Made by a program: the position numbers and the translations under genes. A DNA stretch of 64,000 bases, taken from positions 62,001-126,000 of the forward strand of contig CACMGP010000001.1 of the NCBI GenBank assembly GCA_902613185.1, in the 5' to 3' direction. Shown here piece after piece: positions 1 to 64,000 of the stretch. This stretch comes from an uncultured Alphaproteobacteria bacterium. Lineage in GTDB: Bacteria; Pseudomonadota; Alphaproteobacteria; HIMB59. The notes below the pieces were generated by a model. The model was given only the letters and a program-made list of their open reading frames with translations. It was not told the DNA's origin and searched no databases. Position 1 is the first letter of the stretch. Every line of letters begins with the position of its first letter.

Positions 1-1939
<1,939 letters not shown>

Positions 1940-1961
1940 TTATATTAAAATCAAGATCTGA

Positions 1962-2306
1962 CTAGGATAGTTTTCTTCCGTCATTGAGACCAGCTTCATA
2001 GTCTAGTGGATCTACATCATCTAAGCACCCTAGATTAATACCCATACCGTTTGGATCAGTTCTTCTATTGTGATGAGTGTATATCCCGCAATGCTTGCAA
2101 AAAAAATGTTCAGCTAAGTTTAGATTAAATTGATAAAGAGATAGATCTTCTTTTCCCTTTAAAAGTTTAAAATTAGATTTAGGAACCATTATCATTTTTG
2201 CATTTTTTCTAATACAAATGGAGCAATTGCATTGCATTATTTTTTCAAGATCAGAGTCAATCTCAAACTCAATAGCTTTACAATGACACGATCCTTTATG
2301 AAGCAC
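1962..2306 (-). CDS. GFA/CENP-V domain protein (zinc-binding, Mss4-like fold)
   Basis: A 114-residue protein of the family named after glutathione-dependent formaldehyde-activating enzyme. Near the N-terminus it has GSCHCKAIEFEI, then QCNCSICIRKNA, and in the middle FCKHCGIYTHH; these CxC, CxxC and CxxC clusters are the structural and catalytic zinc ligands of the fold. The family label is misleading: few members are shown to act on formaldehyde, and the substrate here is unknown. The gene overlaps the 3' end of the alpha/beta hydrolase by 11 bases, so the two are probably co-transcribed with the MetY-like gene. A role with small thiol adducts is possible but only inferred from that neighbour. 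Confidence 0.85.
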   Translation of the reverse strand: MLHKGSCHCKAIEFEIDSDLEKIMQCNCSICIRKNAKMIMVPKSNFKLLKGKEDLSLYQFNLNLAEHFFCKHCGIYTHHNRRTDPNGMGINLGCLDDVDPLDYEAGLNDGRKLS

Positions 2307-3105
2307 GACTATTTTCTTTAAAGAAACTTTTTAAAATATTTTTAGTTTCACTCGCTGTTTCTAAAATAGACATATGTCCAGACTCTTCTAGAACAACTGT
2401 TTTGGATCCCTCTATATTTGAAGCTAATTCTAAACCAACTTTTTTTGGTGTCATCTTATCATGTTTGCCAACGATACATAAAGTTGGGTGTTTTATACTT
2501 TTAGCAGCAGTTTCACCATTTGTGTATTTATCGCAAGCATTGAAGTCAGCACCAAGAGTTCCGTCATTATTTGAAGATACCAACTGACCGCCCATACCTA
2601 AATGACTTAATCCTGGAACAGGATGGCCACCTTTATGACCTAAAGGTCCGTGCACCCAATCCATCATAAGATCAACAGCTTTTTGATCTTTATTCAATGC
2701 TAAGTCTAAAAGTTCAGTGTTCATCTTCATTGACATAGATCCGTTGATTAATGCCAGTAAATCTAATTTCTCAGGATGTCTTTGTGCAAATTCTAATCCC
2801 ACCAAGCATCCTTGAGAATGACCTACATATGAGGCTTTCTCAATACCCAAAGCTGTTAACAGGTCTGCAACCCAATCAGCCATCTCTTCAATAGTTTTTA
2901 ATGGTGGTCCCTCGGAGTCACCATGACCGGGTAAATCTACCGCAATTGTATTGTAACCGTGAAATGCAAAGTATCTTGTTTGAAGCACCCATGTGACATG
3001 GCTCAAACCACTACCATGAACAAATACAATCGAGGGTTGATTTTTATCTATTTCTCTTCCACTGGATGTGTAATATGCCTCTTTTCCATTAACTTTTAGC
3101 TTCAT
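2296..3105 (-). CDS. Alpha/beta hydrolase
   Basis: A 269-residue alpha/beta hydrolase fold protein. The oxyanion-hole motif HGSGLSHVTW follows strand 3, the nucleophile elbow is GHSQGC (Ser about residue 97), the acid is probably in CIVGKHDKMTP, and the catalytic histidine is in EESGHMSILE near the C-terminus, so the triad looks complete. There is no signal peptide, so it is cytoplasmic. The start ATG overlaps the stop of the upstream MetY-like gene by four bases, and its 3' end overlaps the GFA-domain gene. The closest general class is lipase/peroxidase/haloalkane-dehalogenase-like esterases. The substrate cannot be read from the sequence. Confidence 0.88.
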   Translation of the reverse strand: MKLKVNGKEAYYTSSGREIDKNQPSIVFVHGSGLSHVTWVLQTRYFAFHGYNTIAVDLPGHGDSEGPPLKTIEEMADWVADLLTALGIEKASYVGHSQGCLVGLEFAQRHPEKLDLLALINGSMSMKMNTELLDLALNKDQKAVDLMMDWVHGPLGHKGGHPVPGLSHLGMGGQLVSSNNDGTLGADFNACDKYTNGETAAKSIKHPTLCIVGKHDKMTPKKVGLELASNIEGSKTVVLEESGHMSILETASETKNILKSFFKENSRAS

Positions 3106-4415
3106 TTAGAAGCTACAAGTCTTGGCTTTTGAGATGCTCTGAAACCATTTTCAAAGTCATTAATGATGTCATCCATGTCTTCCAAGCCAACAGAAAAACG
3201 TATCATATCTTCAGTTAAACCTGCCAACTCTAATGATTTTTTATCCATTTGAGAGTGAGTTGCAGATGCTGGATGAATAACTAGTGATTTTGCGTCGCCA
3301 ACGTTAGCTAAATGTGAAGTTAGTTTTAAAGAGTTTATAAATGCGTGACCAGCTTCTTTGCCTCCCTTTATTCCAAAAGCTATCATTGAGCCAGCGCCCT
3401 TAGGCATTAATTTTGCTGCAACTTTATGATCAGGGTGATCCGGTAAACTTGGATGATTTACCCAAGAAACACTTGGGTTGTTACTTAAGTAATCAACCAT
3501 TATTTTAGTATTGGATAAATGCTTTTCCATTCTCACTGAAAGAGTTTCTATTCCTATTAAAATATTAAATGCATTTGTTGGACTCATACATGGACCAAAG
3601 TCTCTCATGCCCTCTGCCCTTGCTCTCATAGTAAATGCTGCTGGACCAAATTCTTCTGCAAAAGAAAGACCGTGATAACCATCATATGGTTCAGTCATCG
3701 TTGGAAACTTATCTCCCTTAGTCCAATCAAAGTCACCCTTTTCAACAATTATACCACCCATAGAAGTGCCATGACCTGCCATCCATTTTGTTAGAGAGTG
3801 TGTAATTATATCTGCACCTAATTCAAAGAGATTACACAAATATGGTGTGTTAAATGTTCCATCAACCATTAAAGGAATACCTGCGTCTTTTGCTATTTTT
3901 GAAATTTCAGGTAAATCCATAATTTCAATTCCAGGATTACCAATCAACTCACCCCATATACATTTTGTATTTGGTTGAATTGCTTTTTTGAAACCCTCTG
4001 TGTCTCTTGGCTTAACAAAAGTTGTTTCAATACCAAATCTTTTTAAAGTTAGTCTCAGTAAATTAAAAGAACCTCCGTACAATTGTGATGAGGAAACAAT
4101 ATGATCTCCTGCACTACAAATATTTAAAAGAGCTAGCATCATTGCGCTCATACCAGAGGCAGTGGCTAGAGCAGCAGAACCACCTTCTAAAGCTGCAACT
4201 CTTTCTTCAAGAACAGATATAGTTGGGTTGGATATTCTGCTATAGATATGTCCACCCTCCTCTAGATTAAATAAAGCAGCTGCGTGATCTGCATCTTGGA
4301 ATAAGTATGATGTTGTTTGATAAATTGGAACGGCACGGGAGCCAAAATTTTTATCTGGCTGATGCCCACTATGTAAAGTTTTAGTGTTAAACTTATATGT
4401 TTTTGGATCGGTCAT
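3102..4415 (-). CDS. metY: O-acetylhomoserine sulfhydrylase-type PLP enzyme
   Basis: A member of the Cys/Met-metabolism PLP-dependent (gamma-elimination/replacement) family. Length (437 aa) and N-terminus (TLHSGHQPD, then AVPIYQTTSYLFQDADHAAALF) fit the MetY branch, which makes homocysteine from O-acetylhomoserine and sulfide; MetZ-like activity with O-succinylhomoserine cannot be excluded. YSRISNPT and the glycine-rich ALATASGMSAM bind cofactor phosphate, and the Schiff-base lysine is in ITHSLTKWMAGHG. It heads an overlapping trio with the hydrolase and GFA genes. The 47 bases upstream show no convincing Shine-Dalgarno sequence and are too short for a normal SAM riboswitch. Confidence 0.88.
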   Translation of the reverse strand: MTDPKTYKFNTKTLHSGHQPDKNFGSRAVPIYQTTSYLFQDADHAAALFNLEEGGHIYSRISNPTISVLEERVAALEGGSAALATASGMSAMMLALLNICSAGDHIVSSSQLYGGSFNLLRLTLKRFGIETTFVKPRDTEGFKKAIQPNTKCIWGELIGNPGIEIMDLPEISKIAKDAGIPLMVDGTFNTPYLCNLFELGADIITHSLTKWMAGHGTSMGGIIVEKGDFDWTKGDKFPTMTEPYDGYHGLSFAEEFGPAAFTMRARAEGMRDFGPCMSPTNAFNILIGIETLSVRMEKHLSNTKIMVDYLSNNPSVSWVNHPSLPDHPDHKVAAKLMPKGAGSMIAFGIKGGKEAGHAFINSLKLTSHLANVGDAKSLVIHPASATHSQMDKKSLELAGLTEDMIRFSVGLEDMDDIINDFENGFRASQKPRLVASK

Positions 4416-4462
4416 AATTTAAACATATCATAATTTTTATATTGAAAGTATTACAAAAAGTC

Positions 4463-5734
4463 TCAATTCATACACTTTGGCTCAAAACCAAAATTTCTAT
4501 CAACAAAATACTGAGATTTTTTTGCTTTCCACATATAATTATTTCTGACATGTGTTGGGTCTCTGTCTGAAAAATTTTCAATTAACCAATCTAAAGAAAT
4601 AGCCATTTGATGAACATGATAAGCGGCATCTTTTTGATCAGTTGAAAAATTCTTTAGACCGCTTGGATCTTTTCGTTCTCTGTACTTTTCAACATCTGTA
4701 AGACCTAAATTAAGAACATCTATAGTTTTAAAAATTCTTTGTTTTAACTCTGCAGGAAACTTATTGTAATTCCATACTTCTGTTATAGCCAATAAACCTA
4801 AAAGATTATTTACACCTTGTGAGTGATACCAGACATCGCGAACACCTCTGAAACTATTATTATGAATGTAGCCATCTTCATAAATTACCTTACTAGCTTT
4901 TTTAATACCTCTATCAAACCAAAAATCTACTTCTTCTAATTTATTTTTCCATGCTAGATAAGCTATAACAGAAATTGTACCATCTGCCATTTGGATAAAA
5001 CCACGATCATCGTTTAAATGTTTATCAGCCCAAGGAAAAATATATTTTTCGTATAATTTTTGAATGTATTTATCAATTAAGATAAATTGTTCTTTTGAGA
5101 ACTGGTCTTTAACCAGATATGCGTTAATTATAAAACTAGCACCATATATTTGAGCTTCGTGAACTTTATGTGGTAAGCATTTAGCTTTTGTATCTCCTTT
5201 TGAGCCGCCATAACAACTTTTAGGTGTTTTACCTTCTTCTTTGAGTTTATTAATATCTTCTAAAGTCATAGTGTTTAAAAAAACACCAGACTCTGCCCAA
5301 GCTGTCATAATTTGAGTAATTGAATCTGATTGTAGCTCCATATTATTAGAAATAATTGCATTAATAATAGATCCGTGTAACAAGGCTAATCTTGATGTAT
5401 GTTTTTCATGATTAACGGAAAGGCTGTTTGATCTATCTTCATGCTCTTTTTGCCAATCGTATTCAGTTAACTTCATCAAATAGTTAAAATTTTTCTCGTT
5501 TGTAAGGTCAAGATCTAATTCACTATATTTTTCTCCATAGCTTCCATCACCATGAACTCCTTTTATGGTGCATGTATTTGAATTCAATACATGTGCAAAA
5601 AAATACTTTGGAATAACGGTGGTAGAATTTTTATCAAATTCAAATTTATTCTCCTCAACTATTTTTCCATCTTTGAAAGTTAAAGAAAATGAAAGACTAG
5701 GTATTAAAAATAATAAGATAAAAATATTTTTCAT
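4463..5734 (-). CDS. Secreted protein of unknown function (helical, possible lyase-type toroid)
   Basis: A 423-residue protein with a clear signal peptide (MKNIFILLFLIPSLSFS, cleavage probably before LTF), so periplasmic or secreted. The mature part is predominantly helical and rich in Trp, Tyr and His. It includes TAWAESGVFLNTM, RGVRDVWYHSQGVNNLLGL and AAYHVHQMAISLDWL, spacing reminiscent of alpha/alpha-toroid polysaccharide lyases such as the alginate-lyase-like families. I cannot identify a catalytic set with certainty. Three cysteines (CTIKG, KSCYGG, KCLPH) could form disulfides. It lies 34 bases downstream of the phosphorylase stop on the opposite side of no obvious terminator: the block upstream of it in transcription ends at 5769 after this gene begins, so it is transcribed separately or read toward metY. 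Function is not assigned. Confidence 0.75.
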   Translation of the reverse strand: MKNIFILLFLIPSLSFSLTFKDGKIVEENKFEFDKNSTTVIPKYFFAHVLNSNTCTIKGVHGDGSYGEKYSELDLDLTNEKNFNYLMKLTEYDWQKEHEDRSNSLSVNHEKHTSRLALLHGSIINAIISNNMELQSDSITQIMTAWAESGVFLNTMTLEDINKLKEEGKTPKSCYGGSKGDTKAKCLPHKVHEAQIYGASFIINAYLVKDQFSKEQFILIDKYIQKLYEKYIFPWADKHLNDDRGFIQMADGTISVIAYLAWKNKLEEVDFWFDRGIKKASKVIYEDGYIHNNSFRGVRDVWYHSQGVNNLLGLLAITEVWNYNKFPAELKQRIFKTIDVLNLGLTDVEKYRERKDPSGLKNFSTDQKDAAYHVHQMAISLDWLIENFSDRDPTHVRNNYMWKAKKSQYFVDRNFGFEPKCMN

Positions 5735-5768
5735 TAGTATAAGAGTATCTTAAATATAAATAAGTTTA

Positions 5769-7520
5769 TCAATAGTTAGTAATCCATAGAGTTTGGTAAG
5801 CCTTTAGAGTAATTGTTGATTTGATATCAATAATTATCTCATTAGAGATTAAATCCCACCATTCATTTGATGCTATTAGATTTAATTCTGACAAATCTAA
5901 ATATTGGAACACATTAGTTACATTGCTTACACAAAAAATTGATTGCCTTTTGTCATGACTTTGTCTCCAAAAACCAAAAAAGTTCTTACCTAAATTAAAT
6001 GTAAATTGTGTAGCATTTGGATGAAATGCAGATTGGTTTTTTCTAATTTCAATTAATTTTGATAATTGATTATATATTTTTGAATTAAAAGTATCAGTAT
6101 TTGCAAGTAACCCATCAATTTCATCATACTTCCAAGATCTTCTATTTATAGATCTATGATTTTTTGTTTGCTCTAGCTTTTCATAGTCATTTGTAGAGCC
6201 CAAAATACTATGTATGTAAAATGCTGGTATGCCCTCAAGTCCTAGCATTATTGCATGGCAACAAATAAATCTTTCAATTTGCAAATGATCACTTCCTTGA
6301 AATGTTCCTTTCATAGCATCGATGAGTGAGATATTTATTTCATAAACAGTCTCGGTGTTATCTGTTTTTTTTCTTTTGGTAGTTTTTGCTCCAAAATCAG
6401 TCATGATATCTACTAAGTTATTTCTCTCTTTTTCTGTTAAAATTCCCTCTGTCGGTCTCAAGCCAATACCATCATGAGACGCTATGAAATTGAAATAAGA
6501 TGTATGATCTTTTGCAGGGGGCATGCCCATAGACCATTTACGAAGAGCTGTGCTATCTCCCATCACAAGAGTCCATAGTAGCAAGGGCGGTAGTGCAAAG
6601 TTGTATACAGCATTTGCTTCATCGTTTTCACCGAAATAACTAAGATTTTCTAAATTAGGTAAATTTGTTTCAGTTATAAGTAAAGTATTTTTACTAAATG
6701 CATTCAAAAGTGTTCTAATTAATTTCACAACTTCATGAGTCTGCGGTAAGTTTAGACAGTTGGTGTCATGTTCTTTCCAAAGGAAAGCAATGGCATCTAA
6801 CCTAAATACTCTAACACCATTTTTAAGATATAAATGAATTAACTTAATGAAGAAAAATAAAACCTCAGGATTTTTAAAATTAAAGTCAACTTGATCATGG
6901 CTGAAAGTACACCATAAATAATAAATTTCTTTATTAATTTCAAATTCTCTAAAAAGATCTGAGCTTCTAGGGCGAACGACTTGGTCATAACCTTGTTTGT
7001 TTTTAAGTTTTATAAAAAAATTTTGTGTTTCAGTTTTATTTTCAATAAAAGATTTAAAATATTTACTTTCAATAGATGCATGATTAATAACAATATCACT
7101 CATTATCCTAAAATTTTTTGATAGTGATTTGATATCTTTCCAATCACCTAAATCAGACCTTACTTCTTCATAATCAGTTATAGAAAATCCATCATCTGAA
7201 CTGTAAGGAAAAAAAGGTAGAATGTGCAAATTGTTGAATTGTTTTTTACAATACTTGTCTAAGAACTTACTTAAAGTTTTTAATTTATTATTTTTTTCTT
7301 CATATATTGAGTCACCATACGTAATTAAGAAAACATCTTTTTGAGACCAATTAGGCTCAGAAATACCTAGGTCTTTATTTTGAAATAAATCAAGAACTCT
7401 ATTAATTAATTTCAAAATTTCATTTTGATCTAATATATCCTTGTAAATTATTTGAAAATGTATGTTTAGATTATTTTTTAATTCTTCTTGCACTTTAGGA
7501 ATTATCTTCCATGACGGCAT
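5769..7520 (-). CDS. GH13_18 glycoside phosphorylase, probable glucosylglycerate phosphorylase
   Basis: An alpha-amylase-superfamily phosphorylase of the sucrose/glucosylglycerate phosphorylase subfamily. Expected reaction: glucosylglycerate plus phosphate gives glucose-1-phosphate and glycerate. The nucleophile aspartate is in VFRLDAIAFLWKE (Asp242), the acid/base in LLITETNLP (Glu284) and the transition-state aspartate in IASHDGIGLRP (Asp350). FPYSSDDGFSITDY is the conserved region I. The length of 583 aa is closer to glucosylglycerate phosphorylases (E. coli YcjM type) than to sucrose phosphorylases of about 500 aa. The start overlaps the GpgS-like gene by 26 bases. Co-location with a glucosyl-3-phosphoglycerate synthase-like gene and a glycerate kinase favours glucosylglycerate as substrate; sucrose or glucosylglycerol remain alternatives. 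Confidence 0.85.
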   Translation of the reverse strand: MPSWKIIPKVQEELKNNLNIHFQIIYKDILDQNEILKLINRVLDLFQNKDLGISEPNWSQKDVFLITYGDSIYEEKNNKLKTLSKFLDKYCKKQFNNLHILPFFPYSSDDGFSITDYEEVRSDLGDWKDIKSLSKNFRIMSDIVINHASIESKYFKSFIENKTETQNFFIKLKNKQGYDQVVRPRSSDLFREFEINKEIYYLWCTFSHDQVDFNFKNPEVLFFFIKLIHLYLKNGVRVFRLDAIAFLWKEHDTNCLNLPQTHEVVKLIRTLLNAFSKNTLLITETNLPNLENLSYFGENDEANAVYNFALPPLLLWTLVMGDSTALRKWSMGMPPAKDHTSYFNFIASHDGIGLRPTEGILTEKERNNLVDIMTDFGAKTTKRKKTDNTETVYEINISLIDAMKGTFQGSDHLQIERFICCHAIMLGLEGIPAFYIHSILGSTNDYEKLEQTKNHRSINRRSWKYDEIDGLLANTDTFNSKIYNQLSKLIEIRKNQSAFHPNATQFTFNLGKNFFGFWRQSHDKRQSIFCVSNVTNVFQYLDLSELNLIASNEWWDLISNEIIIDIKSTITLKAYQTLWITNY

Positions 7521-8706
7521 TATTAAAAGATTTTAAAATAGTTGGGTCAGCACTATCAACTCTTCTCCAAGTTGGTATATTTGGATTTTCACTTGGTGAG
7601 TCTAGGAATATTTTTCCTGCTTCGATAATATTTTGTGCAAAGAGTTCAACCATTTCCTCTTCTTTGTGGACATCGAAGTTTAATCCATTCATCTCTGCAT
7701 CTGTTTTATAAATCTGAACCATATCAAGGGCTAATCTATAATATGTTGCTTTTAGTGTTCTAAACTTCTCATTAGAAAATATATGACCTTGTGTAGCTAA
7801 TTTTCTAAATAAAGCTTTAGAAATATCTATTGTCATTTTAGATAAACCCTTTTGCCGATTATTTTTAGAGACCTCTTGGTGTTTATGTTCATAGGTATCT
7901 GCTATATCTACTTGGCAAATTTTATTATTAGCAAAGTTCCTATACATTTCAGAGAGTATTCCAATTTCAAGGCCCCAATCATGTGGAATTCTTATGTCAT
8001 TCAATAAATTATATTTAAATGAAAATTCACCAGCCAGAGGATATTTAAATATATCTAAGAAATTTAAATATTCATTAAATCCAACCATTTTCTGTAAGGA
8101 TTTAACTAAAGGTGTAACTAGTAACCTTGTCACTCTTCCATTCATGGATTTTTGAGCGACCCTAGGATAAAAACCTTTACAAAAATCAAATGAAAATTTT
8201 GGATTAGCAACAGGGTAAAATAGTTTCGCTACTAATTTTTTATCATAGGTGACTATATCACAATCATGCATTGCAACAGATCCCGACTCTTTCAGAGAAA
8301 TTACAAATCCCATGCAGTACCAAATATTTCTTCCTTTCCCCTTTTCAGCAGGAGCAAGGTCCATTTTAGATAAATGTTGATCTATTTTTTTTAATTTGGG
8401 TCCATCATTCCAAAGGATGTATTTTTTTTGAGGTAGTACTGAAAAAAATTTTTTAGCTTTTACAAATTCTTGTTTATTGGCTTGATCTAAACCGATAACA
8501 ATATTTTTTAAGTATTTAACTTTTTTTAAGGTATTCACAATATATGTTAAAGCTGGCTTTTCTAACTCTGAATACAAAGAAGGAAGAATTAAAGTCATGG
8601 GTGAGACTTTTGAAAAGTCTAAAAGTTCTTTTTCAATTTCCTCTATAGGTTTCGAATTAAAATTATGTAGGGTAGCTATAACACCGTTTTGATGAAAATC
8701 AGGCAT
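7495..8706 (-). CDS. gpgS: Glucosyl-3-phosphoglycerate synthase-like glycosyltransferase (GT81-like)
   Basis: Expected to transfer glucose (or mannose) from an NDP-sugar to 3-phosphoglycerate, the first step of glucosylglycerate synthesis. A GT-A fold is indicated by the start VSPMTLILPSLYSEL, the GKGRNIWYCMG loop (about 123-133) and the metal-binding SVAMHDCDIVTYD, with DCD at 148-150. The C-terminal half has IPHDWGLEIGILSEMYRN and DTYEHKHQEVS, typical acceptor-site features of GpgS and the related mannosylglycerate synthases. At 403 aa it is somewhat longer than actinobacterial GpgS (about 320 aa), and resembles the bifunctional mannosyl/glucosyl type. It follows the HAD gene by two bases and overlaps the phosphorylase start, so all are probably translated from one mRNA. 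Confidence 0.82.
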   Translation of the reverse strand: MPDFHQNGVIATLHNFNSKPIEEIEKELLDFSKVSPMTLILPSLYSELEKPALTYIVNTLKKVKYLKNIVIGLDQANKQEFVKAKKFFSVLPQKKYILWNDGPKLKKIDQHLSKMDLAPAEKGKGRNIWYCMGFVISLKESGSVAMHDCDIVTYDKKLVAKLFYPVANPKFSFDFCKGFYPRVAQKSMNGRVTRLLVTPLVKSLQKMVGFNEYLNFLDIFKYPLAGEFSFKYNLLNDIRIPHDWGLEIGILSEMYRNFANNKICQVDIADTYEHKHQEVSKNNRQKGLSKMTIDISKALFRKLATQGHIFSNEKFRTLKATYYRLALDMVQIYKTDAEMNGLNFDVHKEEEMVELFAQNIIEAGKIFLDSPSENPNIPTWRRVDSADPTILKSFNNAVMEDNS

Positions 8707-8708
8707 GG

Positions 8709-9542
8709 TTAAAAAATCTTATTCTCTAATGTTTTATTTAATTTATACAGGACTTCACTCCAACCGTCAGGTGCAATCTTTGATGATTTAAAAACATTTT
8801 TTTTATTAAGACGCAATTTTGGATATGTGTCGGAGGAATTTTTTATCAGGCAGGAGTATTTACAAGAATTTAACATGTCAATATCATTTTTACTGTCACC
8901 CAGAGCTATAGTATTTATTGAGTATTTATCACGAAATTGAATATCATAAGCATGAGATATTAGCTTTTTAGCTATTCTTTTGTTGCATATAGAGGAAATT
9001 TGCATGAACCTACTCCCTTTAATCAAAACTCCATCTTTTTCAGATTTAAGATCTTTTTTAAATAGTTTTAATTTTGTTAAATTATCTTCCCAAAGTATGA
9101 TTTGACTTGCCTCACGATCTAGCATCATATTAGTGTTATTCAAATTCGTGTATTTTTTTAAAATCTTTGGTGAGAGATCTTGGGCAATGAAAAAATTATA
9201 TTTTTTTTGTTTCAGTTTTAAAAATTGATACCAATTCTTTGAAGATAATTTAGCAATTCGAACACTCCAATATCTTCCAAATGAAGATGAGTTTTTAATT
9301 TTATTAAATCTTATTTTAGGGAAATATATAACAGCACCATTTTCAGTACTAAAAGGCATATTTAATAATTTTAATTCTTTAAGTAATTTTTTACATTCGC
9401 TAAATGTTTTACTAGTATTAAAAATAATTTCATTCTTATTATTGATAATTGTGGATATCGTTTTCTTATTAGCTCCAAAGGAATAGTTTTCATGATCAAG
9501 TAAAGTTCCATCAAGATCAGTAAAAATAAGATATCTTTTCAT
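8709..9542 (-). CDS. HAD-IIB phosphatase, mannosyl/glucosyl-3-phosphoglycerate phosphatase-like
   Basis: A 277-residue HAD hydrolase of the MPGP (YedP/MpgP) type. Motif I is FTDLDGTLLDHENYSF (nucleophile Asp9, acid/base Asp11), motif II is NTSKTFSEC, the cap carries MPFSTENGAVIYFP, and motif IV is IALGDSKNDIDML. In this context it would dephosphorylate glucosyl-3-phosphoglycerate to glucosylglycerate. The STENGAVIY segment is a strong marker of the mannosyl-3-phosphoglycerate phosphatase subgroup. The start overlaps the glycerate kinase stop as ATGA, and the GT follows two bases after the stop, so the three are translationally coupled. Specificity for glucosyl versus mannosyl substrate cannot be decided from the sequence. 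Confidence 0.83.
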   Translation of the reverse strand: MKRYLIFTDLDGTLLDHENYSFGANKKTISTIINNKNEIIFNTSKTFSECKKLLKELKLLNMPFSTENGAVIYFPKIRFNKIKNSSSFGRYWSVRIAKLSSKNWYQFLKLKQKKYNFFIAQDLSPKILKKYTNLNNTNMMLDREASQIILWEDNLTKLKLFKKDLKSEKDGVLIKGSRFMQISSICNKRIAKKLISHAYDIQFRDKYSINTIALGDSKNDIDMLNSCKYSCLIKNSSDTYPKLRLNKKNVFKSSKIAPDGWSEVLYKLNKTLENKIF

Positions 9543-10393
9543 TTATATGAGATTTTTTTAATTGATTGATTTCGATCTAAAGTTATTAAAACATTACAAT
9601 AACTTGGTGTAGTTAATGACATCCATTTAGATAATTTTTGATAATATTTGATAAATTGGTGGAGCTTTTTTTTCAGACGAACATTACTCTTTAATGATCG
9701 AAGATCTAATTCTTGTTTATATTTCCAATCAATTACAAATTCCCAATTTGGAAATTTTATAAATATATAATAATCGAATTTTTTAAAAAGTTTTTGGTAG
9801 TCATTTAGGGCACTATTATATGCAGTTCTCCAAATTAAATTAGAGTCATTCTTCTTTTCTAAGTCATTAATGTTCATTTTTAAATATTTTATGTCGATTG
9901 GTTTTGAGCCAACACACCAACCCTCTAAAATTAACAAATCTACTTTACTAATTTTTCTTCTATAATTTTTTTTGTCGTCAGTAACTTTATCAAAGACAGG
10001 AATATAGACTGGAAATTTCTTTTTTATTAAATTATTTATTACTTTATCGAGTAATTTTAAATTGTGAGTACCAGGTACACCTCTAGTTTCAAATAAATCT
10101 GTGTTGAATTTTCTGGCCAATCGTTTTCTTTGAAAAGGTGATAGATAAAAATCATCAATACTTAATATAACAACATTCTTTGAGTAAAATTTTAGAAAAA
10201 ATTTTTTAATTAGAACTGATAAAGTAGACTTGCCTGAACCCTGGGAACCTGCAATCATAAGTGTTTTCTTATATTTTAAGTGAGATAATAATTTAAGGTA
10301 GTTATCTTTTATTTCATTATGACTAACATTCTTACCTGTTAATCTTTTCAGTGTATCTTGTGTAAATTTTAGTTTAGCTGTAATTTCTGACAT
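9539..10393 (-). CDS. D-glycerate 3-kinase (GLYK-type P-loop kinase)
   Basis: Phosphorylates D-glycerate, probably to 3-phosphoglycerate. A Walker A is seen in MIAGSQGSGKSTLS (about residues 47-58), followed by ILSIDDFYLSPFQRKRLA and the family-specific ETRGVPGTHNLKLLD; further on are PVFDKVTDDKKNY and LLILEGWCVGSKP. These match the plant/yeast GLYK-Tda10 and bacterial YggC group rather than the GarK/GlxK kinases. It is the first enzyme gene of the glucosylglycerate block, 103 bases after the permease gene and overlapping the HAD gene by four bases. In breakdown it would channel the glycerate released by the phosphorylase into glycolysis; in synthesis its product is the acceptor for the GT. 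Confidence 0.85.
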   Translation of the reverse strand: MSEITAKLKFTQDTLKRLTGKNVSHNEIKDNYLKLLSHLKYKKTLMIAGSQGSGKSTLSVLIKKFFLKFYSKNVVILSIDDFYLSPFQRKRLARKFNTDLFETRGVPGTHNLKLLDKVINNLIKKKFPVYIPVFDKVTDDKKNYRRKISKVDLLILEGWCVGSKPIDIKYLKMNINDLEKKNDSNLIWRTAYNSALNDYQKLFKKFDYYIFIKFPNWEFVIDWKYKQELDLRSLKSNVRLKKKLHQFIKYYQKLSKWMSLTTPSYCNVLITLDRNQSIKKISYK

Positions 10394-10446
10394 TAATAAT
10401 AAATATTATTTTAGAGGATATTTTACTAAAATTACATGTACCAGAT

Positions 10447-10462
10447 AAAGTAAAAATACTTT
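10447..10462. repeat. Short perfect inverted repeat in the permease-glycerate kinase gap
   Basis: AAAGTA-AAAA-TACTTT is a perfect 6-bp palindrome with a 4-base centre inside the 103-base gap between the permease gene and glycerate kinase, the largest gap in this block. It could be a weak mRNA hairpin (processing or partial termination) or an operator half-site pair. In DNA this AT-rich it may be chance. Confidence 0.25.
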
Positions 10463-10496
10463 GATATTTCGATTTAAAAAATTTAAATAACTTAAA

Positions 10497-11378
10497 TTAA
10501 CCTTTTACAGCCCCAGCTGTTAGACCACTGATTAATTGTCTTTGAAAAAACCATATAATCATAAATAGAGGAGCTGTCGCAGAAACAACACTTGATACTG
10601 CCCACATATAATTTCCGCCGTACTCTACTGTGCCGAGATAAGCATTAATTTTAGGAACCATTGTATAATTATGTTGATTAAGTAACAATGCGGTAACAGT
10701 AAAATCGTTATACGCCAACATCATGCTAAATAAACCTGCAGTAACCACTCCAGGCCACATTACTGGCATAATAATATACCTAAATGCCTGAAAATATGAG
10801 CAACCATCAATCAAAGCACTTTCATCTAATTCTTTTGGTACAGTTTTAAAAAAAGAGTACAGCAACCAAAGAGTAAATGGTTGGTTTATAGCTACCAAAA
10901 CAATAATCGTAGTTGGGAGTATTCCCCATATGTTTAATTGGAAAAAAGGAAATAAATAGCCTGATACTAAAGTAATGTGTGGCATAGCTCTAAATATCAA
11001 AGCAATAATTAGAATATAAAAAGTATATTTGAATGTTGACCTAGACAAAGCATAAGCACCTAAAGTTCCAAGAAACAATGAAATTGATACAACTGATACA
11101 GTTACAATCATTGTATTCATTGTAGCTCTTCCAAATTCGCCCTCTGTCCATGACTCTAAATACGCTCTAAATGTTGTAGTGGCGCCTGTTTCAATTAAAG
11201 TATTAAATCCACTTAAAGCATATGTCCAATCAGCTCTTGAGAAAAAATCTGCTTTTACTTTAAAGGAACCCCAGAGTGTCCAAATAAAAGGAAAAATTGA
11301 TATAGTAAGCCAAAATAATATAAAAATACTATTTACGATTATTATTTGTTTTGAATATTTATTGATTGTTTGGTTCAT
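10497..11378 (-). CDS. Sugar ABC transporter permease (MalG/UgpE type)
   Basis: An inner-membrane permease subunit of a carbohydrate-uptake (CUT1) ABC importer, 293 aa, with about six membrane helices. The cytoplasmic EAA loop that docks the ATPase reads ELDESALIDGCSYFQAFRYI and continues IMPVMWPG. The C-terminus ISGLTAGAVKG is the usual ending of MalG-like subunits. It starts directly after the stop of the MalF-like gene. The downstream glycerate kinase and glucosylglycerate genes suggest a glucoside such as glucosylglycerate or glucosylglycerol as cargo, as in the E. coli ycj locus where a GH13_18 enzyme sits beside a CUT1 transporter. Cargo is inferred only. Confidence 0.92.
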   Translation of the reverse strand: MNQTINKYSKQIIIVNSIFILFWLTISIFPFIWTLWGSFKVKADFFSRADWTYALSGFNTLIETGATTTFRAYLESWTEGEFGRATMNTMIVTVSVVSISLFLGTLGAYALSRSTFKYTFYILIIALIFRAMPHITLVSGYLFPFFQLNIWGILPTTIIVLVAINQPFTLWLLYSFFKTVPKELDESALIDGCSYFQAFRYIIMPVMWPGVVTAGLFSMMLAYNDFTVTALLLNQHNYTMVPKINAYLGTVEYGGNYMWAVSSVVSATAPLFMIIWFFQRQLISGLTAGAVKG

Positions 11379-12407
11379 TTATCTTTCAGTTTTAAATTCT
11401 TTCCAAGTTCTAATGAGCACAGGTGTAAGTAAAAAAGCTATCCCTAATATTGTTAACATTGACGTGGCTCCAGCAGAACCAAAAAGCATTTTATTTTCAT
11501 TTCTTAAGTCTTGATAAATCATCCATGATAATGATTGAGCTACACCCTCAGCAGAAAAACCAATAATAGGTTCGAAAACTCTAAAATTATCCATTAAACA
11601 GATTAGCATTATGAAAGTAGCCACAGGGTATAGATGAGGAATAACAATAAAACGAACACGTTCAAATCTTGTTGCGCCATCAATGTAGGCTGCTTCTAAA
11701 GGATCTTGTGGGACTGTCTGCAAGGCTGCATAAAAAACAACAAATGCAAATGGAGTATTATGCCATATTCCATATATAATCAGGGTTATCCATGTTAAAT
11801 TACTCGAGGCTTTTAAGGACAGATTAGGGTCATCAAAAAGAATTTGGATACTGGCTCCAATTATTCCTTGAGAGTCAATCATCCAAAACAACACTAAAGA
11901 ACCAATTAAAGGTGTTACAATCATTGGTAAAATTGTACCAAATACAATTAGACCTTTTAGACTCTTTGCTAAAGTATTGACACTTAAAGCTACTATAAAA
12001 CCTAATACTATCACTGGTGGAGTAACAGCAAAACAAAATGTTAGTGTAAATAATAATGCTTTATAAAAAGGGAGATTTAAAACAATATCTTTGAATTCAC
12101 CGATTGATGACGTGTTATCCCATGCTTCTCTTATTTCATCAAAAGCTAAGTGATTTCTATCAGTATAAGTGCCAAAGCCATTAAATCTGCCTAAAGGATT
12201 TTCAGCCTCTATTTTTTCTGTAGCTTCTACATCTACTCTAACATTTGTAGTACACCCAAATGGATCACAATTTTCCACCTCCATAAGAACCTGTTCATTT
12301 TCAATATGAAGGGATTGAAAGAAACTAGAAACAATTGGTAAACCTATAAACAAAATCATGGCCAGAGCTGTAGGTAAAATAAACCAAAAGAAAGTTCTGT
12401 GAGGCAT
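11379..12407 (-). CDS. Sugar ABC transporter permease (MalF/UgpA type)
   Basis: The second permease of the CUT1 importer, 342 aa. After the first helix (FFWFILPTALAMILFIGLPI) comes a periplasmic segment of about 75 residues with two cysteines in ENCDPFGCTTN, which may form a disulfide. The EAA loop is PLEAAYIDGATRFERVRFIV followed by IPHLYP. The remaining helices fit the MalF core. The gene ends immediately before the MalG-like start and is 70 bases downstream of the binding-protein gene. No nucleotide-binding subunit (MalK/UgpC) is encoded anywhere in the block. Confidence 0.92.
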   Translation of the reverse strand: MPHRTFFWFILPTALAMILFIGLPIVSSFFQSLHIENEQVLMEVENCDPFGCTTNVRVDVEATEKIEAENPLGRFNGFGTYTDRNHLAFDEIREAWDNTSSIGEFKDIVLNLPFYKALLFTLTFCFAVTPPVIVLGFIVALSVNTLAKSLKGLIVFGTILPMIVTPLIGSLVLFWMIDSQGIIGASIQILFDDPNLSLKASSNLTWITLIIYGIWHNTPFAFVVFYAALQTVPQDPLEAAYIDGATRFERVRFIVIPHLYPVATFIMLICLMDNFRVFEPIIGFSAEGVAQSLSWMIYQDLRNENKMLFGSAGATSMLTILGIAFLLTPVLIRTWKEFKTER

Positions 12408-12477
12408 TATGTTTTTTTTGTAAGAAAGTGTGGAACTTAACTAAGATCCACACTTAATAGAATTAATTATCTTTGGT

Positions 12478-13713
12478 TTATAAAAAACCCTGCTCAGTAG
12501 CCTTAGCTATGTAAGCAGCTTCAACGTCAGCTAATGCTTTTTCGGCTGACTCATTACCTTGAAGAAATTCCACAAGTTCTGTACTTAAAGCTCCGTGCAT
12601 TAAGCTCATGTGTGGAAAACTAGGGTAAGGTGTTGTGCCTCTACTTGCTGCGTCAACAACAGGACCTGCTGTATCACCAGGTGTGTAACCTTTAATCAAC
12701 CAAACAGTTGCATTTGGGTTGTTATTGGCTAAATCAGTTGATGAAGCAGCTCCAACCAAAGCTCTAAATGAGGACTCTGCGTTTTCATCAGATGTATTTG
12801 TTGCAATTGCAATTCCATCCCACCACAGAGTAGTTGCTGGCTTGTTTCCACCGCCCACAGTTGGTGAAGGTGCTAATCGTGTATCAGCTTTGATATTTTG
12901 ATCACCTTCGTCATCAAGTAAAGAAGCTGCACCTGAGTTCCAAATATGCATTAATGCAACATTACCAGACTCCCATTCTTCTTTAACAGCATTAGTATCT
13001 TGTGTTAAAAAGTCAGGATTACTTAGCTCAGTTAATTTTTTAATAACATTAAGTGCTGCAACACCTTTTTCATTATTCACGTTAGGTTGTGCAGAACCTG
13101 ATTTAAAAAACTCACCACCATGACCAAGATACATATTTACAAACTCTTGACCAAGATTCCATCCAGATTTGAAAGCTCCTGCATATGGATTTTCCATTAC
13201 TCCAGCTGCTTTAATTTTTTCAGCAGCAGCAATTACTTCTTCATAAGTAGAAGGAACAGCTATGCCTAAATCGTTAAGAATACTCTCTCTGTACCAAAGA
13301 TGTTGTGCGTTAGCCATAAATGCTACAGCATAAATCTTACCATCAATTGTAATCTTTTGGTTATCATTTAAGTTTGACCCATATTTTGCAACTAAATCAT
13401 CTAGTGGACGAATTAAACCGTCATTCATTAAAGGTGTAATTGAACCATTAGTAACTAATTTTGCAGAAAATTCAGCAGGGTTTGCTGATAAAGCAGCTAC
13501 TTGTAATTTATTATGGTCAACAGAGTGCGTGACATTAAAATCCGCATCTGGTCCAGCACAACTTTTTACTTCATCCATAAAAATTCTGTATGTAGTAAAT
13601 TCGTTAGCTAAAATATTTATTGAACCGCTTGTTACACCACAAGGTGAATGGCTACCTGCAAAAACACTAGTAGATGCAAAAGAGATCAATAGAGCTATTA
13701 TTAGTTTTTTCAT
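12478..13713 (-). CDS. Sugar ABC transporter periplasmic binding protein (family 1)
   Basis: A 411-residue extracellular solute-binding protein with signal peptide MKKLIIALLISFASTSVFAG. The mature protein has the family 1 layout: GSINILANEFTTYRIFMDEV as strand 1, NDGLIRPLDDLVAKYG, YAVAFMANAQHLWYRESIL (the hinge strand with aromatic ligand contacts) and VPSTYEEVIAAAEKIK. Two cysteines (CGVTSG and KSCAGPDAD) near the N-terminus could pair. It is the promoter-proximal gene of the block and has a good Shine-Dalgarno sequence, consistent with high expression of binding proteins in oligotrophic marine bacteria. The ligand is inferred from downstream genes to be a glucoside such as glucosylglycerate. 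Confidence 0.92.
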   Translation of the reverse strand: MKKLIIALLISFASTSVFAGSHSPCGVTSGSINILANEFTTYRIFMDEVKSCAGPDADFNVTHSVDHNKLQVAALSANPAEFSAKLVTNGSITPLMNDGLIRPLDDLVAKYGSNLNDNQKITIDGKIYAVAFMANAQHLWYRESILNDLGIAVPSTYEEVIAAAEKIKAAGVMENPYAGAFKSGWNLGQEFVNMYLGHGGEFFKSGSAQPNVNNEKGVAALNVIKKLTELSNPDFLTQDTNAVKEEWESGNVALMHIWNSGAASLLDDEGDQNIKADTRLAPSPTVGGGNKPATTLWWDGIAIATNTSDENAESSFRALVGAASSTDLANNNPNATVWLIKGYTPGDTAGPVVDAASRGTTPYPSFPHMSLMHGALSTELVEFLQGNESAEKALADVEAAYIAKATEQGFL

Positions 13714-13716
13714 TTA

Positions 13717-13725
13717 TTTCCTCTT
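13717..13725 (-). promoter_or_regulatory. Ribosome binding site of the sugar-binding protein gene
   Basis: On the minus strand AAGAGGAAA lies a few bases before the ATG at 13713. Most genes in this window have no such purine-rich site, so its presence supports both the start choice and strong translation. Confidence 0.6.
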
Positions 13726-13824
13726 CTTTTTGTTAATAAAAAGTTATTTTTAAAAAACTATACTAAATAAAACAAAATTTAAATGTAAGAGAAATGGTCG
13801 CGGAAATTATTATGTTATTCTCTT

Positions 13825-14244
13825 TTATCTAAAACTAAGGCCCATTTGTTCGAAAACACCATGGTTATCGACCATCACATAATTATCCATAAATTTGCCA
13901 TTTTCTATTGTCCAAAAATCAGAAAACTGCATTTTAATTGTCTTTCCAGTTGGTTTTACACCTAGATAAGTTCCGCTATGAGTGCCGGTTAAATAACCTG
14001 TCGCACTTATCCAATTACCTTCTGCGACAACAATATCATTTTTTACATGATAGTCTGGAAACGCTGCATAAAAAGGTTTAAGAACCTTATATTTAAAATT
14101 TTCAATACCGTGTATATCACCAAAACCTGGAGGTCCATGCCAAATCATATCATCATTCCAATATTTATGCTGTGCCTCTAAATCTTGTGCATTTAAGGCA
14201 TCGTACATATTTTGCAATAGTATTTTACTTTCATTTAAATTCAT
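13825..14244 (-). CDS. SnoaL-like (NTF2-fold) protein, single domain
   Basis: A 139-residue SnoaL/ester-cyclase-like protein. It has the short hydrophobic pocket fold of this family: KILLQNMYDALNAQD, then YWNDDMIWHGPPGFGDIHG, FYAAFPDYHVKND, the TGTHSGTYLGVKPTGKTI strand pair, and the closing FMDNYVMVDNHGVFEQMGL. The IWHGPPGFGDIHG segment is shared in modified form with the second domains of the tandem SnoaL genes at 15.5 and 20.4 kb (WWGPGGIGA and WYGPCGIGT), so these are relatives. Members catalyse aldol cyclisation, hydrolysis or isomerisation, and many are non-enzymatic binders. It follows the tandem-SnoaL gene with a 4-base overlap. The actual substrate is unknown. Confidence 0.87.
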   Translation of the reverse strand: MNLNESKILLQNMYDALNAQDLEAQHKYWNDDMIWHGPPGFGDIHGIENFKYKVLKPFYAAFPDYHVKNDIVVAEGNWISATGYLTGTHSGTYLGVKPTGKTIKMQFSDFWTIENGKFMDNYVMVDNHGVFEQMGLSFR

Positions 14245-15380
14245 TTTTTTTCTCCTAAAATTTGTATTAAGATTGCCAATTCATTGAAACCAGTCCATTC
14301 TTTTGTAATTTTATTATTTTTAATTTCCCATTGTGTAATACCCCAAAGATAACACTCTTTATTAGATGGCTTTCCATAAATTCCATTTCCTTTGTGAGTT
14401 CCAACAGCACCCCAACGAATTGATACTAAATAACCGTCTTTACTATTTCCCATCCAATATAGATCTTCAATACTTAATGCAAGATCAGGAAATGATGCAA
14501 TTAATGAAATTATAAAATGTTTCAGCTTAGGTATTCCAACAAATTTTCGACTAGTTGATCCTTCAAATTTTATATTTTTTGTATAAACACTATCAATAGC
14601 AGAAAAATTTCTTCTATTCCAAATAGTATCAAAAACCGCATGAACAAATTCTCTAATGTTTTTAATTTTATCAGGTATCGCGAAGCTTATAGGCTTTAAC
14701 TTTTTAATATTTCTTTTGGGTTTTGAATTTCTAAAATCAGGAGCAAATGGACCAATATTTCCTTTATTAGCAATTTGTTTTGCTACTTCATTTAAGTCTA
14801 AGCCTAATTGTTTTATTAAACCTGCGGTATCATAAACAACATTTTCGTAATATATTTCATTATTTTTTGCTACACAGTTTGCAATACAGAACAACCTAAC
14901 TGATTTACCTGTTGGTTTCGCAAAATTGCTATAACCAGTGTTAGTGCCCGTAATTATAGTTCTATGTGAAGTATGAAAACTTGTTTTGTCGTTTCCTGCC
15001 CATATTACCTCATCAGCGTATAATCGAATATTCGGGAAGGCGTTATTAGTATGAACTGTATCAGAGACAATTTTTTCAGATCCGAATTGTAAACCAAGTT
15101 CATCCCAAACACGACATTTTGGGCTATAAGTATCGTATATATAGCCTATATTTTTTTCTTCCCATATGCTGTATGTAATTCTGACAATATAATCAATAAT
15201 ATTTTTATATTGTTTTTCAAATCCCTGCATTGACTGAAATGGTAAATTTTTAGGATTTGGATTTAAAGATTTAGCATTACCACCTCCACCATAAGATTTA
15301 AGAGAAATATCAAAATTTTTTGGCATATGATGATCTTTTAAAGGGATTGGTTTTAAATCTTTAATTAAAGTTTTTTTCAT
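14241..15380 (-). CDS. Tandem SnoaL-like protein (type A)
   Basis: A 379-residue protein with two SnoaL/NTF2-like domains, about 65-200 and 245-375, after a basic N-terminal extension. Domain 1 contains IVRITYSIWEEKNIGYIYDTY and HTSHRTIITGTNTGYSNFAKP; domain 2 has FVHAVFDTIWNRRNFSAIDSVY and IRWGAVGTHKGNGIYGKPSN. It is paralogous to the gene at 18313-19284: both share the ITY.IWE start, the cysteine-containing IANCVAKNNEIY/IADCACKNNKVY strand and the Q-L-x-(L/I)-D segment linking the domains. It is cytoplasmic by appearance. Tandem SnoaL architecture with loss or divergence of one active site is common, but the residues needed here are not known to me. Confidence 0.85.
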   Translation of the reverse strand: MKKTLIKDLKPIPLKDHHMPKNFDISLKSYGGGGNAKSLNPNPKNLPFQSMQGFEKQYKNIIDYIVRITYSIWEEKNIGYIYDTYSPKCRVWDELGLQFGSEKIVSDTVHTNNAFPNIRLYADEVIWAGNDKTSFHTSHRTIITGTNTGYSNFAKPTGKSVRLFCIANCVAKNNEIYYENVVYDTAGLIKQLGLDLNEVAKQIANKGNIGPFAPDFRNSKPKRNIKKLKPISFAIPDKIKNIREFVHAVFDTIWNRRNFSAIDSVYTKNIKFEGSTSRKFVGIPKLKHFIISLIASFPDLALSIEDLYWMGNSKDGYLVSIRWGAVGTHKGNGIYGKPSNKECYLWGITQWEIKNNKITKEWTGFNELAILIQILGEKK

Positions 15381-15474
15381 AAATAAATTTACTAATACTA
15401 TTAAATAAAATTCAAAGCAATAATTTATTATAAATGAATACTATTATTTTTTCTTTTATATTATAAATAAACTA

Positions 15475-16479
15475 ATGTCTGATTTTCAGAAAGAAAAATT
15501 ATTAGTATTAAACTTTATAAATGAAGTTGATAAAGCTAGTGAAGATAACTTAATTGAAATAATTTCTAAGTACACATCTAAAAATTTTAATATGAAATGT
15601 ACACATCCTTTTAACGAGATTATAGGTATTGAAGAATTTGCAACAAAATTTTGGTTTCCTATAAAAAAATCATTTAAGCCTATCCAAAGAAGAATGGATA
15701 TCTTTTATGCTGGCACAAATTTAGTTGACAATCATTCTTCAAAATGGGTTGTGAATATGGGGCATTTGCTTGGAAGTTTTAATTTTCCTTTTTTTGACAT
15801 TAAACCAAATTTTAAGACTGTAATGTTATGGTATTGTGAATTCTATAAAGTAGAGGATAACAAAATACAAGAAGGTGCTTTTTTTTTAGACATTTTAAAA
15901 TTTATGCAACATTTAAATTTATCAGTTGTCCCAGAGTCAACGGGGATGATTGGCTTTAATCCAGGACCTAAAACACATCAGGGTTTATGTTTTGAAAAAC
16001 AAAGTGAAAAAGAAGGAAAGAAAACTCTTGACCTTATAATGAGAATGGCAAATCGATTAATTGGTGAAGGGATGAGGACAACAATTCCTGATTTACAAAA
16101 AGATTGGCACGAAGACATGATATGGTGGGGACCTGGGGGTATTGGTGCGTCATATACCTATGAAGGTTATTTAAAAGGTCACACGGGCCCTTTTGAGGAT
16201 AATTTAGATTTTATTGATTTCTCCGGACATATACTTGAAAACTCGGAGGGTAATTATGGTGGATGGTTTGGTTGGCCAAATTTAAAAATGAAACCAAAAG
16301 GTAATTACATGGGTTTCAAACAAGACACAGATCTTGTTGGGGAGATGAGAGTTGTTGACCTTTATAGAAGAGATGGAGATAAAATAGCAGAAAATTGGAT
16401 ATTGATTGATCATCTTCATTTTTTAAAATGTGTGGGTATTGATTTGCTTGAGAGAAATAAAAATGAAAATTCTAAATAA
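15475..16479 (+). CDS. Tandem SnoaL-like protein (type B)
   Basis: A 334-residue protein with two SnoaL-like domains (about 10-150 and 180-325), transcribed away from the type A gene at 14241. Domain 1 shows CTHPFNEIIGIEEFATKFW and MGHLLGSFNFPFFDIKPNF; domain 2 shows DWHEDMIWWGPGGIGASYTY and ends NWILIDHLHFLKCVGIDLLE. It is clearly paralogous to the gene at 20362-21456, which has [17 protein letters not shown] and [15 protein letters not shown] at equivalent places. The 3' end overlaps the convergent MetE-like gene by 8 bases. Function unknown; part of the accessory catabolic-looking cluster. Confidence 0.85.
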   Translation: MSDFQKEKLLVLNFINEVDKASEDNLIEIISKYTSKNFNMKCTHPFNEIIGIEEFATKFWFPIKKSFKPIQRRMDIFYAGTNLVDNHSSKWVVNMGHLLGSFNFPFFDIKPNFKTVMLWYCEFYKVEDNKIQEGAFFLDILKFMQHLNLSVVPESTGMIGFNPGPKTHQGLCFEKQSEKEGKKTLDLIMRMANRLIGEGMRTTIPDLQKDWHEDMIWWGPGGIGASYTYEGYLKGHTGPFEDNLDFIDFSGHILENSEGNYGGWFGWPNLKMKPKGNYMGFKQDTDLVGEMRVVDLYRRDGDKIAENWILIDHLHFLKCVGIDLLERNKNENSK

Positions 16480-17602
16480 ATTTAGAAGCGAGTTTAGTAC
16501 CCTCCACTAATGCATTAAGTTTTTCATAACAAATATTTTCATCAATTTTTCCAAAACCTGCAAAAGTACTAAAGCCACAATCAGTCCCAGCCATTAATTG
16601 ATCTTTAGGTACTACTGTTGAATACTTTATTAATCTTTCAGCTACTACTTCTGGGTGTTCTACAAAATTAGATGTAGAGTCAATTACACCAGGTACTAAC
16701 ACTTTATCTTTTGGTAATTTTATTTCTTCAAAGACTTTCCACTCATGTGCGTGACGAGGATTAGATGACTCAATTAAAAAATATTTAATTTTTGATTTTA
16801 AAATTATAGGTAATATTTTTTTAAGAGCAATATCATGAGTATGTGGTCCCTCATAATTGCCCCAACAAATATGCATTCTCGTTTTTTCAATATCAACATT
16901 TATTAAAGCATAATTTAAACACTCAATTTGCATTTCAGCTTTTTTTAAAAAATCCTCCTCAGATAGATCTTTAAAATTCATATGCCTAGCTAGGGCTAAA
17001 TCTGGACAGTCTAATTGAACATGAATATTTGCATTAGTAATTTGTTCGTATTCATTTGCCATAATACTAGAGAGTTTATTTAAGTATTCATCATCACTAG
17101 CATAAAATTTATTTGGCATAAAAACATTAATAACGCCCGGTGATGCTGCATTCATAAATGCTTTTGCATGATCATACTTTTTTAAGGCGTTGCTAAAATT
17201 TTCAATATCATTTAACAAAGAAAAATTATCTTTTATTTTTAATTCATTGGTGCAACATGGTCTTGAGTAAGTAGGTGTTCCACCACTAATAGCTAACTTT
17301 TCTTTATAATCTGGAAAATCGTCTAAATCGGCAGGTGCTCTTCGTTCACTTTCTCCTGAAAAACCATCAATTCTATCCTTAATATAAGTGGCATAACTAA
17401 TCTTGCTCATCTCACCGTCACTTATGAAATCTAACCCAACTTCAAGTTGTCTTTTTACAATTTGTTCAACATTTGAGCTTAAAATATTTCCAAATAATTT
17501 TTTGTTGTATTCTTCACCCTTATCCTTGGCAAAGAGATATTCTGATAGTTCTTTGGATCTTGGTAAGCTCCCAACGTGTGTTGTCAAAATTTTAGATGCC
17601 AT
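16472..17602 (-). CDS. MetE-like cobalamin-independent methionine synthase family protein
   Basis: A 376-residue protein corresponding to the C-terminal catalytic barrel of MetE, without the N-terminal half, as in many stand-alone MetE-like proteins. It begins ILTTHVGSLPRSKEL and has GLDFISDGEMSKISYATYI. The zinc ligands appear retained: MHICWGNYEGPHTHD supplies His-x-Cys, a glutamate lies in YFLIESSNPRHAHEW, and the last cysteine is in LMAGTDCGFSTFAGFG. Such proteins transfer methyl groups between a donor and a thiol, or act in degradation of methylated compounds. True methionine synthesis is not implied because neighbours are catabolic-looking and the folate-binding half is absent. It starts five bases after the stop of the RraA-like gene's partner strand neighbour and reads in the same direction. 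Confidence 0.82.
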   Translation of the reverse strand: MASKILTTHVGSLPRSKELSEYLFAKDKGEEYNKKLFGNILSSNVEQIVKRQLEVGLDFISDGEMSKISYATYIKDRIDGFSGESERRAPADLDDFPDYKEKLAISGGTPTYSRPCCTNELKIKDNFSLLNDIENFSNALKKYDHAKAFMNAASPGVINVFMPNKFYASDDEYLNKLSSIMANEYEQITNANIHVQLDCPDLALARHMNFKDLSEEDFLKKAEMQIECLNYALINVDIEKTRMHICWGNYEGPHTHDIALKKILPIILKSKIKYFLIESSNPRHAHEWKVFEEIKLPKDKVLVPGVIDSTSNFVEHPEVVAERLIKYSTVVPKDQLMAGTDCGFSTFAGFGKIDENICYEKLNALVEGTKLASKFI

Positions 17603-17607
17603 AATAA

Positions 17608-18309
17608 TTATGAATTGATAAATTGTTTATACTTATCTAAGAATTGTTTTTTCGAAAATTTTTTATTTTTTCTTAAGAAATCAAAAATTATTTTTTCTTT
17701 TTTTATCATTTTTTTAATGGCCAATGGTAATTCAATTAAAAAGTCTCTTTTTATTATAACAGCACCGTGTATGTCTGCATGAATAAGGTCGTCAGGTCTT
17801 ACTTTCATATTAAAAATATCAACATTGCAATTAATTTTATGAATTTGATTGTATCCATGCCCTACTCTTATTTCACCACTTAATATTTGAAACTTTCTAT
17901 TTATCTCCTGTAAATCTCTCATTGCTCCGTTTGTTATAGCTCCAACAAATCCAAAATTTAAATGTATATATGCATTAAGTTCACCCCACCATGCACCAAT
18001 TGTATTTGTCTTATCCTTATCCTCGATAACACAAATCTTAGGGTAGTTTCCTTCGAACATATATTCATAATATTTATCTCTATTTTTTATTATATTTGTA
18101 TTTTTCTTTTTTCTGGATGTAATAATCGCTGTTTTGGCAAAACCAATAATTGGTTTTAAACTCGGATTTAGACAATGCATTGTTTTTTGTGTGTGTCCTT
18201 TTGATCGTAGAGTTGGATCTAATAATTCTAGTGAATTTGAGATAGTTGGAGTGTCAAAATTTCTAATGTATTCAATTATTTTCTTTTCTGTTTTTGTTAG
18301 TAGTTTCAA
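17608..18309 (-). CDS. RraA / HMG-aldolase family protein
   Basis: A 233-residue protein of the RraA-like fold, which includes 4-hydroxy-4-methyl-2-oxoglutarate aldolases and oxaloacetate decarboxylases. The hallmark region is GFVGAITNGAMRDLQEI (with the Arg-Asp metal/substrate pair), followed by VGHGYNQIHKINCNVDIFNM and VRPDDLIHADIHGAVII. AWWGELNAYIHLNFG is the subunit-interface segment. The C-terminus is unusually basic. It sits between a SnoaL gene (3 bases upstream) and the MetE-like gene (5 bases downstream), so it is probably in a bicupin-SnoaL-RraA-MetE-like transcript. A retro-aldol or decarboxylation step on a small 2-oxo acid is the natural reading; the RNase E-inhibitor role of E. 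coli RraA is unlikely here. Confidence 0.82.
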   Translation of the reverse strand: MKLLTKTEKKIIEYIRNFDTPTISNSLELLDPTLRSKGHTQKTMHCLNPSLKPIIGFAKTAIITSRKKKNTNIIKNRDKYYEYMFEGNYPKICVIEDKDKTNTIGAWWGELNAYIHLNFGFVGAITNGAMRDLQEINRKFQILSGEIRVGHGYNQIHKINCNVDIFNMKVRPDDLIHADIHGAVIIKRDFLIELPLAIKKMIKKEKIIFDFLRKNKKFSKKQFLDKYKQFINS

Positions 18310-18312
18310 TTG

Positions 18313-19284
18313 TTATCCAGTTTTTAATAAAATTTGTTTCCAAATTATTGTTTCATCAAACAGAACCCACTCATTTTTGATCCCTCTTGGACCAAATTCA
18401 GCCTGAGATATTCCCATTATATGAACATTTGCATTACTAGGATCAGAAAATAATCCGGGTCCTGAATGAATTCCCTCTAATGACCATCTAATGGATGCCT
18501 TTTTATACTCATTTTTTTCCTCTAAATAGCTTACATGTTCAACTCTAAAAATTGAATCCGGAAACATAGATCTTAGTGAAGACCAAAAAATCTTTACCTC
18601 ATCTACCCCTAATGCTTTTGTGCCTCCAGGCTGTTCTTGATTGACTGATCGATCATAAACTTTATCTATTATGTTAAAATTATTATTAAATATTTCCTTT
18701 AAAATGTTAGCATAATCTATTCCAGTATTATTTGTTGAGATCGGTATTTGTATATATTTTACTTCATGTGAGGTATTGTTATTAAAGGGAGCTGGGCATT
18801 TATCTTTACCGCCTTGATTTTCAATTACATTTGCTGCATGTTTTTTAGGATCAATGTTTAACTGCCTCACAATAGCACCCTGGTCTCTTACAAGCCATTC
18901 ATCGTAAACCTTGTTATTCTTGCAAGCACAATCAGCTATTACTCGATACTTGAGAGTTTTACCAGTAGCTTTTCCATAAATACCATCATTTAAATGCGTC
19001 GCCTTAGATAAAATTCTATGTGATGATAAATATCCATGTTCTTCATTACCAATCCAAATAACATCTTCGCCTAATAACTGTCGATCTGGAAATTCATTCA
19101 AAGTGGCATAAGTAGCCTTCACTACAGCATCTGGGCCATATATCACACCGTCTGGAGACCTAACTGGAATACCCTCAGCATAATAGTCTCTAATTGACTC
19201 AACATCTTTATTTTCCCAAATTTGATATGTTATTTTAAATATATAATCTGGTAGATCTAAAAATTTATTATCAAAACCTTTCAT
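18313..19284 (-). CDS. Tandem SnoaL-like protein (type A paralogue)
   Basis: A 323-residue two-domain SnoaL-like protein, paralogous to 14241-15380 but lacking its N-terminal basic extension. Domain 1: YIFKITYQIWENKDVESI, VIWIGNEEHGYLSSHRIL and GIYGKATGKTLKYRVIADCA; domain 2: VYDRSVNQEQPGG, SLRSMFPDSIFRVEHV and IRWSLEGIHSGPGLFSDPSN. The domain linker PKKHAANVIENQGG parallels NEVAKQIANKGN of the other copy. It starts 2 bases after the bicupin stop and ends 3 bases before the RraA-like start. Function unknown. Confidence 0.85.
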   Translation of the reverse strand: MKGFDNKFLDLPDYIFKITYQIWENKDVESIRDYYAEGIPVRSPDGVIYGPDAVVKATYATLNEFPDRQLLGEDVIWIGNEEHGYLSSHRILSKATHLNDGIYGKATGKTLKYRVIADCACKNNKVYDEWLVRDQGAIVRQLNIDPKKHAANVIENQGGKDKCPAPFNNNTSHEVKYIQIPISTNNTGIDYANILKEIFNNNFNIIDKVYDRSVNQEQPGGTKALGVDEVKIFWSSLRSMFPDSIFRVEHVSYLEEKNEYKKASIRWSLEGIHSGPGLFSDPSNANVHIMGISQAEFGPRGIKNEWVLFDETIIWKQILLKTG

Positions 19285-19286
19285 TA

Positions 19287-20261
19287 TTAGAGGTTTTTTT
19301 GTCGTATAATAAAGATACTTCCTTCTTGATTACTAATATTTTTTAAACTTCTAGTTGAACCTCTTGGAGACGAGAAAGAGTCGTTTGGTCCAATTATGGT
19401 TTTTTGATCATTGCAAGTTACTTCCCATTCACCATCTAAACATAAATAAACTTCAGACTCTTTTAATGTGTACGGATGAATATGAGCATTATTACCTTTT
19501 AACATCGTCAAACCAAAGCCTGTATTATGGTCTATGTTTGGCTCAAAATCTTTATTATGAACATTAAAATAGTCAAGGTAATTTAAAATTGAATTAGAGT
19601 TATAATGCTCATCATCTTTTAAATATTTATCCTTATTTTCATAACGGATTACATATTTTTCAATTTCTTCAGAAGTGTAATGATCGAAAGACTCCAGATC
19701 TTTTTCTTTAATAGGTTCAAGGGCAACTTTCCCATCTGGAATTTTATTTTTATCAAGATCAATTAAGGTATTATCATTTAATAAAACCATTCCAGACTCT
19801 TTTGCTTTTTCTAAAACTTTTGGTGTCCATGTTATCACACCGGGATCATTTTCTCCTAGGACAACAAATATTAATGCTTTTTCATCACTAACATTTTGAA
19901 ATCCCCGAAACATATTAGTGGGAAATGAAGCAACATCTCCTTTGTTTAAAACTACTTCGCCCTCTTTACCATCTGCGCCCCAATAAAAGCGCCAAGAACC
20001 TGAAAATATCAAAAATACTTCTGCAGTAGTGTGGCTATGAAGTCCCGATCCATTCATTGGAGCGGCACTTACTGCACCTATATTGAAACCATGTTCTTCG
20101 GCTATTTTGACGTTTTGCTTGGTATCCTCACTCACTCCAGGACCAACTATAGAATAATTCAGTCTATCTTGATGCCCTTTGAGCTTACCTTCTACAAATG
20201 GAATTTTACTTGGGACTAGCTCATTAAATTTTACCAAACGACTGTTAATATCCTGCGTCAT
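19287..20261 (-). CDS. Two-cupin protein
   Basis: A 324-residue protein with two cupin barrels. The first has HSHTTAEVFLIFSGSWRFYWG and GDVASFPTNMFRGFQNVSD (metal site His-x-His, Glu, and a weak last position where His is replaced). The second has HIHPYTLKESEVYLCLDGEW and FSSPRGSTRSLKNIS, again with His-x-His and Glu but no obvious final His. Bicupins include gentisate/oxalate-type oxygenases, isomerases and decarboxylases. The gene is divergent from the SnoaL gene at 20362 and leads a SnoaL-RraA-MetE-like set. Activity cannot be assigned. Confidence 0.83.
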   Translation of the reverse strand: MTQDINSRLVKFNELVPSKIPFVEGKLKGHQDRLNYSIVGPGVSEDTKQNVKIAEEHGFNIGAVSAAPMNGSGLHSHTTAEVFLIFSGSWRFYWGADGKEGEVVLNKGDVASFPTNMFRGFQNVSDEKALIFVVLGENDPGVITWTPKVLEKAKESGMVLLNDNTLIDLDKNKIPDGKVALEPIKEKDLESFDHYTSEEIEKYVIRYENKDKYLKDDEHYNSNSILNYLDYFNVHNKDFEPNIDHNTGFGLTMLKGNNAHIHPYTLKESEVYLCLDGEWEVTCNDQKTIIGPNDSFSSPRGSTRSLKNISNQEGSIFIIRQKNL

Positions 20262-20345
20262 TAATTAGATTTTAAATTTCCACATATTGCTAAATATTAT
20301 TTAAATTATAAAGTTAATCAAAGTAATATTTATTTATTTTATATA

Positions 20346-20352
20346 GGTGAGG
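20346..20352 (+). promoter_or_regulatory. Ribosome binding site deciding the start at 20362
   Basis: GGTGAGG lies 9 bases before ATG 20362. It includes the in-frame GTG at 20347 that could be mistaken for the start; its placement over the Shine-Dalgarno sequence argues for the downstream ATG. Confidence 0.6.
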
Positions 20353-20361
20353 CAATATAAC

Positions 20362-21456
20362 ATGAGCGAAATTAAAAATTTTGATACTGGTATCCCAATT
20401 AAAAGTGGAGCAAAAATTATAAATTTGGACCCTGAAGAAAATATATTAAATAAAAAAAAAATTAGAAATCTTCTCAAAAAAATTTCTGAGTCCAAAGATA
20501 GTGATTTAAGTCAAAATATAAAGAATGCATATCATGAAGATGCTGAAATCTATGCATTCCACCCTGTAAATCATATAAAAGGCATTGATGAAATAATTAA
20601 TACCCTTTGGAAACCTTTACTGAATTCTTTTCCAGATTTAGAGAGAAGAGATAATTTAATAATTGGAGGGAGTTTTCAAGATAGGGTTTATGTCTCAACT
20701 GTTGGTCATTTGACTGGCACTTTTGTCAATCCATGGTTAGGAGTTCCCTCCAATGGTAAAACTATTCATTTACGAATTTGTGAAGTTCATCAAATTGAAA
20801 ATGAAAAAATAATCAATTCTCATGTGTTAATTGATATTATGGATTTCATAAGGCAAGCAGGTTTTTGGCCAATTAATTCATCTTTAGGTATAGAAGAAAT
20901 GTGGCCAGGACCCATTACTGGAGACGGAACAACTTTTGAAAACCTAGACTCTGATTTATCAGCTAGAACCCTTGATCAGGGTCTTACGATGCAAAGAAGT
21001 TTAGATATAAAACCAGAAACTGAGACTGGAGCTACTAAAGATAGTGTCAGACAGAAATTAATTAACCATCCTCAAAAAGATTATTGGCATCCGAAAATGA
21101 TGTGGTACGGACCATGTGGTATAGGCACTGCTAGAGGTTTAAAAGGTTTTATTGAGCATCATCAGCTACCATTTAGATTGACGTTTAAAGAGAGAAATTA
21201 TTGGAAAATTGGTCATTACATTGAAATAGGTGATGGTAATTATTCTATGACAGGTGGTTGGCATAGTATTCAAGCTACACACGGTTCAAGTGATTGGCTA
21301 GGGTATGAACCTACTAATAAATTAGTTACTATGAGAGTGATGGATTTTTATTTACATAATGAGGGTCTTATTAGGGAAAATTGGGTACCAATAGATATTG
21401 TCCATATTTTATTTCAATTAGGAATAGATGTGCTCGAATTAGTTCATAAGAAATAA
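20362..21456 (+). CDS. Tandem SnoaL-like protein (type B paralogue)
   Basis: A 364-residue two-domain SnoaL-like protein, paralogous to 15475-16479. Domain 1 has [36 protein letters not shown] and [14 protein letters not shown]; domain 2 has [40 protein letters not shown] and [20 protein letters not shown]. The start ATG is chosen over a GTG five codons earlier because of the ribosome binding site. It is followed after 2 bases by the HisD/HpsN-like gene, so the SnoaL protein, the dehydrogenase and the SDR form one plus-strand operon with the HAD gene. Function unknown. Confidence 0.86.
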
Positions 21457-21458
21457 AA

Positions 21459-22784
21459 ATGACAGTTGAATTTATCAAAAAAAGCTTAAATGAAAAACAA
21501 AGAGCTGAAGAAAACAATAAAGTTAAAGCAGTAGTTGAGAACACTTTAAAGGAAATTGAATTAAAGGGAGATAGCTATGTAAGAGAATTATCAGAGAAAT
21601 TTGATAAATACTCACCTAGTTCATTTAGATTATCTGAAGATGAAATAAGTAAATTAGTCGATGAAGTTTCTGATAATGACAAAGAGGATATTAGATTTGC
21701 ACAAAAACAAGTTCGATCGTTTGCTGAGGCACAATTAAAAAGTTTAAGTGAAATTGAAGTAGAAACTCAACCAGGTGTAATTCTTGGACATAAAAACATA
21801 CCTGTTCAATCTGTTGGCTGTTATGTTCCTGCTGGAAAATTTCCAATGGTGGCATCAGCTCATATGTCTGTAGTCACTGCTTCAGTTGCTGGAGTTCCTA
21901 GAATAATAGCAACAACACCACCCTATCAAGGAAAACCAAATGCTGCTGTAGTTACAGCCATGAAAATGGGAGGAGCACATGAAATATACGTTTTAGGTGG
22001 AATGCAGGGTGTTGGAGCTATGGCTATTGGGACTGAAAGCATAGAACCAGTAGATATGATTGTTGGTCCTGGAAACGCATACGTTGCGGAAGCAAAAAGA
22101 CAATTATTTGGTAAGGTTGGTATCGATTTATTTGCTGGTCCTACTGAAACAATGATTATCTGCGATGATACTGTAGATGCAGAGATATGTGCTACAGATC
22201 TTCTTGGACAAGCAGAACATGGTTATAATTCACCTGCAATAATGATTACTAATTCAAGAGATTTAGCATCAGAAACAATAAAAGAAATAGATAGACTGCT
22301 CAAAATTTTACCAACAAAAGATACTGCTGGTGTTAGCTGGAAAGATTATGGTGAAATAATTTTGTGTGAAAGTTATGATGAGATGTTAATGAAAGCTAAT
22401 GAAATAGCTTCAGAGCATGTTCAAGTTATGACAGATAGAGATGAATGGTTTTTAAAAAATATGACATCTTATGGAGCACTTTTTTTGGGTGCAAGAACAA
22501 ATGTTGCGAATGGGGATAAAGTAATAGGAACAAACCATACTTTACCGACAAAAAAAGCTGGAAGATACACAGGCGGTTTATGGGTTGGTAAATTTATAAA
22601 AACTCATACTTATCAAAAAATTACAACTGATGAAGCAGCTACAAAAATTGCAGAATATGGATCAAGATTATCATATTTAGAGGGTTTTATAGGCCATGCC
22701 GAACAATGTAATGTCAGAGCAAGAAGATATGGTGGTATTAATGTAGCCTATGGAAAACCAGTATCTAAAATTAAAACTAAGTAA
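21459..22784 (+). CDS. Histidinol-dehydrogenase-family protein, HpsN-like
   Basis: A 441-residue NAD-dependent zinc dehydrogenase of the HisD superfamily. Retained features are [17 protein letters not shown], the nucleotide-binding [26 protein letters not shown], the zinc and catalytic residues in [29 protein letters not shown] and [18 protein letters not shown]. No other histidine-biosynthesis gene is near, and the [15 protein letters not shown] segment differs from ordinary HisD. It therefore probably belongs to the catabolic branch that includes HpsN (2,3-dihydroxypropane-1-sulfonate 3-dehydrogenase), which oxidises a primary alcohol to an acid. The adjacent SDR would fit an HpsO-type step, but the sulfonate substrate is a guess. 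It overlaps the SDR start by one base (TAATG). Confidence 0.85.
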
Positions 22785-23551
22785 TGTATTTAAAAAGTTT
22801 AAGTCTCAAGAAAAAAATAGCACTTGTGACAGGTGCGGGTAAGGGTATTGGAAGAGCTTCAGCTATTGCTTTAGCAGAAGCTGGTGCTGATTTAATAATT
22901 TTAAGTCGCACTGAAAAAGATCTTATTAAAGTTAAAAAAGAAATAAACAAATTAAAAAGAAAATGTGAATTTTATGTTTGTGATTTATTTGATTTTGATC
23001 AAATAACTGAAGTTTTTTCAAAAATTAATAGATTAGATATTTTAGTAAATAATGCGGGAACAAATATACCTGAGTTTTTTAACAAAATTAAAAAAGAAGA
23101 TATGGATTATATGGTTGATTTAAATTTGAAAGCATCTTTTCATGTTGCACAATTAGCATCCAGAAAGATGTTAAAGTCTAAAAATAGAAAAACAATTGCA
23201 GGAAGTATCATTAATATGTCCTCTCAGCTAGGCAAAGTTGGAGCACCAAATAGAAGTACTTACAATATGACAAAATTTGGTATTGAAGGGTTAACTAAAG
23301 GAATGGCTCTGGATTTAGCTTCAAAAAATATTCGTGTCAATTCTGTTTGTCCAACATTTGTTGAAACTCCAATGGTAAAAAAGTTTTTTATTAATAAAAA
23401 ATTTAAAAAAGAAACTTTAAAAAATATACCTCTTGGTAGATTAGCTACTGAAAGTGATGTAGCTACTGCGGTTGTATATCTGGCATCAAATGGTTCATCA
23501 ATGATTACAGGGTCGTCGATAGTGGTAGACGGTGGTTGGACTGCTAAATAA
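22784..23551 (+). CDS. Short-chain dehydrogenase/reductase
   Basis: A 255-residue classical SDR. The NAD(P)-binding motif TGAGKGIG, the NNAGTN motif and the catalytic serine with YNMTK (Tyr and Lys) in MSSQLGKVGAPNRSTYNMTK are all present, and the C-terminal GSSIVVDGGW is typical. Following TGAGKGIGRASAIAL the strand-2 end is ILSRTEKD, and the Arg there suggests NADP use, though weakly. Coupled to the HisD-like gene by TAATG, so it probably oxidises or reduces an alcohol/ketone in the same pathway. Confidence 0.9.
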   Translation: MYLKSLSLKKKIALVTGAGKGIGRASAIALAEAGADLIILSRTEKDLIKVKKEINKLKRKCEFYVCDLFDFDQITEVFSKINRLDILVNNAGTNIPEFFNKIKKEDMDYMVDLNLKASFHVAQLASRKMLKSKNRKTIAGSIINMSSQLGKVGAPNRSTYNMTKFGIEGLTKGMALDLASKNIRVNSVCPTFVETPMVKKFFINKKFKKETLKNIPLGRLATESDVATAVVYLASNGSSMITGSSIVVDGGWTAK

Positions 23552-23582
23552 AATTAGTAATTAACAAAGTTAAGATAATTTT

Positions 23583-24236
23583 ATGAAGGCAATAATTTTT
23601 GGATCTATAGGAACTTTAGTAGAAACGTCTGATATTCAAAGACAGTCATTTAATCAAGCATTTAAGGAAATAGGACTAGATTGGTATTGGGATAAAAATA
23701 ATTACAAAAATTTACTTAAAAAGTCAGGGGGAAGAAATAGAGTTGAATATTTTGCTAATATTAATCAGAACACAGTAGACTCAAAAAAAATTAGAGAACT
23801 AAAAACTCAATATTTTAACAGATATTTAAATTCTAATATTATTAATCCGAGAGAGGGTGTTTTAGAGGTAATTAAATATGCTAAATTAAACAATATTAAA
23901 ATTGGTCTAGCATCAACGACTACAATTGAAAATATAGATGCTATTTTCACAACTCTAAAAGATAAAATAATAAAAACAGATTTTAATTTTATTGGGAACA
24001 GTAAACTAATAAAAAAAGTAAAACCTTACCCAGATATATATTTTGAAGCCCTTAAAAAATTAAGTGTAAAAGAAAATGAGTGCATAGCAATAGAGGACTC
24101 AGTTGAGAGTGCATTATCAGCTAATAAAGCTAAAATAGAATGTATCGCATTTCCAGGACTATTTCATATGGATGATGATTTCAGTTTTTGTAAAAAATGT
24201 TTGAATAAATTAGATATTTCAATTTTTGAAAATTGA
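23583..24236 (+). CDS. HAD-superfamily (CbbY-like) protein lacking the nucleophile aspartate
   Basis: A 217-residue protein with the fold of HAD-IA phosphatases such as CbbY/beta-phosphoglucomutase. Motif II (LASTTTIEN), motif III lysine (KKVKPYPDIYFEAL) and motif IV (IAIEDSVESALSANKA) are conserved. Motif I, normally F-D-x-D-G-T, reads AIIFGSIGTLVETSD, so both aspartates (positions 7 and 9) are replaced by Gly and Ile. The DNA reads this without frameshift. The protein can hardly be an ordinary phosphatase; a binding, regulatory or altered catalytic role is likely. It is the last gene of the SnoaL/HisD-like operon, 31 bases after the SDR. Confidence 0.82.
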   Translation: MKAIIFGSIGTLVETSDIQRQSFNQAFKEIGLDWYWDKNNYKNLLKKSGGRNRVEYFANINQNTVDSKKIRELKTQYFNRYLNSNIINPREGVLEVIKYAKLNNIKIGLASTTTIENIDAIFTTLKDKIIKTDFNFIGNSKLIKKVKPYPDIYFEALKKLSVKENECIAIEDSVESALSANKAKIECIAFPGLFHMDDDFSFCKKCLNKLDISIFEN

Positions 24237-24272
24237 TAAATTATTATTTAATCCTTTATTATACTGATATGT

Positions 24273-24349
24273 TGGCGCGCTCTGCAGGATTCGAACCTGC
24301 GACCCTCTGCTTAGAAGGCAGATGCTCTATCCAGCTGAGCTAAGAGCGC
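24273..24349 (-). tRNA. tRNA-Arg (anticodon TCT)
   Basis: Minus-strand cloverleaf of 77 bases with encoded CCA. The acceptor stem GCGCTCT pairs with AGAGCGC, the discriminator is G, the D-arm is AGCTCAGCTGGATAGAGC, the anticodon stem TCTGC/GCAGA surrounds CTTCTAA (anticodon TCT, reading AGA/AGG), and the T-arm is GCAGGTTCGAATCCTGC. It lies between the HAD gene and livG. Confidence 0.97.
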
Positions 24350-24412
24350 ATTTATTGGAATATTTACCACTTCAACTTTATATTTTCTACTTTAATATGC
24401 ATTAATTTTTAA

Positions 24413-25189
24413 ATGAATAATATTTTAATAAAAGTTGAAAATTTGGTGAAAACATTTGGTGGATTAGTTGCACTAAATGATTGCTCTTTAGAAATTAAGG
24501 ATAAAGCTATAACAGGAATTATTGGACCTAATGGGTCTGGTAAGACTACTTTATTTAATGTAATTACTGGTAATCTTAAATCAGATACTGGTAAAGTTTT
24601 CTATAATGGTGTTGAAATAACAAATGAAGAGTCGCACGACTTATTTCATTTAGGAGTATTAAGAACATTTCAAATTGCACACGAATTTTCAAATATGACA
24701 GTTATTGAGAATTTAATGGTAGTGCCAGGTAATCAAAAAGGTGAAAAGCTTCTTTATTCGCTGATGAATAGTCAAAAAATTAAAAAAGAAGATGAATTAA
24801 TTAAAGATAAAGCCATGGAAGTATTAAAATTTTTAAAAATTGAACACCTTAAGAATGAGAGAGCTGGAAATCTATCTGGAGGTCAAAAAAAACTTTTAGA
24901 ATTGGCAAGGACAATGATGGTAGATGCTAAAATAGTTTTTTTAGATGAAGTTGGCGCTGGAGTTAATAAAACACTGCTTAGAGACATAAGTGACTCAATT
25001 TTAAAACTTAATCAAGATAAAGGTTACACTTTTTGTATGATTGAACACGATTTTAATTTTATAAGTGAACTGTGTGACCCTGTAATTGTTTTAGCTGAGG
25101 GATCAGTACTTTTTAAAGGCTCTGCTGAGGACGTAAAGTCAAATGAACAAGTTATTGAGTCTTATTTAGGTAAAGGATTAAAAAAATAA
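24413..25189 (+). CDS. livG: Branched-chain amino acid-type ABC transporter ATPase (LivG)
   Basis: The first of four consecutive membrane/ATPase genes of a HAAT (hydrophobic amino acid) importer. 258 aa. Walker A is GPNGSGKTT, the signature LSGGQKKLLELAR, Walker B is IVFLDEVGAGVN and the switch histidine is in CMIEHDFNF. The family-specific GVLRTFQIAHEF replaces the usual Q-loop region. The proline after the Walker B glutamate (LDEP) is Val here. The substrate could be amino acids, urea, amides or other small acids; HAAT systems are widely re-used in marine bacteria. No Shine-Dalgarno sequence is seen. The stop overlaps livF as TAATG. Confidence 0.9.
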   Translation: MNNILIKVENLVKTFGGLVALNDCSLEIKDKAITGIIGPNGSGKTTLFNVITGNLKSDTGKVFYNGVEITNEESHDLFHLGVLRTFQIAHEFSNMTVIENLMVVPGNQKGEKLLYSLMNSQKIKKEDELIKDKAMEVLKFLKIEHLKNERAGNLSGGQKKLLELARTMMVDAKIVFLDEVGAGVNKTLLRDISDSILKLNQDKGYTFCMIEHDFNFISELCDPVIVLAEGSVLFKGSAEDVKSNEQVIESYLGKGLKK

Positions 25190-25890
25190 TGTTTTTTTCT
25201 GCTTCAAATTTAACTGGTGGATATGGAGGTGTAAACATTATCGAAGAATGCTCTTTTAATGTTAATAGAGGTGAAATTGTATCCATTCTAGGTCCCAATG
25301 GTGCTGGTAAATCAACAGCAATGAAAGCAATGCTTGGTATACTTGACTTAAAAAATGGAAACGTCGTGCTTGATGGAAAAGATATCACAAAACTGAAAAC
25401 ACAAGATAGAATAAAGCTAGGAATATCCTTTGTACCTCAAATAAAAAATATTTTCACAGAATTAACAGTAAGAGAGAACTTAGAGATGGGTGCTTTTTTA
25501 AATGATACTAATTTATCAACGAGATTAGAGGAGATGTATGATTTATTTCCCATAATTAAAGAGAAAAGTGATCAATTTGCAGGTGAATTATCAGGTGGTC
25601 AACGGCAACAGGTTGCTATCGCCAGAGCTTTAATGACTGAGCCAGATGTTTTAATGTTAGATGAACCAACTGCAGGGGTTTCACCAGTAATTATGACAGA
25701 ATTATTTGAGCACATATTAAATATAAAAAAACAAAACATAGCTATACTAATGGTTGAGCAAAATGCCCGTCAGGCTTTAGAAATATCTGATCGGGGTTAT
25801 ATATTGGTGACGGGTAAAAATGCCTACGAGGGCAAAGGTGATTACCTTCTAAATGATAAAGAGATTAGAAAGGCTTTCTTAGGTGGGTAA
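25189..25890 (+). CDS. livF: Branched-chain amino acid-type ABC transporter ATPase (LivF)
   Basis: Second ATPase of the importer, 233 aa. Walker A GPNGAGKST, Q-loop SFVPQIKNIF, signature LSGGQRQQVAIARAL, Walker B VLMLDEPTAGVSP and H-loop MVEQNARQALEI, where Gln-Asn replaces the usual His as in most LivF proteins. Start overlaps livG stop by one base and livH starts at the base after its stop, so all are cotranslated. Confidence 0.93.
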   Translation: MFFSASNLTGGYGGVNIIEECSFNVNRGEIVSILGPNGAGKSTAMKAMLGILDLKNGNVVLDGKDITKLKTQDRIKLGISFVPQIKNIFTELTVRENLEMGAFLNDTNLSTRLEEMYDLFPIIKEKSDQFAGELSGGQRQQVAIARALMTEPDVLMLDEPTAGVSPVIMTELFEHILNIKKQNIAILMVEQNARQALEISDRGYILVTGKNAYEGKGDYLLNDKEIRKAFLGG

Positions 25891-26901
25891 ATGGATTTTT
25901 TAAACTCGATCATACTTCTAACTAATTTTATTATTGTGCCCGGAATAACTTATGGATCACAGTTGGCTTTGGGTGCAATTGGGGTAACTTTAATTTATGG
26001 CGTTTTAAGATTTGCAAACTTTGCTTATGGAGATTTAATGGCTTTTGGAACAATGATTGTAATCCTTGTTACTTGGTTTTTACAATCAAAAGGAATCACA
26101 TTTGGTTTACTTCCAACTGCTTTACTAGCATTACCAGTTGGTATCCTACTGACAATTGCTGTGAGTTTATTTTTTGACAAAACGGTATTTGAATATTACA
26201 GAAATAAAAAAAGTGATCCCGTGACATTTATAGTTGTTAGTCTTGGTATAATGTTTGTTTTAAATGCAGTTGTTAGAATTATCATTGGACCAAATGACAT
26301 AAACTTTATGGATGGTCATAAGTTTATTATGAAAGCTAGAGAGTTTAAGCAAATGACAGGATTAAATGAGGGACTTGCATTAAAATCAACACAAGTGATA
26401 ACATTGATTACCACAATTATTACTTGCTCCATACTTTTTTATTTTTTAAATAAAACCAAAACAGGCAAATCTATGAGAGCTTATTCTAATAATGAGGATT
26501 TAGCTTTGCTATCAGGTATTGACCCCAAAAAAATTGTTTTACTTACTTGGATAATCGTTTCAATTTTAGCAACTGTCGCTGGAACTTTGTATGGATTGGA
26601 TAAAAGTTTTAAGCCATTTACTTATTTTAATAACCTTCTTCCTATTTTTGCAGCAACAATTGTTGGTGGTATTGGAAATCCTTTGGGTGCATTTTACGGG
26701 GGCTTTCTAATTGCTTTCTCTGAAATAGGCCTTACCTATGCTTATAAAAAATTTTTTAAGTACATCATGCCTGAAGGTTTAGAACCAAGCACACTAATAC
26801 AATTTATCTCTACTGATTATAAATTTGCGATCTCTTTTGCGATATTAATAGTAGTTCTTATTTTTAGGCCAAATGGTATCTTTAAAGGAAAAGTCATATG
26901 A
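25891..26901 (+). CDS. livH: Branched-chain amino acid-type ABC transporter permease (LivH)
   Basis: A 336-residue inner-membrane permease. After the N-terminal helix comes GVTLIYGVLRFANFAYGDLM (the conserved LivH segment G-x-x-L-I-Y-G-x-x-x-x-x-N-F-A-x-G). The later loop GKSMRAYSNNEDLALLSGID and the GGIGNPLGAFYGGFLIA segment contact the ATPase and partner permease. The last residues FRPNGIFKGKVI are the standard C-terminus. Stop overlaps livM by four bases. Confidence 0.93.
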   Translation: MDFLNSIILLTNFIIVPGITYGSQLALGAIGVTLIYGVLRFANFAYGDLMAFGTMIVILVTWFLQSKGITFGLLPTALLALPVGILLTIAVSLFFDKTVFEYYRNKKSDPVTFIVVSLGIMFVLNAVVRIIIGPNDINFMDGHKFIMKAREFKQMTGLNEGLALKSTQVITLITTIITCSILFYFLNKTKTGKSMRAYSNNEDLALLSGIDPKKIVLLTWIIVSILATVAGTLYGLDKSFKPFTYFNNLLPIFAATIVGGIGNPLGAFYGGFLIAFSEIGLTYAYKKFFKYIMPEGLEPSTLIQFISTDYKFAISFAILIVVLIFRPNGIFKGKVI

Positions 26902-28268
26902 TCAAAAATTCTGACTTTAAAATTTGTTTCTCAGTAATGACTATTTTAACCATTTTAGTAGGCTTATTTCAGTCATGGGGTATTGCACTATCAATGTTAA
27001 ATCTTTGTCTTATCTCTGCTGTAATGGCGATGGGAGTAAATATTCAGTGGGGTTTTGCTGGTTTAATTAATTTTGGTGTAATGGGTTTTTTGGCAATAGG
27101 AGGTTTGGCTACTGTTTTAATTTCAGTTCCCCCTGTTCCTGAAGCTTGGAGTGCTGGCGGTATTGGAATTTTAATTTCTGGTTTATTTTTATTAGCAATC
27201 GTTTTTAGTGTTTTATTAATTAATAAAAAAATACCAAATCATAAATATAAAAACTATTTTATATTCGTAATCATAATTTTATCCATACCATTACTTAAAT
27301 TTATAGCTGGTCCATCAATTAGCAAAATTGAATCAATTAATGCTGCCACATCAGGTTTTTTAGGTGGGGCTAATTTGCCAATTATATTTTCATGGTTTGT
27401 TGGAGCAATTTTATGTGCCCTTGTAGCTTTTGTTGTAGGTAAAGTTTGTTTAGGGTTAAGGTCTGACTATTTGGCAATATCAACTTTGCTAGTCTCTGGA
27501 ATAATAATAACGATTGTCAAACATGAGGAGTGGTTATCAAGGGGGGTAAAGAATGTTATTGGTTTGAAGAGACCAGTTCCATATGAAGTGGATTTACAAA
27601 ACTCTGAGTGGTTTATAAAACTTGTTGAATTTTTAAATTCTTCAAAATTATCAAATGTCTTGGATTTTGATGAAAGAACTTCTTTACTTAATGAACTCGT
27701 AATCTCCTCTTCTGGAGTTTTTGTAAAGCTATGCTTTAGTCTAATTTTTTTAGCTGTTGTATTTATAATTCTATATTTTTCTGAGAAAGCTTTGAACTCT
27801 CCTTGGGGTAGGATGATGAGAGCCATAAGAGACAATGAAGAGGCTGCTAAAGCCATGGGAAAAAATGTTGTAAAGCAACACCTTTTTATTTTTATGTTAG
27901 GTTCTGCGATTATTGGATTTGCAGGTGCAATGCTAGTTACCTATGACGGTCTTTTCACTCCATCAAGCTATCAACCTTTACGATATACTTTCTTAATATG
28001 GGTCATGGTCTTATTGGGAGGCACAGGAAATAATTATGGAGCTATATTGGGAGGATTTGTTGTTTGGTTTATTTGGATACAATCAGCTCCTTTTGCACTG
28101 CTTGTCATCAACATATTCACTAATCATTTAGATGAAACTAATTACATTAAAGAACATCTAGTAAATAGTGTTCCATACTTTAGATATTTAATGATGGGTC
28201 TTGGACTTCTCTTAGTTATGCGATATAGACCTAAAGGGTTACTTCCGGAGAAAATTATAAAAAATTGA
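26898..28268 (+). CDS. livM: Branched-chain amino acid-type ABC transporter permease (LivM)
   Basis: Partner permease, 456 aa, at the long end for LivM. It has the family segment MGVNIQWGFAGLINFGVMGF, LRSDYLAISTLLVSGIIIT, SPWGRMMRAIRDNEEAAKAMG (the ATPase contact loop) and GGTGNNYGAILGGFVVWF. A non-membrane stretch of about 60 residues (near VPYEVDLQNSEWF to FDERTSLLNE) sits before the fourth core helix and is longer than in E. coli LivM; similar extensions are seen in other alphaproteobacterial homologues. Ends six bases before a terminator-like hairpin. Confidence 0.92.
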   Translation: MIKNSDFKICFSVMTILTILVGLFQSWGIALSMLNLCLISAVMAMGVNIQWGFAGLINFGVMGFLAIGGLATVLISVPPVPEAWSAGGIGILISGLFLLAIVFSVLLINKKIPNHKYKNYFIFVIIILSIPLLKFIAGPSISKIESINAATSGFLGGANLPIIFSWFVGAILCALVAFVVGKVCLGLRSDYLAISTLLVSGIIITIVKHEEWLSRGVKNVIGLKRPVPYEVDLQNSEWFIKLVEFLNSSKLSNVLDFDERTSLLNELVISSSGVFVKLCFSLIFLAVVFIILYFSEKALNSPWGRMMRAIRDNEEAAKAMGKNVVKQHLFIFMLGSAIIGFAGAMLVTYDGLFTPSSYQPLRYTFLIWVMVLLGGTGNNYGAILGGFVVWFIWIQSAPFALLVINIFTNHLDETNYIKEHLVNSVPYFRYLMMGLGLLLVMRYRPKGLLPEKIIKN

Positions 28269-28273
28269 TATCA

Positions 28274-28304
28274 TCTTAGCCCCACCTAAAAGATGGGGCT
28301 AAGA
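28274..28304. terminator. Bidirectional transcription terminator between livM and the livK-type gene
   Basis: An 11-bp perfect inverted repeat, TCTTAGCCCCA and TGGGGCTAAGA (28274-28284 and 28294-28304), with a 9-base loop. It lies in the 44-base gap between two convergent genes. Its G/C-rich stem stands out in an AT-rich region. A long U-run is missing on either side, so efficiency is uncertain, but position and stem are typical. Confidence 0.75.
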
Positions 28305-28312
28305 AATAATAA

Positions 28313-29488
28313 TTATCTTTGAGCTACGTCGGTAAATTTACCGCCTTCGATTCCTTTTTCAAGGAATGCTCCAAATGCCTCTCCTACTTCTGTAAAGTTA
28401 ACATCTGTCGCCCCGTCGTAGTCAACTGCAAATCCAGCACATGCTAGTTCAAGACCCTTTTTGAGTTCTCCAGCATAAATTTTTGTACCAGGACCATTCG
28501 CTACGCTCATAATGTTTGCTGCAATTGATGCGCTGTCATCAGACTTACCCTTACACATTGCAAGCATGATTAATGCAGCAGCGTCATATGACTCTCCAAC
28601 ATAAACTGATGGATCAACACCGTTAGCTTCTGCATAAGCCTTAAATTTCATTGCACCAGCACCAAGAGAACCTGGCATTGAACCAAAGGAACCATCAAGA
28701 TCAGTTCCAAAAGTATCAGTCAATGACTCACCAATCATACCATCAGACAGTACAAATGTATCAAAAGCTCCACTATCTAATGATCCTTGGATAATTTGAT
28801 TACCACCTTGATCTAAGTAACCAATAACGACTAATGCATCTCCACCAGCTGATGAAAGTACACCTACTTCAGCACTATAGTCTGCCTTATCGCCTTCATG
28901 AGCAGTTTTAGCTGTAACTTCAATACCTCTAGCAATTGCTGCAGCTTCATAGACATCTGCTAAGCCAACACCATAATCAGTGTTAACATATGTAATTGCA
29001 ACACTTGAAATACCTCTGTCGCTGGTAATGTCTGCTAAAACCTCTCCACCTCTTGCATCTGAAGGAGCTGTTCTAAAAAACAAACCATTATCTTCGGCAG
29101 TAGTTAGAGCAGGTGATGTTGCAGATGGTGAAATCATTGGTACTCCATTTGGAACAGCTACATTTGAAAGAACTGCACCTGTGACACCAGAACAGTCCGC
29201 TCCCATAATTGCTGTAACACCTTGTGAAATTAAAAATTCAGCTGCAGATGCTGCCGCTGCTGAATCGATACATGTTGAGTCAGCTCTAATAGAGCTAACT
29301 GTTGAACCACCTAATAATGCGCCTGAATCTGAAGCTTCATTAAAAGCTAACTCAGCGCCTGCAGCCATACCCGGCGTTAATGATTCAATAGGTCCTGTAA
29401 AACCTAAAATAATGCCAACTTTAACTTCTTTAGCGTATGACGTGCTAAACATAAATAAAGCAAGCAGAGTAGTAATGAACTTAATCAT
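28313..29488 (-). CDS. livK: Branched-chain amino acid-type periplasmic binding protein (LivK family)
   Basis: A 391-residue periplasmic binding protein (Peripla_BP_6) with signal peptide MIKFITTLLALFMFSTSYA. The mature protein starts KEVKVGIILGFTGPIESLTP, has AIMGADCSGVTGAV, VPMISPSATSPALT (ligand-contacting serines/threonines) and VAITYVNTDYGVGLADVYE, which is the standard layout. Two cysteines, in DSTCIDS and GADCSG, could pair. It faces livM convergently across a terminator, so it is expressed from its own promoter with a strong ribosome site. Codon choice favours A/T third positions but the protein is Ala/Gly-rich, as usual for abundant binding proteins. Ligand not identifiable by eye. 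Confidence 0.92.
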   Translation of the reverse strand: MIKFITTLLALFMFSTSYAKEVKVGIILGFTGPIESLTPGMAAGAELAFNEASDSGALLGGSTVSSIRADSTCIDSAAAASAAEFLISQGVTAIMGADCSGVTGAVLSNVAVPNGVPMISPSATSPALTTAEDNGLFFRTAPSDARGGEVLADITSDRGISSVAITYVNTDYGVGLADVYEAAAIARGIEVTAKTAHEGDKADYSAEVGVLSSAGGDALVVIGYLDQGGNQIIQGSLDSGAFDTFVLSDGMIGESLTDTFGTDLDGSFGSMPGSLGAGAMKFKAYAEANGVDPSVYVGESYDAAALIMLAMCKGKSDDSASIAANIMSVANGPGTKIYAGELKKGLELACAGFAVDYDGATDVNFTEVGEAFGAFLEKGIEGGKFTDVAQR

Positions 29489-29490
29489 TT

Positions 29491-29501
29491 CTTTCCCCCT
29501 T
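29491..29501 (-). promoter_or_regulatory. Strong ribosome binding site of the LivK-type gene
   Basis: Minus-strand AAGGGGGAAAG precedes ATG 29488 by about 6 bases. The run of five G is exceptional for this AT-rich region. A TATAAT at 29537-29532 upstream is a possible -10 element but no clear -35 accompanies it. Confidence 0.6.
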
Positions 29502-29561
29502 ATTAATTAATAATTATGAAGTGATAATAGTATTATATTTAAAAAAATGAATATTTAATTA

Positions 29562-29870
29562 TTAGTGTGTCCAAGAAGTTTTTCTATTATTTGAGAAATT
29601 ACTGGCATAACTCTTTGGTTTTACTGGTTTATAGGTTTGATCGACAACCCTATATTGATATGAGTTCTTTTGACACCATAAGATAGCGTCATCTAAGCTG
29701 TCAAAGTTTAATTTTAATTGTTTTGTTGTGTTTTTTGAACTATTCCAACCCATTAATACATCCTTTTGAATACTAGGATCAAACTCAAACTCTATGATCC
29801 ACATCTTAGTTTTTTTTAAGCCTGATTGCATATTAGTTTTTGAAGGACGCTTAATTGTGACTTTTTTCAT
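29562..29870 (-). CDS. NADH dehydrogenase accessory subunit, NDUFS4 family
   Basis: A 102-residue protein of the ETC complex I NDUFS4-like family, found in alphaproteobacteria and mitochondria as an accessory subunit of respiratory complex I near the N-module. Features: basic start KKVTIKRPSKTNMQSG, KTKMWIIEFEF, GWNSSKNTTKQLKLNFDSLDD, the AILWCQKNSYQYRVVDQ strand pair, and the C-terminal PKSYASNFSNNRKTSWTH, which is the family's signature end (YAxNF...WTH). The open frame extends upstream through tRNA-Pro, but the conserved start is the Met at 29870; the extended version would translate the tRNA and is rejected. The gene begins 7 bases after the tRNA's CCA. Confidence 0.93.
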   Translation of the reverse strand: MKKVTIKRPSKTNMQSGLKKTKMWIIEFEFDPSIQKDVLMGWNSSKNTTKQLKLNFDSLDDAILWCQKNSYQYRVVDQTYKPVKPKSYASNFSNNRKTSWTH

Positions 29871-29877
29871 AATTTTT

Positions 29878-29954
<77 letters not shown>

Positions 29955-30006
29955 AGTATTGAATATATATACTTTTGTCTTATAAATAGTCAAACAGTTA
30001 AATCTC

Positions 30007-30582
30007 ATGCAAAAAGTTACTAAAATAAAAAAATTACTTATATCAAACAGCTTCTTCAAGTTTTGGAAATATCAATTTTTAGTTCGTAGCTTTAACAAGA
30101 AAATAAGACCTTATAAGATTTTTAGAGAAATATTAAATGTTGGAGATGTTGTTTTTGCTCTTTGTTTCAGCCCTGAGGAGAAAAAGTTTTATTTGATCAA
30201 GCAATTCAGGCCATTTTATTTTGTCAGAAATAAAACATTAAAATATGAAATTGTAGGAGGATTAGTAGATAAAGGTGAGTCGCTTATTACTGCTTTAAAA
30301 AGAGAAATCAAAGAAGAAATAGGAGTAAAAACAAAAAAAGTTTTGAAATTAACTACATACTGCCCAGTACCAGGCTACTCCGATGAAATAGTTCATGTCT
30401 ATTATGCGGAGGTTGAAAAAATTAAGCTAAAAACTCTTTACAATAGAAATGAGAATGAGGAAATTAAAATTTTTAAGTTAAGTCTAAATGAATTAAAAAA
30501 AATAAATGAAAGTAGATCTATACAAAATGTCCTAACAAAAATTTCTATTTATGAGTATTTTAAAAGATTTAAAAAGAGTTAA
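30007..30582 (+). CDS. Nudix hydrolase, ADP-ribose pyrophosphatase-like
   Basis: A 191-residue Nudix protein of the NudF/ADPRase type. The Nudix box GLVDKGESLITALKREIKEE, followed by IGV, fits the consensus Gx5Ex7REUxEExGU. The surrounding VGDVVFALCFSPEEKKFYLI, then RPFYFVRNKT and the C-terminal TYCPVPGYSDEIVHVYYAEV match the ADP-ribose pyrophosphatase subgroup, which has a distinctive Y-x-x-P-G-x-S/T-x-E motif after the box. Cytoplasmic. It overlaps the convergent serA stop by 14 bases. Probable role: hydrolysis of ADP-ribose or another nucleoside diphosphate derivative. Confidence 0.87.
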   Translation: MQKVTKIKKLLISNSFFKFWKYQFLVRSFNKKIRPYKIFREILNVGDVVFALCFSPEEKKFYLIKQFRPFYFVRNKTLKYEIVGGLVDKGESLITALKREIKEEIGVKTKKVLKLTTYCPVPGYSDEIVHVYYAEVEKIKLKTLYNRNENEEIKIFKLSLNELKKINESRSIQNVLTKISIYEYFKRFKKS

Positions 30583-31510
30583 CGTTATTAACAATCTTAT
30601 TTTCTTTTAAAAAATCAGCAACTTGATTTGCTACGTCAATTGCCACATTAGATTGAGCCTCTTTTGAGGAAGCTCCTAAGTGAGGTGTGAGAAGTAAATT
30701 TTTAGTTCCAAACATTATATTATCTGTTGCAGGCTCATTTTCATAAACATCAACTGCAGCACCTGCAATAATTTCATTATTTAGTGCATCTTTTAAATCA
30801 GACTCATTAATAAGACCGCCCCTAGCGCAATTTATAATTACTGATGTGGGTTTCATTGTTGATATTGTTTCTTTGTTAATCATATACTTTGTTTCATCAT
30901 TCAATTTTGTATGAAGAGTAATAACATCAGCTTCCTTAATTAAGTCCTCTGTTGAGACCTTTTCAACATTAAATTTTGATAAATCATCATCGCTTGCTGA
31001 TTTAGAATTAGTAATAATTTTCATTCCAATTGTTGAGCATATTTCAGCAACTCTTTGACCTATGTTGCCGTAGCCCACTATTCCAAGAACTTTTCCTTTT
31101 AACTCAGTACCAAGAAACTTAGGTTTTTCCCATTTTCCTTGATGAGTTGAATCATTAGCTAGATGAATATTTCTCATAATAGAAAACATTAAACCGACGC
31201 TTAACTCAGCTGTTGCCTCTAGGTTTCCTAGAGGTGTATTCATCACTAGAATTCGATTTTTTGTCGCTTGATCTAGGTCAACATTATCGACACCAACTCC
31301 TGCTCTACCAATAACTTTAAGGTTCTTACAGTCAGCGAGTATATCTGAGGTTAATTTAGTTGCTGATCTGATTAAAATGCCATCATATTGATCAATCACA
31401 CCTTTAAGTTCCTCAGGAGACATCCCAGTTTTGATATCATAATCAATTTGTTTTGACTTTAAGACTTCTTCTACCTTATCGCTCATCTTATCAGAAATTA
31501 AAATCTTCAT
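30569..31510 (-). CDS. serA: D-3-phosphoglycerate dehydrogenase (short type)
   Basis: Oxidises 3-phosphoglycerate to 3-phosphohydroxypyruvate, the first step of serine synthesis. 313 aa: substrate-binding region ILIRSATKLTSDILADC, NAD fold GKVLGIVGYGNIGQRVAE, catalytic Arg in INCARGGLINE, catalytic Glu in YENEPATD and His in LTPHLGASSKEAQ. The protein stops right after the core, so both the ASB and the ACT regulatory domains of longer SerA proteins are missing and serine feedback through ACT is not expected. Start overlaps the serC stop by one base, and the pair with DUF1015 forms a serine operon. Confidence 0.9.
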   Translation of the reverse strand: MKILISDKMSDKVEEVLKSKQIDYDIKTGMSPEELKGVIDQYDGILIRSATKLTSDILADCKNLKVIGRAGVGVDNVDLDQATKNRILVMNTPLGNLEATAELSVGLMFSIMRNIHLANDSTHQGKWEKPKFLGTELKGKVLGIVGYGNIGQRVAEICSTIGMKIITNSKSASDDDLSKFNVEKVSTEDLIKEADVITLHTKLNDETKYMINKETISTMKPTSVIINCARGGLINESDLKDALNNEIIAGAAVDVYENEPATDNIMFGTKNLLLTPHLGASSKEAQSNVAIDVANQVADFLKENKIVNNVNSF

Positions 31511-32670
31511 TATTTATACCTTCCCATTGTTTCAAAAAAAGACCATTCAATCCATGGTAAAACTTTTTCTATGTCAGAGGCTTCAACAGTTGCACCTCCC
31601 CAAATTCTAATGCCTGCTGGTGCATCTTTATATGCATTAATATCGTACCCAGCGTCCTCTTTCTCTAATGTAGAGCATATCTCTTTCACAAGTTTTTTTT
31701 GATTATCACTATCTAAGGCTACAAAATCAGAATGTGTAAACTTAAAACATATGCTTGTTGAAGAATATGTATTTGGGTCAACAGCTAAAAACTCTACCCA
31801 ATCTCTCTGATCAATCCAGTCCTTAATAACTTGAAGATTTTTTTTTGATCTAGATATTAATTCTTTTTGCCCACCTATTTTAATACACCAATTCAATGCA
31901 TCTAATGCATCTTCCGCAGCAAGCAAGGAGGGAGTATTTATAGTAGCTCCTTCAAAAATTTCTTTGGAAAACTTCTTGTTTTTAGCTAATTGAAAAATTT
32001 TAGGCATTGGCCAAGATGGCTCATAAGTTTCAAGTCTTTCAACTGCTCTTGGTGATAAAGCAATCATACCGTGTGCAGCCTCTCCTCCCAAAACTTTTTG
32101 CCATGACCAGGTCACAACATCTAATTTTTTAAAGTCCATATCCATAGCAAAAACTGCTGAAGTGGCATCACAAATAGATAAACCTAATCTATTTTCTGGT
32201 ATCCAATCTGCATTGGGAATGCATACACCAGAAGTAGTGCCATTCCATGTAAAAACAACATCATTATCAAAATTTACTTTTGACAAATCAGGGAGTTCAC
32301 CATAGTTATCAGTTTTATGAACTGTTACATTTTCTAATTTTAACTGTTTTGTAATATCCTTTACCCATGTTAAACCAAAAGTCTCCCAACCGCACACTTC
32401 TACATTTTTTAAACCTAGAAGGCTCCACATAGCCATTTCTATTGCCCCAGTATCAGAGGCAGGAACGATACCTACTAGATAATCATCTGGTAACTCTAAA
32501 ACTTGCTTAGATTTAACAATTACTTCATTGAGTTTTGCCTTACCGCTTTTTGCTCTATGTGATCTACCTAAAACGGCATCATTCAAAGCCTCTAATTTCC
32601 ATCCAGGTCTTTTAGAACATGGTCCTGATGAAAAGAATGGATGATTTGGTTTAATGGTAGGTTTTTGCAT
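31510..32670 (-). CDS. serC: Phosphoserine aminotransferase
   Basis: PLP enzyme converting phosphohydroxypyruvate plus glutamate into phosphoserine. 386 aa, of the alphaproteobacterial SerC branch: [16 protein letters not shown] near the start, [33 protein letters not shown], the aspartate of [16 protein letters not shown], and the Schiff-base lysine in [16 protein letters not shown]. The C-terminal domain ends [19 protein letters not shown]. Its start is preceded by AAGGAGA about 10 bases upstream. It is translated with serA through TAATG-type overlap and follows the DUF1015 gene by 29 bases. Confidence 0.93.
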
Positions 32671-32680
32671 AATTAATATT

Positions 32681-32687
32681 TCTCCTT
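32681..32687 (-). promoter_or_regulatory. Ribosome binding site of serC
   Basis: AAGGAGA on the minus strand lies about 10 bases before ATG 32670. It is one of the few full-strength Shine-Dalgarno sequences in the window. Confidence 0.55.
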
Positions 32688-32699
32688 AGTGTTTGTGAA

Positions 32700-33842
32700 C
32701 TATTCAATAATTTTGTAAAAAAATAAACCATCTAGTGGTTTGGGTTCAAACCAAGTAGCTTTGGGTGGCATAAATTTCAAATTTTTAGAGTATTCTATCA
32801 CTAAATCCATGCTAACTGGTCTCATTAATGTCGATAAATCTGTTATACCCGTATCAACTTGATTAATCAAATAATCAGTGCCTAATGAGGGTGGGACGAA
32901 TTCGACCCTTTGATCACTAGTTTCGTCCTGAATATTCAATATTTCTTTCAAGACAAACTCACCAAAATCAATACAGTCAGCGCCATTTGTGGAGAAGTCG
33001 TTTTTCAAATCTATTTTATAATATTTACCCTGATAGTATATTACAAAAAATCGTTCTATCTTCTCATGATATTTTAGCTCTTCAACATGGAAATATTTTT
33101 TTAAGTCAGATATGAACGAATCTTTATTGTATGCATCTGGAAATTTAACACTTCTGTTGTATGCTAGGTTTAAGCATTTAGATTTTGGAAAAACAATAGA
33201 TAAAAATTTAGTATCTTTATTGACGTCTAATTGAGCAAAGCCCTCTATTCTATGATGGCCATCTGCCACAAAAAGTTCCTTAAAATTAATACCAGTGAAA
33301 TCAGTGTTAGTTTTATATATTGAATGAATGTACTTGCCAGATTTAAACTTTATAAGTGGTTTTTTGTCATGATGAATATCAAGGTTTAAATCTATATTTT
33401 CATCATCGTAAAAAAGATAAATAGGAGACAATTGAAATTTTACTTTAGATAATTGATCAGCTCTTTCTTTGCCTTTACTCACTAAAATTTTTTCGTGGGG
33501 CTTTATATTTCTATTTATGTAGTCTTGTATATTTAACAGAGAAATTAACCCTGTTTGCGAATGATTGTCAGAGTCTATTCTATATAAAAAATATTCATTT
33601 TCAGACTTATATATAATTTTTTCATCTATAAGTCTTTGGTAATATCTTTTTGATAAATCAAAAAATTCATTATCAGAAAGTTTCTTATTAAAATAAATAT
33701 CTGGCCTTAGAATTTGTAAAAGATTGAGCTTGTGGATTTGATCAGAACTAAAATTATAGTCAATGATATCTGTACTAGGTAAAATAATTGATTGTAGATA
33801 TTTATTGTTAATTACATAAGTATTTGGTAATAATGGCTTCAT
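32700..33842 (-). CDS. DUF1015 family protein
   Basis: A 380-residue member of DUF1015, a family often adjacent to serA/serC. The diagnostic segment is FVADGHHRIEGFAQL in the middle of the protein, an Asp-Gly-His-His-Arg motif related to the ParB/Srx-like fold and to archaeal serine kinase SerK. The N-terminal PLLPNTYVINNKY region and PPSLGTDYLINQVDTG near the C-terminus also match the family. Function is not established; a kinase or nucleotide-dependent role in serine metabolism is an inference from its place ahead of serC-serA. Start overlaps nothing and lacks an obvious Shine-Dalgarno sequence. Confidence 0.83.
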   Translation of the reverse strand: MKPLLPNTYVINNKYLQSIILPSTDIIDYNFSSDQIHKLNLLQILRPDIYFNKKLSDNEFFDLSKRYYQRLIDEKIIYKSENEYFLYRIDSDNHSQTGLISLLNIQDYINRNIKPHEKILVSKGKERADQLSKVKFQLSPIYLFYDDENIDLNLDIHHDKKPLIKFKSGKYIHSIYKTNTDFTGINFKELFVADGHHRIEGFAQLDVNKDTKFLSIVFPKSKCLNLAYNRSVKFPDAYNKDSFISDLKKYFHVEELKYHEKIERFFVIYYQGKYYKIDLKNDFSTNGADCIDFGEFVLKEILNIQDETSDQRVEFVPPSLGTDYLINQVDTGITDLSTLMRPVSMDLVIEYSKNLKFMPPKATWFEPKPLDGLFFYKIIE

Positions 33843-33844
33843 TT

Positions 33845-33934
33845 ATGAACAGAAACAAAGCACCGTATTATTTTGCTTTAGTAATAGCTTTGATTTTCTT
33901 TTTTTATGGAATATTTTCAGTTTTAATTCACTAA
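33845..33934 (+). CDS. Possible 29-residue single-span membrane protein
   Basis: A complete ATG-to-TAA frame that fills the 88-base gap between DUF1015 and the 100-aa gene, on the opposite strand. It encodes a polar, basic start (MNRNKAPYY) followed by one hydrophobic stretch (FALVIALIFFFYGIFSVLI) and a final His. This is the classic layout of bacterial small membrane proteins, with no internal stop and normal A/T-rich codons. There is no clear ribosome site, and its stop overlaps the stop of the neighbour. No homologue is recognised. It might equally be chance, since AT-rich DNA readily encodes Phe/Ile/Leu runs. Confidence 0.5.
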   Translation: MNRNKAPYYFALVIALIFFFYGIFSVLIH

Positions 33935-34233
33935 TCTTCTTTGTTTGTTGAATTTGGAAGACTCTTTTCCTCATACCAAATAGATTTATCTGGAATGTTG
34001 CCATCCCATAAGTAACTCTCATAATCAAATTTTGGCATACCTTTATCTGATCTTTCGTAATAAAGTCCGAACTCTCTGCAATATTCTGATAATTGATCTG
34101 CCTCAATCTCTAATATATTTAGTTTTTCCCATTTTTTTGAGGATGCAACCCATTTGAACCCTTTAGATTTTAACCAATCCTTGTGATAATAAGTTTCAGA
34201 ACCTGATACTGCGAATGTAATATTTTCACTCAT
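33931..34233 (-). CDS. Small protein of unknown function (100 aa)
   Basis: A 100-residue protein starting MSENITFAVSG. It has ETYYHKDWLKSKGFKWVASS followed by KKWEKLN, an arrangement (helix, K-x-x-G-F-K-W, K-K-W) that resembles the short 'reduced-size' domains of DUF5710-like proteins, and a C-terminal acidic tail ending NSTNKED. The start Met at 34233 is chosen because AAGAGG lies 6 bases upstream; a longer frame with 19 extra residues exists but lacks this support. It overlaps the Gfo/Idh/MocA-like gene by 8 bases, so it is coupled to it. No function assigned. Confidence 0.75.
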   Translation of the reverse strand: MSENITFAVSGSETYYHKDWLKSKGFKWVASSKKWEKLNILEIEADQLSEYCREFGLYYERSDKGMPKFDYESYLWDGNIPDKSIWYEEKSLPNSTNKED

Positions 34234-35053
34234 AAAGAACCTCTTGAAATAATTTGTACGGATAATATGTAAAAATAGATAAATTTTCAAAAGAATTTTT
34301 TGAATTTACAAAAGAATTTAGATCTTTGAGGTTATATATCAGCATATTGGGCATAAATTGCTTTTGTTTGTCTAAATTGCTTAAATTATTATCTGAATTA
34401 CTAGTAAGAGTAACATTAATTTTTAAATTACCATTAATCTCTATACTGCACTTAAAGTTAGTTAATTTGTTAGTAATCTTATCAAGAATTTTATCATTTT
34501 TATGAATTGATATTTTTTTTTCACGATATTGATAAATTAAGTAAAAAAGCTCTGGACATAATTCAAACAAAACATCTTTACTATATAAACTATTCTCAAA
34601 TTTATTAAGATCCTTAAAAGATTTTGTGTAATTAATAATATTTTGTTTTAATGAATCCTCGTATAGTTTTTTTATATTTGTTTCGTCTATTAAAAAAAGG
34701 TTATCAATTAATTTTGAGTTGATCAATTTGTTATAATATTTTAAGTCATTTGAATTACTTACAATTGGATAATCAGTTATAACTTTAATATTATTTTTTA
34801 GACAAAGATAAATATATTCAAACTTTATGCCAGAAGGTAAAAAATTTAAGACGAAATCTACGCCTTTGTCTTTAATAAGATCTTCATAAGCACCGTAATA
34901 TTTTTTAAAATTATGCGTCTCAGCAAATATCTGTGCTACCTCAATATTCCTTGAACTATTAGCATATAGATTAAGTGTGCCTGATAGTTTATTTTTTTTT
35001 ATAAAGTCAATTGATTTTTGGTCTGAACTCAATATAGCTAAATTGCTTTTCAT
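34226..35053 (-). CDS. Degenerate Gfo/Idh/MocA-like protein
   Basis: A 275-residue protein starting MKSNLAILSS. The N-terminal third has the alpha/beta pattern of NAD(P)-binding Gfo/Idh/MocA oxidoreductases: AQIFAETHNFKKYYGAYEDL (compare A-x-x-F/Y-x-Y), DFVLNFLPSGIKFEYIYLCL and NIKVITDYPIVSNSNDL. The expected glycine-rich GxGxxG is replaced by LAILSSDQKS and the conserved E-K-P by T-D-Y-P, so classical dehydrogenase activity is doubtful. The C-terminal half is not recognisable. A longer frame beginning at 35134 would run into the xanthine phosphoribosyltransferase start and is not used. It is divergent from that gene, with 23 bases between them. Confidence 0.6.
   Translation of the reverse strand: MKSNLAILSSDQKSIDFIKKNKLSGTLNLYANSSRNIEVAQIFAETHNFKKYYGAYEDLIKDKGVDFVLNFLPSGIKFEYIYLCLKNNIKVITDYPIVSNSNDLKYYNKLINSKLIDNLFLIDETNIKKLYEDSLKQNIINYTKSFKDLNKFENSLYSKDVLFELCPELFYLIYQYREKKISIHKNDKILDKITNKLTNFKCSIEINGNLKINVTLTSNSDNNLSNLDKQKQFMPNMLIYNLKDLNSFVNSKNSFENLSIFTYYPYKLFQEVLYE
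34240..34245 (-). promoter_or_regulatory. Ribosome binding site deciding the start of the 100-aa protein
   Basis: AAGAGG on the minus strand, 6 bases before ATG 34233. It lies inside the end of the upstream gene and supports this Met over the earlier one. Confidence 0.5.
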
Positions 35054-35076
35054 TTTAATTTTATTATAATCCTTGA

Positions 35077-35502
35077 ATGAAACAGGTTTTTTTAAGCTAT
35101 CACGATATACATACTGATTGTATAAAATTAGCAAAATTAATAAAAAAAAAATATAAACCTAAAAAACTAATTCTCATATCTAGGGGTGGACTCATACCAG
35201 GATCTATTATTGCTAATTATTTAGGAATTCAGGATATTGATGTTATTGCTCTTAAAACTTACTCAGACAGGAGAAAAAATACTGATATTAAGATTTTTAA
35301 AAGAATTAAGTCTGAGAAAAAACTTGTTGTAATTGATGATTTAGTTGACAGCGGTGACACAGCAAAAATAGTTAAAGATATGATGCCAAATTCAAAGTTT
35401 GTTGTTTTGTATGCTAAGACTTCAGGAAAAAAACAAGCCGATCTTCATTTATATGATTTTAAAGATAAAGACTGGCTTGTTTTTCCTTGGGAACAGGATT
35501 AA
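35077..35502 (+). CDS. gpt: Xanthine-type phosphoribosyltransferase
   Basis: A 141-residue purine phosphoribosyltransferase. The PRPP loop is KLVVIDDLVDSGDTAK, the flexible loop region starts LKTYSDRRKN, and the first loop is LILISRGGLIPGSIIANYLG. The C-terminal DKDWLVFPWEQD is the base-binding hood of XPRT (E. coli Gpt, which makes XMP/GMP from xanthine and guanine). It is convergent with a BMP-type nucleoside/purine importer, which supports a purine salvage role. Confidence 0.88.
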   Translation: MKQVFLSYHDIHTDCIKLAKLIKKKYKPKKLILISRGGLIPGSIIANYLGIQDIDVIALKTYSDRRKNTDIKIFKRIKSEKKLVVIDDLVDSGDTAKIVKDMMPNSKFVVLYAKTSGKKQADLHLYDFKDKDWLVFPWEQD

Positions 35503-35516
35503 ATATTTTTTTTATT

Positions 35517-36587
35517 TTATTGGGGCACCTCTCCGTCTATACCTTGAACATAGAACATCATAGAGGCCAACATACCATCGTCAGCAACTTCTCCCTCTTT
35601 AACAACTAGCTCACCAGCTTGATTATAAATTGGTCCTTCGAATGAATGAAGAGTTCCATTTTCAATTGCTGTCTCCATATTTTTTGCCTCCAAGATTAAG
35701 TCTAATGGTAAGAGTTTTGTGTTATAAGGTGACATTTCTACCATACCGTCCTTAAACCCCTGCCATGTATCTTCGGAAGACCACGTGCCATCAACAACCG
35801 CTTGTGCTTTTGCAGCATAGTAAGGTCCCCAGATATCCTCAATCGAAGTCATATGAGAGTTTGGGCAGAATGCTTCTTGATTTGAAGCTTGACCAAAAGC
35901 GAGAACACCAGCTTTCTCAGCGGCTTGGCAAGGAGCGTATGAGTCAGTATGTTGAACTATTATATCTGCACCTTGGTTTATCAAAGTGTTAGCTGCATCA
36001 GCCTCTTTTCCAGGATCATACCAAGAGTAATTCCAAATAATTTTAATTTTTACATCAGGATTGACTTTAGAGGCAGCTAAATAAAATGCATTTATTCCTC
36101 TTATAACCTCAGGTATTGGAAAAGAAACTATATACCCAATGGTATTGGTCTTAGTCATTTTACCAGCAATGTGCCCAATAATAGTTCTACCCTCGTAAAA
36201 TCTTGCAGAATATGTTGAAACATTATCCATTCTCTTAAACCCAGTAGCGTGCTCAAATTTGACATCTGGAAACTCTTTAGCCACCTCAAGAGTTTGATCC
36301 ATGTAATTGAAAGACGTTGTGAAAATTAGATCATGACCTGATGCAGCTAGTTTTCTTATAGCTCGAACTGCATCTGCATTTTCTGGAACATTTTCTATAT
36401 AAGTTGTTGTAATTGAGTCTCCTAGAGCATTTTCCATGTAAATTCTGCCTTGATCATGCATGTAAGTCCATCCGTGATCACCTGGAGGTCCAATATATAT
36501 AAAGCCAATTTTCTTTTGATCAGCATGGACTGCAGATACAGAAATTACAGCTAAAAATGAGAGAAAAGTAAGTATTTTTCTTAACAT
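35517..36587 (-). CDS. BMP-family periplasmic nucleoside/purine-binding protein
   Basis: A 356-residue member of the BMP (PnrA-like) family with signal peptide MLRKILTFLSFLAVISVSAVHA. It starts QKKIGFIYIGPPGDHGWTYM, which includes the base-stacking aromatic pattern, and has HDLIFTTSFNYMDQTLEVAK, IGYIVSFPIPEVIRGINAFY and INQGADIIVQHTDSYAPCQA, all standard for the family. It is transcribed with the same polarity as the permeases and ATPase but is separated from them by 150 bases. Its ribosome site is probably TAGGA. Ligand: purine nucleosides or related bases, inferred from family and from gpt. Confidence 0.92.
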   Translation of the reverse strand: MLRKILTFLSFLAVISVSAVHADQKKIGFIYIGPPGDHGWTYMHDQGRIYMENALGDSITTTYIENVPENADAVRAIRKLAASGHDLIFTTSFNYMDQTLEVAKEFPDVKFEHATGFKRMDNVSTYSARFYEGRTIIGHIAGKMTKTNTIGYIVSFPIPEVIRGINAFYLAASKVNPDVKIKIIWNYSWYDPGKEADAANTLINQGADIIVQHTDSYAPCQAAEKAGVLAFGQASNQEAFCPNSHMTSIEDIWGPYYAAKAQAVVDGTWSSEDTWQGFKDGMVEMSPYNTKLLPLDLILEAKNMETAIENGTLHSFEGPIYNQAGELVVKEGEVADDGMLASMMFYVQGIDGEVPQ

Positions 36588-36737
36588 ATTTAAATCCTAT
36601 CTTTTAAAAATTAATAAAATTTATTATAGAGCTAATTTCATTAATAAAAAATGAATCTAGTTAATAATAAATATGTGATTAATTTATAACAAAAAAGAAA
36701 TGGATGCCCTTTATATAAAAAAAAATAAGTGGATAAC
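36588..36737 (-). promoter_or_regulatory. Intergenic leader of the BMP binding-protein gene
   Basis: The largest non-coding gap in the window. It holds a TATAAT at 36628-36623 (minus), a weak hairpin TTCATT/AATGAA at 36637-36655, and a G-rich island GGGCATCC around 36700. No -35 box is convincing. It could be a separate promoter or an mRNA-processing leader allowing higher expression of the binding protein. I see no known riboswitch in it. Confidence 0.35.
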
Positions 36738-37607
36738 CTATTGATTTTTTTCAAAAGGTATATTTAAAGATGATGGCGCACTAAGTTTAAGTCTAAGTTT
36801 GTTGGACGAAATAAAAACTAATACAATAATCGTGGCCAAATATGGCATCATGTTAAAAAATTGACCAGGTAATTTAACACCTATGGCTTGTAAGTTCATT
36901 TGCATAATTGCAACGCCTCCAAAGATATAAGCACCAACTAATAGTCTCCAGGGCTTCCAAGTCGCAAAAACAACTAAAGCAAGAGCTATCCAACCCCTGC
37001 CAGCAGTCATACCTTCTTGCCACATTGGGGCATAACATATTGAAATATAATAACCTGCTAGAGAACTCATAACACCACCGAAAATAATAGTTAAATATCT
37101 TGTTTTTATAACATTATATCCCAAGGCGTATGCTGAGTTATGATTTTCACCAACAGCTCTGACTATGAGGCCAGTTTTTGTTTTTGATAAAAAATAAGCA
37201 ACAAAAAAAACTAACAAAAAAGAAATCACTATGAAATAGTAAGGATTTAATCCATCTATGGGTGTTCCACCAAATTTTTTACCAAGCATTGCACTTAAGC
37301 CAATGCCAAAAATAGTTAATGCTAATCCAGTAGCTATTTGATTAGTCATAAGGTTTAAAACTAGAAACGCAAATATTCCTGATAAAATTACTCCAGATAT
37401 TATTGATAAAAATAAGGAATAAAAATAGTTACCAGTTATAACTAAAGTGATAAATCCAGTTACCGCTCCCACTAACATTAAACCCTCTAATCCGAGATTG
37501 AGGACGCCACTTTTTTCAGTAACCAACTCGCCAATTCCAGCAAAAACAAGCGGCGTTGTAGATATTAAAACTATATTTAAGATGCCTATAATTAGCTCGA
37601 TACTCAT
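36738..37607 (-). CDS. BMP-type ABC transporter permease (second)
   Basis: A 289-residue permease of the BPD_transp_2 family. It has the segment GIGELVTEKSGVLNLGLEGLM, then LVMGDSTA-like absence, followed by MTNQIATGLALTIFGIGLSA, VRAVGENHNSAYALGYNV and the C-terminal membrane part. The motif E-K-S-G-V-x-N-x-G-x-E-G is the hallmark of the small nucleoside permease of this importer class. Start overlaps the stop of the first permease by four bases. Confidence 0.92.
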   Translation of the reverse strand: MSIELIIGILNIVLISTTPLVFAGIGELVTEKSGVLNLGLEGLMLVGAVTGFITLVITGNYFYSLFLSIISGVILSGIFAFLVLNLMTNQIATGLALTIFGIGLSAMLGKKFGGTPIDGLNPYYFIVISFLLVFFVAYFLSKTKTGLIVRAVGENHNSAYALGYNVIKTRYLTIIFGGVMSSLAGYYISICYAPMWQEGMTAGRGWIALALVVFATWKPWRLLVGAYIFGGVAIMQMNLQAIGVKLPGQFFNMMPYLATIIVLVFISSNKLRLKLSAPSSLNIPFEKNQ

Positions 37608-38665
37608 TTAATAAACACCTTATATTTATTTAAAAAATCTGTGCCTAACAAAAAGAATAGAACTAAACCCTGGAATACAAAACCTACTGCAGAGGGTATC
37701 TTAAGAAATAATTGTGCATCCTCAGCTCCTAAATATGTTAATGCAATTAGTAAAGAGGATAAAATTATTCCAAAAGGGTTCAATCTACCCAAAAATGCAA
37801 CAATAATTGCAGTAAAACCATAATTAGGTGAAATATCTCTGTACAATAAACCTATTGGTCCTGAAACCTCAAATAGCCCAGCTAATCCTGCACATACTCC
37901 ACTTATTATAAACGTATAAAAAATTAAATTTTTATATTTAAAACCAGCATATTGAGATGCTTTAGTACTTAAGCCAGTAACTTTAAGTTTAAACCCAAAT
38001 AATGTTTTGTTGTAGATAATATAAGTTATCAAACAAATTATTAATGCAAAATAGACACCAATGTGAACACGAAGGCCATCAATTAATACAGGGAGTCTTC
38101 CAGCATCAGGAAAAGGCATCGATTTAGGCAAACCATATCCTGCAGGGTCTTTCCACGGACCAACAACAAAATAATCCAGAATAAAAAGAGCCACATAGGT
38201 TAACATCAAACTAGTTAAAATTTCATTTGTATTAAATTTTATTTTAAGAATAGCAGGTATAGTTGCCCAAAATGCTCCTCCTAAAGCGCCAAATAAAATC
38301 ATTGTTGGAAGTAAAAAAACACTTGTTGAGTCATTTAATAATAGTCCGATACCACCACCAAATATTGCCCCCATTGTTAATTGCCCCTCGGCTCCTATAT
38401 TGTAAATATTGTTTTTGAAACAATAAGATAATCCTAAAGCTATAATTGCAAGTGGTGTCGCTTTTACAAATAATTCTGAAATACCGTAAGAATTTGAAAT
38501 AGGACTAATAAAAAAAATTTTAAAAGACTCAATTGGACTCAATTCCAAAATTAAAAAAATAAATGACCCAAAAAATAAAGTTAAAGCAACTGCAACTAAT
38601 GGTGACAAATAAAATATTAAATTTGAGTAATCCTCTCTTAATTGTACTCTAATCAAAAAGACCAC
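37604..38665 (-). CDS. BMP-type ABC transporter permease (first)
   Basis: A 353-residue permease. It contains LGLSYCFKNNIYNIGAEGQL, the conserved N-I-G-A-E-G-Q segment, MLTYVALFILDYFVVGPW, and GFKLKVTGLSTKASQYAGF, the ATPase contact. Overlaps the ATPase gene by 17 bases and the second permease by four. Together the ATPase, two permeases and BMP protein make a complete nucleoside-type importer. Confidence 0.92.
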   Translation of the reverse strand: MVFLIRVQLREDYSNLIFYLSPLVAVALTLFFGSFIFLILELSPIESFKIFFISPISNSYGISELFVKATPLAIIALGLSYCFKNNIYNIGAEGQLTMGAIFGGGIGLLLNDSTSVFLLPTMILFGALGGAFWATIPAILKIKFNTNEILTSLMLTYVALFILDYFVVGPWKDPAGYGLPKSMPFPDAGRLPVLIDGLRVHIGVYFALIICLITYIIYNKTLFGFKLKVTGLSTKASQYAGFKYKNLIFYTFIISGVCAGLAGLFEVSGPIGLLYRDISPNYGFTAIIVAFLGRLNPFGIILSSLLIALTYLGAEDAQLFLKIPSAVGFVFQGLVLFFLLGTDFLNKYKVFIK

Positions 38666-40151
38666 CCATATACTTGCCTAATTTGGTGATATTTATATCC
38701 TCTACATTTAAGGGATTTGATAAAGACCCCTCATATAATACCGATATTTGGTGACATACTTCAAGTAATTCATCTAAATCGTGTGAGATGATAATAATAG
38801 ATACTCCCTTTTGTGATAATTCTACTATTGTTTTTTTAATAAATGCTTCAGAACCTGCATCTATGCCCCATGTAGGTTGAGATAAAATTAATAGCTCAGG
38901 ATTTGATAAAATTTCTCTTCCAATAATAAATTTTTGAAGATTTCCTCCAGAAAGTTTACCAGCTTTGACATTATAAGAGGGAGTATCAACATTAAAATTT
39001 TTTATTACATCACTTGCATAAGAATTAATCTTTTCAAAGTTTATAAAATCACCTTTCTTAAATTCACTTTTATGGTTCATACTTAAAAATATATTTTCAG
39101 ATAAAGACATTTCAGGTACTGCACTGTGGCCTAATCTCTCTTCTGTAACATATGAAATAGATAGAGATTTTCTTTGAAATGTTGATAGATTATTAATGTT
39201 TAACCCTTTAAAAATAATGTCTCCACTAAATTCATAATCGTTTTCATTAAGTAGAATTTCCATTAATTCTTTCTGGCCATTTCCTGCAACTCCAGCTATG
39301 CCAAAAATTTGTCCCTTTTTTAAATTTAAATCAATTGTGTTTAAATTAATTGTAAATGGATCTTGAGATTGAGTTGATAAATTTTTAATATTAAAAATAT
39401 CCTTTGAAAAATTAATGTCGCTGACCTGTTTTGCTTTAGATACCTTATAACCTAACATTTTATATCCTAAAGTTTCAGGATCTTCATTTTGTGTTGAAAT
39501 TGTGCTTACTACTTTTCCATTTCTCATAATTGTTACATAATCAGACAGATTTATAATTTCTTCTAATTTATGGGATATAAAGATAACTGTTAGTCCATCT
39601 TTGACTAAATTTTTTATAATTTTAAATAATTTACTAATTTCGTCTGGTGTAAGAACAGAAGTTGGTTCGTCCATGATTAGAATTCTTGGGTTATTCAATA
39701 ATGATCTAACAATTTCTACGGATTGCCTCTGACCAACTGATAGAGAACTTATAGGAGAATTTAAATTTAAGTTAAAACCGTACTTATCACATATTGTCTT
39801 AGACTTATCTTTCAATTTAACTAAAGATATATTTTCATTCATACCAAGAATTAAATTTTCTGCAACTGTAAGTGACTCAAATAAACTGAAATGCTGAAAA
39901 ACCATATTTATACCTAGGTTCTTCGCAGTAGATGGTGAATTAATTATTGCTAAATCAGAATTAATTAAAATTTCACCACTATCAGGTTTTACATGACCAT
40001 ATAAAATTTTTACTAATGTTGACTTTCCAGCCCCATTTTCACCTAGGATAGCATGAATAGATTGCTCTTTGATATTAAAGGACACATCATCATTAGCTGT
40101 AACTCCAGGATAGGCTTTATAAATATTTTTAAATTCAACTATAGATTGCAT
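38649..40151 (-). CDS. Nucleoside/simple-sugar-type ABC transporter ATPase (two domains)
   Basis: A 500-residue tandem ABC ATPase. Domain 1 has Walker A GENGAGKSTLVK, Q-loop NMVFQHFSLFESL, signature LSVGQRQSVEIVRSL and Walker B ILIMDEPTSVLTP. Domain 2 has a weaker Walker A GVAGNGQKELME, signature LSGGNLQKFIIGREI and ILSQPTWGIDAGS. This asymmetric pattern is normal for RbsA/YufO-type proteins. It is transcribed first in the importer, followed by the permeases and, after a gap, the binding protein. Confidence 0.93.
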   Translation of the reverse strand: MQSIVEFKNIYKAYPGVTANDDVSFNIKEQSIHAILGENGAGKSTLVKILYGHVKPDSGEILINSDLAIINSPSTAKNLGINMVFQHFSLFESLTVAENLILGMNENISLVKLKDKSKTICDKYGFNLNLNSPISSLSVGQRQSVEIVRSLLNNPRILIMDEPTSVLTPDEISKLFKIIKNLVKDGLTVIFISHKLEEIINLSDYVTIMRNGKVVSTISTQNEDPETLGYKMLGYKVSKAKQVSDINFSKDIFNIKNLSTQSQDPFTINLNTIDLNLKKGQIFGIAGVAGNGQKELMEILLNENDYEFSGDIIFKGLNINNLSTFQRKSLSISYVTEERLGHSAVPEMSLSENIFLSMNHKSEFKKGDFINFEKINSYASDVIKNFNVDTPSYNVKAGKLSGGNLQKFIIGREILSNPELLILSQPTWGIDAGSEAFIKKTIVELSQKGVSIIIISHDLDELLEVCHQISVLYEGSLSNPLNVEDINITKLGKYMGGLFD

Positions 40152-40210
40152 AAATATTAATAGATTCCTTTTTTTAAAGATTAAATTGTTTTTTTTAATT
40201 TAGGATAAAA

Positions 40211-40798
40211 TTATAAATATAAGGGTTCTGAGTCGTAAGATGACCAAAGATACCATGTTACAATAGTTGAATAATTTCGCCATTTGCTAGAATTAAAAGA
40301 TAATTTAGTTAAATTTTCATCTCTATAATATTTCTTATAGGCATTAATAAAACCAAGGTCTCCTAATGGTATTATGTCAGGCAAACCTAAATAAAATATT
40401 GAAAACATTTCAGCAGTCCATCTACCAATACCAAAAATTTGAGTTAAATTATTATTAACTTTTTCAAAATTACTGTTGCTTAATTTTATATCAGTTACTA
40501 AGTGATAATTATTTAGAAGTGAATTTAAACATTTTTTCTTATTTTTACTTAAAGGTAACTTTTTTATTTTACTTTTATTAATGTTAAAATTTTTAAAATT
40601 TATAGGACCAATTATACTCTTTGAATTTTTATAAATAGACATAGCAGCAGAAATAGATATTTGCTGGGAACAGATAGATTTAAATAAAACATCAAATTTA
40701 TTTTTATTTGTTTTTAATTGATGATTTGGATTATAATAACGCTTAAAAACAGGATCATTCTCTAATAAATAAGCACACCCTTTTTTCCAATAATTCAT
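40211..40798 (-). CDS. DNA-3-methyladenine glycosylase II (AlkA-type HhH-GPD)
   Basis: A 195-residue base-excision glycosylase. FKSICSQQISISAAMSIY is the family's helical N-terminus, the helix-hairpin-helix is LTQIFGIGRWTAEMFSIFYL, and the catalytic aspartate is in IIPLGDLGFINAYKKY. It removes alkylated purines from DNA. Shorter than E. coli AlkA (282 aa) because the N-terminal beta domain is absent, as in many bacterial versions. Start overlaps the dehydrogenase stop as ATGA. Confidence 0.88.
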   Translation of the reverse strand: MNYWKKGCAYLLENDPVFKRYYNPNHQLKTNKNKFDVLFKSICSQQISISAAMSIYKNSKSIIGPINFKNFNINKSKIKKLPLSKNKKKCLNSLLNNYHLVTDIKLSNSNFEKVNNNLTQIFGIGRWTAEMFSIFYLGLPDIIPLGDLGFINAYKKYYRDENLTKLSFNSSKWRNYSTIVTWYLWSSYDSEPLYL

Positions 40799-41664
40799 TG
40801 ATCATTAAATGACTTAACTAAACTCGAGGTATCACATTTTTTATAAATTGTATTTTGTAAACTTTTATATTTTTTAAAAACACTTTTTGTAAGATTTAAG
40901 TTTAATTTAGATTTTTCTGCTTGTTGTAAAACATATTTTAAATCTTTAGTCATTAATTCTGTAGAAAAACCAAAATTAAATTTATTTTTAGTAAGTGTTA
41001 AATACCTATTAGTGAATTGCCAAGAATTAGCAGCACCGTTTTTAATAACATTAAAAATTTTTTTTTGATCAAGATTATTTTTTTTACTAAAAAGATAAGC
41101 CTCAGATATAGAGTATAAAATACCACAAATTAAAATTTGATTGGTAAATTTTGTTAATTGTCCTGAGCCTAGTTTACCCATATGCGTTAAACTTTTAGAG
41201 TATGACGAAATTATTCTTTTTGATTGATTAAAGATTGGTTTAGTTCCACCAACCATTACTGATAAAGAAGCTTTTTTTGCACCCTCTTCCCCACCTGTAA
41301 TAGGGGCATCTAAAAATTTTATTTTTCTTTGTTTAAATAACCTGGAAAGTAAATCTATTTGTTTTAATGATATAGTTGAGTGATCAATAATAATTGAATT
41401 TTTGTGAAAATTTGAAGTTTTTACAAACTTATTAAAAAAAGAATTAACTGCGTGATCATCTTTTAAGCAAGAAATAATAAAGTCAAATTTTATATCATTT
41501 TTAAAATTATAACTTTCAGCTATAAATTTTTTTTTCCATTTATGTTCAACTGATTTAGTTCTATTAAATACAAAAAGTTTAAAATTTTTATTTTTAGACA
41601 AATATCCAGCCATATGGAAGCCCATTTTCCCAAGACCTACAAACAAAATCTTAAAGGTTGGCAT
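40795..41664 (-). CDS. 3-hydroxyisobutyrate dehydrogenase-family oxidoreductase
   Basis: A 289-residue beta-hydroxyacid dehydrogenase. FKILFVGLGKMGFHMAGYL is the NAD(P) fingerprint, FIISCLKDDHAVNSF the second nucleotide segment, DAPITGGEEGAKKASLSVMV the substrate-binding motif, and the catalytic lysine is in GSGQLTKFTNQIL. It belongs with MmsB, GarR and glyoxylate reductases; the exact hydroxyacid cannot be read. It overlaps the inositol-phosphatase-like gene by 14 bases. Confidence 0.88.
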   Translation of the reverse strand: MPTFKILFVGLGKMGFHMAGYLSKNKNFKLFVFNRTKSVEHKWKKKFIAESYNFKNDIKFDFIISCLKDDHAVNSFFNKFVKTSNFHKNSIIIDHSTISLKQIDLLSRLFKQRKIKFLDAPITGGEEGAKKASLSVMVGGTKPIFNQSKRIISSYSKSLTHMGKLGSGQLTKFTNQILICGILYSISEAYLFSKKNNLDQKKIFNVIKNGAANSWQFTNRYLTLTKNKFNFGFSTELMTKDLKYVLQQAEKSKLNLNLTKSVFKKYKSLQNTIYKKCDTSSLVKSFNDQ

Positions 41665-42367
41665 AAAAAATTATTTTTTTTTCTAATTTTGAATAATCAA
41701 ATTCCATATTTGGAAGATTTGTTTCAAAATTTAATAGCTTTAAAAAACTCATAGCAGGAAATAAATCCCAAATTTTTGATCCGTAGACAGTTAAAAAAGA
41801 TCTTTCTCCTTCTATAGCTTCAATAACATCATAACCAATTGACCTTGATCTTAATTTTTCTGTGTAAGAAGAAATAATATCCTTAAAATAAATCTTGGCA
41901 TGCTCACCCAAAAATCCAATTTGATTGCTATAATTTTGGGCTTTTATTTGCTTATGATTTTTAAATATTGAATTGTTATAAGTATGATAAAAGACATCAC
42001 CAATAGGATCATATATTATAGCAAATTCGCATTGGGTAAATTTTATAAATGACAACATTATCGCAACTTTATTAATACCGTTAATAAAATTTCTTGTTCC
42101 ATCAATTGGGTCTACTGTCAAATATTCATTTTTTTTTATTAATTCAGAATTACCCTCTTCAGATATGATATTAGAAAATCCCATTTTTTTAAAATATTCG
42201 ATTAGTTCATTTTCTACAATTACATCATAACTAGTAACTTTAGAATTATCATCTTTAGTTGAAACTTCATTTTCACTTAATTTTCCTATATTTGGTATAA
42301 TTATGTCTTTAGCAATTTTCTTTAAGAAGGTATGGGTGTCTAAAAAAAAATTATTATCAATCATCAT
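41651..42367 (-). CDS. Inositol-monophosphatase-fold phosphatase (IMPase/CysQ type)
   Basis: A 238-residue phosphatase of the IMPase superfamily. The metal ligands are in SEEGNSEL, YLTVDPIDGTRNFING and SKIWDLFPAM. Substrates in the superfamily include inositol and sugar phosphates and adenosine 3',5'-bisphosphate; choice is not possible here. Cotranslated with trkA, whose stop it overlaps by 11 bases. In most alphaproteobacteria a hfq-type gene follows trkA, so this neighbour is unusual. Confidence 0.83.
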   Translation of the reverse strand: MMIDNNFFLDTHTFLKKIAKDIIIPNIGKLSENEVSTKDDNSKVTSYDVIVENELIEYFKKMGFSNIISEEGNSELIKKNEYLTVDPIDGTRNFINGINKVAIMLSFIKFTQCEFAIIYDPIGDVFYHTYNNSIFKNHKQIKAQNYSNQIGFLGEHAKIYFKDIISSYTEKLRSRSIGYDVIEAIEGERSFLTVYGSKIWDLFPAMSFLKLLNFETNLPNMEFDYSKLEKKIIFYANL

Positions 42368-43685
42368 TAATTATTTTTTCTAAAATATGAGAGTCTTTTC
42401 GGGAAACACACAAGATTAATATATCGTTATTTAAAGGGATATGATCATTATTTTTTAACTCTAATGACTCATTTGTTAAGGTGCATATGTGATTGATTGC
42501 TTTAGATTTTTTAATATTTTCATATATCTCATTTTTATATTTAATTTCATAAATTACATACTCATCTTTAAAAATAGAATGATAAGATAAAAGAGAGCCT
42601 TTAGAAATTTTTTCAATAATTCTTGATGATGTTAGCTGCCTTGGATTAATAATAACGTCTATACCCAAATCATTTGCAAAAGATGAGTATGACTCATTAT
42701 TAATTACTGAAATAACTGATTTAGATCCTCTTTTTTTAGCTATTATTGACAATATTGTATTTATTTGGTCATTATCTGTGACAGTGATTACTAAATCAGA
42801 ATTACTCAATTTAATTTCCTCGTACAACGTTTGATCGAGAGCATCGCCATGAAAGATTGTCGTATTTTTAAGCAAGCCTGCTAGAAAATTACATCTTTCT
42901 TTATCAAGTTCTAAAATTTTTAAGTTTATTTCTTGATCATCTTGTTCAATAAGAGTTGATAAGTTTTGGCCAATATTACCCCCACCTACAATGAGTACAT
43001 CCAATACATAATCTTTGAAACCAAAGAACTTTATAAGTTTATTAAGATATTTTTTCTTAATTAATAGGTAGAGTTGGTCAGAGATAGATATATTTTTGAA
43101 GTCAAAGTTTATACTATCATCTTTACTATGCCCTAAATAACAAAGGTTATTTGTTTTGAAGAAAAATTTTATTTCTTCGAATGTATGATTTTTAAATAGA
43201 TTAGATGATTGCATTCCAATTAATAAATAATCTTGGGTTATTAAGGACTCACTAAAAAAAGCACCAGGCAAATGAATTTTTTCAAATATATTATTTGAGA
43301 CCTCCCATTCGGGAGATATAATATGATCAAGAAAGCTATTTGACTCTATCAGTAATGATTTATTTTCATCTAAAATTAAATTTTGATTTCTAACCCTTGC
43401 TATTGATTTATCAACGTTTAGAAATTCTTTTGCAAATTTACTTGTTATAATATTTTTTTCATCACTTCGAGTAACAGCTATAAAACAGTCAATTTTAGAG
43501 TCAAAATTTTTATAGAATGAAGGATTTAGAGGATCATCATATATAGTTTTAATATCAAATCTTTCGGCAAGATTTTTTAATTCATTGATATCATCATCTA
43601 ATAGAAATACATTTTTTCCTTGCTCTGATAATTTTTTTGCAAGATTTGCACCAACAATTCCTGAACCAAGAATAAGTATATTCAT
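42357..43685 (-). CDS. trkA: Trk potassium uptake regulatory protein TrkA
   Basis: A 442-residue peripheral subunit that gates Trk potassium channels. Two NAD-binding RCK_N domains start MNILILGSGIVGANLAKKL and LDVLIVGGGNIGQNLSTLI, each followed by a RCK_C region. It starts at the base shared with the ntrX stop and is transcribed with ntrYX. No TrkH/TrkG subunit lies in the window. Confidence 0.92.
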   Translation of the reverse strand: MNILILGSGIVGANLAKKLSEQGKNVFLLDDDINELKNLAERFDIKTIYDDPLNPSFYKNFDSKIDCFIAVTRSDEKNIITSKFAKEFLNVDKSIARVRNQNLILDENKSLLIESNSFLDHIISPEWEVSNNIFEKIHLPGAFFSESLITQDYLLIGMQSSNLFKNHTFEEIKFFFKTNNLCYLGHSKDDSINFDFKNISISDQLYLLIKKKYLNKLIKFFGFKDYVLDVLIVGGGNIGQNLSTLIEQDDQEINLKILELDKERCNFLAGLLKNTTIFHGDALDQTLYEEIKLSNSDLVITVTDNDQINTILSIIAKKRGSKSVISVINNESYSSFANDLGIDVIINPRQLTSSRIIEKISKGSLLSYHSIFKDEYVIYEIKYKNEIYENIKKSKAINHICTLTNESLELKNNDHIPLNNDILILCVSRKDSHILEKIINDD

Positions 43686-44932
43686 TAATCTATTTTAATG
43701 TTTAGAGATTTAACTTTACGATACAAGGAAACTCTATCTAATTTAAGCATTTTGGCTGTCAAAGTCATATTAAAATTGTTAATTTTTAATTTTTTAAGTA
43801 GGTAATCTTTTTCAAATTTATCCTTAGCTTCTCTAAAATTTAAATCATAAAGATCAGTACTATCTATAGAGTTATTCATCAAATCTTCAATTAAGTTTTT
43901 TGATACAAATAAACTATTGTCTGTTAATAGTCCTACTATATTTTCAGAAAGATTCATTATTTCAAATATGTTTCCAGGCCAAGTATGATTTAATAATAAT
44001 TTCTGAACTCCATCATCAATTTTAATTCTATTTTCAAATTTCTTTTGTGCGAAGATATTTAAATAATGTTCAAAAAGTGGAAAAATTTCATCTTTTCTTA
44101 TAGTCAATGGATTTAATAAAACTTTGTGATCAATATTATTTACAAATGGATCTTTCATATCTATTTTTTTACTATCAAATATTATAGATGCATTTATTTT
44201 TTTACTTTTTACTAAATTTAAATAATTTAATAATTCAATTTGATTAAAATTTTCATAATCATTTAAATAAATAGTGAAATAATTGTGTAATGAACTTAAT
44301 TTTAATAAATCAGACTCATTCATTAAATTTTCATTTAAGTTAATAAATGTATCAGGGTTATTTAATGATAAATTCATGTGGATAGTATTTGCAAGAAAGT
44401 TTTTTCCAATACCATTAGGTCCTATTATTAAAATAGAAGAATTATTTTTTATCTTGGACAGTGTTTTAAATACACTATCTATATAATTACCATAACCAAT
44501 AGAGTCTATCTTAGAATGAAATGAAATTTTGTTTCTATAATTATTAATCGTAACGCGTTGTTTTAGTTCAAGTAAATTTTTTTGAATTATATGAATAAGT
44601 TTTTTAGTTTCAAAAGGCTTTTCAATAAAGTCGTTTGCTCCAGCTTTGACAGACTCTATTGCGTTATCTATATTTGCATGGCCACTAAAGGAAACAATTA
44701 CTAAATTTTCATATTTATTTTTTAAATATCCAATTATATCTATCCCTTGTTTTGTGCTATTCTTTAACCACAAATCAACTAATACAACGTCATAATCAAA
44801 ATTTCTAAATTCAAGATCTACAAATTCTTTATATGAATTAGCATAAGTGACGTCATAACCTTGCTTGGAAAGAATAAGTGAAATTTGTTTGCAAATTTCT
44901 AGTTCATCATCAATTACTAATATTTTAGTCAT
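43685..44932 (-). CDS. ntrX: NtrX-type response regulator with altered AAA+ domain
   Basis: A 415-residue response regulator. Receiver: phospho-Asp53 in VVLVDLWLKNST, Ser83 in VSFSGHANIDN and Lys105 in ANDFIEKPFETK. AAA+ region: Walker A ILIIGPNGIGKNFLAN (about 169-182), but no GAFTGA loop, and in place of the usual Walker B LFLDEIG it reads TIYLNDYENFNQ. C-terminal Fis-type helix-turn-helix: MTLTAKMLKLDRVSLYRKV. Classical NtrX proteins are about 450 aa and GAFTGA-bearing; this one therefore probably cannot activate sigma54. It pairs with NtrY, overlapping its stop by 8 bases. Confidence 0.88.
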   Translation of the reverse strand: MTKILVIDDELEICKQISLILSKQGYDVTYANSYKEFVDLEFRNFDYDVVLVDLWLKNSTKQGIDIIGYLKNKYENLVIVSFSGHANIDNAIESVKAGANDFIEKPFETKKLIHIIQKNLLELKQRVTINNYRNKISFHSKIDSIGYGNYIDSVFKTLSKIKNNSSILIIGPNGIGKNFLANTIHMNLSLNNPDTFINLNENLMNESDLLKLSSLHNYFTIYLNDYENFNQIELLNYLNLVKSKKINASIIFDSKKIDMKDPFVNNIDHKVLLNPLTIRKDEIFPLFEHYLNIFAQKKFENRIKIDDGVQKLLLNHTWPGNIFEIMNLSENIVGLLTDNSLFVSKNLIEDLMNNSIDSTDLYDLNFREAKDKFEKDYLLKKLKINNFNMTLTAKMLKLDRVSLYRKVKSLNIKID

Positions 44933-46949
44933 AAAAAATTATATCAATTTTAAATCCTGAATAACTGTTCGTTGTTATATTCATCTTATAAGAGTTGTCA
45001 GTAATTATTTTATTTATTAAAGACAATCCCAATCCAGATGAATTTTTTGTTGAAAAATATGGTTTAATGAGATCATCAATGTCCCCGTCGTATCCTGGAC
45101 CATTATCAAAAAAGGTTAAAATTAAATTTTTATCTATTTTTTTTAAAGATATTTCAATTGTAGGATTATTCGCTGATATTAAAGCCTCAATAGAATTTTT
45201 AAAAAGATTATTAAAAATTATATCCAAATATGAATGATCAAAATTAACATATAGATTTGCTTCAATATTATGAATTATTTCAATTTTATCATAATTTCTT
45301 TTGTATTCCTCAATATAAACTAAACAAATTTCTGATAAATTTAATTTAGTAATATTTGCTTTAGGCAATCTTGCATAAGTGGAAAATTCATTTACAAGGT
45401 TTTGAATTAAAAAGATTTGTCTCTTAATAGATTTAATTGAGTTAATTAATTCTTCGTCTTTAAGTTGACTTTCAATAAATTCTGTCGACAAAAGCATAGG
45501 TGTTAATGGATTTTTTATCTCATGAGAAATTTTTCTAGCAAGATCTGCAATAGCATTATTTTTTTCAGCAAATATTAGGTCGGTATAGTCATTAAATATT
45601 ATAATTTGATCAAATAGAGAGTTATTATCAATAAAAATAGATTTCACAAAAAAATACTTTTGAATATTTTCTAATTTAACTTCTAAATTTATTTCATACG
45701 ATTTTTTATAAAAATTTTGACTGTTATTAAAATGGTTTGAAAGTAATTTAGTAAAGTTTTCAAATGATGTATTTTTTTTATCACTAAATATAGAGGATGC
45801 TGAATTTTCAAAAATCATTGATTTATTATTTAAAACAAAAATACCATATGGTGAATTTTCTATAATATTGTTTATAAAACTCAGTTGATCATTAATAGTT
45901 GCATTTACCTCCTGCAGATTATTTTTTTGATTGATTATAGTTTTACTCATCTCATGAAAAGAGTTTGTTAACACAGAGATATCATCCTTATTAGTTAATT
46001 TTTCGAATTCCAATTGTTTATATTTTCCTTTTCTAAGGTCTATAATTGAGTTATTCAAATCTCTTATTGGTTTAGCTAATCTAAAACTGAAATTTGTTCC
46101 TATTATGATGAATATAAAAATTAAACTTGTAGAAAGAATTATATATATAGTAAAAAACGTAACTTGAATATTTCTTTTATTATTTTCAATTGAATTTATA
46201 GCTTCGTATGATTGTATGATATTCTGATAATAATTTAATGTTTCTAAATCGATATTCTTAAGTAACAATAAATAATTTGAGTTATTTAAATTTACTTTGG
46301 AGAAAAGCTGATCATTTGAAAAAAAAATAGTGATATCATTTTCACTTTTAATACTTGCTTCTTTTAAATTTTCTTCTGATAAAAATATTTTTTCATCTGA
46401 AATATGTTCTATAAATTGATTACCATTATTAAAATTGTAAACGGTTGTAATATTGAATCTTTGTATGATATCCCTATCAATCAATCTTTCAGATAAAACA
46501 TAGTTTCTTATAAATTTTGAGTCTGTAATTAAATCTCTTTCAGTTTGATCGATGAATTTCTGAGCCAATTGATAGGAGTTATTAACTGTAGATTTAAATG
46601 CAGGCCCTAACCAAGTACTGACTTCTATATTAAAGAACACCGCAGATGCCAATAATATTATTCCACTTGGAATAATTGAAAAAAGACCAAAAAAAAGAAA
46701 AAATTTATTGAAAAGTCTTAAACCTACTACCTCTCGATTTTTATATTTTAAGTAATTAATAAGAAAAATTGATAAGTATAAAAGAAGTATCAATAAAAAT
46801 ACAAAATCAGCAATTAAAATATACTGAATAAGCTCAGCATTGCGAACAATTTCATTTGATGAAATAAGTGAATATACAGTTAGCACAAAAAGAGTTATAA
46901 AAATAGATATCAATATAAAAGCAGAAAATTTATTAAAATAATTTGACAT
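44925..46949 (-). CDS. ntrY: NtrY-type sensor histidine kinase
   Basis: A 674-residue membrane histidine kinase. Three N-terminal helices (e.g. ILISIFITLFVLTVYSLIS, LIADFVFLLILLLYLSIF and a third near 85-110) precede a periplasmic domain of about 150 residues and a fourth helix (IILSTSLIFIFIIIGTNF). Then come HAMP, a PAS-like region (IENSPYGIFVLNNKS), the H-box ARKISHEIKNPLTPMLLS and the ATPase boxes LTFFDNGPGYDGDIDDLIKP and SSGLGLSLINKII. It senses a periplasmic or membrane signal, possibly redox or nitrogen state, and phosphorylates NtrX. The start ATG overlaps the divergent ispDF start by 7 bases. Confidence 0.92.
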   Translation of the reverse strand: MSNYFNKFSAFILISIFITLFVLTVYSLISSNEIVRNAELIQYILIADFVFLLILLLYLSIFLINYLKYKNREVVGLRLFNKFFLFFGLFSIIPSGIILLASAVFFNIEVSTWLGPAFKSTVNNSYQLAQKFIDQTERDLITDSKFIRNYVLSERLIDRDIIQRFNITTVYNFNNGNQFIEHISDEKIFLSEENLKEASIKSENDITIFFSNDQLFSKVNLNNSNYLLLLKNIDLETLNYYQNIIQSYEAINSIENNKRNIQVTFFTIYIILSTSLIFIFIIIGTNFSFRLAKPIRDLNNSIIDLRKGKYKQLEFEKLTNKDDISVLTNSFHEMSKTIINQKNNLQEVNATINDQLSFINNIIENSPYGIFVLNNKSMIFENSASSIFSDKKNTSFENFTKLLSNHFNNSQNFYKKSYEINLEVKLENIQKYFFVKSIFIDNNSLFDQIIIFNDYTDLIFAEKNNAIADLARKISHEIKNPLTPMLLSTEFIESQLKDEELINSIKSIKRQIFLIQNLVNEFSTYARLPKANITKLNLSEICLVYIEEYKRNYDKIEIIHNIEANLYVNFDHSYLDIIFNNLFKNSIEALISANNPTIEISLKKIDKNLILTFFDNGPGYDGDIDDLIKPYFSTKNSSGLGLSLINKIITDNSYKMNITTNSYSGFKIDIIFYD

Positions 46950-48082
46950 TAATTAACTCTAAAATTCATTTTATACTTCTAGCAGGTGGTAATAGTTTAC
47001 GATTTTCATCTAATACAAATAAGCTTTTAGCAAAATTTAAAAATAAAAATTTACTAACACATAATATTGAATTTATTAAAGAACTTAAATTTAAAAAAAT
47101 AACCCTTATAATTAATAATCTAAAAAACACTAATATTAACATTTTTGATGATTTAGAAGTAATAAAAGGAGGAAAAACAAGATCAGAAAGTGTTAAGAAC
47201 GCTTTAAACAAATCCAAATTTAAATCAAAATATGTAATCATACATGATGCAGCTAGACCATTAAATTCTCATAAATTAATCAAAAACATAATAAAGAACT
47301 TGCTAGAAAGAAATTATGATTGTGTAGTTCCTTATACCAAGTGTTCTGATACTGCTATTATTAGTCACCATAATATTGATAGAGAAAAACTTAAACTAAT
47401 TAAGACACCACAAGGATTTATTAAAAGTAAAATTACTCTTTTACATAATAAAAATAAAAGAAAGTTATTAACTGACGACAGTCAACTTTTCAGAAATGAA
47501 AAAAATAAATTTAAAATTAAATATTTATTACAAAATGAAATAAATTTAAAAATTACATACAAAGATGAATTAATTTCATTAAATAAATTAGTTGAAAAGA
47601 ATATCTTAGTAGGAATTGGATATGATATTCACAGAACTATAAAAACTAATAAAAATAATTTAATAAAACTTGGTGGTGCAAAAATAAAATCAAAAGTAAA
47701 AGTTATTTCTCACTCAGATGGAGATGTAATACTACATGCTATTACAGATTCTATTCTAGGAGCATTATCTCATAGAGATATAGGCACCTATTTTCCAAAT
47801 AACAAAGAAAACTTAAATAGAAATTCAGTAGAATTTTTAAATTATGCTTTGAACAAAATGAATTTAAAGAAAAAGATGATTAATAATATTGATCTAATGA
47901 TTGTTTCAGAAGAACCTAAAATAAATCCTCATTTCAAAAAGATTTTAGAAAGTATTTCAAAGAACCTTGATATCAATAAAAATAGTATTTCTATCAAAGC
48001 AACTACAAATGAAAAATCTGGATTAATAGGTAAAGGAAATTTTATAGCTTGTTGGTCAAATGTTTCTCTAAGAGAAAACTAA
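46943..48082 (+). CDS. ispDF: Bifunctional IspD/IspF (isoprenoid biosynthesis, MEP pathway)
   Basis: A 379-residue fusion. N-terminal IspD (about 1-222) makes CDP-methylerythritol: [31 protein letters not shown] and [11 protein letters not shown]-terminal IspF (about 223-379) cyclises CDP-ME 2-phosphate: [13 protein letters not shown] and [19 protein letters not shown], with metal-binding Asp and His. The fusion is characteristic of alphaproteobacteria. The start is TTG (46943-46945), since no ATG keeps the IspD N-terminus, and it overlaps the ntrY start on the other strand. It meets lipA convergently with a few bases of overlap. Confidence 0.92.
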
Positions 48083-48987
48083 ACTACTTTTTTTAGTTTT
48101 TCAAAGTCTTCATCTGCGTGATAACTTGATCTTGTCATTGGTGAGGAGGAAATCATTTTAAATCCCAATTTTAAGCAAACATTATAAAGACTTTTAAACT
48201 CGTCGGGAGAGTAAAACTTATGAACTTTTTCATGATGTATAGATGGCTGAAGGTATTGTCCTATAGTAACAAAATCAATATTAGAATCTTTCATATCTTT
48301 TAGCACTTCTATTATTTCTGAATAATCCTCACCTAACCCAACCATAATACCAGACTTTGTAAATATTGATCTATCGAATTCCTTAACTTCTCTTAAAAGC
48401 TTTAAACTCTCAATATAATTAGATCCAGGTCTAATTTGTTTATAGATTCTTGGAACTGTTTCTAAGTTGTGATTAAAAACATCGGGCTTCACTTTTGCAA
48501 TATCAATGTAATTTCTATTTTTTCTTAAGAAATCGGGTGTTAAAATTTCTATTGTTGTATTATTAGATAATTCTCTTATGTACTTAATAGTATCAATAAA
48601 GTGCTGAGCACCACCGTCAGGTAAGTCATCTCTGTCTACACTTGTTACTACAACATGTCTAAGTCCTAATTTTAAAACTGATTTAGCAACGTTAAGAGGT
48701 TCCATAGGATCAGGTGGTTCTGAGGGTTTACCTGTTTTTACATTACAGAATGCACATGCTCTAGTACAGGTATCTCCTAATATCATAAAAGTTGCATGTT
48801 TTTTTTCCCAACATTCTCCAATATTTGGACATGCAGCTTCTTGACACACAGTAACTAAGTTATGAGATTTAACAATGTCTAGTGTCTCAAAATATTTTTT
48901 TGATGTTGGTGCTTTTACTTTAAGCCAATTAGGTTTTTTGATTGTCGTAGGATTAAATTTTTTAATTTTTTCTGGATGTCTAATCAT
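48079..48987 (-). CDS. lipA: Lipoyl synthase
   Basis: Radical-SAM enzyme inserting two sulfurs into octanoyl groups. 302 aa. The first cysteine set is [20 protein letters not shown] and the radical-SAM set is [19 protein letters not shown]; both Fe-S clusters are complete, and [15 protein letters not shown] is conserved. It completes the PDH operon, since E1-beta and E2 here both have lipoyl domains. The terminal serine motif SSYHADE that ligates the auxiliary cluster is present. It starts 2 bases after the lpd stop. Confidence 0.96.
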
Positions 48988-48989
48988 GT

Positions 48990-50363
48990 TTAAAAATGTA
49001 AAGGTTTTTCAAAAGCTGATAAGACGCTTTCGTGAATGGACTCTGATAAAGTTGGATGTGCAAAAACAGTATTAATAAATTCATCTTCTGTTGACTCTGA
49101 TGAAATAGCAAGGCCAAATGTGGCTATCATTTCTGTAACATCAGGTCCAATAAGATGTGCGCCCAATACCTCTCCGGTTTCAGAATTAAAGAGCGTTTTA
49201 ACAAAACCATATGAGTTAGACATAGTTTGTGATTTACCATTTGCTAAAAATGGAAAATTACCCGTCTTGTAGGGAGTGTTATTGTCTTTAAGTTGTTGTT
49301 CAGTGAAACCAACGGTAGCTATTTGTGGTAAGCTATATATGCAACCAGGGATATGATTTTCTTTTGGTTTATGAGTATCATTACCTGTTAAAATATGAGT
49401 GACACAATTTATAGCATCGTGCATGGCTTTATGTGCTAGCCATGGGGCACCAATAATATCACCAATTGCATATAAACCGTTAATATTTGTCTCATAATTA
49501 TGGTTTGTACTTATGTAACCGGTATCAGATAGATTTAAGTTAAGAGAACTTATAAAGTCTTTATCCAAATTAGGTATCACACCTACAGATAGTATTAATG
49601 CATCACATACTACATTTTGGTCAATATTTTTAAAGCTTACATTTTTTTTATCTTCAACGATTTTCTGAATTTTCGCATTTAACTCAAATTTAATACCCTT
49701 TTTTTCAAATATTTTTTTTGCTTCATTTGAAATGTCGTTATCAAACTGAGGTAAAATCTTATTTTGAGACTCAAAAACTGTAACGTCCGAACCTAAAGCA
49801 TTATAAATACTTGCAAATTCTATTCCAATAGCTCCTGATCCGATAATACATAATTTTTTTGGAAGGAATTTAGGAATCATTGCTTCTTTGGAACTCCAAA
49901 TTAAATTAGAAAATTTAATGTCACCTATTGTTCTAGGTTTGCATCCTGTAGCAATAATCATATTCTTAGAGGAAATTTCATCTGAAGTTGTATTTACAAA
50001 AAATTTATTATCAATTTTTTTTGGATATGCTCGATGTTTATAAATATCTATTTTATTTTTTTTCATTAGTGAATTAACGCCTTTTGATAGGTTATCAGAT
50101 GCTGTTCTTGACATCTTTACAACTTTATCTAGAGCAATTTTAGTCAGATCTTTCTTATCAAGCCCAAAATGATTAGCCTCTTCCATGAATTCTGCTGAAT
50201 GTAATAATGATTTAGTTGGAATACAACCCCAATTAAGACATACACCTCCAAGTTTGTCCTCTTCAAACAAAGCAACCTTCATACCAAGTTGTGCAGCTTT
50301 TATAGCAGCAACATAACCACCGGGACCACCACCAATTATTGTTAAATCATACTTAATTGTCAT
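48990..50363 (-). CDS. lpd: Dihydrolipoyl dehydrogenase (E3)
   Basis: FAD enzyme reoxidising dihydrolipoyl groups. 457 aa. FAD site [20 protein letters not shown], redox disulfide [23 protein letters not shown] site [19 protein letters not shown], second FAD segment [20 protein letters not shown] and the C-terminal catalytic His in [12 protein letters not shown]. Overlaps pdhC by 11 bases. Confidence 0.96.
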
Positions 50364-51636
50364 CTGAAATATTTTCTAAATTTTGTACAATACTAGAAAA
50401 AAATTGTGATGCTAAAACTCCATCAACAGCTCTATGATCACATGATAATGTCAAATTTATAAAACTCCCTATTTCAATCTTACCTTTATCCACATAAACA
50501 TCCTCAAAAATCTGCCCTACTGCTAATATATAAGTTTGTCCTGGTAAAATAATAGCATCAAAACTACGGATATTAAATGAACCCAAATTAGATATACTTA
50601 TGATACCTTCTGACAGATCAGAGGGAGAAAGTTTATTATCTCTTGTTAAATTTATCTTTTCATTAAGATTGGCGTTGATTTCATTTAAACTAAAATTATT
50701 TATCTTTTTGATTACAGGCATTTTTAAGCCAAACTTAGAGTCAACGGCAATACCAATATTATGATCTTTATTAATAATAAATTCACCATTATCTTTATAA
50801 GTACAATTTGAGTCTGGAAATGCTTTGAATGCATTTGATATAGATTGCATTAATATCGCATTTAAAGAGTACTTATTACCTTTTAATTTTTGATCTTTTC
50901 TAAATTTTAATAGAGTAGCCATATTCACTCTAGTATTTAAATAAAAATGTGGAATATTATTTTTGGAATGTGTTGTTGCTTTTGCAATAGCTTGTCGTAA
51001 TCTATTGACATTAGGGCTTTCAGACAAATGATTTGAGTCTGATACATCTCTTAAAATAATTCTATTATCTGGACCAGTACCTTTTAATTTTGATAAATCT
51101 ATAGATTTTTCATTTGAAATTTTTTTTGCAAGTGGGGATATAAATACTCTTATAGACCCATTATCAAAATTTTCATTTATATCAAGATCATCGGTATGTA
51201 TTCTTCTTGAAATCGATTTTATTTTTGAAATATCTATATTTTTTTTTTGAGCTATTTTTTTAGCTAAGGGTGTAATTAATATTTTATCTGAAACAAAATC
51301 TTTATCATTTTCAGAAGGATTTATTTCTAAAGTTTGTATTTTATTATCTGAATTATTATTTTTTAGAAAATTATTTATATCCTCTTGTGTAAAAGTCAAA
51401 TCGTCTGAAATTATTGCAACTAATTGATTAACGTTTGCTGTTTCACCTTCCTTGGATATTATTTTAGCAATATACCCATCTTCTGGTGACTCATACTCCA
51501 TTGTAGCTTTATCTGTTTCAACTTCGAATAAAACCTCACCACTTAATATTGAATCTTTTTCTTTTTTTATCCACTTAACAATTTTACCCTCCTCCATTGT
51601 GGGAGATAAAGAAGGTAAATTAACTTCATATAACAT
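50353..51636 (-). CDS. pdhC: Pyruvate dehydrogenase E2 (dihydrolipoamide acetyltransferase)
   Basis: 427 aa. One lipoyl domain (1-80, lipoyl-Lys43 in VETDKATMEYE), linker, then two consecutive peripheral-subunit-binding motifs at about 119-150 and 164-198 (ITPLAKKIAQKKNIDISKIK and ISPLAKKISNEKSIDLSKLK), then the acetyltransferase core from about 205. The core ends LTLSCDHRAVDGVLASQF with the catalytic His and Asp. Only the second motif has the complete GTGPDNRIILRDV end. Most E2 proteins have a single subunit-binding domain. It follows pdhB with a one-base overlap. Confidence 0.94.
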   Translation of the reverse strand: MLYEVNLPSLSPTMEEGKIVKWIKKEKDSILSGEVLFEVETDKATMEYESPEDGYIAKIISKEGETANVNQLVAIISDDLTFTQEDINNFLKNNNSDNKIQTLEINPSENDKDFVSDKILITPLAKKIAQKKNIDISKIKSISRRIHTDDLDINENFDNGSIRVFISPLAKKISNEKSIDLSKLKGTGPDNRIILRDVSDSNHLSESPNVNRLRQAIAKATTHSKNNIPHFYLNTRVNMATLLKFRKDQKLKGNKYSLNAILMQSISNAFKAFPDSNCTYKDNGEFIINKDHNIGIAVDSKFGLKMPVIKKINNFSLNEINANLNEKINLTRDNKLSPSDLSEGIISISNLGSFNIRSFDAIILPGQTYILAVGQIFEDVYVDKGKIEIGSFINLTLSCDHRAVDGVLASQFFSSIVQNLENISDDN

Positions 51637-53006
51637 TAATTTATATATGACACTTTTTTAACAGCAGATACAATTTCATCAGTGTTGGGTAATGCTAATT
51701 TTTCTAAATTTTCTGCATATGGCATTGGGACATCTTTTCCACTAACTTTAATTATTTCTGAGTCAAGGAAATCAAAGCAATTTGATTGGATTAAATAAGA
51801 TAAGTGTGATCCGAAACTTGTACTACCAAAGCCGTCCTCAACAATTACAACTCTATTGGTTTTCTTAACGGAATTATATATCAATTCTTCATCTAAAGGT
51901 TTAATTGATCTTAGATCAATAATATCAGGACTAATCCCCAGTTTTTCAATTGAAGGGTGAGCGTTTAATATTCTTTGAACAGTCATTGAAAAACCAATAA
52001 TAGTGACATCTTTACCTTCTTTAATAAGATTGCCTTTACCAATAGGAATTAAAAAATCGTTCTCTTCAGGAACGTTAGTTTTTTCTTTATAGAGTAATTC
52101 ATGTTCTAAAAAAACAACAGGATTGGGATTTCGAATAGATGATTTTAATAAACCTTTTGCATCTCTTGCATTTGAAGGAGCAATTACTATCAAGCCTGGA
52201 ATATGAGAGAACCAAGATATAAAACATTGGCTATGTTGTGCTCCAACTCTAGCCGCAGCACCATTTGGGCCTCGAAAAACTATTGGAACATTTATTTCTC
52301 CACCTGACATGTATAAAGATTTAGCAGCAGAGTTAACTATTTGATCAACCGCTTGCATAGAAAAATTAAAAGTCATAAATTCACATATAGGCTTAAGTCC
52401 TGCCATAGCTGCTCCAATAGCTAAACCTGTAAAACCATGTTCAGAAATAGGAGTATCTAAAACCCTTTTTGATCCAAATTTATCAAGAAGCCCTTGGGTT
52501 ACTTTATATGCACCATCGTATTCAGCTACCTCTTCTCCTAAAAGAAAAACATCTTTGTCTAATTTCATTTCTTCTTCTATAGCTTGATTCAATGCCTCTC
52601 TCATAGATATTTCTTTTTCAGACCAATTCTTTCCACCTGAATTTTCTTTTGTTTGATTTAAAAGAGAATTCATTGAAATATTTACTTCTGATGAAAGAGG
52701 TTCAGTTTCGTTAGAGGAGACTGGCGGAGATTTTTCAATAGGTTTTTCTGGTATCTCCTCTATTTCCTCACCGTCAACTTTAAGTAGAGCTATCTCAGTA
52801 TTAACACTTATATTTTCAGTGCCCTCTTTAACTAGTATTTTCTCAACTTTACCATCATCGGGTGACTCTAGTTCCATAGTAGCTTTATCAGTCTCAATTT
52901 CTGCTAAAATATCTCCTGAAACTACACTATCTCCCTCTTTAACTAACCATTTTACTAAGTTACCTGTTTCCATTGTTGGAGATAAAGCTGGTAGAAGTAT
53001 TTTCAT
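51636..53006 (-). CDS. pdhB: Pyruvate dehydrogenase E1 beta with N-terminal lipoyl domain
   Basis: 456 aa. An N-terminal lipoyl domain (1-80; Lys41 in EIETDKATMELE) is joined through an acidic Pro/Glu linker to the E1-beta body (about 130-456), which has MREALNQAIEEEMKLDKDVF, LGEEVAEYDGAYKVTQGLL, PISEHGFTGLAIGAAMAGL and FRGPNGAAARVGAQHSQCF. A lipoylated E1-beta is known from alphaproteobacteria, so this is normal for the group. It overlaps the pdhA stop by four bases. Confidence 0.95.
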   Translation of the reverse strand: MKILLPALSPTMETGNLVKWLVKEGDSVVSGDILAEIETDKATMELESPDDGKVEKILVKEGTENISVNTEIALLKVDGEEIEEIPEKPIEKSPPVSSNETEPLSSEVNISMNSLLNQTKENSGGKNWSEKEISMREALNQAIEEEMKLDKDVFLLGEEVAEYDGAYKVTQGLLDKFGSKRVLDTPISEHGFTGLAIGAAMAGLKPICEFMTFNFSMQAVDQIVNSAAKSLYMSGGEINVPIVFRGPNGAAARVGAQHSQCFISWFSHIPGLIVIAPSNARDAKGLLKSSIRNPNPVVFLEHELLYKEKTNVPEENDFLIPIGKGNLIKEGKDVTIIGFSMTVQRILNAHPSIEKLGISPDIIDLRSIKPLDEELIYNSVKKTNRVVIVEDGFGSTSFGSHLSYLIQSNCFDFLDSEIIKVSGKDVPMPYAENLEKLALPNTDEIVSAVKKVSYIN

Positions 53007-53980
53007 AAATATACCTCGGTGTATAATTCTTTTAAATCTGGAAGAGGCGACTCAAGTGAAAATTTTTCTACATCTTTAATTTGTTTCTTAATATCACTCT
53101 CAATATCTTTAATCGTGTCCTCTTGAATTTTATAATCATTTAATAAAGTTTCTTTCATCATTAACACAGGGTCTATCTCTTTCATTTTATTCACTTCATC
53201 TTTGGTCCTGTATAAACCAGGATCAGACATTGAATGACCTCTAAATCTATATGTATCCATTTCAATAATGTAGGGCTTAGAATTTTTTTCGATATATTCT
53301 CTTGCCCTTATAGCTGACTCACTTACATCAAAAAAATTCATTCCGTCTACTTTTTCACCTTTAATGCCAAATACAGTTGCTCGTTCGTACAACTCACCTC
53401 CTGCTGCAGACCTTCCAATAGATGTACCCATTCCATATTTATTGTTTTCAATAATAAATAAAACTGGTAACTCCCAAAGTGATGCTAAATTAAATGCCTC
53501 AAAAACTTGGCCATTACTCATAGCTCCATCCCCTAGATAGACTCTTGAAATCTTTTTTTCGTTTCTGTATCTATGTGCGAAACCTATGCCAACGCCTAAA
53601 GGTACTTGTGCTCCAACGATACCGTGTCCACCATAAAATCTATTAGCTTTGGAGAACATGTGCATTGATCCACCCTTGCCTTTTGAAATTCCATCTCTCC
53701 TTCCAGTTAATTCAGCCATTACTAGTTTAGGATCTACTCCACGAGCTAATATATGTCCATGATCTCTATAAGCAGTGATAACGGTATCCTCTGAATTAAT
53801 AGAAGAAAGAATACCTATGACAACAGCCTCTTGGCCAATATATAAATGACAGAAACCTCCAATTTTTCCAGCTCCATATAATTGAGCAGCTTTCTCTTCA
53901 AATTTTCTAATTAAAAACATTTTTTCGTAAAACTTCAGTAACTGGTCGTTTGTAAAATTATTTTTGTTTTTTTTATTCAT
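53003..53980 (-). CDS. pdhA: Pyruvate dehydrogenase E1 alpha
   Basis: 325 aa. Thiamine diphosphate enzyme decarboxylating pyruvate with E1-beta. LVMAELTGRRDGISKGKGGS and MHMF provide the conserved loop, YGGHGIVGAQVPLGVGIGFA the active-site His, and the TPP motif is LGDGAMSNGQVFEAFNLASL continuing to IIENNKYGMGTS. YRFRGHSMSDPG is the phosphorylation-loop region of mitochondrial relatives. Starts 2 bases after the FtsB-like gene stop. Confidence 0.96.
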   Translation of the reverse strand: MNKKNKNNFTNDQLLKFYEKMFLIRKFEEKAAQLYGAGKIGGFCHLYIGQEAVVIGILSSINSEDTVITAYRDHGHILARGVDPKLVMAELTGRRDGISKGKGGSMHMFSKANRFYGGHGIVGAQVPLGVGIGFAHRYRNEKKISRVYLGDGAMSNGQVFEAFNLASLWELPVLFIIENNKYGMGTSIGRSAAGGELYERATVFGIKGEKVDGMNFFDVSESAIRAREYIEKNSKPYIIEMDTYRFRGHSMSDPGLYRTKDEVNKMKEIDPVLMMKETLLNDYKIQEDTIKDIESDIKKQIKDVEKFSLESPLPDLKELYTEVYL

Positions 53981-53981
53981 C

Positions 53982-54269
53982 TTAATCTAATTTTAATATG
54001 GTCTCTCCGTCTTGAATATTAGGGTTATTCTGCTTTGTAATTTCATCAATATAATCCTCTTTGTTAGAATAGAAAGAGTGTAAATCAATATTAATATCTA
54101 ACATTTTTTGATCGAGATTGGATTGCAATTTTTTATACATTTTTTCCTCAAATTGATAAATTAAGTAATTTCCAATATTGAATTTTCCATAAACTGTGTG
54201 ATATATCAGGTAAATCAATACAAATATAAAAAAGAAATTTATTAAACTACTAGCTTTTAAAAACTTCAC
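53982..54269 (-). CDS. FtsB/DivIC-like septum formation initiator (probable)
   Basis: A 95-residue bitopic membrane protein: short N-terminus, one transmembrane helix (SLINFFFIFVLIYLIYHTVY), then a predicted coiled coil (FEEKMYKKLQSNLDQKMLDI) and a short acidic C-terminus. Size, topology and position between eno and pdhA match the ftsB-like gene found there in many alphaproteobacteria. The sequence itself is weakly conserved, so identification leans on position. Overlaps the eno stop by 20 bases. Confidence 0.65.
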   Translation of the reverse strand: MKFLKASSLINFFFIFVLIYLIYHTVYGKFNIGNYLIYQFEEKMYKKLQSNLDQKMLDINIDLHSFYSNKEDYIDEITKQNNPNIQDGETILKLD

Positions 54270-55521
54270 TTAATTCACCAGCATACCCTTTAATATTGTC
54301 ATTTTCTGATATTCTAAGTAACTGATTGTATTTTGCAACTCTATCAGATCTAGCTAATGAACCAGTTTTAATCAAAGGACAGCGTGAAGCAATAGCTAAA
54401 TCTGAGATAAAAGAATCTTCAGTTTCTCCTGACCTATGAGACATAATAGATGCAAAACTATTATCTGTCGCTAGGTTGATAGCTTCTAAAGTTTCTTTAA
54501 CTGTGCCTATTTGATTCAATTTAATTAAAATACTGTTAGCTTGTTTTTCATCTATACCAGTTTGCAACTTTTGTATATTTGTAACAAAAAGATCATCACC
54601 AACTAATCGTATCTTTGAACCAAGTTTATTTGTAATTTTTACCCAACCTTCATAATCTTCTTCATTAAGTGCATCTTCAATTGAAAAAATAGGATACTTT
54701 TTACAAATATTTTCATAAACACTAATCATTTCTTCAGTTGAATATGAGTTACCTTCGAAATTATATTTTCCATCAGAGTAAAACTCACTAGAAGCTGCAT
54801 CTAATGAAATTTTAAAGTGATCATTTAATTTAAAGCCTGCTTTTGAAATTGAATTACATATTAAATCTAAAACATCTAAATGAGATTTTAAATTAGGAGC
54901 AAAACCCCCTTCATCGCCAAGATTAGTATTTAAAGATCTAGATTTTAATTCTTTTTTTATATTGGCTATTACAGAATGTGTTGATGATAAAGCTTCAGTT
55001 AAAGATTTAAATCCTATTGGTAAAATCATAAACTCTTGAAAATCAACATCATTATCAGCATGTTGTCCGCCATTTATTACATTCAACATTGGAACAGGAA
55101 TAATTAAATTATCTAAACCCTGAGAAAGAAATATTGCACCAAAGTTTGCATAAGACCAAGCCTTATAGTAAGCAAGACTAAGAGATAAAATAGCGTTTGC
55201 TCCATAATTTGATTTATTTTCTGTGCCATCTAAATCTATTAGGAATTGATCAAATTCTCTGAAATCAGCAAAACTTTTATCTAAAATTTTTGGTCTTATG
55301 AGTTTGTTAACATTAGATACAGCTTTTAAGACACCTTTGCCACTCATTCTATTTGTGTCTAAATCTCTTAATTCTAATGCTTCAAATTTTCCTGTGGATG
55401 CACCTGATGGAACCATTCCTCGAAATGGATATGGTATATTTTCAAATATCATTTCACATTCTACAGTTGGGTTACCCCTACTATCAAAAATTTCTCTTGC
55501 TGTAATATTTTTAATTTTCAT
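54250..55521 (-). CDS. eno: Enolase
   Basis: Converts 2-phosphoglycerate to phosphoenolpyruvate. 423 aa. Standard segments: AREIFDSRGNPTVECEM, MVPSGASTGKFEALELRD, VINGGQHADNDVDFQEFMIL, LGDEGGFAPNL, the metal ligands in ISLDAASSEFY, SIEDALNEEDYEGW and VGDDLFVTN, the catalytic Lys in ANSILIKLNQIGT and the loop SHRSGETEDSFISDLAI. Starts immediately after the kdsA stop. Confidence 0.97.
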   Translation of the reverse strand: MKIKNITAREIFDSRGNPTVECEMIFENIPYPFRGMVPSGASTGKFEALELRDLDTNRMSGKGVLKAVSNVNKLIRPKILDKSFADFREFDQFLIDLDGTENKSNYGANAILSLSLAYYKAWSYANFGAIFLSQGLDNLIIPVPMLNVINGGQHADNDVDFQEFMILPIGFKSLTEALSSTHSVIANIKKELKSRSLNTNLGDEGGFAPNLKSHLDVLDLICNSISKAGFKLNDHFKISLDAASSEFYSDGKYNFEGNSYSTEEMISVYENICKKYPIFSIEDALNEEDYEGWVKITNKLGSKIRLVGDDLFVTNIQKLQTGIDEKQANSILIKLNQIGTVKETLEAINLATDNSFASIMSHRSGETEDSFISDLAIASRCPLIKTGSLARSDRVAKYNQLLRISENDNIKGYAGELSEVFKS

Positions 55522-56346
55522 TTATTTTGCCGCCTTATTTATTTTGTTTATAGCATTTAAGAGTTCAGGCATTTTATGTAAATATACCATATTAGGACCG
55601 TCACTTAATGCCGTTTCTGGGTTAGGGTGAGTTTCAATGAAGAAACCTGCAATCCTTAAAGATGAAGCAACTTTCGATAATGGTGTCACATACTCTCTAG
55701 CACCTCCACTTTTTTTACCCAATCCACCAGGTAGTTGCACACTGTGAGTTGAGTCAAAAATAATTGGGTATCCAAATGTTTTCATTAAATGAATACCTTT
55801 AAAGTCATTTATTAAATAATTATATCCAAATGAATTTCCTCTTTCAGTTATTAATATTTTTTTATTATTTTCATTTTCAATTTTACTAATGATATTTGAA
55901 ACTTCTTTATGTGATAAAAACTGTCCTTTTTTAACATTGACAATCTTTTTTGTTTGTGCAGCAGCTTTTATTAAATCTGTTTGTCTACATAAAAAAGCTG
56001 GAATTTGTATTACATCAAGAAATTCAGCCAACTTATCAACTTGAAAAGTCTCATGAACGTCGGAAGTGATAGATATTTTTAAATCTTTTTTGAGATTTTT
56101 TAATATATCTATGGATTTATCGAGGGGAATTTTATGACGTATTGTTTTATGAGAGCTTCTATTAGCTTTGTCAAAACTACATTTGAATACTAAATTAAAC
56201 TTTTCTTTTTTTGTGTATTTAATAAGAGATTGCGCAACTTTTCTGACTAATTTTTCATTTTCTAACAAGCATGGGCCAGATATTAAAGTCAGTCTATCAG
56301 TATCATTTTTAATAAGATTTTTAAATAATTGGACAGATCTAGGCAT
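55522..56346 (-). CDS. kdsA: 3-deoxy-D-manno-octulosonate 8-phosphate synthase
   Basis: Condenses arabinose-5-phosphate and PEP, the first step of Kdo for lipopolysaccharide, so the organism has an outer membrane with Kdo. 274 aa. LISGPCLLENEKLVRKVAQ, FKCSFDKANRSS, PLDKSIDILKNLKK and IPAFLCRQTDLIKAAA are conserved, then NVKKGQFLSH and IFDSTHSVQLPGG, ending with ETHPNPETALSDGPNMVYL. Overlaps pyrG by 8 bases. Confidence 0.96.
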   Translation of the reverse strand: MPRSVQLFKNLIKNDTDRLTLISGPCLLENEKLVRKVAQSLIKYTKKEKFNLVFKCSFDKANRSSHKTIRHKIPLDKSIDILKNLKKDLKISITSDVHETFQVDKLAEFLDVIQIPAFLCRQTDLIKAAAQTKKIVNVKKGQFLSHKEVSNIISKIENENNKKILITERGNSFGYNYLINDFKGIHLMKTFGYPIIFDSTHSVQLPGGLGKKSGGAREYVTPLSKVASSLRIAGFFIETHPNPETALSDGPNMVYLHKMPELLNAINKINKAAK

Positions 56347-57958
56347 TTTTATTCATTAAACTATTTTTTATAAATGAGAAAAATATAGGGTGAGGCTTAA
56401 ACGGTTTAGATTTCAACTCAGGATGAAATTGAACACCTAGGAACCATTTGTGATATTTATTTTCAATGATTTCTAATAATTTTTTATCTTTTGAAAATCC
56501 AGAAAATACAAGACCTTTTTTTTCTATTGAAGATCTATATTTAGGATTCACTTCATACCTATGTCTATGTCTTTCATGAATTAATTTTTTTTTATAAATT
56601 TTTGAGGCTAAAGATTTATGTTTTATATAACAAGGATAAGAACCCAATCTCATAGTAGCACCTAAGTCATTTTCTTTTGTTCTTGTAACCTTTTGATTTT
56701 TTTTACTCCATTCGGTCATTAAAGATATGACATTATTAGTATGCTTGCCAAATTCAGAGCTACCTGAGTTTTTCATTTTCAAAACATTTTTAGTAAATTC
56801 AATAATTGATAATTGCATGCCCAAACAAATTCCTAAGAATGGAATTTGATTTTCTCTAGCATACCTAATAGCTTCTATTTTTCCACTTATACCTCTATTA
56901 CCAAAACCACCAGGTATAAGAATACCTGCGGCCTTAATTAATAACTCATCAACATTTTTTTTGTTTATTGTCTCAGAGTCAATCCATTTGATTTTAACAT
57001 TTACTTTATTGTGAACACCTGCATGATAAATAGCTTCATAGAGAGATTTATAACTATCTTTTAAATGGACATATTTTCCAATTATAAATATATTAAGTTC
57101 CTCTTTTGCTCTTGACTCTAATACTTCAAAGTTTGTCCATTTTGAAAGATCTTTTTTCTTTGTAGATTTTATATTTAAATTTTTTATAACTAAGTCATCT
57201 AATTTGGATTTTGATAATAAAGAAGGTACTTGGTAAATGCTCCCTACATCATAGGACGGAATAACAGCATTAGTTGGTACGTTACAAAACAAACTAATTT
57301 TTTGAATTTCTTCATACTTTATTTTTTTATTACTTCTACAAACAATTATATCAGGCTGAATTCCAGCATTTAAAAGCTCTTTAACAGAGTGCTGAGTGGG
57401 CTTTGTTTTAATTTCACCAGATGTTTCTATATATGGAAGTAAAGTTAAATGTATGAGGAGTGTGTCTAGCTGTCTTTCATTTTTAAATTGTCTTATGGCT
57501 TCCAAGAAAGGAAGACTTTCAATATCACCAACAGTGCCCCCTATCTCACAAATAATAACATCATCCTTATTAGTTGATTTTTTTATCGAATTTTTAATTT
57601 CTTCAGTAACGTGAGGTATTACTTGAACTGTAGATCCTAAATATTCACCTTTTCTTTCCTTTGATAGTATAGTCGAGTAAATTTTACCCGATGAAATAGA
57701 GTCATTTTTAGAACATTTTATATCCGTAAACCTCTCATAATGGCCTAAGTCTAAATCAGTCTCATAGCCGTCATCAGTGACATAAACTTCACCGTGTTGG
57801 TATGGACTCATTGTTCCAGGATCAACGTTTAAATACGGATCTAATTTTCTAATTTTTAGTTTAATGCCTCTAGATCTAAGAAGAGAGGCTAATGATGCAG
57901 TGACTATTCCCTTACCTAGCGATGAAACAACACCTCCGGTAACAAAAATTAATTTCAC
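56339..57958 (-). CDS. pyrG: CTP synthase
   Basis: Aminates UTP to CTP using glutamine. 539 aa, standard length. N-terminal synthetase: KLIFVTGGVVSSLGKGIVTA, DPYLNVDPGTMSPYQHGEVY, VTDDGYETDLDLGHYERF and CEIGGTVGDIESLPFLEA. C-terminal class I amidotransferase: GILIPGGFGNRG, LGICLGMQLSIIEF (nucleophile Cys) and VQFHPELKSKPFKPHPIFF with the His-x-Glu. Overlaps the secG stop as ATGA. Confidence 0.97.
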   Translation of the reverse strand: MKLIFVTGGVVSSLGKGIVTASLASLLRSRGIKLKIRKLDPYLNVDPGTMSPYQHGEVYVTDDGYETDLDLGHYERFTDIKCSKNDSISSGKIYSTILSKERKGEYLGSTVQVIPHVTEEIKNSIKKSTNKDDVIICEIGGTVGDIESLPFLEAIRQFKNERQLDTLLIHLTLLPYIETSGEIKTKPTQHSVKELLNAGIQPDIIVCRSNKKIKYEEIQKISLFCNVPTNAVIPSYDVGSIYQVPSLLSKSKLDDLVIKNLNIKSTKKKDLSKWTNFEVLESRAKEELNIFIIGKYVHLKDSYKSLYEAIYHAGVHNKVNVKIKWIDSETINKKNVDELLIKAAGILIPGGFGNRGISGKIEAIRYARENQIPFLGICLGMQLSIIEFTKNVLKMKNSGSSEFGKHTNNVISLMTEWSKKNQKVTRTKENDLGATMRLGSYPCYIKHKSLASKIYKKKLIHERHRHRYEVNPKYRSSIEKKGLVFSGFSKDKKLLEIIENKYHKWFLGVQFHPELKSKPFKPHPIFFSFIKNSLMNKNA

Positions 57959-58278
57959 TGATTAGGCACTTCTGGAATCATTTCCTCTATTGAGTCGTCT
58001 AAAATAATTTCTTCTTGAATAGTTTCTAAATCAGTTGAAGATGAATATTGTTTTGTAATTATTGCGCCCATAAACAAACACCAAAATAAAAAACCAAAAC
58101 CTAAAACATAAGTAATTTTTGTCATTCCTGAAAAAGAGGATTTATTTGCTGTCATTCCACCTGTAAGAGATGTTTGAGTGCCTAGCCCTAGACTTCCACC
58201 TTCAGTTTTTTGAAAAAGTATAATTAAAATGAGCACCACTCCAATAATCGCACTAATAATTAAAAAAAGATTTATCAT
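57955..58278 (-). CDS. secG: SecG preprotein translocase subunit
   Basis: A 107-residue two-span inner-membrane protein accompanying SecYE. Helix 1 LFLIISAIIGVVLILIILFQ, cytoplasmic loop KTEGGSLGLGTQTSLTGGMT (typical SecG glycine-rich loop) and helix 2 MTKITYVLGFGFLFWCLFMG, then an acidic C-terminal tail. Four bases after the tpiA stop. Confidence 0.93.
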   Translation of the reverse strand: MINLFLIISAIIGVVLILIILFQKTEGGSLGLGTQTSLTGGMTANKSSFSGMTKITYVLGFGFLFWCLFMGAIITKQYSSSTDLETIQEEIILDDSIEEMIPEVPNQ

Positions 58279-58282
58279 AATG

Positions 58283-58993
58283 TTATTTAAAGTATTTAAT
58301 AAATGAAGGTTTTGTTGAAGCAGAGCCTACTAAAACCCCATCTAATTTTTGTAAACTTAAAATTTCTTTTATATTTGATAAATTTACGGAACCACCATAT
58401 AAAATTTTTATTTTTTTAAAAGAATAATTTTTTAATATTTTGGTCAAAAATTGCAAAATATCATTAATTTCAGACATTTTTGGTGTTAATCCCGTGCCAA
58501 TTGACCATAAAGGCTCATAAGCTAATATAACTTCATTATAAATGTTAGATTTTTTAAATATTTTATTTATTTGTTTTTTTAAAAAATTTTTAGTTTTTTT
58601 TGATTTATAAATGTCTACAGGCTCTCCAATACAAACAATGGGTGTAATTTTGTTATGCAGACAAAGATCAGTTTTTTTCTGTATAATCAAATCTGTTTCA
58701 CCAAAATTAGACCTAACTTCTGAGTGACCAAGAATACAAAATTTTATCTTATTGCTAACTAAATCTTGAATATCTATAGACCCCGTAGAAGCACCTTTTC
58801 CATGTAAATCTACATTTTGTGCTGCATAGATATTTTTTGGATATCTAGATTTGAGAGTGAGGCTATAAAAGTTATTAGGACTAGAAATAAGTTTGTATTT
58901 CTTTGTACTTGGTAGTTTAGACACTACCTTTGATAAGTTCATACTTTCAGATATATTTAAATATGATTTCCAATTAAATATTATATATTTCAT
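58283..58993 (-). CDS. tpiA: Triosephosphate isomerase
   Basis: 236 aa from the start MKYIIFNWKSY, in which Asn-x-Lys carries the catalytic lysine. FCILGHSEVRSNFGE contains the electrophilic His, VILAYEPLWSIGTGLTP the catalytic Glu, and KILYGGSVNLSN with DGVLVGSASTKP the phosphate loop. A longer frame upstream would add 27 hydrophobic residues without family support and is rejected. It interconverts the two triose phosphates and is divergent from the PpiD-like gene. Confidence 0.95.
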   Translation of the reverse strand: MKYIIFNWKSYLNISESMNLSKVVSKLPSTKKYKLISSPNNFYSLTLKSRYPKNIYAAQNVDLHGKGASTGSIDIQDLVSNKIKFCILGHSEVRSNFGETDLIIQKKTDLCLHNKITPIVCIGEPVDIYKSKKTKNFLKKQINKIFKKSNIYNEVILAYEPLWSIGTGLTPKMSEINDILQFLTKILKNYSFKKIKILYGGSVNLSNIKEILSLQKLDGVLVGSASTKPSFIKYFK

Positions 58994-59024
58994 TAGGTTA
59001 ACTGATATCAAAATACTTATAAAA

Positions 59025-60566
59025 ATGAAAACTAAAAAACTAATAGTTATAATATTTAGTGCTGCTCTAGGCATAAGTTTCTTATTTATCGGATTTGGAT
59101 CCTATGTGGGTAAAAATTATGTTTTAAAAGTAGGAGATCAAAAAATATCAACATCTGAATTTTCTAGAGCATATGAAAACTATAAGTCAGAAAATGGCCT
59201 TTCTAATTTATCAGAACAAGAGGAGTTATTTTCAAAAATTCAATTTACAAATGAATATGTAAATGAGCTAGTTTTTCTTAATTATTTAGATGAAAAAATT
59301 AGTATAAGTGATAACTCCAAAAAAGTAGTTTTAAAAAAATCCTTAAATAATGACGAAATGTTTAGAAATCTAGATGAAGCATCACTTCAAAATTACTTAA
59401 AAGAAATTGAGGGAAATATATATATTGATTTATTCAATGATAGCCTTGATGCGCAGACATTAGTTAGTCACGAAATTAATCCAGATCTTCTGATTGAGAA
59501 AGAATTAAATATATATGAGATTAAAAATGACGATAATCTTCTCAATTATCAATTAGAGGAGGATTTTTACTCTAATAACGAATTATATGAGATTTCAATT
59601 AATGAAATAAGTATGAAAAATTATATTCAAAATGAACTACTAACTGATGACATTATAAATGAATATTATGAGGCAAATATAAATAAATTTATTGAGCCAA
59701 AAAATTATACCTATGAACAAATTATTCTAGATAGTATTTCAGATAAAAATTTTAATGAACTGAAAGAGAGTGAAGACTCCCAATTCAAATTATTCGAAAA
59801 CGTTGATGAAAAATTAATATTACCTCAAATTCTTGAGGTATTAGAAAAACTTAGTTTAGGAGATGAAGGTAATAATATTAAAATTGGAGAGAAATACTTT
59901 TTTGTAAAACTTTTATCTCTTGAAGAAGAATATCAAAGAACAATAGAGAATGTTTATGAAGATGTAGTAACTACTTTAACTAAATTAGAAATAGATAATT
60001 TTACACTAACTAATAATGTTAAAAGTTTAGATAGCTATATTACAAATCAGATCTTCTTTAGTAATTCATTTAATTTTTTAGAAAATATTCCTGATCAATA
60101 CAATTTTATTAACTTTAATCAATCATCTGGGGAAATAAAAAAAGATGATTTCTTATTTCAATTTAATGTTCAAAAAATATTTAAAGAAGATCTAACATTA
60201 GAGTACAAAGAAAAATTCCTTAATTCTTTTAGCAATTATAAAAAAAATATAGACATTTCACATAATGATGAATTATTAAAAAAAGCAGGGACAGTAAAGG
60301 TCAACTATTTTACTGACTCTCTAACTATTAAAAATAATTTTATTGAGCCAGAGATTTTAGAAGAGATAATTATTATCAAAAAAGACCAAAAGTTAAAAGT
60401 AGTGTTACCAAATGAAGTTATTTATTTAGATATAAATTCAATTGGATCTATTGACTCTTTAAATATAAAACAAAATATAGTGAATTTAATATATTCAAAA
60501 ATTATAAAGGAAATAAAAGAAACTCTAGATATAGAAGTTGATAACGAACAACTTTTACAACTTTAG
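59025..60566 (+). CDS. PpiD-like periplasmic folding protein (SurA-N type), reduced parvulin region
   Basis: A 513-residue membrane-anchored periplasmic protein: one N-terminal helix (KLIVIIFSAALGISFLFIGF) then the SurA-N/PpiD helical domain starting KVGDQKISTSEFSRAYENYK. In alphaproteobacteria this gene precedes trpE and encodes a 600-plus residue PpiD with a parvulin domain. Here the region that should be parvulin (about 220-310; PKNYTYEQIILDSISDKNFN) lacks the GGDLG motif and is short, so peptidyl-prolyl isomerase activity is doubtful. The start Met at 59025 is chosen; the longer upstream frame overlaps tpiA antisense. Probably a chaperone for outer-membrane or secreted proteins. Confidence 0.78.
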   Translation: MKTKKLIVIIFSAALGISFLFIGFGSYVGKNYVLKVGDQKISTSEFSRAYENYKSENGLSNLSEQEELFSKIQFTNEYVNELVFLNYLDEKISISDNSKKVVLKKSLNNDEMFRNLDEASLQNYLKEIEGNIYIDLFNDSLDAQTLVSHEINPDLLIEKELNIYEIKNDDNLLNYQLEEDFYSNNELYEISINEISMKNYIQNELLTDDIINEYYEANINKFIEPKNYTYEQIILDSISDKNFNELKESEDSQFKLFENVDEKLILPQILEVLEKLSLGDEGNNIKIGEKYFFVKLLSLEEEYQRTIENVYEDVVTTLTKLEIDNFTLTNNVKSLDSYITNQIFFSNSFNFLENIPDQYNFINFNQSSGEIKKDDFLFQFNVQKIFKEDLTLEYKEKFLNSFSNYKKNIDISHNDELLKKAGTVKVNYFTDSLTIKNNFIEPEILEEIIIIKKDQKLKVVLPNEVIYLDINSIGSIDSLNIKQNIVNLIYSKIIKEIKETLDIEVDNEQLLQL

Positions 60567-60567
60567 T

Positions 60568-61956
60568 ATGTATGTTCACGGTAAAAAAGTTTTTCTAGAT
60601 ACTGAAAATACAATTACAATATATAATAAACTTGCAAATAGATTTAATGATGTCTCAATTTTAGAGTCAGTCATTGGGGGTGATAATAAAGGAAGATACT
60701 CTATTATTCTTTTTAATATATTACAAAATATTGAAATTTTTCATAATTATGTACTTGTAGATAATCAAAAGAAAAAAATTAAATCACCAGACTCTTTTAT
60801 AAGGGAAATTTATAAAAATTTAAAAATTAAAACTATATATGATCAGAATATACCTCTACCCGTATTTATTGGTAATGTATCATTTGATTTATGTAAGTTT
60901 ACCCTTCCAAAATTAAGTTATAAGCCTGATAAGAATGAAATTGGAATACCTCTGGCACATTTTGTAAAACCAAGAAATCTAATAATTATAGATAATGTTC
61001 TTAATGAGACTCATTTAATTGAAGTTTCAAATATCAAGAAAAAACCAGTAAAATCCCTTAAAACATTAGAAAATATACTTAAAGAGTCTTTTTCCAAAAA
61101 TAAAAAATTAAATTTTAGTAAACTTAAAAAATTTAAAAACTATGTTAAGAAAGAGGAATTTATTCAAAGAGTTAAGGAAATAAAAAGTGATATTAAAGTT
61201 GGTGAAATATTTCAAGCTGTTCTTTCTCAAAGATTTTCTAATGACTATTTAATTGATCCATTTAATTTTTATAGAGCATTAAGATCAATTAATCCCTCAC
61301 CTTATCTTGTTTTTTTAAACCTAAAAAACTATCAAATTATCTGCTCAAGTCCTGAGACTATGATTAAAGTAAAAAATAAAGAAATTACACTTAGACCTAT
61401 TGCCGGAACTAGAAGAAGGGGTAAAAATGAGATTGAAGATAATAATTTAAAAAATGAATTACTTAAGGATAAAAAAGAACTAGCTGAACATTTAATGCTA
61501 GTTGATTTAGGTAGAAATGATGTTGGTCAAATTTCAAAAAATAATACTGTAAAAGTAACTGAGCAAAATATAATAGAATATTATTCTCATGTAATGCATA
61601 TAGTCAGTAATGTGACGGGAGAATTAAAAAATAATTTAACACCTATAGATGTTCTCTTTGCTGGCTTGCCAGCAGGGACTGTTTCTGGAGCACCTAAAAT
61701 TAAAGCACTAGAGATATTAGAAAAACATGAAAAAATAAATAGGGAATTTTATTCAGGTTCGGTTTTTTATATAGATGCAAATGGAGATATGGATAGTTGT
61801 ATTAATCTCAGAACTGCAATGATTAAAAATAAAAAAATATATGCACAAAGTGGAGCAGGTATTGTTTATGACAGCATACCTGAAAATGAACATAGTGAGT
61901 GTATCAATAAGGCTAGTGCTTTGTTTGAGGCTTACAATTTAGCTCACAACATATAA
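60568..61956 (+). CDS. trpE: Anthranilate synthase component I
   Basis: 462 aa. Makes anthranilate from chorismate with TrpG-supplied ammonia. The N-terminal tryptophan-feedback segment is ILESVIGGDNKGRYSIIL, and the chorismate-binding core has LRSINPSPYLVFLNL, SSPETMIKVKNKEITLRPIA with GTRRRG, LGRNDVGQI and PAGTVSGAPKIKALEI. The start ATG is two bases after the ppiD-like stop; a frame with ten more residues overlaps that gene and is less likely. Overlaps trpG by one base. Confidence 0.95.
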   Translation: MYVHGKKVFLDTENTITIYNKLANRFNDVSILESVIGGDNKGRYSIILFNILQNIEIFHNYVLVDNQKKKIKSPDSFIREIYKNLKIKTIYDQNIPLPVFIGNVSFDLCKFTLPKLSYKPDKNEIGIPLAHFVKPRNLIIIDNVLNETHLIEVSNIKKKPVKSLKTLENILKESFSKNKKLNFSKLKKFKNYVKKEEFIQRVKEIKSDIKVGEIFQAVLSQRFSNDYLIDPFNFYRALRSINPSPYLVFLNLKNYQIICSSPETMIKVKNKEITLRPIAGTRRRGKNEIEDNNLKNELLKDKKELAEHLMLVDLGRNDVGQISKNNTVKVTEQNIIEYYSHVMHIVSNVTGELKNNLTPIDVLFAGLPAGTVSGAPKIKALEILEKHEKINREFYSGSVFYIDANGDMDSCINLRTAMIKNKKIYAQSGAGIVYDSIPENEHSECINKASALFEAYNLAHNI

Positions 61957-62525
61957 TGATTACTCTCATAGATAATTACGATAGCTTCACATATAATTTG
62001 TATCATTGTTTAAGTAAAAGAGATCAAGTATTAGTTATTAAAAATGACTTGATCTTAAAAAATATTGATAAAATTATTAATAGTAAAGGTGTTGTAATAT
62101 CACCTGGACCGAGTAATCCATTCAATGCAGGAGAATGTCTTGATTTAGTCCATCAAATATACTCATTTATACCAATATTAGGTGTTTGTTTAGGTCATCA
62201 AATTTTAGGAGTCTATTTTGGAGCTAAAATAGACACATTAAGTACACCAATGCATGGAAAAGTATCGAATTTAAAAAAAATAAATGAATGTAAAATATAT
62301 AAAAATATTGATAAAAAGTTCCGTGCAACTAGGTATCACTCTTTATACCTAAATAAAAATAATTTTCCTCAAAATTTAAAAATAACAAGCATTTCAGAAG
62401 ATGATAGAATTATAATGAGTTTTAAGCATGAATTATTTTCGATTTATGGTGTGCAATATCATCCAGAAAGTATCGAAACTCTTGTGGGTTCAAAGATTTT
62501 AGAAAATTTTATGGATTGTATATGA
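61956..62525 (+). CDS. trpG: Anthranilate synthase component II (glutamine amidotransferase)
   Basis: 189 aa class I amidotransferase. LIDNYDSFTYNLYH, VVISPGPSNPFNAGECLDLV, nucleophile loop ILGVCLGHQILGVYFG, and VQYHPESIETLVG with the His-Glu pair. Stand-alone, not fused to trpE or trpD. Coupled to trpE by TAATG and to trpD by ATGA. Confidence 0.95.
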   Translation: MITLIDNYDSFTYNLYHCLSKRDQVLVIKNDLILKNIDKIINSKGVVISPGPSNPFNAGECLDLVHQIYSFIPILGVCLGHQILGVYFGAKIDTLSTPMHGKVSNLKKINECKIYKNIDKKFRATRYHSLYLNKNNFPQNLKITSISEDDRIIMSFKHELFSIYGVQYHPESIETLVGSKILENFMDCI

Positions 62526-63505
62526 AATTTAAAATAGATGATTTAATAACTAAGAGAAATGTTGAATATGCTATTAAATATTTATTTGACTCAGATAATA
62601 TCTCTCATCAAGCAATTATAATTCATCAACTTAATCAATTAATAAATAATAGCGATATACTTTTATCTCTAAGGAAATTTATTTTTAAAAATTCTAATAA
62701 AATAAAGCAATATCCTAATTCTTTGGATACATGCGGGACTGGAGGTGATGGTTTAAAGTCACTAAATATATCAACAACAGTAGCTATATTATTATCATCT
62801 GTTGAAATTCCAGTTGCAAAACATGGTAATCGTGCTGCTAGCTCATTAAGTGGCTCCTCTGATATTATTTCTGAATTGAACATATCCAGTGAAAAAGACT
62901 CGAAGAAAATAATTAATAAAATAACAAATGATAAATTTGTCTATTTAAATGCACCTTTTTTTTATTCAAATCTTAGTAAAGTTGGAGAAGTAAGAAAAAA
63001 ATTAGGAATAAAAACGATATTTAATTATATGGGCCCTACATTAAATCCATTAGGCGCAAAATATCAAATATTAGGTACAGTGAATAAAAACTCAGCAGAA
63101 ATTATGTTAAAAATACTATCTAAAATTGATAATAAAAATTCTACAATTTTTTTCTCAGATGATGGATTAGACGAAATAAGTATATTTGCTCCAACAAATT
63201 TTTATTTTAAAAGAGGAAAAAATATCACTAAAAGGAAGATATCTCATACAAAATATAAAAAATACCTTTCATCTAAATTAAATTTTAATGATATTAAAGG
63301 AGGTATTCCCTCTTATAATGCAAGCAGGCTGATTGAATTATTTCAGGGAAAAAAAGATAGTTACAGAGATATAACTATTATTAATTCAATTTACGCGATG
63401 CAAACCATAGAACCGACCTATAAATTTGATGAATGCTTTGATATATTAAGTAATTCTCTTGATACGTCTAAGGCTCTAAATCATTTAAACAAAATTAAAA
63501 AGTAA
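62522..63505 (+). CDS. trpD: Anthranilate phosphoribosyltransferase
   Basis: 327 aa. LDTCGTGGDGLKSLNISTTV is the PRPP loop, VAKHGNRAASSLSGSSDII the anthranilate/PRPP segment, FLNAPFF-like YLNAPFFYSNLSKVGEVRKK with LGIKTIFNYMGPTLNPLGAK the rest. The ATG at 62522 (ATGA with trpG stop) is used; a TTG two codons upstream is possible. Overlaps trpC by one base. Confidence 0.95.
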   Translation: MKFKIDDLITKRNVEYAIKYLFDSDNISHQAIIIHQLNQLINNSDILLSLRKFIFKNSNKIKQYPNSLDTCGTGGDGLKSLNISTTVAILLSSVEIPVAKHGNRAASSLSGSSDIISELNISSEKDSKKIINKITNDKFVYLNAPFFYSNLSKVGEVRKKLGIKTIFNYMGPTLNPLGAKYQILGTVNKNSAEIMLKILSKIDNKNSTIFFSDDGLDEISIFAPTNFYFKRGKNITKRKISHTKYKKYLSSKLNFNDIKGGIPSYNASRLIELFQGKKDSYRDITIINSIYAMQTIEPTYKFDECFDILSNSLDTSKALNHLNKIKK

Positions 63506-64000
63506 TGAATATTTTAGATAAAATAGTTTTAGAAAAAACTAATCATATAAAATATTTAAAACAAAAAACAAATAATAAAAAGAATTCTAAATATAGTAAG
63601 TCAAAATACTTTCTTAATGCAATAGAAAGTAATCTACGTATTAATAAAAATGCTCTTATCGCTGAATTTAAAAGATATAGCCCTTCTGTAAAAAATTTTA
63701 ATAAAATAAAGTATATTCAGGATATTCTCGAACAATATCATAAATCAAAATGTTGTTGTATATCCATCTTAACTGACAAAAATTTTGGTGGAAGTTTAAA
63801 TGATATAACAATTGCAAAAAAAATTACTGATAAGCCAATTATTAGAAAAGATTTTATAATAAATGAAACACAAGTATTTGAAACTAAAGAGTTTGGTGCA
63901 GATGCTTTATTGTTAATTGCAAAAATTTTATCTAAATCAAATATAAAAAAATTACATAATTTGGCAATTGATATTGGTCTAGATGTATTAATAGAGATTG
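63505..64000 (+). CDS. trpC: Indole-3-glycerol phosphate synthase, N-terminal part
   Basis: First 165 codons; the 3' part lies beyond the window. The barrel shows NALIAEFKRYSPSVKNF (catalytic Lys), ISILTDKNFGGSLNDI, PIIRKDFIINETQVFE (second catalytic Lys) and GADALLLIAKILS. It starts MNILDKIVLEKT and overlaps the trpD stop as TAATG. Closes the indole ring of tryptophan. Confidence 0.94.
   Translation, partial: MNILDKIVLEKTNHIKYLKQKTNNKKNSKYSKSKYFLNAIESNLRINKNALIAEFKRYSPSVKNFNKIKYIQDILEQYHKSKCCCISILTDKNFGGSLNDITIAKKITDKPIIRKDFIINETQVFETKEFGADALLLIAKILSKSNIKKLHNLAIDIGLDVLIEI

Follow-up and report, generated by a model that had tools for sequence, protein, structure and literature searches.

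Which compound could call for nine SnoaL-like domains in a single gene cluster? The question is raised by the window, the 64,000-nucleotide stretch of an uncultured HIMB59 alphaproteobacterium analysed here, in which an earlier note had described a catabolic-looking block at 13825-24236. Our answer is that the block belongs to a larger unit, a mobile catabolic cassette of about 14 genes (10497-24236) that combines five SnoaL-type genes with a sugar-type importer of its own and would break down a sugar- or cyclitol-like substrate without phosphorylation and without oxygenases. For this combined reading we estimate a probability of roughly 0.55. Observed directly are the genes that the cassette contains, their joint occurrence and transfer, the retention of active-site residues and the purifying selection.

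Extent of the cassette

Inspection of the open reading frames places the genes of 13825-24236 as described before, and Pfam bears out the families assigned to the genes between the SnoaL genes: MetE-like (PF01717), RraA-like (PF03737), a bicupin (two Cupin_2 stretches), a HisD fold (PF00815), an SDR and HAD_2. The genes are indeed closely packed, with same-strand neighbours spaced by -4 to 31 bp and three strand switches with gaps of 94, -8 and 100 bp. The unit, however, starts further left, at an ABC permease gene at 10497; a CUT1-type ABC importer (10497-13713) and the island boundary had been left out. In the following list, counts out of 47 refer to full-length loci fetched by the SND gene, so that co-presence is conditional on SND.

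10497-11378, minus strand: ABC permease 2, CUT1/MalFG type (MSP2); PF00528; 45/47; 47-63% to plasmid orthologues
11379-12407, minus strand: ABC permease 1 (MSP1); PF00528; 47/47
12478-13713, minus strand: sugar-type solute-binding protein (SBP1); closest among solved chains are 1eu8 (trehalose/maltose-binding protein) and 5iai (sugar ABC transporter); Ruegeria conchae orthologue at L162:24008-25234; 47/47
13825-14244, minus strand: single-domain SnoaL-like protein (SN1); PF07366, 86 bits, one stretch; 39/47
14241-15380, minus strand: tandem SnoaL protein A (SNA); PF07366, two stretches; 39/47
15475-16479, plus strand: tandem SnoaL protein B (SNB); PF07366, two stretches; 39/47
16472-17602, minus strand: MetE-like enzyme, catalytic domain only, zinc ligands kept; PF01717, 51 bits; 47/47
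17608-18309, minus strand: RraA-like protein, probable aldolase; PF03737, 60.8 bits; RDLQE in the translation; 16/47
18313-19284, minus strand: tandem SnoaL protein C (SNC); PF07366 and PF12680; 47/47
19287-20261, minus strand: bicupin; Cupin_2, two stretches; 47/47
20362-21456, plus strand: tandem SnoaL protein D (SND); ATG at 20362, alternative GTG at 20347; PF07366, two stretches
21459-22784, plus strand: HisD-fold dehydrogenase, third type; PF00815, 444 bits; motif G-K-F-P-M; 47/47
22784-23551, plus strand: short-chain dehydrogenase/reductase (SDR); PF13561, 196 bits; 25/47
23583-24236, plus strand: HAD-like protein without Asp nucleophile; HAD_2, 82 bits; 18/47
24273-24349, minus strand: tRNA-Arg (TCT), the cassette boundary; ARAGORN

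Scans for promoters and terminators gave fewer matches than shuffled sequence and are uninformative.

Joint inheritance and insertion site

The genes travel together, contrary to one of the two refuting cases set out in the earlier note, at all 47 full-length SND loci, in other alphaproteobacterial families, at eight plasmid loci and in genomes of the genus. Importer and enzymes recur, rearranged, in eight other families of Alphaproteobacteria and on roseobacter and rhizobial plasmids. Within the genus, the HisD-type gene and SND occupy the same 15 of 25 genomes; SNC was found in none of the ten genomes that have neither, while the same query matched three positive genomes searched alongside. 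On a broader scale, 68 of 91 genomes of the order have an SND match (E<=1e-40) and 63 a HisD-type gene with at least 77% identity, and SNC occurs in 24 of 289 genomes of the class. Not every step is obligatory, because the MetE-like gene is absent from 2/8 plasmid and 3/20 other-family loci, RraA or SDR is missing in some versions, and the reduced Vibrio pelagius version comprises only the importer and four tandem SnoaL genes.

SBP1 and one permease accompany the enzymes at 47/47 full-length and 8/8 plasmid loci. SBP1 is also present at 14/20 loci of other families, in one case with no more than 25% identity; contig ends cut several of these loci. Its make-up is that of a CUT1 system, with SBP_bac_1 and two BPD permeases in the window and a MalK-type ATPase in relatives, where a MalK/UgpC-type ATPase directly follows HisD in 6/80 cases and so ties importer to enzymes. 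The window's cassette has no ATPase; the genome's nearest relative of the one at locus L014 lies at C2:137244 (72% identical). The idea that the cluster is an importer for the adjacent osmolyte-like operon was rejected on two grounds: L234 keeps the upstream kinase-like gene with no cassette or importer match between that gene and the tRNA-Arg, and the L041 and L072-type loci pair the same enzymes with a diverged importer, only 40-52% identical.

How did the cassette arrive? In its own genus it sits beside a tRNA-Arg gene; one genome has nothing inserted at this site, and a further one carries an island with a phage integrase there. The empty site of L233 against the occupied one of L235 is, to judge from the sequences, a single insertion. 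Among six genus genomes compared at the site flanks, G020 has the cassette, G013 is empty and G011 carries another island; only these three inform on the site, because almost 1 Mb separates the two flank genes in G001, they are on different contigs in G007, and neither has a match in G014. The left cassette edge was searched for a repeat of the tRNA end, and none was found (best 20/48 matches in 10301-11000).

The SnoaL proteins

The count of nine SnoaL/NTF2-like domains from five genes agrees with the Pfam matches (one single, four with two stretches) and with an alignment split by hand, in which the domains share 12-32% pairwise identity. All five proteins reach 37.9 to 86 bits against PF07366, where the gathering score is 28.4. 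Their density is local, because six of the eight PF12680 matches in the whole genome (92% complete) fall inside the cluster. Both paralogue pairs were recovered, 14241/18313 with 32% identity over 326 aa (E 1.5e-54) and 15475/20362 with 29% over 331 aa (E 5e-46), each N-terminal half matching the other N-terminal half best and each C-terminal half the other C-terminal half. The tree qualifies their description as duplicated pairs: they are paralogues, but of old divergence with orthologues in other orders rather than recent copies. SNA has an orthologue in Octadecabacter (branch support 99/97), and SNB groups with genes of Ruegeria, Octadecabacter and Vibrio (100/100).

Compared with the SnoaL/ester cyclase family (PF07366), each cassette protein lies above the Pfam cut-off, whereas the fusion of domains in tandem and the occurrence of four orthologous groups within a single catabolic-looking cluster set the cassette apart. 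An Asp stands at the column of the conserved C-terminal Asp of SN1 in 8/9 domains (SNA-C has Asn), and we take this residue to be the SnoaL acid/base. It is this residue conservation that suggests the SnoaL proteins to be enzymes. Could they instead mostly bind ligands, act as scaffolds or sense, leaving the pathway to dehydrogenases, cupin and aldolase? Binding is a further known use of the SnoaL/NTF2 fold, domain identities are low, and among solved structures SND has no relative at E<=0.01 and SNC a single weak one. Against this stand the retained Asp, the four SnoaL genes kept in the reduced Vibrio version, and purifying selection (mean dN/dS 0.05-0.12 over the eleven cluster genes tested, a set without the HAD gene), and we regard a mostly non-catalytic role as unlikely. 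A biosynthetic cluster for a small natural product or osmolyte deserves hardly any credence: SnoaL cyclases, as the Pfam name recalls, are best known from polyketide biosynthesis, but the set comes with an importer, and neither a polyketide synthase nor an exporter is annotated in the block at the six annotated plasmid loci. The multi-step handling of one scaffold proposed earlier would fit the orthologous SnoaL groups and the purifying selection, which acts on each of the five SnoaL genes.

Partner enzymes and candidate substrate

The HisD-type protein is probably neither the genome's own HisD nor HpsN. It scores 431 bits against TIGR00069 (cut-off 243.8), and the genome has a second HisD-like gene at C3:99001, 29% identical to it and kept in 24/25 genus genomes. 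Its best solved relatives are sulfopropanediol 3-dehydrogenases (phmmer, 370 bits), which together with the adjacent SDR in PF13561, the Pfam family of HpsO, and the reported activity of a SAR11 HpsN on R-DHPS (PMC11131964, in excerpt) would speak for the degradation of dihydroxypropanesulfonate or another organosulfonate. According to the excerpted text of PMC11382572, however, HpsN carries the motif G-R-Y-A/S-H, whose His126 binds the sulfonate, and Glu318, His319 and Asp352 are its catalytic residues. In our alignment Q251, H254, E319, H320, D353, K354 and H413 fall on the zinc and catalytic residues of CpHpsN, while the motif reads G-K-F-P-M with Met130 at the His126 site. The HpsN motif occurs in 0/148 HisD-family ORFs with a readable motif, which were mostly fetched through the cluster and are not a survey of HpsN, and loci where HisD is replaced (L040, L041, L068, L091) have Asn or Tyr at this site. 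As no hpsP-type match (PF00107/PF08240) was found among the window genes scanned, we rejected the HpsN/DHPS reading on the Met and the missing partner; the sulfonate hint that an HpsN-like label had conveyed is weakened accordingly, and organosulfonate degradation appears very improbable. As far as these excerpts describe them, HpsN/DHPS clusters share with the cassette the HisD fold, the zinc and catalytic residues, probably a four-electron alcohol oxidation and an SDR partner, but the cassette has SnoaL, cupin, MetE-like and CUT1 importer genes instead of HpsP and sulfolyases. The distinction matters, since an ocean survey counts HpsN by a cut-off of 167 bits against R. pomeroyi HpsN (PMC11131964, in excerpt), and proteins of the present type may be counted as DHPS metabolism by such homology cut-offs.

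The MetE-like protein keeps H244, C246 and C342, invariant among 14 sequences, in a His-x-Cys ... Cys pattern that is presumably the MetE zinc site, and it shares these ligands with MetE and XecA. Unlike MetE it has no N-terminal MetE domain, and its best score against curated methionine synthase models is 98.2 bits (cut-off 406). Another PF01717 gene in the same genome scores 113 bits. A function as epoxyalkane:CoM transferase (XecA/EtnE) was discarded, as similarity is only distant: the 2-hydroxypropyl-CoM lyase of Xanthobacter Py2 matches 40% of the query at 28%, and the presumed EtnE gene of Mycolicibacterium chubuense NBB4 reaches 23%. The first cupin of the bicupin retains H75, H77 and E81, invariant columns in 19 sequences. 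The RraA-like protein exceeds the PF03737 gathering score (24.5 bits) without reaching curated aldolase cut-offs; its RDLQE presumably corresponds to the R-D-x2-E/D motif of RraA-like class II aldolases. In the HAD-like protein GSIGT occupies the position of what we take to be the phosphatase nucleophile, and the motif-I Asp is missing in 34/34 ORFs, some of them from the same genomes.

A demethylase role for the MetE-like protein would suit an O- or N-methylated aromatic or heteroaromatic substrate. Novosphingobium US6-1 has a MetE-like gene and an NTF2 gene in the neighbourhood of genes for aminomethyltransferase, methylene-THF reductase, purU, ligA/extradiol dioxygenase and folD-type proteins, an aminomethyltransferase-family gene is found ~9 kb from the SnoaL genes of Halobellus limi, and the Vibrio pelagius set adjoins sarcosine oxidase and purU genes. 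Yet some versions lack the MetE-like gene, importer and regulator belong to sugar-type families, and no ring-cleaving oxygenase is annotated in the block at the six annotated plasmid loci, which leaves such an aromatic substrate unlikely.

The cassette probably breaks down a sugar-like compound. LacI regulators stand beside it at 32/47 full-length, 16/20 other-family and 8/8 plasmid loci, a hydrolase nearest 3-oxoadipate enol-lactonase (85-101 bits) at 8/8 plasmid and 12/20 other-family loci, and an amidohydrolase nearest L-fucono-1,5-lactonase (123 bits) at 2/8 and 1/20, all partner-gene scores being far under NCBIfam cut-offs. The window's own cassette contains neither a regulator nor lactonase-like genes. 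At the six plasmid loci that have annotation, the conserved block contains no gene labelled as kinase or oxygenase; a TauD-type dioxygenase gene on the Octadecabacter plasmid lies outside it, beyond a transposase gene. LacI regulators and CUT1 importers serve non-sugars too. Taken together, regulator, lactonase-like hydrolases, RraA-type aldolase and the missing kinase and oxygenase annotations suggest that a polyhydroxylated and possibly methylated compound is catabolised by a non-phosphorylative route. Non-phosphorylative sugar-acid pathways with L-fuconolactonase-type amidohydrolases resemble the cassette in sugar-type importer, LacI regulator, SDR and RraA-type aldolase, and some cassette versions add lactonase-like genes; in contrast to them, no IlvD/EDD-type or enolase-type dehydratase was seen here, and tandem SnoaL proteins are present instead.

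From these features we infer substrate class, step order and each reaction. The importer would take up a polyhydroxylated, sugar- or cyclitol-like compound for breakdown without phosphorylation or oxygenases. The SDR could oxidise a ring hydroxyl or hemiacetal, and in other versions than the window's the lactonase-like hydrolases would open a lactone. SnoaL-fold proteins and bicupin are candidates for a series of dehydration, isomerisation or retro-aldol reactions. The HisD-type enzyme would convert a primary alcohol to the acid with 2 NAD+, and the RraA-type aldolase might cleave off a small keto acid. The MetE-like enzyme would use a zinc-bound thiolate either for demethylation or to open an electrophile.

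A bolder and distinctly tentative extension is that the SnoaL/NTF2 fold, without metal or cofactor, replaces Fe-S and enolase-type dehydratases over several consecutive steps on an abundant marine compound, for example a methylated cyclitol (mycosporine-like amino acid, gadusol), with the MetE-like protein as B12-free demethylase. Mycosporine-like amino acids and gadusol offer a cyclohexene ring, a vinylogous methyl ether and a hydroxymethyl group. If true, such a route would suit iron-poor, sunlit water. The cassette has been kept by streamlined bacteria of the open ocean, which lose most genes that they can do without, so its substrate is probably common in seawater, and because cultured Ruegeria strains, among them Ruegeria sp. 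THAF33 and R. conchae, share it, the question can be addressed by gene deletion.

Literature on SnoaL in SAR11, Pelagibacter, roseobacters or HIMB59, on ester cyclase in SAR11 and on polyketide cyclase in Pelagibacter revealed no characterised pathway with this set, the other refuting case of the earlier note; that on SnoaL/ester cyclase with histidinol dehydrogenase and on mycosporine degradation gave no account of it either, and PMC9040609 and PMC10100984 do not treat this set. The pRL8 transcriptome, as excerpted from PMC3333776, reports formamidase and SDR genes induced in the pea rhizosphere, and that text names no substrate for the Rhizobium HisD-type gene. In the flanks of 28 loci the recurring unlabelled ORFs are mostly shadow ORFs and give no substrate clue. 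The formamidase and SDR genes near the Rhizobium HisD-type gene are, we assume, the induced ones of pRL8. By eye, a GMC oxidoreductase and an aldehyde dehydrogenase were each seen in the flanks of three of the 28 loci.

Extent of the cassette and its insertion site

The window has a GC content of 29.6% and derives from a 1.35-Mb genome in 11 contigs that is 92% complete. An earlier note had described an unexplained, catabolic-looking cluster at 13825-24236, and its gene set is borne out by ORFs, Pfam domains and alignment: five SnoaL genes (the single-domain SN1 and the tandem SNA, SNB, SNC and SND) that encode nine domains and include two paralogue pairs, together with the MetE-like, RraA, bicupin, HisD-type, SDR and HAD neighbours. 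The spacing is tight as described, with -4 to 31 bp between same-strand genes. The extent, however, was drawn too small, since an importer belongs to the unit too.

The boundaries become visible at one site in three genomes of the genus. In G013 (locus L233) a kinase-like gene (to 574, cut by the contig start), a tRNA-Arg (585-661) and LivG (from 725) are direct neighbours. In G011 the same place is taken up by other genes over about 9.8 kb (L234:1565-11418), among them a phage-type integrase, with a 48-bp repeat of the tRNA end at the far edge, while in G020 (L235) it is occupied by the window's cassette at 92% DNA identity. From these empty, other-island and cassette states it follows that the cassette spans 10497-24236. 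The tRNA-Arg(TCT) at window 24273-24349 is an integration site or hot spot in the genus, as read in G013, G011 and G020, three further genomes holding no information on it. A second copy of the tRNA end was not found in the window. Upstream of the cassette, the operon at window 5769-10393 encodes an alpha-amylase-domain enzyme, a HAD phosphatase-like protein and a kinase-like protein and resembles a glucosylglycerate-type osmolyte operon.

PMC10734472 reports two families within HIMB59, and the order genomes used here likewise split in two; with a MarineAlpha5 bin also among the relatives, the order is probably HIMB59/AEGEAN-169, once classed as SAR11 subclade V. In the other family different genes lie 3' of HisD (L043, L072), from which we infer that the cassette is located elsewhere there.

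Joint presence and spread

Do these genes travel together? Among 25 genus genomes, each at least 80% complete, the HisD-type gene occurs in 15 (85-100% identity) and SND in exactly the same 15. SNC matched G000, G020 and G023, the three of these 15 in which it was searched, and none of the ten negatives, of which G001 is one contig, 99% complete, and the rest are drafts where single absences could be gaps. Across the order, HisD matches at E<=1e-90 were found in 70 of 91 genomes (63 at >=77% identity, seven at 46-48%) and SND at E<=1e-40 in 68. The SND matches G034:C1:192928-194028 and G027:C13:978-2021 contain one in-frame TAA, so SND is possibly decaying in some order genomes.

Relatives' loci were taken from the best 80 of 127 matches to the SND protein, nearly all from records titled uncultured Alphaproteobacteria; 47 are at least 21 kb long, and gene counts in them are conditional on SND, the gene used to choose them. 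Among these 47, the solute-binding protein SBP1 with one permease, MetE-like, SNC, bicupin and HisD-type genes are each present in all, a second permease in 45, SN1, SNA and SNB in 39 each, a LacI regulator, added in other cassette versions, in 32, SDR in 25, HAD in 18 and RraA in 16. Loci of the L041/L072 type have an importer of 40-52% identity, placed together with SDR and HAD upstream of the enzymes. L073, titled Euryarchaeota archaeon isolate ARS96, carries an L072-type cluster (SND identity 64%) and is probably a misbinned contig.

A MalK/UgpC-type ATPase gene directly follows HisD in six of the best 80 loci; in one of these, L025, ORFs of 158 and 181 aa occupy its position. The window's cassette has none, and its importer may draw on ATPases encoded elsewhere in the genome, whose nearest is 72% identical to that of L014.

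Across the Alphaproteobacteria, SNC (E<=1e-40) matches 24 of 289 genomes and 20 of 218 genera; 20 of the matching genomes lie outside the order. The 20 outside-order loci (stretches of up to 20 kb, eight below 15 kb where contigs end) carry bicupin in 20, MetE-like in 17, HisD-type (one at 43%) and LacI in 16 each, SDR in 15, SBP1 in 14 (one at 25%) and an alpha/beta hydrolase in 12. Their taxonomic labels assign them to twelve families, eight of which have importer and enzymes together.

Ten of 23 plasmid records with an SND match were examined. Eight of them, from Ruegeria (three), Octadecabacter, Paracoccus, Marinovum, Ensifer and Rhizobium, have SNC along with the remainder of the set, with importer, HisD-type, SNC, bicupin, LacI and hydrolase in 8/8, RraA in 7/8 and MetE-like in 6/8. 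Reduced versions occur in Vibrio pelagius (importer and four tandem SnoaL genes) and the archaeon Halobellus limi (four tandem and one single SnoaL gene, MetE-like gene). The SnoaL set is absent from eight further plasmid loci fetched via HisD or MetE alone.

In a tree of 22 tandem SnoaL proteins, the window's SNA is joined by Octadecabacter, SND by Ensifer, and both SNB and SNC by roseobacters and Vibrio. By length, the five SnoaL genes of Ruegeria conchae follow the window's one-plus-four layout, but only some are orthologous: its tandem genes include members of the SNC and SNB groups, one member of a further group shared with Octadecabacter and Vibrio, and an unplaced long branch. The four tandem genes of haloarchaeal plasmid L096:12760-19153 group together (96/98) and adjoin the MetE-like gene.

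The HisD-type dehydrogenase

The HisD-type protein (21459-22784) aligns over its full length with the DHPS 3-dehydrogenase HpsN at 370 bits. Judged by the residues named in PMC11382572, Zn and catalytic residues are kept, whereas the sulfonate-binding His126 is replaced by Met130. In 149 HisD-family ORFs, from overlapping sources and not all independent, the motif reads G-K-[FY]-P-M in 128, G-[LM]-A-S-Y, the pattern of the separate HisD type, in 16, and R-Y-N-N or R-N-N-Y in four; one is too short. On Met130 and these counts, the dehydrogenase is by sequence a third type beside HpsN and HisD. An ocean transcript survey used an HpsN cut-off of 167 bits (PMC11131964); the HisD-type protein may pass a cut-off of this kind, and what is counted as hpsN in streamlined marine bacteria may thus be a mixture.

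The same type (73-74% identical) also occurs with SDR, LacI and a TRAP-TAXI importer at L099:12001-14186 and L100:12001-14191, without SnoaL genes. This setting suggests, as the likely substrate of HisD and SDR, a small intermediate shared by SnoaL and TRAP-TAXI settings.

A reading of the gene content

Importer, regulator and lactonase-, aldolase- and dehydrogenase-like genes occur together, and no kinase or oxygenase is annotated inside the conserved block of six annotated plasmid loci. This content would be consistent with a non-phosphorylative catabolic route whose putative substrate is a polyhydroxylated compound. As the earlier note had supposed, no described pathway with this set was found in a literature search, most subscription papers being outside its reach.

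All partner scores lie far under curated cut-offs: the hydrolase of other versions comes closest to 3-oxoadipate enol-lactonase (PcaDC at 101 bits, PcaD at 85), and an amidohydrolase, in 2/8 plasmid and 1/20 outside-order loci, is nearest L-fucono-1,5-lactonase (123 bits). The RraA-like product contains R-D-L-Q-E, the class II aldolase pattern. The SnoaL proteins, retained even in reduced versions, are best explained as putative enzymes that dehydrate, isomerise or carry out retro-aldol steps. The conserved C-terminal Asp of SN1, which corresponds to the SnoaL acid/base, marks an alignment column in which eight of the nine domains carry Asp and SNA-C carries Asn.

Mean dN/dS is 0.05-0.12 for SBP1, SnoaL, MetE-like, RraA, bicupin, HisD-type and SDR genes and 0.19 for HAD (relatives at 78-98.9% identity, each gene compared in 9 to 68 pairs, many divergent pairs having synonymous distances >1, near saturation). 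The HAD-like protein (23583-24236) lacks the Asp nucleophile and shows GSIGT in 34/34 ORFs, so a conserved non-phosphatase role is likely. In the MetE-like protein H244, C246 and C342 are kept across 14 bacterial and archaeal sequences; another member, with an NTF2 gene, lies near one-carbon and dioxygenase genes.
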